A DNA stretch of 29,701 nucleotides from a virus. Shown here one piece after another: positions 1 to 29,701 of this stretch; position 1 is the first letter of the stretch, and every line of letters begins with the position of its first letter. The position numbers were made by a program, and so were the translations under genes. The stretch is from the IMG/VR virus record IMGVR_UViG_3300024520_000361, positions 1 to 29,701 of that record. The stretch is one strand, 5' to 3'. A model generated the notes under the pieces. The model worked only from the letters and a program-made list of their open reading frames with translations, was not told the DNA's origin and ran no database searches.

Positions 1-640
1 AGGTTGCAGTTGATATTTTTGCCCCTCTTGTTATAGCATATTTTGCATCATCTACTGATGTAACATCAATTGAATTACCAACTAAATCTGAGTTATAACA
101 TACAAAGATTTTTGTATCTTGCCCATAAGTGATATATGATTTGTTGACTTCAACTGTATTGATTCCTATTGTTCCTGTAAAAGTTATTGTATCTAATAAC
201 TCCCCATTCATTAGATTGTATATAAATACACTCCCATTTACTGCTGATGGAAGATATAATTGAACTGAATTAAGGTAAATTGATAAATATCTTGATGTTC
301 TTGCATCTACCTCAATTGTTGTTCCTTTAAATTCTACCGTTGATACTGATGTTGAATATGGATCATCATAATATCCTGTATTAGAATTATCAGCAACCTC
401 TGTTGTTTTGAAATATTTTTGCCCTCTAATTAATACATCAGTCTCAAGTTCATTTAATGCTCTTGTATAAATTTCATCCCAAACTCCTGAATAATTCTTT
501 TGTTCATCATTAGAGATATTGGACATCATTTTTATGCTGATTCCAGGAAGGTCATTTACATATAACCCACTTTCAGGAGTAGTATCTGAACAATAACCCC
601 TTAATCCTATATAATTTGATAAACAATCTGATAATGCCAT
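1..640 (-). CDS. Probable virion protein, 3' end cut by window edge
   Basis: The ATG at 640 opens a frame of 213 codons that runs off the left edge without a stop. The product begins MALSDCLSNYIGLRG and continues with a Cys-rich turn and PESGLYVNDLPGIS at about residues 23-36. This Cys/PESGLY-NDLPGI signature recalls conserved structural-region proteins of Bacteroidota phages (recollection, not a search). It follows the capsid gene by 55 bases, which fits a head-completion, connector or other virion role. The exact function is not known. No signal peptide or membrane segment is visible in the part present. Confidence 0.75.
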   Translation of the reverse strand, partial: MALSDCLSNYIGLRGYCSDTTPESGLYVNDLPGISIKMMSNISNDEQKNYSGVWDEIYTRALNELETDVLIRGQKYFKTTEVADNSNTGYYDDPYSTSVSTVEFKGTTIEVDARTSRYLSIYLNSVQLYLPSAVNGSVFIYNLMNGELLDTITFTGTIGINTVEVNKSYITYGQDTKIFVCYNSDLVGNSIDVTSVDDAKYAITRGAKISTAT

Positions 641-657
641 TTTAATGATTTTAAATA

Positions 658-681
658 AGGGGAGAAATAAATCCCTCCCCT
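658..681 (-). terminator. Stem-loop between capsid gene and next virion gene
   Basis: Positions 658-664 (AGGGGAG) pair perfectly with 675-681 (CTCCCCT) around a 10-base loop. On the transcribed strand the stem is followed by CTTATTT, only a weak T tract. It sits just after the double TAG stop of the capsid gene. It may be a partial terminator that lowers expression of later genes, or an RNA-stabilising 3' hairpin for the capsid message. No promoter is visible after it, so complete termination is unlikely. Confidence 0.4.
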
Positions 682-695
682 ATATTATTTAACTA

Positions 696-1742
696 CTATG
701 AAGTAGCTGCTGTATAACGTAATGTTCCGTTAGTACCATATAAATGGTCATTAGCAGAAAACGCTTCTCCAGGTTGAAAGAATATGTCATAATTTAAGTT
801 AATTATAACAATCCAATTATCAGAGCAATCATCTTGTAATACTTTCAAATCATAAGTAATACCAGTTTTTGAATCTGTAATTGTTCCTCTTGCAACTGAA
901 GTTCCTGAACTTGTAGCATCCTCTCCAACGTAATCATTGAAAGGTACAAATTGAACTGATTGAGGCTCCATTACAATGAATTGGTTTGTTCCTATTACAG
1001 AATCAACCATTGTATCAACAAAAGGAGCATAACCTAAACTGTTAGATAAATCCAACATGTTAACTCCTGCATCATTACAACAACCTACTTGGAGAGTTTT
1101 CCAAAACTTGTAGATGTTTCCACCACCAACCCAAATAGGGGCTCCTGCCATTTCATTTGTAATTTCATACTCTAACATTAACGTTTGCAATGCAGCCGCA
1201 TTTGGAGCTCCTGTTGCAGCAGGAAATACAGTTACAGAAGTTGTAGCTGCTGATCCACTTGCAATATTAATTCCAAAGTTAGTTAATTGCTCAGTTAATA
1301 AAGCAGAATTGATTTTTCTTGCTAAGGCATCAAATGTTAATTCAAGAGTTTCCCCTATAAATTCACTTCTTCCTTCACAAACTGCTTTAAATTCAGATGT
1401 ATTCAACGCAAATTTTCTCTCAACTTCTTTAGAAACTTCGAAAAGTTCTGAATTGAAATCAGGGAAATCTGTTGATGTACATGTACCTGATTTTGATTCC
1501 TCAATATCAGATTCAGTTGAACGTTGTCTCCATCTTACTTCTACAACTCGTTTTTTACTTCCTTGTTGTGTTGGAAGTTGTCTTTGTCCTCTTGTATTTA
1601 AGGGAGAAGCTAATGCCTCAATATATCCTAACTTTGAACGTTTTTTCGCTGCTGAATATATACCCCCCTTGATTTCATCAAGGTTTATTAAGGAGTTCAA
1701 GCATTTTCCTGCTGTGAATACTCCATCACTATTATAACCCAT
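696..1742 (-). CDS. Major capsid protein (predicted)
   Basis: A 348-residue protein that probably forms the icosahedral shell. It directly follows a scaffold-like gene and lies in the order portal, MuF-like protein, scaffold, capsid, which is the standard head module order. No unmistakable HK97-fold motif was read; the call rests on size, position and composition. A basic N-terminal part (residues about 30-75, many K/R) is followed by mixed alpha/beta sequence without membrane segments. Cysteines are unusually frequent for a capsid protein, including a CC pair near residue 220, which could allow metal binding or disulfides after lysis. The gene ends with two consecutive TAG codons. The start at 1742 has a GAGGA-like purine tract about 27 bases upstream, too far for a normal ribosome binding site. 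Confidence 0.75.
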   Translation of the reverse strand: MGYNSDGVFTAGKCLNSLINLDEIKGGIYSAAKKRSKLGYIEALASPLNTRGQRQLPTQQGSKKRVVEVRWRQRSTESDIEESKSGTCTSTDFPDFNSELFEVSKEVERKFALNTSEFKAVCEGRSEFIGETLELTFDALARKINSALLTEQLTNFGINIASGSAATTSVTVFPAATGAPNAAALQTLMLEYEITNEMAGAPIWVGGGNIYKFWKTLQVGCCNDAGVNMLDLSNSLGYAPFVDTMVDSVIGTNQFIVMEPQSVQFVPFNDYVGEDATSSGTSVARGTITDSKTGITYDLKVLQDDCSDNWIVIINLNYDIFFQPGEAFSANDHLYGTNGTLRYTAATS

Positions 1743-1799
1743 GTTTTCTAAGGTGTTAATTATTAATTTTCCTCAGAATTTTAAGCTCCTAAAAACTTC

Positions 1800-2642
1800 T
1801 TATACTTTTTTGCCGTAATCTTTATGACCTGGACGCCATGCCCCATCACTATTATTTTCGACAGTAGCAACTTCAACAACTCTCTTTTCAGGTTTTGTCT
1901 CAGTTGTTTGTTGATTTTTCTCAGTATAAACTGATGCAAATTCTCCTATTATATCATCAATTTTTAAGGTTTTACCCTCAATTATTGCTTCTACATCAGG
2001 ATTATTCTTATCAAATACTTTAAAGGTTAAATCATCTTGTAATCTAATATCATAATTGCTTTGTGCAATTTTTGACTTGATTAGTATCTTAATATCATCA
2101 ACAGGAATGTTGGAATCAAATGTTTTACCACTTAATATCTCATTCAATTTAGAATCTCTAAATTGGTTTTTCCATTTTGAATTTACTTCAGATAGTTTTG
2201 AATTAGAGATTTCTTCTGATTTCTCAATTATCCCCTGTAATTCTGAAACTTGTTTTGCATGTGCTTTTTTTAAGGCTTCAGTCCCTTTATCATTATTAGG
2301 TGTTTCTGAGGATTTACGCTCTCCAATCTTATTGAATGCTAAATCTACTAATTTTAATGAATCAGATTCCTGTCCTTTAAGCTCTGCAATTTCTTCTTCG
2401 GTAAAACCTAATGAAATTAATCCATTTTTAAGTTTCAAATCAATAGAAGATAAATACTTCCCTTTGAAATGTCCCATTAATAAAGGATTGTTTTTTGCTG
2501 CTACAACAGTTAGATACTTTTGATGAAATTCATCTTTAAAGTTTTCAGGCATTACCACGTCTTCAGGTATGCTCTCGATATTAAATTCTCCCAAGTCTAT
2601 GTTTTCAGATATGTCTTGAAATATCTCTCTTAAATTAGCCAC
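1800..2642 (-). CDS. Scaffolding-like protein
   Basis: A 280-residue, highly charged, mostly helical protein without cysteine or membrane segments. The middle (about residues 110-165) is rich in K, E, S and Q and looks like a coiled coil. The C-terminus is a linker rich in T, E and K followed by a short basic tail ending GKKV. Length, charge and the position directly before the capsid gene match phage scaffolding proteins, which guide procapsid assembly and are then lost or cleaved. The start codon is GTG at 2642. The ATG at about 2659 is out of frame, so GTG is preferred. No protease gene is adjacent, so scaffold removal may be by exit or a host protease (inference). Confidence 0.65.
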   Translation of the reverse strand: MANLREIFQDISENIDLGEFNIESIPEDVVMPENFKDEFHQKYLTVVAAKNNPLLMGHFKGKYLSSIDLKLKNGLISLGFTEEEIAELKGQESDSLKLVDLAFNKIGERKSSETPNNDKGTEALKKAHAKQVSELQGIIEKSEEISNSKLSEVNSKWKNQFRDSKLNEILSGKTFDSNIPVDDIKILIKSKIAQSNYDIRLQDDLTFKVFDKNNPDVEAIIEGKTLKIDDIIGEFASVYTEKNQQTTETKPEKRVVEVATVENNSDGAWRPGHKDYGKKV

Positions 2643-2700
2643 TTTTTTAATATTTCCATGTTCAGCATGGTCTGTTTAGGCTTAATTGCCTCGTTTAATA

Positions 2701-3096
2701 TTATGCTCTCAACTTATTTCTCAAAGAGTTTTCAGTTGCTTTCTTAGTGTAATGTATGTTTCTTTTTTGACATTCTTTTTTTAATGCATCCAATTCCATT
2801 AAATCGAAATCATCCAAATCTTCATCTTCATCAGTATCTTCTGTGTCTGATTCTGTTAAATCAATTGTTTCAGTTGTTTCAACAGCTTCTTCAATTTCAA
2901 CAGTTGTGTTTTCTAATCCATCAGCAACTTCTGTTACTTCGATTTTTTCAATTTCATTCTTTGGAATCCATCCCTGTCCTCTTAATTTTCCTTCTTTTGC
3001 TTCCCAAATATGCAAATACATTTCAGATTCAAATAACTTTCCTGGAGAGCTTCTCTGAACGTCTATAATTTTAATTGTTGGTCTTTGTCCTGCCAT
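2701..3096 (-). CDS. Acidic head-module protein with C-terminal HeH/SAP-like motif
   Basis: A 131-residue protein. The N-terminal 50 residues look like a small beta domain (TIKIIDVQ, YLHIWEAKEGK, GWIPKNEIEKI). Residues about 58-97 are almost entirely acidic (runs of E, D and T). The last 35 residues (LMELDALKKECQKRNIHY, then KKATENSLRNKL) resemble the helix-extension-helix HeH/SAP/LEM type motif common at the ends of small phage structural proteins. It is the first gene after a promoter motif at 3122-3137 and lies before scaffold and capsid. A role as head decoration, head-tail joining or assembly factor is possible but unproven. Confidence 0.6.
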   Translation of the reverse strand: MAGQRPTIKIIDVQRSSPGKLFESEMYLHIWEAKEGKLRGQGWIPKNEIEKIEVTEVADGLENTTVEIEEAVETTETIDLTESDTEDTDEDEDLDDFDLMELDALKKECQKRNIHYTKKATENSLRNKLRA

Positions 3097-3121
3097 TTTT
3101 TTTGCTTTTATTAATAATTAA

Positions 3122-3137
3122 TACAAATATACTAATT
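3122..3137 (-). promoter_or_regulatory. Bacteroidota-type promoter motif for scaffold/capsid genes
   Basis: The minus strand reads AATTAGTATATTTGTA. TATATTTG (3124-3131) fits the Bacteroidota -7 element TAnnTTTG. The first 15 bases are shared with the sites at 5878 and 22918, and nearly so at 24747. A good -33 TTTG is not visible at the expected distance. Transcription would start near 3118, giving a short AT-rich leader before the ATG at 3096, and would feed the acidic protein, scaffold and capsid genes. Confidence 0.65.
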
Positions 3138-3141
3138 TATT

Positions 3142-3774
3142 TTATAATAATCTTTGTTCCCTTTCTGATGGGTTAAAGTTTCCATTCTTAACATTCCTTC
3201 TTAAATCTTTTTTAGGGACTAAACGAACAGATAAAGGAGAAAAGAAATGCCTACAATTCCAACCCCCTCTATTCACAAATATATTACTTTTATTAGTTCC
3301 TGCTTTTCTTCCTGCTAATAGATTTAATGATGCTAATGATTTATGAGTTATTGGATCAACTCCCATCCCTAAATCTTCAACTTCATTATGATGTAAGTAA
3401 TCTTGCATGTAATGAATACAGAATTGCCTCGTTTTTGCAATCTTAGTTCCTGTATATTTATAAAACTCAAAGCCTAAATCTTGAGAAATAGTTTGATTAT
3501 AGGTTGCATTAAAGGTTGTTAGACTGTCATTTGTTACTTGAGATACATACCTTTGCAATCCCCCAACACTTCCTTCAGCCCCATTAATAAAGACATCTAA
3601 TTCATCAATCAAATCATCAAAATTACTCCCCTCAAATACTGCTGAGTTTAATGTTGTCATTATCTTATCAAAGAAATTAACATCAACCCCTGATTCTAAT
3701 AAGTTTAATGCAGCTTGTTGCTTTGAAAACTCTAATATCTCCTCATATAGTGGTAAATCCTTAAATTTAGGCAT
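3142..3774 (-). CDS. MuF/SPP1 gp7-like minor head protein
   Basis: A 210-residue protein with an alpha-helical N-terminal two-thirds and the hallmark C-terminal block of the phage head morphogenesis (Mu gpF/SPP1 gp7) family: TRQFC at 115-119, then GGWNCRHFFSPLS at 170-182. Family members bind portal or DNA inside the procapsid and assist head assembly or DNA ejection. At 210 residues it is short; it lacks the long N-terminal part of many MuF proteins. The neighbouring 104-residue gene could supply a missing piece, but that is speculation. Its ATG at 3774 shares one base with the stop of the preceding gene (TAATG), suggesting translational coupling. The portal gene lies just upstream, as expected. 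Confidence 0.8.
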   Translation of the reverse strand: MPKFKDLPLYEEILEFSKQQAALNLLESGVDVNFFDKIMTTLNSAVFEGSNFDDLIDELDVFINGAEGSVGGLQRYVSQVTNDSLTTFNATYNQTISQDLGFEFYKYTGTKIAKTRQFCIHYMQDYLHHNEVEDLGMGVDPITHKSLASLNLLAGRKAGTNKSNIFVNRGGWNCRHFFSPLSVRLVPKKDLRRNVKNGNFNPSEREQRLL

Positions 3775-4088
3775 TACATTTCAGTTAGATATGTATCAGA
3801 TAGGGTTTTTACCTTATCATAGGATGCAATAAATTTAGCAACTTTCTTTTTATAACTATCTGAGATAAGAATGTTTCTCAATAGTTTTACTTTTTGGACT
3901 GTTTTAATATTTTTTGCTGATTTTTTGATATTACCCTCTGAATCCAAATCCAATTCTTTTTGTAAATATCTCTTGATGGCTTTGAATATCTTTTCTTGGT
4001 CTTCTTTAACATCTAATCCATCAACTGAATCATCAATTAGTTTCAGCCTCTCCATCAGGAGATTGTCCATTTCCTTCGCTGTTAGCAT
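3774..4088 (-). CDS. Small head-module protein overlapping portal C-terminus
   Basis: A 104-residue, strongly charged, helical protein without cysteine or membrane segments, lying between the portal and MuF-like genes. From the ATG at 4088 it overlaps the last 56 bases of the portal gene in another frame. In-frame ATGs at 4070 and 4055 would reduce but not remove the overlap. Purines (GGAAGAAG) lie directly before 4088. The sequence is Lys-rich (KKSAKNIKTVQKVKLLRN, middle part). Position suggests a small minor head or portal-associated protein. No family was recognised. Confidence 0.6.
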   Translation of the reverse strand: MLTAKEMDNLLMERLKLIDDSVDGLDVKEDQEKIFKAIKRYLQKELDLDSEGNIKKSAKNIKTVQKVKLLRNILISDSYKKKVAKFIASYDKVKTLSDTYLTEM

Positions 4089-5823
4089 CTTCTTCCGGTA
4101 TTTCTATTTGTGAAACTATTTTCGCTTTTACCATTTCTTCTAACTTCATAATCTTCTGTTCCCTTGTTTTATTTAAGAAATCAGCATCTTTTTCAATTGC
4201 ATCCAGGATTAAACCCCTAATGTTAGAAGATATAATGTATTGTTCTCTTGAAACTCCTCCCCCTAATAAAACATTTAACTTTTCCTCCTCAGTTTTACCT
4301 GATAAGTAATCCAATTCAATAACATTCTTATTAAATTCTTGTTTTTGAGTATCATTAGGGAATTTCTTATCAATTAAATCTAATTCCCATTGAGTTGTAT
4401 CAATTCCTGCTGCTGCCAAACTCTCAATCTCCTGAACTAATAAAGTTTCATTCAAAGCATTGAAAGATGTTGGTTTATTTATGGTTGGGAATGTTGTTTC
4501 ATTAATTACTGAAAACCTCCAAAGACTTATAAATCTAAAAGCATTCTTTATTATGTTATCAAATAAGTTATCTGAAATCTTGTTTAAAAATGAGTATAAT
4601 TCATCCCTATCAATAGTTTTTGCAACTCCTGATTGATTCTCTCCAACTTTATCTATAATATCAAGGTTAATAGAAGCAAATCCTGATGATAATAATTCAG
4701 CAACTTTCTTTTCTGTTAATTCTACAATTTCAACAGGCTTATCAATGTATGTTACTCCAGGAAACTCAATTGAAGAATCTTCCCCAAATGCATCTTTTCT
4801 TACTGATGTAGTTCCAAAAGGGGAACGTCCATTAATAAATCCTCCTCCTGAACATCTATCACATACTTTTAATATTTCCTGCCCATTTCTTAACCCCTGA
4901 ACTTTAAAGATATTATCTTCATCCTTGCTGCATCCATTATCACATTCAACTTCCATCTCAACCCTTTCAAGAAACAAATGAGCAACATATTGAGCATCTA
5001 AATCTGATGTCATTCTTACTGCTTTATTCCAATATGGTAATATCCCACTCACAAAAGAATCATAAGCAAATGGCAATGTTTCCTCTCTATAATCCCCTTT
5101 CAAGAAATATGCAGGAACTTCCCCAAACCCAAATTCAAATAAAACTTCAACCTCAACAATGCCTAAATTAGATGGATTGGTTTGTTTAATCCTTAGAATC
5201 TGAGAATCTGTTACAATCTCCCAAATATTTAAGGCAACATCCTTAACCATGTTCTTTTCATCTAATAGAATGGTGTAATAATTAAGTCCATAATCAAGAA
5301 CTTGATCCGACCTATAAATAAAAGTAAAGGGTTTTAGATAGGTAACATTATCTTCAGGAATCATTAAAGGTTTAACAACAACTAATGCATTAGCATCAAT
5401 TAAATCCTGTTTTAAAGCAACATCAAATGCCCATTTTTCAACACTACCAAAAACAGGATAATCTTCCTGAGTATATGATTTTAATGAATCAGAATCATCA
5501 ACATTTGATTGGTCTTCAAACTTAATTGAGTAATTAGATGATTGTTGTATCTTTGATAATACGTTGATTATCCTTTTACCTTGAGATTGTGTTGTTGGCT
5601 CATATATTGAGAGCCTGTAATTCATTACTTCAGTTGGCTCATTAGGTCTTTGGGTTGTTAAAAGGTCTTCCGGTAAATCTCCCTTTAAATGCACCCCCAT
5701 TTGAGATGCTTGATTAATATTGTCCTCATAATTTTTATGATAAACAGCATCATTAACTAAATTAGTAATATATGGGAATAATACTTCATCCTCCTTAAAA
5801 TTCTTTTTGTTTGTTATTGGCAT
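4033..5823 (-). CDS. Portal protein with zinc-knuckle-like insertion
   Basis: A 596-residue protein in the position and size range of siphovirus portals, the dodecameric ring at the capsid vertex that conducts DNA and docks terminase and tail. The N-terminal third resembles portals in its pattern of mixed alpha/beta segments. An insertion at about residues 290-345 carries C294, C298, C321 and C324 (CDNGC and CDRC followed by SGGG), a likely structural zinc site. The C-terminal 200 residues are helical and acidic, ending in a hydrophilic SEGNGQSPDGEAETN tail. It follows its own promoter motif at 5878-5893. The next genes (MuF-like, scaffold, capsid) support the portal call. No direct terminase adjacency exists because a tail and glycan block separates them. 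Confidence 0.8.
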   Translation of the reverse strand: MPITNKKNFKEDEVLFPYITNLVNDAVYHKNYEDNINQASQMGVHLKGDLPEDLLTTQRPNEPTEVMNYRLSIYEPTTQSQGKRIINVLSKIQQSSNYSIKFEDQSNVDDSDSLKSYTQEDYPVFGSVEKWAFDVALKQDLIDANALVVVKPLMIPEDNVTYLKPFTFIYRSDQVLDYGLNYYTILLDEKNMVKDVALNIWEIVTDSQILRIKQTNPSNLGIVEVEVLFEFGFGEVPAYFLKGDYREETLPFAYDSFVSGILPYWNKAVRMTSDLDAQYVAHLFLERVEMEVECDNGCSKDEDNIFKVQGLRNGQEILKVCDRCSGGGFINGRSPFGTTSVRKDAFGEDSSIEFPGVTYIDKPVEIVELTEKKVAELLSSGFASINLDIIDKVGENQSGVAKTIDRDELYSFLNKISDNLFDNIIKNAFRFISLWRFSVINETTFPTINKPTSFNALNETLLVQEIESLAAAGIDTTQWELDLIDKKFPNDTQKQEFNKNVIELDYLSGKTEEEKLNVLLGGGVSREQYIISSNIRGLILDAIEKDADFLNKTREQKIMKLEEMVKAKIVSQIEIPEEDANSEGNGQSPDGEAETN

Positions 5824-5841
5824 CTATATAGATTTAACAGA

Positions 5842-5871
5842 TTTGCCCTTAATTTAAGCAAAGGATTGCTT
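5842..5871 (-). other. Hairpins in the portal mRNA leader
   Basis: AAGCAA (5856-5861) pairs perfectly with TTGCTT (5866-5871) around a 4-base loop. TTTGC (5842-5846) can instead pair with GCAAA (5858-5862), so the two stems exclude each other. The start codon at 5823 is preceded by the palindrome CTATATAG. This could tune portal translation, but no ligand or protein is suggested by the sequence. Confidence 0.35.
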
Positions 5872-5877
5872 CTAACT

Positions 5878-5893
5878 TACAAATATACTAATT
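5878..5893 (-). promoter_or_regulatory. Bacteroidota-type promoter motif for portal genes
   Basis: The minus strand reads AATTAGTATATTTGTA, with TATATTTG at 5880-5887. The TAG inside the motif (5888-5890) is also the stop codon of the upstream methyltransferase gene. No clear -33 TTTG is visible. It would transcribe portal, the 104-residue gene and the MuF-like gene. Confidence 0.65.
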
Positions 5894-6460
5894 TTTTTTT
5901 AAAATAGTTAAACCGTTGTTATTGGTTAATCTTAAATCAATAACCCATTCAGGATGTTCTGCTAAAAACTCCTCAATAGCATCCCAAAGTCCTTTTCCTG
6001 TTTCTGAGAATCCTCCTGATGCTTTAACATCCCAATATTCAGTTTCCCCTACATGAGCATAAGTTGTTGTATCATGAAAACCAATGTATTTCTTAGCCTT
6101 TGAATGATGTCTATTTAATTCAGCTTTTAACTGTCCATACTCATGCCAAGTATCTATAAATAAGAAATCTGTTTCATCAATCTCAATCTTTAATGAATCC
6201 CCAATAACATATTTAAACCGTTTTCCCTCTTTATTGCATAAATCCCTACACTCCTGGAATTGTTCTAATTGTTTCTCAATATCTATTCCAACAACTTGTT
6301 TAGCTGATGATGATAAAAATGCATAAGTTGATACAAAATATCTCACTCCCATTTCAGTAACATGGTCGCATTTATTAGCGTATTCTTTTAATGTTGGTAA
6401 AAGCTCATTTATATCTGATGGTCTTTTACATTCTTGATGGTATTTTTCTTGTAATGTCAT
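5888..6460 (-). CDS. Class I SAM methyltransferase, Methyltransf_24-like
   Basis: A 190-residue protein with a Rossmann-type methyltransferase layout: motif I-like EMGVRYFVS at 36-44, acidic end of beta2 in VGID at 57-60, a GDS turn at 87-89, then FIDTWHEYGQLKAEL at 101-115 and GFHDTTTY at 127-134. The FID-x-x-HEY and FHDT features are typical of Methyltransf_24/CmcI-like proteins, many of which methylate sugars or work in glycan loci (family knowledge). It is the last gene of the glycosyltransferase island, so O-methylation of an added sugar is a reasonable inference. Its stop codon TAG is embedded in the portal promoter motif. The exact acceptor cannot be read from sequence. Confidence 0.75.
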   Translation of the reverse strand: MTLQEKYHQECKRPSDINELLPTLKEYANKCDHVTEMGVRYFVSTYAFLSSSAKQVVGIDIEKQLEQFQECRDLCNKEGKRFKYVIGDSLKIEIDETDFLFIDTWHEYGQLKAELNRHHSKAKKYIGFHDTTTYAHVGETEYWDVKASGGFSETGKGLWDAIEEFLAEHPEWVIDLRLTNNNGLTILKKN

Positions 6461-6462
6461 TG

Positions 6463-6672
6463 TTATTTCTTTTTATTCATAATGTATTCTGAACATGTCA
6501 TTATTGCGGGTTCTTGTTGCCCATGAACTGTCATTATCATTGGGGATAAAATCTTTTCCCCCTTACAATAAAACATATTCATTTTACCACCTTCCCCATG
6601 AGCAACAACATACTCCTGTTTTATTAATTTAGTACATGAATAACATATACTTTTAAATTCGTCTTTTTTCAT
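6463..6672 (-). CDS. Small Cys-rich protein, possible zinc ribbon
   Basis: A 69-residue protein with C10-x2-C13 near the N-terminus and further cysteines at 36 and 60, a spacing that could bind one zinc ion. No catalytic motif or membrane segment is seen. Its ATG shares one base with the stop of the preceding 282-residue gene (TAATG) and it ends two bases before the methyltransferase gene, so all three are probably made together. It may be an accessory or adaptor in the glycan island; the function is unknown. Confidence 0.6.
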   Translation of the reverse strand: MKKDEFKSICYSCTKLIKQEYVVAHGEGGKMNMFYCKGEKILSPMIMTVHGQQEPAIMTCSEYIMNKKK

Positions 6673-7520
6673 TATAATTCATTTAATATTTTACATGTAT
6701 AATCATATTCTTCTTTTAACCCTAAATCATCAACCAATCTTTTATATTCTCCCTCATATTTAAAAGGAATAATCTGTTGGTCTGTTGCTCCATGATATTC
6801 TGTTCTTGATTTCTTAATAAATAACTCAATAAATCCTTTCTTATCCCCTGATTCCCATAATTCAACCAATTCATCAGTATATTCATCATGATAGCATAAC
6901 CTACCCCAATTCTTTGTCTTTTGATAACATGCATAAGCATCAATATATCCCGTATCAATAACATAATTCATTAGTTCCTGAGAGGATTCCCCCAAATTAC
7001 TAACATATTGGTTACAATCTATCCTAACATTATCACAAAATCTTATATTATCAGATAAACCATCATTTGAACGATATACAACCCCCTTTCTAAAGATTTG
7101 GAATACTAATTGAGCAAAGAAAGTTTCACAAAATAACTTATTACTCATTGCCCCGAAAATAGCAAACTGTTGTTCTGATGTCTCTATCCATTTACTTACT
7201 TCTTTGATTCCCCTCTCAGTTAATAGTTCATCAGCAGATTGAAAAGCAGAAACAGAATAATCATAATTGTCTCTTATGTATTCATAGCTCATGTCTTGCA
7301 TCATTGCAAAATCCCTTCCATCCTTTATTTTCCAATTTAAGTTTACTATCTCAATATTAGGATGATTACATGCCATTTTTTTTACCTCCAACATCTCACA
7401 TTGATGTTCATCAGCTCCAAACCAAATAACTAAATCAAAAATCATTAACCTTTCAGAAACATATTCAACTCTATAATTGACATGTTCTAAATGATCCACT
7501 ATCATACTTGCTATTCTCAT
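6672..7520 (-). CDS. Unknown glycan-island protein, 282 aa
   Basis: A 282-residue soluble protein not assigned to a family. The N-terminus (MRIASMIVDHLEHVNYRVEY, then DLVIWFGADEHQ at about 28-39) could be the first beta-alpha-beta part of a nucleotide-binding or GT-B-like fold. The middle contains SEQQFAIFGAMSNKLFCE, near 114-131, and several aromatic-rich stretches. No clear DxD motif is present. It lies between the DUF5672-like gene (with a 60-residue gene between) and the methyltransferase gene, so a sugar-transfer or sugar-processing role is plausible from context only. Confidence 0.6.
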   Translation of the reverse strand: MRIASMIVDHLEHVNYRVEYVSERLMIFDLVIWFGADEHQCEMLEVKKMACNHPNIEIVNLNWKIKDGRDFAMMQDMSYEYIRDNYDYSVSAFQSADELLTERGIKEVSKWIETSEQQFAIFGAMSNKLFCETFFAQLVFQIFRKGVVYRSNDGLSDNIRFCDNVRIDCNQYVSNLGESSQELMNYVIDTGYIDAYACYQKTKNWGRLCYHDEYTDELVELWESGDKKGFIELFIKKSRTEYHGATDQQIIPFKYEGEYKRLVDDLGLKEEYDYTCKILNEL

Positions 7521-7521
7521 A

Positions 7522-7704
7522 TTATTTCCAAAATTGATACCATTTCTTTTTTACTGTTATAACCTCAATTCCAATCTTCATATTTTCCATCTTGGAAAGT
7601 TGTTTTTCAAGCCTTTCAGCTAATTTTATTGATTTAGTTAATTCTTTTTTAACTACACTATCATCAACATTTATATTTAAGGTAATATCTTTAACTTCTG
7701 CCAT
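7522..7704 (-). CDS. 60-residue protein resembling the tape measure N-terminus
   Basis: A 60-residue protein: a short beta-like start (MAEVKDITLNINVDDSVVKK), a charged helix, and a basic aromatic tail KKKWYQFWK. The first 20 residues resemble the start of this phage's tape measure protein (MAGNVKDVTIKINVIDGDIK), sharing VKD-x-T-x-x-INV and a following D-x-x-x-KK pattern. The start overlaps the preceding gene by 14 bases and the stop lies just before the next start. It may be a detached relic or an interaction mimic of the tape measure head; function unknown. Confidence 0.6.
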   Translation of the reverse strand: MAEVKDITLNINVDDSVVKKELTKSIKLAERLEKQLSKMENMKIGIEVITVKKKWYQFWK

Positions 7705-8317
7705 ACTGTTCTAATATTTGTTTACATTCTTCTTTACTTAACCATTTATCTATTGCATGAACTCCCAAACTTCCCAACCCAAAGATTGTTTCAACTGAAA
7801 ACTCCATGCATTTTTCTCTTGATGCTAAATTGCCAACTTTATAATTCCTCATGATGTTACAGAATAAAACATCCTCATTTCTTGTTGAGAATTTGAACGT
7901 TTCAACTATTTCTTTCATTACATTAACATCCCTAAGACTTAATCCTCCATTTCCTCCATGCTCTTGAAACTTCCATGCAGCTCCAATATAATCATATTCT
8001 AAATAATCCTCAATCCCCTCTCTTAATAATCTACTATCTGATTGAAAGATTAATACCTTATCATAGGGTAATGAATACCAAAATTGTCTTGATTTTAATA
8101 ATACATTATATGTTGATTCATCAAATCTTCCTGGAGGAATCATAACAATGTTTGTTTTCCTCCCAAAATCTACATCTTTAACTAAATGGACATTATCTAA
8201 TGATAGATATAAGGTAATTCCCCAATCTTTTGGAATATATTTAAGATGATAATCCACAATTATCTCAACCAAATTTGCAATTGGTCTTGTTTCTACTATA
8301 CAACATCCTTTTCTCAT
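7691..8317 (-). CDS. DUF5672-like putative glycosyltransferase
   Basis: A 208-residue protein with the features of DUF5672, a family found in glycan loci and thought to be GT-A-like: KVLIFQSDSRLLREGIEDYL at 87-106, then YDYIGAAW at 109-116 and GGNGGLSLRD at 121-130. The QSDS segment sits where GT-A enzymes carry the metal-binding DxD; the glycine-rich GNGGLSLR loop is typical of the family. At about 208 residues it is compact. ATGA overlap with the coiled-coil gene upstream suggests coupled translation. Donor and acceptor sugars are unknown. Confidence 0.7.
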   Translation of the reverse strand: MRKGCCIVETRPIANLVEIIVDYHLKYIPKDWGITLYLSLDNVHLVKDVDFGRKTNIVMIPPGRFDESTYNVLLKSRQFWYSLPYDKVLIFQSDSRLLREGIEDYLEYDYIGAAWKFQEHGGNGGLSLRDVNVMKEIVETFKFSTRNEDVLFCNIMRNYKVGNLASREKCMEFSVETIFGLGSLGVHAIDKWLSKEECKQILEQYGRS

Positions 8318-8565
8318 CCTAATAAATTACATTGAATTTTATAATATACTAATTCCCTATTAACTTTTAATAATTGTTTATTCCGTTTTTTAAGTTCTTT
8401 ATATTTTTTATCTCTATAAATGGAAATCTGTTTATCTCTTTGGGTTAAACTTAACGAATCAATATGCTCTTTTAATGTTTCAATATACTCTTTTAGCTCC
8501 CTATTTTCCTTTTTTTCTAATTCATAAAGGATTTCTATTGGAATTTTTAATAACATTTCACTCAT
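8314..8565 (-). CDS. Short coiled-coil protein
   Basis: An 83-residue protein composed almost wholly of charged heptad-like sequence (ELEKKENRELKEYIETLKEH and KELKKRNKQLLKVNREL), so a coiled coil is very likely. No cysteine-based motif except one near the C-terminus. It has ATGA overlaps with genes on both sides, a transferase-like gene each way. It may be a dimerisation or scaffolding partner for one of them; this is inference only. Confidence 0.6.
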   Translation of the reverse strand: MSEMLLKIPIEILYELEKKENRELKEYIETLKEHIDSLSLTQRDKQISIYRDKKYKELKKRNKQLLKVNRELVYYKIQCNLLG

Positions 8566-9305
8566 TCAACTATTTCTTTATTAAAATTAGGATGATTCCT
8601 TAATGATTTTGGCATTAATTGTTTATCATATTCTGTTGGATTCCATAACCCAAACGCAACAGGATGAACATCATCAAAATGATTATCATTATCCCATGCA
8701 TAATAAATATCATTCAGCCAATTATCTCTCAATTCCTCCTTATGCCCATGAATTAAATACTTATAATCCATTATTGTTTTTGATTGACATGTTGAAAAAT
8801 GCCATATTGTAACATCCAATGAACTCATATCAGGATGTTGGTTATTTAGATTGATAACTCTGATAGGTAAAAATCCATCATAACAAGCATAATCAAAAGA
8901 CCTCCAAAGGTTAATATATCCCTTGATTCCATAATTTCTATGAACTCCCTTTGATGCTATTTCCAACCCTTTCTTTAGTTCATCCGTATTAAACACTTCA
9001 TCAGCATCAACAACAACTAACAAATCAAAACCCCAACTAAATTTGAATATCTCGTTTCTATGGTCTCCCTCACTATGATAGTTTCTTGAATGCCATGTTA
9101 ATTTCTCCCCACATACATCTTCAGCAATAGCCTTTAATTCTTCCTCACTTTCAGGACATGTTGCAGTTGTCCCATAAGAATATGATGGAGATGGGGTGTA
9201 TAAAACAACAAATTTATCACATAAATCAATTACTGATTCTAATGATTCCCTCAAATAATCCTTTCCGTAATGAAGTGGACAATACCCTATAACTTTTGCT
9301 TTCAT
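8562..9305 (-). CDS. GT-A (family 2-like) glycosyltransferase
   Basis: A 247-residue protein starting with a beta-strand KAKVIGYCPLHYGKDYLRES typical of GT2-type folds. GDHRNEIFK (80-88) and LLVVVDADEVF (95-105) follow; D100-A-D102 is the expected metal/UDP-sugar-binding DxD. The C-terminal half is rich in aromatic and His residues (IWHFSTCQS, HGHKEEL). No membrane segment, so it probably acts in the cytoplasm. ATGA overlaps on both sides place it firmly in the glycan operon. The sugar transferred cannot be deduced. Confidence 0.75.
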   Translation of the reverse strand: MKAKVIGYCPLHYGKDYLRESLESVIDLCDKFVVLYTPSPSYSYGTTATCPESEEELKAIAEDVCGEKLTWHSRNYHSEGDHRNEIFKFSWGFDLLVVVDADEVFNTDELKKGLEIASKGVHRNYGIKGYINLWRSFDYACYDGFLPIRVINLNNQHPDMSSLDVTIWHFSTCQSKTIMDYKYLIHGHKEELRDNWLNDIYYAWDNDNHFDDVHPVAFGLWNPTEYDKQLMPKSLRNHPNFNKEIVE

Positions 9306-9538
9306 TCTTTTATTTTAAAGTACATTTTTAACATCCATTTGTAAATTCTATTATCTAATGCCTCGAATAATGAATCCTTAAACTCTTTATATGCCTTATC
9401 AACAGGAAACCATGCAACATACATATCATATCCCAATGTTGAAACAATCATTTCCCTTTCTTCTAATGATACATCAGAAAAATCAATATCATTTTTATAT
9501 AAATATTCTTCATTATAATATTTCCTTAATAAACTCAT
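9302..9538 (-). CDS. Small hypothetical protein, 78 aa
   Basis: A 78-residue soluble protein rich in aromatic residues (Y, F and W about one in six), with an acidic centre (DIDFSDVSLEEREM) and a basic amphipathic C-terminal helix (RIYKWMLKMYFKIKE) that might touch a membrane or a partner protein. It overlaps both neighbouring glycosyltransferase-like genes by ATGA. No family recognised. Confidence 0.55.
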   Translation of the reverse strand: MSLLRKYYNEEYLYKNDIDFSDVSLEEREMIVSTLGYDMYVAWFPVDKAYKEFKDSLFEALDNRIYKWMLKMYFKIKE

Positions 9539-10461
9539 TTTACTAAATTAATTATATTATCAATCATATTATCAAAAGTGAATGTATTTTTTACTAATTC
9601 ATTCCCATGCAATGCAATTTCCTTTCTTATTTTCTCGTTTTTAAGGTAGAAATCAATGTTTTGTTTCAACTCATCAAAATCATCCCATGTTGCAACATTA
9701 ACTCCAGGACTATAATCTTCTTTTAATCCTTTATAATTCTTTGTTAAACATAATGGAGTTCCTGTTCCCATAATCCTTAAAATCCTATCTGAATTATATC
9801 TTTCATAATCATAATGGGATAGATTGATTGCTATCTTTGCCCCTCGATATAATTTAGCCTCCTCATGTTGTGAATGATTGAAATTACCATTGCAAACTTC
9901 CCATCCATTTCCATACAAACCAAAATCATGAGGATAATGATACTTTAAGAAAGCAACCATTTGTATTCTCATCTTAGATAAAGGGAAGAATCCTGCTCCA
10001 TAAGTATTACCTAAAAATACAATGTCTCTTGTAAGTAATTTATCCCCTTCAGGTTTGAATATCTCAGGATCATAACCAATCTCAAGATAATCAGCTTTTA
10101 AACCATCATTTCTAAACTGTTTAACATCAGTCATGTTACTAAATAACGTTAAATCAATGTGTTTCCCTATCTCATAAAACCATTGAGGAATTGGATGCCT
10201 TACATCTCCTGTAAAGTTAACAACAAATGCTCCTGTTCCTTTTAATATCTTAACAGTTTGTTCTGATATAATATTTGATGCTTGTATCTGAATGAATACT
10301 AAATCAGGCTTAAATTGTAGGGTAATGTTTTGAACTTCCTCATTAAAAGATGTTGTATTGGGTTTTAATTCAATGTATTCTGAGGCTCTTTTTCTAAATG
10401 CCTTAGTAAATCCGTTTTCGCCACACATAAGACTAAGATTTAATACTTTCATTTTCTCCAT
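9535..10461 (-). CDS. GT-B (family 4/CgeB-like) glycosyltransferase
   Basis: A 308-residue protein with two Rossmann-like halves, as in GT-B enzymes. The N-terminal half contains KPDLVFIQIQ (51-60) and VNFTGDVRHP (81-90). The C-terminal half has DIVFLGNTY (146-154), YRGAKIAINLS (205-215), then RYNSDRILRIMGTGTPLCLT (221-240), the E/D-x7-type nucleotide-sugar region seen in CgeB-like proteins. ATG at 10461 is usable, but the ATG at 10452 forms an exact ATGA overlap with the preceding 54-residue gene and is an equally good start. Cytoplasmic; substrate unknown. Confidence 0.75.
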   Translation of the reverse strand: MEKMKVLNLSLMCGENGFTKAFRKRASEYIELKPNTTSFNEEVQNITLQFKPDLVFIQIQASNIISEQTVKILKGTGAFVVNFTGDVRHPIPQWFYEIGKHIDLTLFSNMTDVKQFRNDGLKADYLEIGYDPEIFKPEGDKLLTRDIVFLGNTYGAGFFPLSKMRIQMVAFLKYHYPHDFGLYGNGWEVCNGNFNHSQHEEAKLYRGAKIAINLSHYDYERYNSDRILRIMGTGTPLCLTKNYKGLKEDYSPGVNVATWDDFDELKQNIDFYLKNEKIRKEIALHGNELVKNTFTFDNMIDNIINLVK

Positions 10462-10613
10462 TTTATTTCAATAAATACTTTATATCTCAATAAGCTCCAT
10501 TGAATCCCCAATCTTCTTTCTCTATCTTTATAATAATCACAATAAATAATTGGCAGTAAACTTAAACAATAAGTCCCCCCAATATGTTCTAAATAATCTA
10601 TATCTAATTTCAT
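10449..10613 (-). CDS. Small coupled protein, 54 aa
   Basis: A 54-codon frame from ATG at 10613 to TGA at 10449. It begins MKLDIDYLEHIGGTYCLSLL and ends with a basic IEIKWRK. Its start overlaps the upstream stop as ATGA, and its own stop overlaps the downstream gene, exactly as for the proven-size genes around it; it fills the gap completely. This makes a real gene likely despite its length. It has a modestly hydrophobic centre but no convincing membrane helix. Function unknown. Confidence 0.6.
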   Translation of the reverse strand: MKLDIDYLEHIGGTYCLSLLPIIYCDYYKDRERRLGIQWSLLRYKVFIEIKWRK

Positions 10614-11290
10614 CTTGGTAATTTTGTTGGTATTACTAATTTATAAGGAGGTTGAACAACATCCTTTTGGGTATTCATACAGTAATTTCTTACTCCTGTT
10701 ATATGATAATGATATGTTCTTACATCAATTGATGGGTTTATTACATCATAGTACTTATCCAATAAAAAAGCAATACGATTATCACAACCTCGTTTCCCTA
10801 AACAAAAGTTTGCTTCCGGTATCACTTTAAATCTTCCTTTTACCATCCAAACATCTTGAGAATCCCTATTTGCATGATGTCTTGAGTATGGTTTACTCAT
10901 TGAATCATTAAGAAAGTCCCATCTACTCAATGCAAGGCAATGATTCCCCCAATTCCATCTCTTTAATTTCTCCAATACCATATAATCAAAAACAATATCA
11001 GTATTAGCAATGATATTTATATCTTCAGGATATTCTCCTGTTAATATAAAGTAATCGTTATATGATGGTCTTAATTCTGTTATAATAGGGACAACTTTTG
11101 ATTGATGAGCAGTTGTTAATTTGTTTGAATTAAGTATATTATTAAAGACTTGTAAATGTTCCTTTGAGATATACATTACAATACGGTTGATTGATTGATT
11201 TGTTAGGTTATCCAGGAGACAACAAACTAATTCCCTATGTCTTTTAGGATTAGTATCAACATAAAAGTTTATGTATAAATTAACGTTCAT
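10610..11290 (-). CDS. Putative GT-A-like glycosyltransferase
   Basis: A 226-residue protein with a GT-A-like core. INIIANTDIVF (91-101) ends a strand with the acidic NTDI element that replaces a classical DxD. CLALSRWDF (118-126), SQDVWMVKG (144-152) and FCLGKRGCDNRIAFLL (162-177) follow, then a late TYHYHITGV near the C-terminus. The SQD...W and G-x-x-G-CDNR elements recall a family of putative nucleotide-sugar transferases in phage and bacterial genomes (recollection). Its start overlaps a 51-residue gene and its stop overlaps the next gene by ATGA. Confidence 0.65.
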   Translation of the reverse strand: MNVNLYINFYVDTNPKRHRELVCCLLDNLTNQSINRIVMYISKEHLQVFNNILNSNKLTTAHQSKVVPIITELRPSYNDYFILTGEYPEDINIIANTDIVFDYMVLEKLKRWNWGNHCLALSRWDFLNDSMSKPYSRHHANRDSQDVWMVKGRFKVIPEANFCLGKRGCDNRIAFLLDKYYDVINPSIDVRTYHYHITGVRNYCMNTQKDVVQPPYKLVIPTKLPR

Positions 11291-11435
11291 TATAATCTTT
11301 TGTTTTTACTGCTATGTATAATGTTCCCCACCATCCAAAGATTTCATCCTTAAAAAATGCCTCAGCTTCAAAATCCTCCCATTCAAAGTTCTTAACCTCA
11401 TGATAGTAATCTTGATTTGCCCATCTAACTTTCAT
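11280..11435 (-). CDS. Small coupled protein, 51 aa
   Basis: A 51-codon frame from ATG at 11435 to TAA at 11280. The product starts MKVRWANQDYYHEV and is acidic and aromatic, with FGWWGTLYIAVKTK near the C-terminus. The ATG overlaps the stop of the upstream transferase gene as ATGA, and its end overlaps the downstream start by 11 bases. The tight fit argues that it is translated. It is too short for a transferase domain; perhaps an accessory subunit. No family recognised. Confidence 0.6.
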   Translation of the reverse strand: MKVRWANQDYYHEVKNFEWEDFEAEAFFKDEIFGWWGTLYIAVKTKDYNER

Positions 11436-12163
11436 ATCTTAAATAATGAATCAGGTAAATTATTTTCATTCTTATATTCTGCTAACATCCTTTGATTTCT
11501 ATCAAATTTTTCTCTATTTGCTCCCCCCATCTTATTAACAACAGGATGATATTGATGAAGTATCTCAGATTCTTGAATCCAAACTACTTCCAACCCATTA
11601 TTTACTGCCATATAATACATAAGATTATCCATTGCCCCAAATCCATCCATTTCTTCAGGATAAGGGTTATTAATGAAGAAATCTTTTGTTGCATATTGAC
11701 ATGCTCCATTAGCAAACATTCCCCATATATTATAACCACATTTAGGGAACTTCCATTGTGCAATCTTTTCCTTTTTGATGTCCATATTAGGGAGCATCTT
11801 AACCTTCTTATGCAACATCCTCTTTTCGCTTCTAAAGTTGTTGCAAATATACATAAAATCAGCCTTAAATATGTAATCCCCATCAGTACACATGATATAT
11901 TTTGAGTTACTCTCCTGGATTCCTTTGTTTAACAGCTTACATTTATTGAAATCATGTAAAGGATAATGAATATGTTTTACTTTTAGCCCTATTAACAATC
12001 CCTCTAACATTTCAAACTCAATCTTTTCAGAAGAATTAACAATGATAATATCTTCAATGTATTCTAATTGACATTGTAGGGAGATTACTGAGTTTCTTAT
12101 TCTTTTCAGTCCTCTCCTAACCATATTATGAATAGGGATTATTATAGATACTTTTTCATTCAT
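11432..12163 (-). CDS. Family 2 glycosyltransferase
   Basis: A 243-residue GT2-type protein. It opens with VSIIIPIHNMVRRGLKRI, the classic first strand and loop of GT2 enzymes. DIIIVNSSE is at 38-46. KYIMCTDGDYIF (88-99) carries the metal/nucleotide-binding D94-G-D96. Further on come WGMFANGACQ and GFGAMDNLMYYMAVNNGLEV, resembling the acceptor-side ED/GxxDxxL region of the family, and a late HQYHP. No membrane helix. Its start overlaps a 59-residue gene; its end is coupled to a 51-residue gene. It is the most certain transferase of the island. Confidence 0.85.
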   Translation of the reverse strand: MNEKVSIIIPIHNMVRRGLKRIRNSVISLQCQLEYIEDIIIVNSSEKIEFEMLEGLLIGLKVKHIHYPLHDFNKCKLLNKGIQESNSKYIMCTDGDYIFKADFMYICNNFRSEKRMLHKKVKMLPNMDIKKEKIAQWKFPKCGYNIWGMFANGACQYATKDFFINNPYPEEMDGFGAMDNLMYYMAVNNGLEVVWIQESEILHQYHPVVNKMGGANREKFDRNQRMLAEYKNENNLPDSLFKI

Positions 12164-12335
12164 TATTAAAGTCTTTGTTTAATTCCTCATAAACATCTAA
12201 TGAAAGCCTCCAATCAGGGGAGTGCCAATTTAACGCTTCATATTGAGGTTTAATAACAATCATTATTCTCCTTATAGTTTCTTCCTGCTCCTTAAATAAG
12301 GCTTTTAATTCTTCAATTTCCTGCTTTTTATTCAT
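12156..12335 (-). CDS. Small coupled protein, 59 aa
   Basis: A 59-codon frame from ATG at 12335 to TGA at 12156. The N-terminal half is a charged helix (KKQEIEELKALFKEQEET); the C-terminal half contains LNWHSPDWRLSLDVYEEL. It overlaps the preceding 74-residue gene by 8 bases and the next gene start by 8 bases. Without it there would be an unexplained 164-base gap in a gap-free operon. Function unknown. Confidence 0.6.
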   Translation of the reverse strand: MNKKQEIEELKALFKEQEETIRRIMIVIKPQYEALNWHSPDWRLSLDVYEELNKDFNNE

Positions 12336-12552
12336 CTTTATCTCTATTCATTTTAATATCACTTAGAGTTAATACATTAGGAAGTTCTTTATCTGTTCCC
12401 ATTGCCTCAACCCATGCCTGATAATGTTTAGTTAAATCATATTTATTCATGTAGGTAGTTAACCAATACATTGCTGTTCCAAATTCATCTAACTTATCAT
12501 GTAATGCTTCCATTTGAGCATTCTTTGATATTTTCTTTGTTCTGCTACTCAT
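12328..12552 (-). CDS. Small hypothetical protein, 74 aa
   Basis: A 74-residue charged protein with a basic N-terminus (SSRTKKISKNAQ) and a central aromatic helix (FGTAMYWLTTYMNKYDLTKH). It starts two bases after the stop of the preceding small membrane protein gene and overlaps the next gene. It lacks cysteine and recognisable motifs. Placement in the glycan operon is the only functional hint. Confidence 0.55.
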   Translation of the reverse strand: MSSRTKKISKNAQMEALHDKLDEFGTAMYWLTTYMNKYDLTKHYQAWVEAMGTDKELPNVLTLSDIKMNRDKDE

Positions 12553-12554
12553 AA

Positions 12555-12764
12555 TTAATCAATTAAATCTTCAATACATAAATATAACAATGCTAATAAA
12601 AGGGCAATAGCAATTAAGCCTAAAATAATAAGCATTCCAAATAAATAACTAACGAATGAATCCGTTGGTATTCCAAATAAATAATCAGGAGTTAATAACC
12701 CAAAACAATAAGGGGTAATTAAACAACAAATCATTGCTAATATAATTTTTATCTTTCTAAACAT
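12555..12764 (-). CDS. Small membrane protein, two predicted helices
   Basis: A 69-residue very hydrophobic protein. Residues about 5-24 (IKIILAMICCLITPYCFGLL) and about 39-63 (a long L/I/A/G stretch) should span the membrane, joined by a short loop with two Asp residues; the end is acidic (CIEDLID). Two-helix architecture also occurs in holins, but it lies between transferase and unknown genes rather than beside an endolysin, so lysis is not supported. It may anchor island proteins to the inner membrane. Confidence 0.55.
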   Translation of the reverse strand: MFRKIKIILAMICCLITPYCFGLLTPDYLFGIPTDSFVSYLFGMLIILGLIAIALLLALLYLCIEDLID

Positions 12765-12767
12765 AAT

Positions 12768-13589
12768 TTATCTTTTTTTGTGAAATATTTTCTGCATTGA
12801 ATCCCATTTCCAATATGGGGAAAACTGTTTTACAGTCGTTTCATAGATATGTTTTAACTTAGTGTTGTGAAAACCTCCTGCCATACCTAAAACGAAGTAA
12901 TTTGTCCTTATTTGCTCTCCTGCTAACATCTTATTCTCCCAAAAGAAGTATATAGGTTTTAATGATGGCTTATCTGAGTAATGTTTTAACTGAGCTGATG
13001 CCAAATTAAACGCTAATTCATCAGGATATAACCCTCCAATTGGTTTGAAATTTAATTTCCTATCAAAATAGTTCTTTTTTACCCTCTCAAAGTACTTTTC
13101 ATTCTTTTTACTTCGATTAAATATCACTATTGATGAGTTATGTTCAGGATATTCCCTATCATGAGGTAAATTCCATGCATCAAATACATCTCTTAGACAT
13201 AATCCTGCCTTTTTAACCCATACCATATCACAACCTTCAGCAGTTTCATAGGTATATTTAGCAACCTCCTGGACTTTGAACTTAAATCTGAATAGTGGAT
13301 CAATATCTTTCAAAACAATCCCATCAACATCTAAATAAATAGTATGTTCAAAAGGACTTAAATCATACATGTAAGTCTTTAACTTAAAAGGATTGAATTG
13401 ATACTCCTCTAAGTAATCATCCAATTTAGGTCTTATTATATCACTATATTCAGTTAATAATGATGAATCAGTTTCATCAGTAATACATGCAATCTCAACA
13501 TCAGAATATTGATGTATTGATTTAGCCATGTTAAAGGCTAATCTGCTGTAATGTTTTCCTAATGCTATTAATAAAACTCCTTTACTCAT
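12768..13589 (-). CDS. GT8-like glycosyltransferase
   Basis: A 273-residue protein. The start SKGVLLIALGKHYSRLAFNM and CITDE (35-39) match the first strands of GT8/GT-A retaining enzymes. HTIYLDVDGIVLKDIDPLF (82-100) holds D87-V-D89, the expected DxD, in the typical YLDxDxxxxxDxxxLF context. EHNSSIVIFNRS and LYPDELAFNLA further on fit the acceptor/donor pocket region. The final part holds GMAGGFHNTK, a His/Lys pair placed like the late metal-binding His of GT8 enzymes. Cytoplasmic. Its start overlaps a 49-residue membrane protein gene. Confidence 0.8.
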   Translation of the reverse strand: MSKGVLLIALGKHYSRLAFNMAKSIHQYSDVEIACITDETDSSLLTEYSDIIRPKLDDYLEEYQFNPFKLKTYMYDLSPFEHTIYLDVDGIVLKDIDPLFRFKFKVQEVAKYTYETAEGCDMVWVKKAGLCLRDVFDAWNLPHDREYPEHNSSIVIFNRSKKNEKYFERVKKNYFDRKLNFKPIGGLYPDELAFNLASAQLKHYSDKPSLKPIYFFWENKMLAGEQIRTNYFVLGMAGGFHNTKLKHIYETTVKQFSPYWKWDSMQKIFHKKR

Positions 13590-13731
13590 CTTTATTTATG
13601 TAATTATCAATAAATATTATTACATTGTTTGATGCTTCGTTTGACAACTTACAAATTACAATAATAGGAATTAATGGAGTTGCTAATATAATAAGTATTA
13701 ATGAAACAACCACTTTTAATAAATCTTTCAT
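13582..13731 (-). CDS. Small membrane protein, 49 aa
   Basis: A 49-codon frame from ATG at 13731. After MKDLLK comes a 22-residue hydrophobic stretch (V, I, L, A and P) followed by CKLSNEASN and a charged end, giving one likely membrane helix. Start overlaps the previous stop as ATGA; stop overlaps the GT8-like start by 8 bases. No family recognised. Its order suggests co-translation with the transferase. Confidence 0.55.
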   Translation of the reverse strand: MKDLLKVVVSLILIILATPLIPIIVICKLSNEASNNVIIFIDNYINKDE

Positions 13732-13874
13732 AACTTCTTTTTAAATCGTTCAATTTTCTTTTCCATTATAGTTGCTTTCCAACCATTATTGCAATCAAGA
13801 TAGAAATCTCTCCATGCAGTTAACTTTTCAATGTGAATTTGATTCTCTTTTTCTTTTAAATATTCTTCTATCAT
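13728..13874 (-). CDS. Small basic protein, 48 aa
   Basis: A 48-codon frame from ATG at 13874 to TGA at 13728. It is a charged helix (IEEYLKEKENQIHIEKL), then WRDFYLDCNNGWKATI, ending in a basic KKIERFKKKL. ATGA overlaps on both sides tie it to its neighbours. Unknown function. Confidence 0.55.
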   Translation of the reverse strand: MIEEYLKEKENQIHIEKLTAWRDFYLDCNNGWKATIMEKKIERFKKKL

Positions 13875-14032
13875 TCTAATCTAAGTTTAGTTATTTTTAT
13901 TTCATATATTTCGTTTTCTTCTAATTCAAAGAACTTATCTTCAGTACCAATTACAGTAATCCCATTTGTTACAACCTTAACAACATCATCCTCTTTTATG
14001 GTCTTTGCAATTATTGTTGTAGATTCATTCAT
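13871..14032 (-). CDS. Small beta-rich protein, 53 aa
   Basis: A 53-codon frame from ATG at 14032 (a second ATG at 14028 is in another frame). Alternating hydrophobic and polar residues (TTIIAKTIKED, VVKVVTNGITVIG, IYEIKITKLRLE) suggest a small beta barrel. Its stop overlaps the next start as ATGA. It begins 23 bases after the stop of the 205-residue gene. Function unknown. Confidence 0.55.
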   Translation of the reverse strand: MNESTTIIAKTIKEDDVVKVVTNGITVIGTEDKFFELEENEIYEIKITKLRLE

Positions 14033-14054
14033 TTCTTTATGTATGTTTCACCGT

Positions 14055-14672
14055 TTATAATCCAATCTTAGTTTCTATTGCTTCTAATCTTTGTATAATA
14101 TTGCCTTTGAAGTTGTCCCCTCTCATTTTCAAAACACTTAAGTCAATTTCCTCTTTCTTATCTTCTACTATTTCTGCCCAATCCCCATTATGAAATAATA
14201 CGCATTTATCCCCACCAGCAAATTCTACTCCTAAATGATTATCTCTTGAATTATACCAATATTTAGGGTTTTGCCAAATACTATATTCAATCCCATCAAA
14301 AATACATTTTACTTTCTTGCCTTTAAATTTATCACATTCCTTAATTAATGCTTCTTCTACTTCTTCATTAGTCATTCGTTCCCATTTTTTCATATCGTAA
14401 GTTGATACACTTGACTTACCCCATTTACCGTCTATTATACCATAAAAATACCAACTACCACATCTTAATTCATATAAACACATATAGTAAGTATCTCCAT
14501 TGTATATTTTTTGTTTCCACCACTTACCAACCTCAAACTGTTCTATTAATCCTTTTTCTTTTAGGAATTGAGGAATTGAGTGTTTATCATAATAAAAGCT
14601 CCCATGCTCAAATGAGCAATTTTCTTCTTTAAAATCATTAAACAACTCTACTACTTCTTTTTTACTATACAT
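14055..14672 (-). CDS. Hypothetical protein leading the glycan operon, 205 aa
   Basis: A 205-residue soluble protein rich in W, Y and K. The first 60 residues are helical (YSKKEVVELFNDFKEEN). The middle has repeated aromatic strands (GKWWKQKIYNG, TYYMCLYELRCGSWYFYGI), and the C-terminal part has FAGGDKCVLFHNGDWAEIVE, resembling a small beta-barrel. It ends with a helix RLEAIETKIGL. It is first in the run of genes that continues to 5888 and follows a structured non-coding stretch. No family recognised; it may have arrived separately from the transferases. Confidence 0.6.
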   Translation of the reverse strand: MYSKKEVVELFNDFKEENCSFEHGSFYYDKHSIPQFLKEKGLIEQFEVGKWWKQKIYNGDTYYMCLYELRCGSWYFYGIIDGKWGKSSVSTYDMKKWERMTNEEVEEALIKECDKFKGKKVKCIFDGIEYSIWQNPKYWYNSRDNHLGVEFAGGDKCVLFHNGDWAEIVEDKKEEIDLSVLKMRGDNFKGNIIQRLEAIETKIGL

Positions 14673-14689
14673 AATCTTTAGTTAAATAA

Positions 14690-14776
14690 CTCCCCAAATT
14701 CAAGTTGTGAATAAGTGAAAAAAAGAAAAAAACTTATAATGAAAATGGGGAGCTTTATGTTTTTAATCTTATTCAC
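14690..14776 (-). repeat. Interleaved inverted repeats in the HNH-to-operon gap
   Basis: CTCCCCA (14690-14696) is complementary to TGGGGAG (14746-14752), and GTGAATAAG (14707-14715) is complementary to CTTATTCAC (14768-14776). The arms alternate (A B A' B'), so the two stems form either a pseudoknot or two competing hairpins. A homopurine run (A7GA7) lies between. The 118-base gap holds no gene of length. It may terminate HNH transcription, contain the operon promoter or mark an insertion boundary. Confidence 0.5.
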
Positions 14777-14790
14777 TTTGTAAACTTAAG

Positions 14791-15306
14791 TTAAAAAACA
14801 TTAAGATTAGCAAATTCTCCATGATTTATTTTTGCTGATTCATTATAAGCTAATGCAGCATCTTCCTCAGTCTTAAAAGTTCCTAAATACTTCTGTTTAC
14901 CGTCTATTTTTATATTTGCTATAATAGTTCTGTAAGTATAACGACTTTCTCTTTTTAGTTTTTTAGAAAAATATTTTCTTTTTACCACATGATAACTTAC
15001 TCCTAAATATTTTGATGATCCATATCCATTCCTGTTTTTTGAGTTCTCAGATGATGTACATATCCTTAGATTTGACCTTCTGTTATCCAATCCATTCCTA
15101 TTAATATGGTCTATAATTTGCCCTTTTTTTGCGTTCATTACAAATCTATGTAACTTTATTTTCTTTCGATTAACATAAACATCAGCATAGTTAACATTTG
15201 CACATTTATGAAAATAGCAACTATATTGTTTTATATTTTCATAATCAGAATCATCAAGAATAATACTGTGTTTTATTCCCTTGTATTTTATTTCAATTGT
15301 TTTCAT
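14791..15306 (-). CDS. HNH endonuclease with AP2 DNA-binding domain
   Basis: A 171-residue free-standing homing-type endonuclease. The HNH region spans about 50-90: LHRFVMNAKKGQIIDHINRN then LDNRRSNLRICTSSENSKNR, with H53, D66-H67, N75 and N79 as likely zinc and catalytic residues. An AP2/ERF-like DNA-binding domain follows (SKYLGVSYH at 98-106; KYLGTFKTEEDAALAYNESA at 139-158; HGEFANLN at 162-169). Such enzymes cut a specific site and spread by copying; they are common in phages. It lies between a tail-gene terminator and the next operon, so it breaks no gene. Its own promoter overlaps its start. No intron or intein is seen. Confidence 0.85.
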   Translation of the reverse strand: MKTIEIKYKGIKHSIILDDSDYENIKQYSCYFHKCANVNYADVYVNRKKIKLHRFVMNAKKGQIIDHINRNGLDNRRSNLRICTSSENSKNRNGYGSSKYLGVSYHVVKRKYFSKKLKRESRYTYRTIIANIKIDGKQKYLGTFKTEEDAALAYNESAKINHGEFANLNVF

Positions 15307-15308
15307 TT

Positions 15309-15343
15309 GTCAAATATACAAATAAAAACTATCTAAAAACAAA
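15309..15343 (-). promoter_or_regulatory. Promoter of the HNH endonuclease gene
   Basis: The minus strand has TTTG (15340-15343), 21 bases, then TATATTTG (15311-15318). This is the best match in the window to the Bacteroidota -33/-7 pattern. Only four bases separate the -7 element from the ATG at 15306, so the message would begin at or next to the start codon (leaderless). The -33 part overlaps the T tract of the terminator, so the end of one transcript and the start of the next are fused. Confidence 0.6.
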
Positions 15344-15379
15344 AAACCTCGTAACATTTAAAAAGAGGTTACGAGGTTT
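15344..15379 (-). terminator. Intrinsic terminator after the tail gene block
   Basis: AAACCTCGTAAC (15344-15355) pairs perfectly with GTTACGAGGTTT (15368-15379), a 12-base stem with a 12-base loop. On the transcribed strand it is followed by TTT and then a further T-rich tract (TTTTTTGTTTTT in total). It begins 17 bases after the stop of the 174-residue gene and is the clearest terminator in the window. Confidence 0.85.
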
Positions 15380-15395
15380 AATAAGTTATTTGTTA

Positions 15396-15920
15396 CTATT
15401 CAAATATATCAGCAGGAGCAGTGTATGCTGTATGCATATCCTGAGCTGCCCAATTGACAGCCACATCCCAAAAAATAGATGTATCTAAACCTTCCTCAAC
15501 AACTGAATCAGAATCAACATTAGCGATTGGATTATCACTTGGAGGAAACCAAATTGAGCCGTCTTGAGTAAAGTAAGCAACAGAATGAGATGAATCAAAG
15601 TTCAAAGCATTATAGAAATCTTCATTTCCAATAACATCAGGATGAGAATACGTTAAAGTTCTCTCAAATCCTACTGTCCTTGTTTTCTGTCTTCCAAAAC
15701 CATCAACCTGAACAGGAGCCGCTTTTGGCTTTGCTCCCCTCACATTCTTGATAATAACTACTGTTCCATTCCCTATGCCTGTATTCCATTGAGCTGAAAC
15801 AGTTGGATCAGTAATAGCATGGTCACTTCGTAAAAAAGCAATAGCTAAAATTCTCCCTGCTGCATTAGCACAAATATCTTCGGCAAAGGCGGGTATGGGT
15901 GTATCACAATATAAACTCAT
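15396..15920 (-). CDS. Probable virion or tail protein, 174 aa
   Basis: A 174-residue soluble, beta-rich protein of low charge, starting MSLYCDTPIPAFAEDIC. It contains GNGTVVIIKNVRGAKPKAAP and GFGRQKTRTVGFERTLTYSH in the middle and WDVAVNWAAQDMH near the C-terminus. Composition and place at the end of the tail transcription unit suggest a structural protein, perhaps a tail tube, tip or decoration protein. No membrane segment or catalytic motif was seen. A strong terminator follows. The exact role is not recognised. Confidence 0.65.
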   Translation of the reverse strand: MSLYCDTPIPAFAEDICANAAGRILAIAFLRSDHAITDPTVSAQWNTGIGNGTVVIIKNVRGAKPKAAPVQVDGFGRQKTRTVGFERTLTYSHPDVIGNEDFYNALNFDSSHSVAYFTQDGSIWFPPSDNPIANVDSDSVVEEGLDTSIFWDVAVNWAAQDMHTAYTAPADIFE

Positions 15921-15981
15921 AATACTATAATTATTAATTATTAATTTTAATAGATTTTAATGTCCCCATTCTTTATTGTGG

Positions 15982-17784
15982 CTAACAATATTTATTTTCG
16001 TTTAAATCAGTTTTAAGTCTTAATTCTGAGTTGGCATTTGATAAATCAGGTAATTTCCCCGCTAATCTTTCCCCCTCAGTACTATATGATGCATCTTGAG
16101 AGATATAGTTCACATCATCAACTAAAAATGTATCATATCCTATTAAAAGACGTAAAAAATCATGCATCCATTCCGGTTGTTGCCAAATGAATAAATTTCT
16201 TTTCTTTTCACTCTTGAAATATAGTGTTTTTGAAACTCCTGCTGAATCTTCCTCATTTTCCTTATCCCCATCATATTTAGGATTCATTAATTCTGCTGAT
16301 ATTCTAACAACAGGGTTATAAGATAATCCTACAAAATCAATCCCAAAGGCATTATCTAAATTAGTCCCTGAAAGTTTAACAGTACAATCATGAGATGCTT
16401 TTAATTGATAACAATCTGTTCTAAAATCATAACCTGAATCAACAACATCCAGGAGAGCAGTTAGTGTTGATAATTGATAACCTTGATTCCCTACTGAATT
16501 AGCCTCAAATGATATTGAATCACAATTGGCAGTTAATACTCCTGATGATAATGTGTATGTTCCTGCTGCTGATATATTCCCTAAATTAGCAACTTCAGCA
16601 GCCCCATTATAAAGTTTAACATCAAAATCTCCTGCTGAATATCCTGCAACAGTAAATGTAACATCATAACTCAATGATTTACTAAAATTATAGGCTAATG
16701 TTGTTTGGGTTAAATCCCCTGCCCCTCCTGCTGAACTCATTATGGCAACTCCTATTCCTGCTGTCCATCCACTTCCTGCATTCCAATTAGTAAGATTAGG
16801 AAAGTCTCCATCAATAATTCTATCTAAAGAAACATTCTCAGGAACTCCAACATCATCAATAATTCTTATATGATAACATCCTGTACATCCATATCCATCC
16901 TGTAAATTCCCCCAATCAAAAGACATTTTAATTTGAGAGGATGTTGCTGAGGATATTATATCTGTATATAATGAACTATAAGCAACCGTATTATCATCAC
17001 AATTAACAACAAAAAACATTGGATTATTTAACTGAGTAACAACTAAATCAGAAAATGTAGCTGCTATATTAGCATCAGAATCAATCATTATTGCTGTTTC
17101 ATCATTACCTGAAGCATAACCGTATAATGTAACCGTTCCTGATGGATCATCTGTTTCATCTAAGGTTAAAACCAATGTCCCTCCAATATAGAATCTCAAT
17201 TGGTCTCCATCTAATGTAGATGTGAATGATGTTATATCAATTTCATACTTATAAAGGTTATTATCAACCAATATATTAGTTTGTTTCATTGTCGCAACTG
17301 CCCCTGTTGTTTTAACAAGTTCATCAGTACCTATTGCAAAGTTTCCTGATAGATTATAGTTAGAAATCTCATAATTTTGCCCTCCTGCTGAGAATATATC
17401 ATCAACTAATGTTATTGTTGTTGCAGAATCAACTGATGTTATTCTTGATGTTACATCTGTTGATGTATTCCTTGCCCACATGAACGTTGTGGCAATTGGT
17501 GTTCCAACCCCAATACTTCCATCAAAGTCTGCTCCTGAATCAACCAATTTTCCTGCTGATATTGATGTTTGAGTTCCCTCTAATCCTTCAGTCCCAAAAT
17601 CTCCTCCAACTTGTACGTCTGCTGTCTGAGTAGCGACATCCATAACCCATTCTGTTGTATCATCACATGTTACTAATGGGAAATAATCTAAATGCCATTG
17701 ACAAATAGATGTTTTATCATTAAAGAGAGTTTCTAATGCTGTGTATAACTTAACTGCCTGATTTAATATTCTACTTGATGCCAT
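15982..17784 (-). CDS. Tail-tip protein with jelly-roll binding module
   Basis: A 600-residue, beta-rich protein low in Lys/Arg. Residues about 70-150 contain a small module (LVDSGADF, ITSVDSATTITLVDDIFSA, then YEI) also present in the next tail protein. Residues about 330-440 resemble a galactose-binding jelly-roll (IDGDFPNLTNWNAGSGWTAG, LTQTTLAYNF, SAAGTYTLSSG). The last 170 residues are more charged and may bind the rest of the tail. Such modules in tail proteins bind host glycans. It lies between the 843-residue tail protein and the 174-residue gene. A host-recognition or baseplate role is likely; the glycan is unknown. Confidence 0.7.
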   Translation of the reverse strand: MASSRILNQAVKLYTALETLFNDKTSICQWHLDYFPLVTCDDTTEWVMDVATQTADVQVGGDFGTEGLEGTQTSISAGKLVDSGADFDGSIGVGTPIATTFMWARNTSTDVTSRITSVDSATTITLVDDIFSAGGQNYEISNYNLSGNFAIGTDELVKTTGAVATMKQTNILVDNNLYKYEIDITSFTSTLDGDQLRFYIGGTLVLTLDETDDPSGTVTLYGYASGNDETAIMIDSDANIAATFSDLVVTQLNNPMFFVVNCDDNTVAYSSLYTDIISSATSSQIKMSFDWGNLQDGYGCTGCYHIRIIDDVGVPENVSLDRIIDGDFPNLTNWNAGSGWTAGIGVAIMSSAGGAGDLTQTTLAYNFSKSLSYDVTFTVAGYSAGDFDVKLYNGAAEVANLGNISAAGTYTLSSGVLTANCDSISFEANSVGNQGYQLSTLTALLDVVDSGYDFRTDCYQLKASHDCTVKLSGTNLDNAFGIDFVGLSYNPVVRISAELMNPKYDGDKENEEDSAGVSKTLYFKSEKKRNLFIWQQPEWMHDFLRLLIGYDTFLVDDVNYISQDASYSTEGERLAGKLPDLSNANSELRLKTDLNENKYC

Positions 17785-17787
17785 AAT

Positions 17788-20319
17788 TTAACAATCTCCA
17801 TTAATTTTGTTCTTAGCTCGTAACCTAAACTCACATGTTGAGGTCTTTCTGTTGTATTTTATCTGATTTCTCCATCCAAATATGTGATTAACTGTATTCT
17901 TAGAGAATAAAACAGCCTTTTCAGGAGCATCTTTCAATGCTTTGAAATCTGTATATGTTATTGCCTTTTCAAACTTGTATTGATAGATTGGGAAAGTATC
18001 AGGATCAACAGGCAGTATATCCCCACCACCATCATCTGATGAAATCAACCTAAAATCTGTTCTTTGTGTTGTTTCAGTTACTAAATCAAAGTATGATGTC
18101 AATATTTCGGTTTGCATATTACTTCCCTTTGGAGTTGATAGTGTAATTATCACATTAACCCTCTCATTAACAAATGTTGGGAATGTTTTTTGGGTTATAA
18201 AATGCAATCTTTGTTGAAATGCTTGATTATCAAAAACAAAACTATCTGAATTGCTAAAAGATTGCAATAAATTCCCTTGAGGGGATATTCTTTGAATTGT
18301 TTGAGTAACATCAAATCTTGGCATTGGTTTCATTACCACATTATCGATTGTTGCATTAACATTCCCATTAGTTCCCACTAAAAACTTAAATTCTAAGTAT
18401 GCAGGAGGGGATGCAACATTTGTATAATCAAATACTACTGTATATGTTCCTGTTGATGTAAATACTCCTCCATTTACAACAATAATACTCCCTGATGCAA
18501 TAGTGCAATCAAATGTTAATCTATATTTGTTTCCTGTTAAGAATGCTAACTGTTTTAAGAATGCTTGAGGAGCATTAAATGCTGATGCTCCAATATTAAA
18601 CTTTCCTGCTGATATGGTTGAGGCATTACCCTGAAACCATCCTGTTGAAACTGCAAAATCTCCATTAACAACTTCATCAGCTCCCATGTTCCCATTTAAT
18701 TGTAATGCTGATCTTGCCTCAAATCCATACAATCCTGATGATGGAATAGTGTAATAAAAGTTGACTATATCGTAATTATTCCCTAAATCAAAGAATGGAG
18801 CTGTTGAATCATCATCATATTCTATTGGATTAACTGTTACCGGAAAGACTGTATCAACAATATTGGTTGTTATTCCTGCATGAAATCCTGCTGTCCCTCC
18901 TGCTGAGATATGTTTGATTACTGAATTGGGTAATCCCCCAATAAACCTGGAAACAACCTCAATATTAGTTAAAGGATAGTTATAATTGAATGGTTGTGTT
19001 CTTACTTGATAAGAATCCCCATTGTTGAATATATCTGTATCTAATACGCAAAATGTTCCCCCTGCATCTACTGAATTAACGTTTGCAGTTAGTCCTGTTA
19101 GCATATTGACAGCCATATCCCCTGCAACAACTCCATCAGCATTAAAATCAGCAGTTGAATCTGTTAATCTATTTGCAACCCCTCCATCATCATTCCCTGT
19201 TGAAACAGGAGAATCAAATTCCTTATATTTTATTGCCTTTGTACCATCTGTTACAATTATGAAGTTTTTTCTGTCGTATTTTGTGTTATTATTAGTAACA
19301 ACATCTTCAATTATATTTGTATCGATAATATATTTAGAAACTAAGTTTAATGTTTTGTCAACATTACATTGTCCTAATATTGTGTAATTCTCAATCTTAA
19401 ATGCCTTGAAATTTAATGGAGGATAAGAGAAAATGATATTATCATCAAAATCTTTACTCCCAATTTCAATATCTGAGAATAATTCCTCCTTATTAAAGTT
19501 CATTATTATATCCCTTACATTATCTAATGTCAATAATGCATCATCTTGCTCAAAATAACTTGTTTTCTCCAACCTTAATTGAAAAGCATCAGTATATCCT
19601 GATGGAGTTGGCTCTATTGCAAAGGATAAATTACATTTCTTATGAAACTCTATGAATAAGTCCTTAAAAGATACCTCTAATTGATCCCCATTCCCTGCTC
19701 CAACTCTTAATTCCTTCCCATTGAATACCATCCAATGATAAAACTCTCCTGAAAAGACATCTGATTTAAAACCAACTTGTCCATCAGTCATGTAATCGAT
19801 TATAAACCTAAAACAATCAAATGCTCTATATCCCTCCCTTGTTGTTCCATTAAATGTGTTGAATCCTGATGTTGGATCAAATACTTGAATATCATTCTCT
19901 GAAGCTGCCTGAATATCAACCCCATTTTTAGATGTTCCAACATCAACGAATGCTTTTAGGCTTTTATTGTTGTCTATCTTAGCATCAAATGATTCATCTA
20001 ATATCTTTGTTGATATAATACGTTTTTGGACATCATATTTGCTTATTTGGGTTAATTGTATAATTCCATTAAACTCCTCAACCCATGTTCCTGCATTGCA
20101 ATCATCTGTTTCAATTAATACTGCAACAGTTTGGCAATAATCTTGATTCATGATGTTATCCAGGTAATCAAAACCATCTCCCCAAAATTCTAAATCAGTT
20201 GTATAATTAACAAACAATCCTCTGATGGTTTTATCCCTTTGAGAGATAATATCAGCCTCATCCCAACCTCTTGGAGTATCAACTAAAAGGGTTGTATCTA
20301 ATGTAACTCTTAATCCCAT
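17788..20319 (-). CDS. Large tail/baseplate protein, 843 aa
   Basis: An 843-residue tail protein. The N-terminal 350 residues (GLRVTLDTTLLVDTPRGWDE, then EEFNGIIQLTQISKYDVQKR) are probably the part that joins the tail; long aromatic strands follow. Around 385-440 is the module LTDSTADF ... VNSVDAGGTFCVLDTDIF, related to one in the 600-residue protein. Around 550-660 is a jelly-roll-like region (VVNGDFAVSTGWFQGN, YRLTFDCTIASG, TIDNVVMKP). It starts 10 bases inside the preceding 65-residue gene and ends 3 bases before the next. Probably a distal tail, hub or receptor-binding protein. Confidence 0.75.
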   Translation of the reverse strand: MGLRVTLDTTLLVDTPRGWDEADIISQRDKTIRGLFVNYTTDLEFWGDGFDYLDNIMNQDYCQTVAVLIETDDCNAGTWVEEFNGIIQLTQISKYDVQKRIISTKILDESFDAKIDNNKSLKAFVDVGTSKNGVDIQAASENDIQVFDPTSGFNTFNGTTREGYRAFDCFRFIIDYMTDGQVGFKSDVFSGEFYHWMVFNGKELRVGAGNGDQLEVSFKDLFIEFHKKCNLSFAIEPTPSGYTDAFQLRLEKTSYFEQDDALLTLDNVRDIIMNFNKEELFSDIEIGSKDFDDNIIFSYPPLNFKAFKIENYTILGQCNVDKTLNLVSKYIIDTNIIEDVVTNNNTKYDRKNFIIVTDGTKAIKYKEFDSPVSTGNDDGGVANRLTDSTADFNADGVVAGDMAVNMLTGLTANVNSVDAGGTFCVLDTDIFNNGDSYQVRTQPFNYNYPLTNIEVVSRFIGGLPNSVIKHISAGGTAGFHAGITTNIVDTVFPVTVNPIEYDDDSTAPFFDLGNNYDIVNFYYTIPSSGLYGFEARSALQLNGNMGADEVVNGDFAVSTGWFQGNASTISAGKFNIGASAFNAPQAFLKQLAFLTGNKYRLTFDCTIASGSIIVVNGGVFTSTGTYTVVFDYTNVASPPAYLEFKFLVGTNGNVNATIDNVVMKPMPRFDVTQTIQRISPQGNLLQSFSNSDSFVFDNQAFQQRLHFITQKTFPTFVNERVNVIITLSTPKGSNMQTEILTSYFDLVTETTQRTDFRLISSDDGGGDILPVDPDTFPIYQYKFEKAITYTDFKALKDAPEKAVLFSKNTVNHIFGWRNQIKYNRKTSTCEFRLRAKNKINGDC

Positions 20320-20507
20320 GAACTATTCTGATTTAAGAAGTTATGCTCATCTAATGCCTCAACAATATCTGATGAAATTGCCTTTGCGTTGGATATACGG
20401 AATGATTTAGGGAAGTTTTCTACCATTAATGATTCTTTACTCTTAATTGAGGATTTAATCTTCTTATCTCCCCCTAAATACATTTGTTGGATAAGTTGTT
20501 TATTCAT
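20310..20507 (-). CDS. Small tail-module protein, 65 aa
   Basis: A 65-residue charged protein starting MNKQLIQQMYLGGDKKIKSS and ending in an acidic tail. It starts on the base after the stop codon of the tape measure gene and overlaps the 843-residue gene start by 10 bases. The position between tape measure and tail tip suggests a small tail-completion or chaperone-like protein. No known family recognised. Confidence 0.6.
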   Translation of the reverse strand: MNKQLIQQMYLGGDKKIKSSIKSKESLMVENFPKSFRISNAKAISSDIVEALDEHNFLNQNSSWD

Positions 20508-22754
20508 CTATTCATCAAACCTATCATCATTGATTGCTTTTAATACTGCTGTATGCTTTTTTGATGATGCTGCATTGATTACTGATTCATTTTTTGATAA
20601 TAATGCAGGGATTGAATCTGATGTTTCTGTTCCTGCCCCTTGAATCATGATTTCCCCATCTTTTAATTTCTTTTCCTTCCCTGATGATTGTATTTGTTTA
20701 ACTTGAGGAATTGCTGTTGCTAATACTGTTGCAACTCCTAATGCTCCTGCAATGTTATTCTTTATTTGTAATGGAATTGCTGCTAATCCTAATTGGGCAG
20801 CTAATAATGCGTTTGCTTTTTGTGTATTAATAACAATTGAGGCAATTGCAGCTATTTTATCAAAGGCTAATGCGGCTGCTTGAGCTTCCATTGAATCCCC
20901 TGCTGCTTGAGCAATTGCCCCTGCTAATCCTAATGCAGAAAATAATAATTGTTCATCAATTTGCCCCTTAGCGTCTGCAAATGCTTGGTCTAATTCTAAT
21001 TGTGTTGCATCATTCTCCTCTTGCATTGCCATTTTCTCCTCAAATGCCTCAGCCTCATCTTCTAATCTTTGTTGCCTTTCTTCTTTTAATTTAGCAGTTT
21101 TTTCTTCCTCAACAGTAAAAAATCTATCTAAATCAGCATCAAATGTTTCTGCTAAAACAGTTTCCTCCTCTTTTTCTGCATCCTCAAAACCTATTCCCCT
21201 TTCCTCTTTAATTGCTTTCTTTTTGTCAGCCTGGAGTTTTAGTTGTTTTTCTAATAAGGTTAATGATTTCTTTTTTGATGTGTTATTTGTATTTGTTGAA
21301 TCAGTATTAGTATCTAATGCATCAGTTTCTCCCTCAATAGCCTTTTCTGATTTTTCTGTTCCAAATGCAACATCTTTTATTAACTGAGTATATTCTGCCC
21401 CTGTTATTTTACCTGATTTTAATGCCTCTCCTAATTTACCAACAACTAATGCATTGTTTTCAAGTGCTAATCCAAATGTTCGTTGTGCCTCAGTACTTTT
21501 TGATACATCTTTTTGCATCTGAGCAACAGCAGGATTCAATATCTCATTAATGTTTGTGGTAAATTTATCAGCATTATTCAAGAATCCTAATATCCCATTT
21601 GATTCACTAAACTCAAATTCATTTAAGGCTGTCATGCTTTCTAATATGCCTGTAAACCCCTCAATTGCTCCCTTACTAATTGTTGAAAATACTCCTGTTC
21701 CATCCTCCAATGATAATAAGAAAGATTCATAGGTTGCATCCATTTCTTCAACCCTTCCCGCTAAATTATCCATTTGAATCCCTGCCTGAGTTAATGCAAC
21801 CCCTGATTCACTTACTGCACCCTGAAAACCCTCAAATGTTCCTATATTATCCAGGAGGATTTGTCCTGCCGTTGCTGATTCCAATCCAAATAACTTTGTT
21901 TGAGCCTGTGAACGCTTAACAGGATCTTCAATACCATCAAACTTGTTTTTAGTTTCTTCTAAGGCTGCATTTATATCAAATTGTCCATCAACAAATCCTA
22001 ATCCTGCATTCTTTAACTTTAATATAATGTTTTTAAGGTTGTTTCCTGCTTCTGCTCCTTTTAATTGTTTTGTTGCTAATGTTTCAACCAATGCAACTGA
22101 ATCTGTTATTGATACGTTTGCTCCATTTGCAACTGCCCCAAATTTCTCAATTGCTGCTGATGTTTCAGGAATTGCTGATGCCCCTGCCTTTGCTCCTGCT
22201 GCTAATGCATCCATTACTAATGCAGAATCGTCTGCTGTAAGGTTGAATTGAGCCATTCCTGTTGTTACAGCATTAACTGATGTTGTTAAATCTAATCCTG
22301 AAGCCTTTGATAAGGTAATTGAGTTCTTTGTTACTAATGCCAATGCATCAGCATTCTTTAGTAAGGCAGGTTGAGCTGATCCAACTAATTCAAACCCTTT
22401 TGCAATCTCAATTGCTGATTTCTTTGTTTCTTTGGCTGTTTTTAATACAATCCCCTTTAATTTATCAAGGTCTTGCCCTACTGCTCCTGTAATTGCTGAT
22501 AATGATGATATTGATTTCTCAAATGCAACTATTCTTTGAACTGCATCCCCAATTACTGCTTTAATGGCAAATGCTCCTGCCATTGCTCCCCCTAACTTCA
22601 ATAAACCCTTATTCATTGAGCTGAGAGAGTTATTCATCTCCTTAGTTCCTGTCTTAACCTTTTTATTTAGATTGTCAAAGTCTTTTCCTGTCTTCTTGAT
22701 GTCTCCATCAATAACATTAATCTTAATCGTTACATCTTTAACATTTCCTGCCAT
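20508..22754 (-). CDS. Tail tape measure protein
   Basis: A 748-residue protein that fixes tail length and is ejected with DNA. It begins MAGNVKDVTIKINVID, has a hydrophobic Ala/Gly segment at about 52-72 (LLKLGGAMAGAFAIKAVIGD), then a phage-type tape measure core to about 350 (IETLATKQ-like Ala-rich repeats, KLKNAGLGFVDGQFDINAAL). The middle is coiled coil (RQQRLEDEAEAFEEKMAMQE); about 625-715 is strongly hydrophobic, as expected of the segment that enters the membrane. By the rule of 0.15 nm per residue the tail would be about 110 nm (inference). It follows a chaperone pair and a promoter motif, the usual order. Confidence 0.9.
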   Translation of the reverse strand: MAGNVKDVTIKINVIDGDIKKTGKDFDNLNKKVKTGTKEMNNSLSSMNKGLLKLGGAMAGAFAIKAVIGDAVQRIVAFEKSISSLSAITGAVGQDLDKLKGIVLKTAKETKKSAIEIAKGFELVGSAQPALLKNADALALVTKNSITLSKASGLDLTTSVNAVTTGMAQFNLTADDSALVMDALAAGAKAGASAIPETSAAIEKFGAVANGANVSITDSVALVETLATKQLKGAEAGNNLKNIILKLKNAGLGFVDGQFDINAALEETKNKFDGIEDPVKRSQAQTKLFGLESATAGQILLDNIGTFEGFQGAVSESGVALTQAGIQMDNLAGRVEEMDATYESFLLSLEDGTGVFSTISKGAIEGFTGILESMTALNEFEFSESNGILGFLNNADKFTTNINEILNPAVAQMQKDVSKSTEAQRTFGLALENNALVVGKLGEALKSGKITGAEYTQLIKDVAFGTEKSEKAIEGETDALDTNTDSTNTNNTSKKKSLTLLEKQLKLQADKKKAIKEERGIGFEDAEKEEETVLAETFDADLDRFFTVEEEKTAKLKEERQQRLEDEAEAFEEKMAMQEENDATQLELDQAFADAKGQIDEQLLFSALGLAGAIAQAAGDSMEAQAAALAFDKIAAIASIVINTQKANALLAAQLGLAAIPLQIKNNIAGALGVATVLATAIPQVKQIQSSGKEKKLKDGEIMIQGAGTETSDSIPALLSKNESVINAASSKKHTAVLKAINDDRFDE

Positions 22755-22917
22755 AATAGAATGATTTATGGCTCTTTTAAGGGAACTTCCTTCTTAGGTA
22801 AACACAACCAAAATAAGGGTTGGGATTTACATGGTCTTTTTTGCCATACCCCTCCTTACAATTTAAGCCCTATTCCTTTACTATATCCGTCAATATAGTG
22901 ATTGAGTGTTTAAACAT
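22755..22917 (-). other. Structured leader before the tape measure gene
   Basis: This 163-base stretch holds no gene of any length. On the transcribed strand ACTATAT (22893-22899 with 22880-22886) forms a perfect 7-base stem with a 6-base loop; AAGG/CCTT (22779-22792) forms a small stem close to the start. A weaker ATGG/CCAT pair lies at 22831-22847. These could regulate tape measure translation or be mRNA stabilising elements. No known riboswitch recognised. Confidence 0.4.
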
Positions 22918-22933
22918 TACAAATATACTAATT
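22918..22933 (-). promoter_or_regulatory. Bacteroidota-type promoter motif for tape measure/tail genes
   Basis: The minus strand reads AATTAGTATATTTGTA, with TATATTTG at 22920-22927. The TAG in the motif (22928-22930) is the stop codon of the frameshift product. No -33 TTTG is evident. It would drive tape measure and later tail genes and produce the 163-base leader. Confidence 0.65.
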
Positions 22934-23104
22934 ATTTTTCTTATCTTGAATATGCTCTATAAATTCATGATATTCAAACGTTGAAACCTTTTTGAGGTTA
23001 GCTAACTTAGTTAAATCCCCTCCTGCAATCTTTATATCGTTTGCTCTGTCGATTTGTTGCTTTCGCATACCCCTGAAGCTAAGATTAAGTTCTGTTGTTC
23101 GTCC
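22928..23104 (-). CDS. T-like extension of tail chaperone, reached by -1 frameshift
   Basis: From the GGA codon at 23104 a second frame, one base back from the 208-residue gene, stays open for 58 codons to TAG at 22928. The upstream 185 residues plus this part give a predicted 243-residue G-T fusion. The extension reads GRTTELNLSFRG, then MRKQQIDRANDIKIAG and a helical end VSTFEYHEFIEHIQDKKNN. An internal ATG at 23068 could in principle start a 46-residue protein, but the overlap, the slippery site at 23104-23110 and the position before the tape measure gene fit the conserved frameshift seen in tail assembly chaperones of many long-tailed phages. Confidence 0.7.
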   Translation of the reverse strand, partial: GRTTELNLSFRGMRKQQIDRANDIKIAGGDLTKLANLKKVSTFEYHEFIEHIQDKKNN

Positions 23105-23658
23105 TTTTTTTGTTGGAGTACTGATATATAATGTTCGAAATCTTCGTTGGATAAGTTCAATAAGGTTTCTGCACCTGTCATCAGCTCCTTTAATAGCATC
23201 CTCAACAATTCTTTTTTTTTACTCCAATAACGAATCTTAGCATGGTTGTAAGTCATATCGTAATCCAATATATTCTCTCCTAAATCAAAGTAAATAACTG
23301 ATGCATACTTATATAATGATGTTGGTTCAAATAACCATTCAGAACGGTATTTTAGTTCCTTCATTAATTGCCCTGCCTCAATCATCTTGTTTTTATTCAT
23401 GTATTCAATAGTCGCATCAGCAAACTCCTGTATGTCTTGAGCAGTTAACTTGTTTTCAACCTCTTGAAAGTATGTTTTAAGGTATCTAAACCTTGATTCT
23501 CTAATATCGTAATCATGTAAGCATCTATAATAGTGTTTTGATCCTACTGAAAACCCATATTTGATATGAACATCAAATCTTGGATGAAGTGTTATATCTT
23601 CAGGGTTATTGAATTTGAACTTAATCCAATAATAGATGTTGTAAAATAATCTTTTCAT
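23032..23658 (-). CDS. Tail assembly chaperone, G-like protein
   Basis: A 208-residue, helical, charged protein. The N-terminus (KRLFYNIYYWIKFKFNNPED) is basic and aromatic; the body has several helices (LKTYFQEVENKLTAQDIQEF) and ends QQKKDEQQNLILASG plus a polar tail. It is placed two genes from the tape measure start, as gpG of lambda is, and in most long-tailed phages this protein binds and protects the tape measure until tail polymerisation. Position 23104-23110 holds a slippery heptamer. It has an AAAAAAAAA run near 23213 that could also slip but meets a stop at once in the -1 frame. ATG at 23658 follows the previous gene by a one-base overlap. Confidence 0.75.
   Translation of the reverse strand: MKRLFYNIYYWIKFKFNNPEDITLHPRFDVHIKYGFSVGSKHYYRCLHDYDIRESRFRYLKTYFQEVENKLTAQDIQEFADATIEYMNKNKMIEAGQLMKELKYRSEWLFEPTSLYKYASVIYFDLGENILDYDMTYNHAKIRYWSKKKELLRMLLKELMTGAETLLNLSNEDFEHYISVLQQKKDEQQNLILASGVCESNKSTEQTI
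23104..23110 (-). promoter_or_regulatory. Slippery heptamer A AAA AAG for -1 frameshifting
   Basis: In the frame of the chaperone gene the codons are CAA CAA AAA AAG GAC, so the heptamer A AAA AAG is in exact X XXY YYZ phase. A -1 shift leads into an open frame that ends at 22928. A strong stimulating hairpin after it was not evident by eye. Confidence 0.75.
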
Positions 23659-23945
23659 TAGTGTTTGATTAGTTTTATCTCAATGCTCCCCCATTTAGGA
23701 GTATTTGAATTTAACATTACAGATAATAATGCATCAACTTTTGATTTATAAACAATAGGATTCTTTAGGGATTCTTTATGCTGTTTTTTAGCCTGAGAAA
23801 CTTCAGCCTTTTCTTCATTAGTCTTTCTAAACCTATTTTTATAATCAACGTTTATTAACTCCCCTCTAACCCCTAATTTTCTTAATTCAAAATCAGTTAT
23901 CTTTCTAATATTGTTGATGTTTGGTGTTCTTACTTCTGTAATCAT
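23658..23945 (-). CDS. Small tail-module protein, 95 aa
   Basis: A 95-residue basic protein starting MITEVRTPNINNIRKITDFE. The first third predicts a short beta/alpha unit; the middle is a Lys/Glu-rich helix (RKTNEEKAEVSQAKKQHKES). The end is hydrophobic-basic (WGSIEIKLIKH). It overlaps the chaperone start by one base, and its start overlaps the preceding 28-residue frame as ATGA. Possibly a tail terminator, tube-associated or connector protein by position, but not recognised. Confidence 0.6.
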   Translation of the reverse strand: MITEVRTPNINNIRKITDFELRKLGVRGELINVDYKNRFRKTNEEKAEVSQAKKQHKESLKNPIVYKSKVDALLSVMLNSNTPKWGSIEIKLIKH

Positions 23946-24027
23946 TTCTTTTCTTTTTTATTTGAATATTGATAAACCTTTACAACAAAGGCAATAAATG
24001 CTAACCCTATAAAGAGTTCTAATATCA
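23941..24027 (-). CDS. Very small membrane protein, 28 aa
   Basis: ATG at 24027, TGA at 23941. About 17 hydrophobic residues (ILELFIGLAFIAFVVKV) and a basic tail (NKKEKK), i.e. one membrane helix with the tail in the cytoplasm. ATGA overlaps exist with both neighbours, so translation is plausible. It is short enough to be a chance frame. Function unknown. Confidence 0.45.
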
Positions 24028-24378
24028 TTCTCTATCTATTAAATAATTAACCCCTGATAATGCCATAATATAAGCAGGATAAAAGATTAATGCATTCCAA
24101 TTTAAAGCGTTTGTCATGTACATATAAGTCCAATAAGGATATATTGAATGAAATGATGCCATGCAGGGTAAACAACCACATAAAGGCTTATAAAACCACT
24201 TATCTGATGCCCATTTCTCTATAAACCATAACACTCCCTTAACTTCTGATGTTTCTGAGTATAATTCTGATGAACTCCCAACTCTTAATTCTTCTTTTCC
24301 AGGAATATACATACATGCATTCCAAAAACCAAAACAAACGGCTGAATTAATTAATATAAGGATTAAGATGTCAATCAT
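24025..24378 (-). CDS. Membrane protein with CxCxxC motif
   Basis: A 117-residue protein with an N-terminal hydrophobic helix (residues about 3-24) and a second in the C-terminal third (NALIFYPAYIMALSGVNYLI). Between them is a hydrophilic loop and a conserved-looking PLCGCLPCMASF at about 66-77. The Cys pattern C-x-C-x-x-C could bind metal or form disulfides. The organisation resembles small membrane proteins of unknown function in Bacteroidota phages (recollection). It is coupled by ATGA to both neighbours. A role in the phage-membrane contact or lysis cannot be decided. Confidence 0.6.
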   Translation of the reverse strand: MIDILILILINSAVCFGFWNACMYIPGKEELRVGSSSELYSETSEVKGVLWFIEKWASDKWFYKPLCGCLPCMASFHSIYPYWTYMYMTNALNWNALIFYPAYIMALSGVNYLIDRE

Positions 24379-24734
24379 ACTATAACAATTCTTGCATTAG
24401 TCGTTGCTACATTACCAAAGTTAACTATAAACCCCTCATGAAGTACTCCATTGTTAGTAATACTGATTCCATCTGAATAATAACCATTAGCATCTGTTAA
24501 GCTGATGAAATAAGTAACAAAAGGATTATAATAATCAATGTATGGATCAGTTAAATCAAGGAATATATCATTACCCTCAATTATTGGTGTTGTCATTTCT
24601 GAAACTTCATCCCCATTAGTATAATACGTTACTAATAACTGTTCTGTTCCTGTTGTTGTTGCAGTACCCAACCAAAGTTTTCCCCCACATTTACCAACTT
24701 TCTTTGTATTCGTAAAATTATCACAATTACTCAT
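24375..24734 (-). CDS. Beta-rich probable structural protein, 119 aa
   Basis: A 119-residue protein with little charge and many T, Y, G and N residues, in alternating strands (KLWLGTATTTGTEQLLVTYY; FVTYFISLTDANGYYSDGIS). It starts with a Cys-containing segment, CDNFTNTKKVGKCGG, and has no membrane helix. It is the first gene after terminase, with its own promoter motif 15 bases upstream of the ATG. A tail tube, connector or decoration protein is possible; position and composition are the only evidence. Confidence 0.6.
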   Translation of the reverse strand: MSNCDNFTNTKKVGKCGGKLWLGTATTTGTEQLLVTYYTNGDEVSEMTTPIIEGNDIFLDLTDPYIDYYNPFVTYFISLTDANGYYSDGISITNNGVLHEGFIVNFGNVATTNARIVIV

Positions 24735-24746
24735 ATCTTAATTTTT

Positions 24747-24762
24747 AACAAATATACTAATT
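24747..24762 (-). promoter_or_regulatory. Bacteroidota-type promoter motif after terminase
   Basis: The minus strand reads AATTAGTATATTTGTT, with TATATTTG at 24749-24756. The 5' end of the motif overlaps the stop codon of the terminase gene. Transcription would start about ten bases before the ATG at 24734. No clear -33 element. Confidence 0.6.
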
Positions 24763-26095
24763 AAATCTTAAAGTTTTTAACCCATTTTCTTTTGAACGTG
24801 TTTAGGGTATATCTAAAACAATCCAGGAAATCCCCCTTTTGGTTAGCTATTGCCCTATCTTTCTTGATAATCCTTTGCTCTTGGTCGCATTCAACGAATT
24901 TTAAGTCGAATATTGTATCCTTACATCTTGGATGGAATATAAGTTCAGGATGATAGGTTAAAAGGATGTTACATGTTGCCCTATTCTCTTTATGAGGGGG
25001 ATTTGTTACTATTTTAAACTGCCTTGATGTTAGTTTTAACAATTTAGCCATAATACGATAACTATTCATGTTATCTGAAATCATGTGAGTTCTATTCTTC
25101 CCACTTCTATCCCCTGTAACTAAACAATTAGCAACCCATTTGCCGTATTTTCCCATTATCTTTCCACATAATTCCGGTAAATTATTGGCTGATATTTCAT
25201 CAAAGAAATGGATATACTTTTCTCCAACATGAGATAATAAGCATGTAGTGTTATCAACGTTAAAATCAAATGATAGAATGATTTGTCTTCCAGGAACATG
25301 AACAGCTCTAATTGATATGTGTTTTTCTTCATCAAATGCTGTAATATATGGGGATTCAACTTCCCTTACTCCCCAATTTCCTTGAGTAAATACTGAATAA
25401 TAGTAAGGATTAGTATCTTTTAACCCCTCTAAGATGATTTTACGTTCAGGAGTACAGTAATCATTATCTTTATAGGTTGAATGATGAACTGTATAAGGCA
25501 TTTTAGCCGTTTCCCCATCAATCTCCAACTCAATAGCATCATTAAAGGTCTTATCCTCCTTATGTTTAAAAAAGTGCTTATAAATCCAAAATTCTTCTAA
25601 TTCCCCATTGTGTTCAGGGTTAAAACTAAATACCTCCTGTAAATATGCTGCCTGAGATGAACGAATTGTTGATGTTATTGTAATGAAGTCCTCGTATGAT
25701 AGATGATTCCCTTCTTCGTACCATACATGGGATGGGTCTTTTATTGATTTTAGTTTTTCGGGTTTGTCGCAACCTCTTGCAATAAACTTGTTTCCATTTG
25801 TAATACATTCTATCTCTAAAGGGGATTTATTGAACTTAAATATATGCTCTAAGTTCCATTCATAAATTAAATCTTTTATTGTTTGCCATTGAGAATCTTT
25901 TATACTCTCATAAGTCTTTTTAACTAATATACATCTGAAGTAGGGTTGCCTTAAACAGTCAATTATCATCTTTTGAGCTGCAAAATGAGATTTACCGGAA
26001 TCCCTACCTCCCCAAAGTAATATGTATCTATCTGTATTAGTTAATAATGGATAAAACCTTTCTGAAAATAGGCTTTTCTTAAACTCAATGTTCAT
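24761..26095 (-). CDS. terL: Terminase large subunit
   Basis: A 444-residue packaging ATPase-nuclease. Walker A is GGRDSGKS at 29-36 and a Walker B-like HVWYEEGNHL at 123-132, with FSFNPEH (157-162) as the coupling motif. The RNase H-like nuclease half has LSFDFNVDN (D277), VTGDRSGKN (D329) and GDFLDCFRY (D425) as the three acidic sites. Length and motif order match PBSX-like/long terminases. The start overlaps the small subunit stop by four bases (ATGA). It cuts concatemeric phage DNA and drives it through the portal. Portal lies about 20 kb away in transcription order, an unusual separation. Confidence 0.95.
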   Translation of the reverse strand: MNIEFKKSLFSERFYPLLTNTDRYILLWGGRDSGKSHFAAQKMIIDCLRQPYFRCILVKKTYESIKDSQWQTIKDLIYEWNLEHIFKFNKSPLEIECITNGNKFIARGCDKPEKLKSIKDPSHVWYEEGNHLSYEDFITITSTIRSSQAAYLQEVFSFNPEHNGELEEFWIYKHFFKHKEDKTFNDAIELEIDGETAKMPYTVHHSTYKDNDYCTPERKIILEGLKDTNPYYYSVFTQGNWGVREVESPYITAFDEEKHISIRAVHVPGRQIILSFDFNVDNTTCLLSHVGEKYIHFFDEISANNLPELCGKIMGKYGKWVANCLVTGDRSGKNRTHMISDNMNSYRIMAKLLKLTSRQFKIVTNPPHKENRATCNILLTYHPELIFHPRCKDTIFDLKFVECDQEQRIIKKDRAIANQKGDFLDCFRYTLNTFKRKWVKNFKI

Positions 26096-26349
26096 GATCC
26101 AATGATGATGTTCAGTTTATCAGAATTAAGGTCAATCTCCTTATACTCCTTAGCCTTCCCAAACTTATATTCAAAATAGAGTTTAACTGCCCAATTTTGT
26201 CCTTCTTTTAAACCGTTTTCTAATGCTTTAAATGCTGATACCTCTAATGGAGTTAACTTTTCTATTAACTGTTGTTCCTGGACTTTAGGCTTTCTCCCTG
26301 CCTTGCCTTTTGTAGAATGTCCTCCATTATTTTTTCTTCTATCTGCCAT
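26092..26349 (-). CDS. terS: Terminase small subunit-like protein
   Basis: An 85-residue protein. The basic N-terminus (ADRRKNNGGHSTKGKAGRKP) is followed by a helical region (QLIEKLTPLEVSAFKALENG) and ends with LNIIIGS. The G-x-STKGKAGRKPK start and TPLE segment resemble small terminase subunits of Bacteroidota phages and prophages (recollection). It is shorter than most, with no clear full helix-turn-helix domain, so DNA recognition may be by the basic arm. The four-base overlap with the large subunit supports the call. Confidence 0.8.
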   Translation of the reverse strand: MADRRKNNGGHSTKGKAGRKPKVQEQQLIEKLTPLEVSAFKALENGLKEGQNWAVKLYFEYKFGKAKEYKEIDLNSDKLNIIIGS

Positions 26350-26390
26350 ATTTAAGAAATTAATATACTTTAATTAATTAATTCTTCAAA

Positions 26391-26405
26391 TACAAATATA
26401 CGATT
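26391..26405 (-). promoter_or_regulatory. Bacteroidota-type promoter motif for terminase genes
   Basis: The minus strand reads AATCGTATATTTGTA, with TATATTTG at 26393-26400. It differs from the four most alike sites only upstream of the core. It lies directly after the stop of the 55-residue membrane protein gene and 44 bases before the terminase small subunit ATG. No -33 TTTG is seen. Confidence 0.6.
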
Positions 26406-26407
26406 TT

Positions 26408-26575
26408 TTAATTATACACATATTCATCATATAATTTCTCATCAACTTCCTGGATTTTATTAACTAAACTATAACCAAAAACCCATAATAAAATTGGTAT
26501 TGCAATAGTGATCCATAACATCATTAAAATTGAATACATTAGTATTAGATAAATTAATCTTATTGCTTTTATCAT
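26408..26575 (-). CDS. Small membrane protein, 55 aa
   Basis: A 55-codon frame from ATG at 26575 to TAA at 26408. Residues about 5-33 are hydrophobic (IRLIYLILMYSILMMLWITI and following), one or two membrane helices; the C-terminus is acidic (EVDEKLYDEYVYN). Codon use and placement are like neighbouring genes. It is not next to lysis genes. Function unknown. Confidence 0.6.
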   Translation of the reverse strand: MIKAIRLIYLILMYSILMMLWITIAIPILLWVFGYSLVNKIQEVDEKLYDEYVYN

Positions 26576-26593
26576 ATCTCTTTTATTATGTTT

Positions 26594-26791
26594 TTATTTG
26601 GTTAAAACTTCAAATATTTCAGAAGGTTTCACTAATCTAATCTTGCCATTTTCATTTACTAAATATTTGGTTATAGCTACCCATGAATTATTAAATCCAG
26701 AATGACTGTATTGAGTTAGAACCTTATCTAAAACTACACCTTCTCTTAAATCATTCTTTAACATTTCGTATCTTATTGTTTTTCCTATCAT
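26594..26791 (-). CDS. Small hypothetical protein, 65 aa
   Basis: A 65-residue protein with a beta-rich pattern (GKTIRYEMLKNDLREGVVLD, SWVAITKYLVNENGKIRLV) that would fit a small SH3-like or KOW-like barrel. It lies 3 bases after the 114-residue gene. No motif recognised. Confidence 0.6.
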   Translation of the reverse strand: MIGKTIRYEMLKNDLREGVVLDKVLTQYSHSGFNNSWVAITKYLVNENGKIRLVKPSEIFEVLTK

Positions 26792-26794
26792 ATC

Positions 26795-27139
26795 TTAATT
26801 AGTTTTATTTACTATATCATTTACCTTTAAAAAGGCTTCTTTGTATGCTTCGTTTCTTGATTTTTCATGTTTACCTCTTGAAAATATAAATTCTTTATTA
26901 ACGTGCTTTATGGTATATTTATATCTAAATAATAGTCTATCATATCTTAAGATTATAATTATACCCAAACTATCATAATAAGCTAATAATACTCCTATTT
27001 GCATTTCAAACCTTTGCTCATAAAAATCCTCTAACTCCATTTCAAGAGTAGTTATATAATCATCTGGTATTTTTAAGTAATCGATTTGATACCACTTTTC
27101 AAACTTAGTTTTATTATCTCCTGTTAGTAAATCTTTCAT
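26795..27139 (-). CDS. Hypothetical protein, 114 aa
   Basis: A 114-residue protein, helical then beta-like (LLAYYDSLGIIIILRYDRL), ending in a charged helix (SRNEAYKEAFLKVNDIVNK). The pattern in its last 45 residues resembles small unknown phage proteins that process nucleic acid or bind partner proteins. It is preceded by a tiny membrane-protein frame. Unknown function. Confidence 0.55.
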   Translation of the reverse strand: MKDLLTGDNKTKFEKWYQIDYLKIPDDYITTLEMELEDFYEQRFEMQIGVLLAYYDSLGIIIILRYDRLLFRYKYTIKHVNKEFIFSRGKHEKSRNEAYKEAFLKVNDIVNKTN

Positions 27140-27142
27140 AGT

Positions 27143-27232
27143 TTATTTGTTTTTAGTATTTTCTTTGTATGTAAAATATATATCAAAACATACCATTATA
27201 GTTATACATATCATTGCTATTATCCATTCCAT
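27143..27232 (-). CDS. Very small membrane protein, 29 aa
   Basis: ATG at 27232, TAA at 27143. A 20-residue hydrophobic start (EWIIAMICITIMVCFDIYF) and a short basic end. It fills the gap between two genes neatly and stops 3 bases before the next ATG. Length makes this a low-certainty gene. Confidence 0.4.
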   Translation of the reverse strand: MEWIIAMICITIMVCFDIYFTYKENTKNK

Positions 27233-27248
27233 AGTGTTTTGTCTTTAG

Positions 27249-27479
27249 TTATTTGTTAAATGTTTCATTGTAGTATTGTTCGGTCTGTTCTTTAAGCTCT
27301 GTTACAAATTTCTGTTGCTCATATTTGCTCTCGAAAGACCTCTTAAACATTCCATTTTTTATTGAAGCCTCTATAATAACTTGCTTCTCTCTGCCCAAGA
27401 AAGCTTCTAAATCATTAGTTGTAAATTCTCTGGTTAAGTCTTTCGTAAATGCTATTAATTCTTCTATTGGTGTTTTCAT
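27249..27479 (-). CDS. Small hypothetical protein, 76 aa
   Basis: A 76-residue charged helical protein (PIEELIAFTKDLTREFTTND; KYEQQKFVTELKEQTEQYYN). No cysteine or membrane segment. It follows the 163-residue gene by 2 bases, so they are likely co-transcribed. Function unknown. Confidence 0.55.
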   Translation of the reverse strand: MKTPIEELIAFTKDLTREFTTNDLEAFLGREKQVIIEASIKNGMFKRSFESKYEQQKFVTELKEQTEQYYNETFNK

Positions 27480-27481
27480 AT

Positions 27482-27973
27482 CTATTTGTTTATTAGTTTT
27501 AATGCTGATTGAGTGAGGGTTAAATCGTTTATTATTAATAAGTCCTCAATAGTATCTAATGAATGTTTAATATCATCTTTTCTCCATTCAAAAGTAGATG
27601 TATAGCCATTGTACTTAATCATATTCAAGTGAGTTAAAAAGAAATAATCCAAATCATCTTCTGTTCTGCATCTACCCTTAAATAATACACGTTCTTTTGC
27701 CTCTTGGTATTCCCAACATTCCATTTCTTCTTTATTACCGTCAAAACTATCAGGATATTCTAAATAATCTCTATACCTCTTTGGCTCAGTTAATACATTT
27801 CCCTCTTTATCTGTTGGAATAAACATACCTAATTCTAAAGATTGCTTAACAAACTTTGTATGATTTAATGATAATCTAAACTTTTCTGCTTCTTTTCCTG
27901 CCTCAGAATAAGATGCATCCATTTTTTTAGTTTCTAATTCTAAATTATAATCATCAGTTGATATTAGTTTCAT
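27482..27973 (-). CDS. Hypothetical protein, 163 aa
   Basis: A 163-residue acidic, mostly helical protein starting at ATG 27973 (MKLISTDDYNLELETKK). An upstream in-frame TTG at 28021 would add 16 residues but overlap the previous gene by 37 bases; the ATG is preferred. Middle section GMFIPTDKEGNVLTEPKRYR and C-terminal FEWRKDDIKHSLDTIEDLLI are visible. No family recognised. Confidence 0.55.
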   Translation of the reverse strand: MKLISTDDYNLELETKKMDASYSEAGKEAEKFRLSLNHTKFVKQSLELGMFIPTDKEGNVLTEPKRYRDYLEYPDSFDGNKEEMECWEYQEAKERVLFKGRCRTEDDLDYFFLTHLNMIKYNGYTSTFEWRKDDIKHSLDTIEDLLIINDLTLTQSALKLINK

Positions 27974-27984
27974 CTTTAATTGTT

Positions 27985-28230
27985 TTATAGTTTCTCTATT
28001 TCTTTTAATACTCCTTGCCAAAATTCAGTTGCTTCATATCTGTATTCACTGCCATATATTATTAAATCATCACTTAAAGCCTCTATTATACCTTTTACAT
28101 GAATTATAGCAATATGTTTTGTTGAGGCTTTAGCTAACCTTAAGTCAATTTCATTATTAATATTTATATCGTGAGCGTATGGTCTAAACAATGCCATTAT
28201 CTCTATTGCTTTTGCTTTCTCTTTTTCCAT
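27985..28230 (-). CDS. Small hypothetical protein, 81 aa
   Basis: An 81-residue helical protein (KEKAKAIEIMALFRPYAHDI, RLAKASTKHIAIIHVKGIIE) with an acidic centre and a WQGVLKEIEKL end. No motif. It is in the small-gene block after the PAPS-reductase-like gene. Confidence 0.55.
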   Translation of the reverse strand: MEKEKAKAIEIMALFRPYAHDININNEIDLRLAKASTKHIAIIHVKGIIEALSDDLIIYGSEYRYEATEFWQGVLKEIEKL

Positions 28231-28258
28231 TTGTCTAATTGTTTATATTACTTAAATG

Positions 28259-28531
28259 TTACTTTTTATTTCTTGCCATTCTGTTAACTTCATTCTCTTT
28301 CAATTCAACTTGTTTTTCAAAATAACCCTTAATTAAATCCTTAATATTATTTAAGTGAGTAACCCCTATTGTAATACAGCTTTTATCATTTGAATATTGA
28401 ATGTTAATATATGATAAAGTTTCGGAGGCTGTTTTAAATACTGATTGTTCTTCTTTTAAATAAACCAATTCATTAGCTAACTTTATTAAGTCTTGTGCTT
28501 CTCTTATTTTTTTACAAACATCTTTATCCAT
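28259..28531 (-). CDS. Small hypothetical protein, 90 aa
   Basis: A 90-residue protein: helix (VCKKIREAQDLIKLANELVY), beta-like middle (SYINIQYSNDKSCITIGVTH), and a charged end (YFEKQVELKENEVNRMARNK). No membrane segment. Function unknown. Confidence 0.55.
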   Translation of the reverse strand: MDKDVCKKIREAQDLIKLANELVYLKEEQSVFKTASETLSYINIQYSNDKSCITIGVTHLNNIKDLIKGYFEKQVELKENEVNRMARNKK

Positions 28532-28574
28532 AATAATTATATTAGTTGTTAGTTACTTTGTTTTTAATCTTTGG

Positions 28575-28883
28575 TTAATAATTGTTTATTATACTTCTTA
28601 ATGATTCGCATTTCCCACACTCACAAGGTTGTTTACATAACTCATTTTTAACCTTTTCTTTTAGTTGTTTATGTTTTTGATATAAGTCAGCATACCCAAC
28701 TCCTTTTTCTTGATTCAATGCGTTTAACCTCTCATTCTCTTTTGATAGTTCCTTAACTTGGTTTGAAAGTTCAGTTATTATTCTAATCGAGTTAATTAAA
28801 ATAACATCACAATCCATTGAATTAGACTTATTAATTAAGTCTTGTAATTGTTCTATGTTCGGTTTTATCTCATCTACATTCAT
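28575..28883 (-). CDS. Coiled-coil protein with C-terminal Cys cluster
   Basis: A 102-residue protein. A leucine-rich coiled coil (SNQVKELSKENERLNALNQE) is followed by a compact CKQPCECGKCES at about 83-94, four cysteines suited to a single zinc or iron site. Such small coiled-coil/zinc proteins are common in phage accessory blocks. No function recognised. Confidence 0.6.
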   Translation of the reverse strand: MNVDEIKPNIEQLQDLINKSNSMDCDVILINSIRIITELSNQVKELSKENERLNALNQEKGVGYADLYQKHKQLKEKVKNELCKQPCECGKCESLRSIINNY

Positions 28884-28895
28884 AATCTATTTAGT

Positions 28896-28997
28896 TTAAT
28901 AAGTTAATTTTAATATATAATATCCCACAATACTTGCAAGTGTTATTCCTAATATTATAGATAATATAAATGATTTTATAATTTTATTCCAGGTCAT
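28896..28997 (-). CDS. Very small membrane protein, 33 aa
   Basis: ATG at 28997, TAA at 28896. About 20 hydrophobic residues (FILSIILGITLASIVGYYIL) and a KLTY end. The start overlaps the upstream stop as ATGA, supporting translation. Function unknown. Confidence 0.45.
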   Translation of the reverse strand: MTWNKIIKSFILSIILGITLASIVGYYILKLTY

Positions 28998-29182
28998 TCT
29001 ACTATTTTTACATCCATATCCTTGAAATTCTTTTCAATGTCTGCTAACATCTTTTTACGAGTTCTAAATCCCTCCTTTTTTATTGCAAATCCTGCTTTAC
29101 TTTGATAAGAATATGAGAAAAATGTTTGAGTTATTTCTACTGTCTTAACTTCTTCTGTTGTATGAATTTTTGTTACTGCCAT
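28994..29182 (-). CDS. Small hypothetical protein, 62 aa
   Basis: A 62-residue basic protein starting MAVTKIHTTEEVKTVEITQT, with a central aromatic SYSYQSKAGFAIKKEGF. It overlaps its upstream neighbour by 10 bases and is coupled to the next by ATGA. Function unknown. Confidence 0.5.
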   Translation of the reverse strand: MAVTKIHTTEEVKTVEITQTFFSYSYQSKAGFAIKKEGFRTRKKMLADIEKNFKDMDVKIVE

Positions 29183-29367
29183 AATCCTGCTCCTAATTGG
29201 TTATAATTTTTGATTTCTTTTTCTGTATATCTAATGATTTTAACTTCAGATTTTGAAGATAATAACATTGAATGAATTTTCTCTAATGATTTTTTTAATC
29301 TGAGGTTTTCCTCCTTTTGACATTTGGCTAATTCTACCAAACCATCCATTGATAAGTTTTCAATCAT
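29173..29367 (-). CDS. Small coiled-coil protein, 64 aa
   Basis: A 64-residue protein; the first 40 residues form a charged heptad-like helix (VELAKCQKEENLRLKKSLEK), followed by a beta-like SEVKIIRYTEKE. No membrane segment. It may be a dimerising accessory protein. Unknown. Confidence 0.5.
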   Translation of the reverse strand: MIENLSMDGLVELAKCQKEENLRLKKSLEKIHSMLLSSKSEVKIIRYTEKEIKNYNQLGAGLWQ

Positions 29368-29384
29368 AATCTATTTTATCTTTT

Positions 29385-29701
29385 TTATAAACCGCAAAAT
29401 CCTGAATCACATTCATCAAAATCATCAAATGATAACTCAGATTGTGGTTTGAAATTAATTATTTGTTTATATGTTATATCTTTTTTGAAAGTATTTGGTT
29501 TGTTTTGTTCCTCTAATAATGCAAATAAATCCATTTTGTTAGGATGTTCCTGAGCCATTTTATTTAAAAACATAGGACTTCTATGAAAACATCCAACACA
29601 ATTATTATAATATCCTTTTTCAAATCTGATTTCTTTGTTGTTTTTCCAATAAGATTGAATGTCTTGTTGAGTAATATTATCATCAATCAATGGAAATGAT
29701 G
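29385..29701 (-). CDS. PAPS-reductase-like protein, 3' end only
   Basis: The frame runs from the right edge to the stop at 29385 with about 104 complete codons; the start lies outside the window. The visible part SFPLIDDNITQQDIQSYWKN, then GYYNNCVGCFHRSPMFLNKM, has the Cys-x2-Cys and the FPL-x-DD/IQ-YW layout of phage PAPS-reductase-like (adenine nucleotide alpha hydrolase) proteins (family knowledge). The TTG at 29690 is not a believable start because coding continues upstream (SFP). These proteins are common in Bacteroidota phages; roles in DNA modification or sulfur metabolism have been proposed, none shown here. Confidence 0.65.
   Translation of the reverse strand, partial: SFPLIDDNITQQDIQSYWKNNKEIRFEKGYYNNCVGCFHRSPMFLNKMAQEHPNKMDLFALLEEQNKPNTFKKDITYKQIINFKPQSELSFDDFDECDSGFCGL

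Follow-up and report, generated by a model that had tools for sequence, protein, structure and literature searches.

What does a tailed phage build with six sugar-transferring enzymes encoded among its virion genes, and on what? Glycosylation of virions by phages has been documented in few cases. We analysed a 29,701-nucleotide stretch of DNA in its entirety (the window; positions 1 to 29,701 of IMG/VR virus record IMGVR_UViG_3300024520_000361), which derives from an uncultured tailed phage whose host is probably a member of the Bacteroidota. An ORF check of the window places the sugar-enzyme region at 5888-14672 on the minus strand, between the tail genes and the portal gene (Table 1). The region comprises six genes for glycosyltransferase (GT)-like proteins, a seventh weakly assigned as a methyltransferase, genes for proteins of 282 and 205 amino acids and about twelve small ORFs, all intact, on the minus strand and where the first-pass annotation had placed them. 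The portal, MuF-like and capsid-like genes were assigned from synteny with relatives and from weak PHROG matches; the portal is 67% identical to that of the related contig G001 and about 28% identical to those of the other relatives. Family searches returned no match for either the 205-aa or the 282-aa protein, and neither has a homologue in the relatives. The first-pass annotation left these two genes unnamed.

Table 1 Features of the sugar-enzyme region and its flanks, by position in the window.
Feature	Position	Strand	Evidence or remark
Capsid-like	696-1742		head-side flank
MuF-like	3142-3774		head-side flank
Portal	4033-5823	-	directly downstream of cassette; homologous to portals of relatives
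Cassette gene 5: putative SAM-dependent O-methyltransferase	5888-6460	-	CmcI / Methyltransf_24-like, weak
Five small ORFs among GT genes	6463-6672, 7522-7704, 8314-8565, 9302-9538, 10449-10613	-	
282-aa protein	6672-7520	-	no assignment; only in window
Cassette gene 4: DUF5672 GT-like	7691-8317	-	PF18922 E 6e-26
Cassette gene 3: GT2-like GT	8562-9305	-	PF00535 E 0.024 itself
Cassette gene 2: CgeB/GT4-like GT	9535-10461	-	PF13524 E 2.4e-16
Cassette gene 1: GT-A fold GT	10610-11290	-	structure model
51-aa small ORF	11280-11435	-	between GT2 and GT-A, overlapping both
GT2 GT	11432-12163	-	PF00535 E 5e-7, above cut-off
Three small ORFs (69, 74, 59 aa)	12156-12764	-	
Core GT8 / glycogenin-like GT	12768-13589	-	
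Three small ORFs (53, 48, 49 aa)	13582-14032	-	4-nt overlaps
205-aa protein	14055-14672	-	no assignment
HNH homing-endonuclease-like	14791-15306	-	outside cassette proper; PF13392 E 3e-8; PHROG HNH E 3e-31
Bacteroidota-type promoter-like site	15311-15343	-	TTTG-N21-TATATTTG; right after terminator
Intrinsic terminator	15341-15379	-	hairpin + U run; ends tail transcription unit
Tape measure	20508-22754		tail-side flank (higher coordinates); PHROG E 3e-38
TerL	24761-26095		tail-side flank (higher coordinates); PHROG E 6e-42

Sequence reading and folding located a terminator at the tail-side edge of the region, and a motif search located a promoter-like site beside it. The terminator, an 11-12 bp hairpin followed by a U run, has a folding energy of -16.1 kcal/mol (z -5.1) that none of 200 shuffled sequences equalled, and G001 has a similar hairpin at the same place. 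The promoter-like site is a consensus match only: it is the sole match on the coding strand of the window, with one further match on the other strand. Together, the two elements set the region apart from the tail unit and keep it in line with the head genes. Sigma-70 and terminator scans were uninformative, and an Rfam search found no RNA elements. Shine-Dalgarno usage is at background level (2 of 52 genes against an expected 2.2), which fits a Bacteroidota host. The five small ORFs scattered among the GT genes have mostly short stop/start overlaps with their neighbours, consistent with one operon. The first-pass annotation had counted about twelve small proteins; twelve ORFs of 48-83 aa are indeed present, with coding status not proven for every one because codon statistics separate short ORFs poorly from out-of-frame sequence. 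Upstream of the GT8-like gene, the 49-aa ORF has one transmembrane-like helix and the 48-aa ORF has a G001 homologue (52% identical); downstream of it, the 69-aa ORF has transmembrane-like helices and the 74-aa ORF is 59% identical to its G001 counterpart.

The GT8-like gene is the constant element of the locus. Of 33 portal lineages, 22 have it upstream of the portal gene, and in nine of these no gene intervenes, the two abutting or overlapping; the other eleven lineages have no GT8, so the enzyme is inessential to this type of virion. In two lineages (L106 and L101) it is fused to a GT-A enzyme. The protein itself falls below the Pfam cut-off for PF01501 (E 0.0017; 18.4 bits, cut-off 24.3), and its family profile reaches glycogenin (E 1.4e-4). 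Its structure model (pLDDT 82.8, pTM 0.86) retrieves glycogenin as the top PDB match (E 1.5e-10, probability 1.00), followed by UGGT, with TM scores of 0.5-0.6, and the DxD motif (D87, D89) is invariant in 24 of 24 homologues. These sequence and model data point to a divergent GT8-like enzyme that is not a Pfam member. Glycogenin shares the fold and the DxD motif with the phage protein, at about 13% identity in the structural alignment, and initiates a glycan on a protein, namely itself; an initiating role for the phage enzyme is suggested by analogy only.

The remaining transferases belong to other classes, and the first-pass view that the six are of differing types is borne out by Pfam, profile, model and motif evidence. 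The GT2 enzyme is 74% identical to its G001 counterpart (dN/dS 0.15). The GT-A protein had no GT match in the Pfam scan; its model (pLDDT 93.9, pTM 0.91) matches chondroitin synthase, a GalNAc-transferase and WrtF in the PDB, and also nucleotidylyltransferases, and its NxD and SQDVW motifs are invariant or nearly so (n=18). Relatives of the CgeB-like protein are encoded on at least 118 viral contigs. The best homologue of the GT2-like protein reaches PF00535 with E 3e-5, and its DxDE motif is invariant (n=13), as is the QxDS motif of the DUF5672 protein (n=11); the intact catalytic motifs read earlier from the sequence hold across families. The methyltransferase is the weakest assignment in the region. 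It scores below the cut-off for RMNT_CmcI PF04989 (E 0.0014; 18.9 bits, cut-off 23.2), and its homologues reach Methyltransf_24 with E 0.0075 at best. The earlier Methyltransf_24-like label stands for an intact gene with eight homologues and invariant acidic and His residues, probably a SAM-dependent O-methyltransferase, with family scores below Pfam cut-offs. Profiles of the methyltransferase, CgeB and GT2-like families had no match when searched against the PDB.

None of the six GTs, nor the methyltransferase, contains a transmembrane-like segment. In agreement with the first-pass annotation, a family scan of the GT-sized proteins detected no sugar-nucleotide, flippase, polymerase or ligase gene. 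With no sugar-nucleotide genes in the window, sugar donors must be supplied by the host. Serotype-converting prophage GTs are known, and enzymes of this kind could act on host LPS, capsule or glycoproteins, changing the serotype or preventing superinfection. The transmembrane-like helices of two small ORFs would suit such a role, as would the occurrence of TerL relatives in bacterial genomes. However, GtrABC systems combine a membrane-embedded GT with a flippase, and here no GT has a membrane segment and no GtrA-type flippase was recognised in the family scan of the GT-sized proteins. The genes also belong to the head operon, not to a lysogenic or moron region, a placement shared by unrelated phages. 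We consider modification of the host surface quite unlikely.

Related contigs came to light with TerL, portal and CgeB alignments; scanning viral contigs with one protein at a time (GT8, portal or the 282-aa gene product) found nothing, and megablast and tblastn returned no close relative among cultured phages. The slot between GT8 and portal, which the other genes of the region occupy, is hypervariable. Relatives fill it with other GTs (DUF6492, 2e-7; weaker GT2; Galactosyl_T), methyltransferases of FkbM, O-, C- and Methyltransf_24 type and an epimerase, and G001 has an RNA ligase there; in one GT8-less lineage, GT25-like, DegT, GT2 and Methyltransf_24 genes adjoin the portal gene. The region had been described as an island inserted between tail and head genes. 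Survey of the related phages corrects this: GT8 is at the junction in most relatives, an old resident and not part of an insertion, so a simple one-time insertion is rejected, and the rest is a variable cassette. Gene decay, which would have undercut any functional reading, is also rejected: G001 ORFs are intact and of similar length, and dN/dS values of 0.03-0.24 indicate purifying selection.

Part of the slot's content is inherited together. The GT-A/CgeB/GT2-like/DUF5672 cassette, of four to five genes in fixed order, recurs across phages that are unrelated to the window in portal, capsid and tail. The GT2-like gene is present in 76 of 80 CgeB loci and the DUF5672 gene in 69 of 80; some cassettes include the same methyltransferase, whose gene comes after DUF5672 in cassettes of type I. 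Structural genes surround the cassette in 15 of 16 lineages, its neighbours being protease, capsid, portal, adaptor and major tail genes. The nearest annotated relative of the GT-A protein is SWZG_00036 of cyanophage S-SKS1 (32%, E 8e-21), in a sugar-related cluster where it adjoins a nucleotide-sugar epimerase; the match to the window is limited to the GT-A gene, and the 18.6 kb viewed carries no structural gene annotations.

Phage GTs that act on DNA are well known, and, as in T-even and TET/GT phages, the enzymes could instead assemble glycans on modified genomic bases to protect the phage from restriction. Several phage GTs acting in sequence would be common to those systems and the window (TET-associated DNA GTs: Pyle 2024, as cited in PMC12619734). 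Two type I cassette phages do encode a Tet/JBP dioxygenase, 6 of the 26 related records tested have a cytosine C5-methylase, and the window is an incomplete genome. However, neither the window nor G001 has a Tet/JBP, thymidylate-synthase-like or C5-methylase gene. Among the 41 related contigs tested, a thymidylate-synthase-like gene occurs in none and Tet/JBP in only those two, and no record tested, incomplete as these genomes are, combines Tet/JBP with a C5-methylase. Unlike in the T-even and TET-associated systems, the GT genes stand among late virion genes, in unrelated lineages too. DNA as the target, already disfavoured in the first-pass annotation, is unlikely.

Placement of GT8 and the cassette among particle genes, both in relatives and in unrelated viruses, suggests sugar decoration of the particle. 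We put at about two in three the probability that GT8 and the cassette, expressed late, place a glycan, optionally methyl-capped, on a virion protein; position and purifying selection thus agree with the cytoplasmic, most plausibly virion, target proposed earlier. On this account, late genes would build a glycan on one of the phage's own virion proteins in the host cytoplasm. GT8 would probably act on a head or tail protein, attaching or extending its first sugar, and the soluble GT-A, CgeB-like, GT2-like, DUF5672 and GT2 enzymes would lengthen the glycan from host sugar nucleotides. The methyltransferase would probably cap or modify the chain: the earlier picture of chain building followed by methylation holds up as a soluble multi-step pathway, with methylation as the last step suggested by gene order and a weakly assigned enzyme. 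Differences in the cassette among relatives presumably reflect diversifying pressure on surface decoration. No acceptor site or clear Ser/Thr-rich tract or tail was identified in the structural proteins. This would also fit modification of some other cytoplasmic target (a host protein, tRNA or small molecule), with late-gene placement a matter of timing only, as would the RNA ligase in the same slot of G001. Against that alternative, the genes are found repeatedly next to those for portal, capsid and tail in several unrelated lineages; we regard it as very improbable.

The nearest known case of virion glycosylation is in mycobacteriophages, where phage-encoded GTs glycosylate capsid and tail tube, with Che8 gp110, Corndog gp38 and Myrna as examples, according to PMC12363180 and PMC12619734, which cite Freeman 2023. 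Common to that system and the window are phage-encoded GTs and a virion structural protein as target, proposed in our case. In contrast to mycobacteriophages, the window has a core glycogenin-like GT8, a transferable cassette of four to five genes and probable methylation. Four window GT families matched no mycobacteriophage in a tblastn search of 50,697 phage records, a set not confirmed to include Che8 and Corndog.

More tentatively, and at clearly less than even odds, the locus may represent a mobile multi-enzyme glycan assembly line that moves as a unit between structural modules of unrelated lineages and coats the particle with a methyl-capped oligosaccharide, a glycogenin-like enzyme priming on the virion in one lineage. 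If so, a general, exchangeable virion-coat chemistry would have escaped notice until now, the full cassette having been found in no cultured phage. If virion glycosylation is indeed the role of these genes, the structural operon of a whole uncultured phage group, probably of Bacteroidota, would include a glycogenin-like enzyme, and a multi-step sugar cassette would pass between unrelated phages. Glycosylation of particles would then be widespread and modular, and would matter for recognition, stability and host adsorption. The locus would also offer a ready set of protein-directed glycosyltransferases to test, and gene order alone would be a usable marker of glycosylated virions in metagenomes.

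The genes of this 29.7 kb virus contig lie on the minus strand and follow the order, along transcription, of terminase, tape measure, tail genes, terminator, island, portal, MuF-like, scaffold-like and capsid-like protein. The terminator, after the last tail gene, is a strong hairpin (z -5.1) with a counterpart at the corresponding position of G001, the nearest of the related contigs gathered. It is followed by a promoter-like site, and neighbouring island genes mostly share 1-14 nt; the island, in line with the head genes, thus appears to form the leading part of the head operon, which agrees with the single probable transcript proposed in the first-pass annotation. A role in modifying the host surface is unlikely, as this position speaks against it and the island includes no membrane glycosyltransferases (GTs). 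An HNH homing-endonuclease-like gene separates the tail terminator from the island, and relatives have HNH genes of this kind at other places.

Coordinates of features in the window and related viral contigs or loci
Feature	Sequence	Position
Island	window	5888-14672
GT8 (glycogenin-like)	window	12768-13589
GT2	window	11432-12163
GT-A	window	10610-11290
CgeB-like	window	9535-10461
GT2-like	window	8562-9305
DUF5672	window	7691-8317
60-aa ORF	window	7522-7704
282-aa gene	window	6672-7520
Methyltransferase-like	window	5888-6460
Portal	window	4033-5823
HNH gene	window	14791-15306
RNA ligase	L029 (locus of G001)	677-1387
Terminase_3 large subunit	L071	8084-9376
Tet/JBP-type dioxygenase	G063	2941-3366
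Tet/JBP-type dioxygenase	G064	1913-2323

The six GT-like genes and one methyltransferase-like gene are present as first described: in Pfam, DUF5672, the CgeB-like enzyme and GT2 score above cut-off, the GT8-like, GT2-like and GT-A assignments drew on evidence beyond Pfam, and the methyltransferase, below cut-offs, is weakly assigned. The GT8 family profile reaches glycogenin (E 1.4e-4), and the best PDB matches of the predicted GT8 structure are glycogenins. The GT-A prediction (pLDDT 93.9) resembles GT-A glycosyltransferases and related nucleotidylyltransferases at modest TM-scores of about 0.5, and some GT2-like family members match Glycos_transf_2 at 3e-5. DxD is invariant across the 24 members of the GT8 alignment, and DxDE across the GT2-like family.

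Pair alignment of the terminase large subunit (TerL) gathered 24 viral contigs, the closest being G001 (73% identical TerL). G001 has GT8, GT2, GT-A, CgeB, GT2-like and DUF5672 in window order at 56-74% identity. Missing from it are the methyltransferase, the 282-aa gene and most of the small ORFs, while its GT2 and GT-A are separated by an RNA-ligase gene (PF09414, E 3e-18). Compared between window and G001, the six GTs give dN/dS values of 0.13-0.24 and the capsid and portal genes 0.13-0.18, dS being close to saturation; pairs within the two cassette types described below give 0.03-0.20. Decay is ruled out by these values (0.03-0.24): these genes are maintained.

In each of the ten remoter relatives whose portal matched, a GT8 homologue lies on the upstream side of the portal, immediately before it in eight. 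A portal profile search extended the set to 34 clusters at 85% identity, 33 with upstream sequence; this survey of related phages, suggested in the first-pass annotation, found GT8 in 22 of the 33 (G001 counted via locus L028) and the other island genes variable. In 9 of the 22 the end of GT8 touches or runs into the start of the portal gene, extra genes intervening in most others, and two lineages encode GT8 fused with the GT-A enzyme as a single 742-765 aa protein. The GT8-portal interval is a variable sugar-modification slot. Its contents in other relatives include a DUF6492/GT2 protein with an FkbM methyltransferase; Galactosyl_T and DUF6492 proteins together with a Methyltransf_24/FtsJ protein, a nucleotide-sugar epimerase and a sugar C-methyltransferase; O-methyltransferases; and GT2 proteins with weaker matches. 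In one GT8-less lineage GT25-like, DegT, GT2 and Methyltransf_24 genes adjoin the portal. Because several distinct methyltransferase families recur here (the window's own being weakly assigned), methylation is supported as a common step. In one locus, L071, a Terminase_3 gene lies between GT8 and portal. The portal family itself has a CxxC...CxxCxGxG pattern like the DnaJ zinc ribbon, with C298, C321 and C324 invariant.

The GT-A/CgeB/GT2-like/DUF5672 cassette also occurs in phages with unrelated heads and tails. A CgeB profile search returned at least 118 viral contigs, of which 80 were kept; many are short, so partner counts are lower bounds: GT2-like comes after CgeB in at least 76, DUF5672 is found in at least 69, GT-A in at least 60 and the methyltransferase in at least 10. 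Type I, including the window, runs GT-A, CgeB, GT2-like, DUF5672, methyltransferase; type II runs CgeB, GT2-like, DUF5672, GT-A. Portal, TerL and capsid profiles of the window family matched none of the 80 except G001. In L241 (type I) a protease/capsid-like pair flanks the cassette on one side and a different portal on the other; in L221 (type II) its neighbours are the major head protein on one side and the head-tail adaptor, neck and major tail proteins on the other. The cassette sits among structural genes in 15 of 16 CgeB clusters (L055 and L070 included), placement being undecided in L224, a 129 kb contig. Two type I phages carry Tet/JBP-type dioxygenase genes.

DNA modification by the island enzymes is unlikely, although Tet/JBP genes in 2 of 41 related contigs and C5-methylase in 6 of 26 would fit it; the two never occur together in any related contig tested, and the window has neither.

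The virus probably infects a member of the Bacteroidota. TerL relatives (27-43% identical) are mostly in Bacteroidota genomes, isolates of Ginsengibacter and Pontibacter among them, with one Methylococcaceae and one Kapaibacterium MAG outside; GT8 adjoins a window-type portal on one Bacteroidetes MAG contig. Shine-Dalgarno usage is at background level, and a Bacteroidota-type promoter-like site is found. In four genomes of the order to which Ginsengibacter belongs (L277-L280), CgeB, joined in three of them by GT-A, lies beside tail-like genes, one for a tape-measure-like protein among them; no capsid genes were recognised within the stretch read, and the loci may be prophages or tail-like particles.

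GTs without membrane segments, co-expressed with head genes, would act on cytoplasmic acceptors, and a virion protein would be the simplest acceptor common to phages with unrelated structural modules. That the conserved gene is glycogenin-like suggests protein-directed initiation, in which GT8, by analogy, may start the glycan on protein. A Ser/Thr-rich tail was looked for in the structural proteins as acceptor and none was found. The 60-aa ORF is similar to the N-terminal end of the tape-measure protein that this phage encodes (35% over 51 aa, pairwise E 5e-5).

Capsids and tail tubes of mycobacteriophages Che8, Corndog and Myrna are described as glycosylated by phage GTs (PMC12363180; PMC12619734). 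tblastn of four island GT families against cultured phage records gave no mycobacteriophage match; the nearest annotated relative, in cyanophage S-SKS1, lies beside a nucleotide-sugar epimerase. What is new relative to known phage virion glycosylation is the exchangeable cassette and, besides it, the glycogenin-like core.
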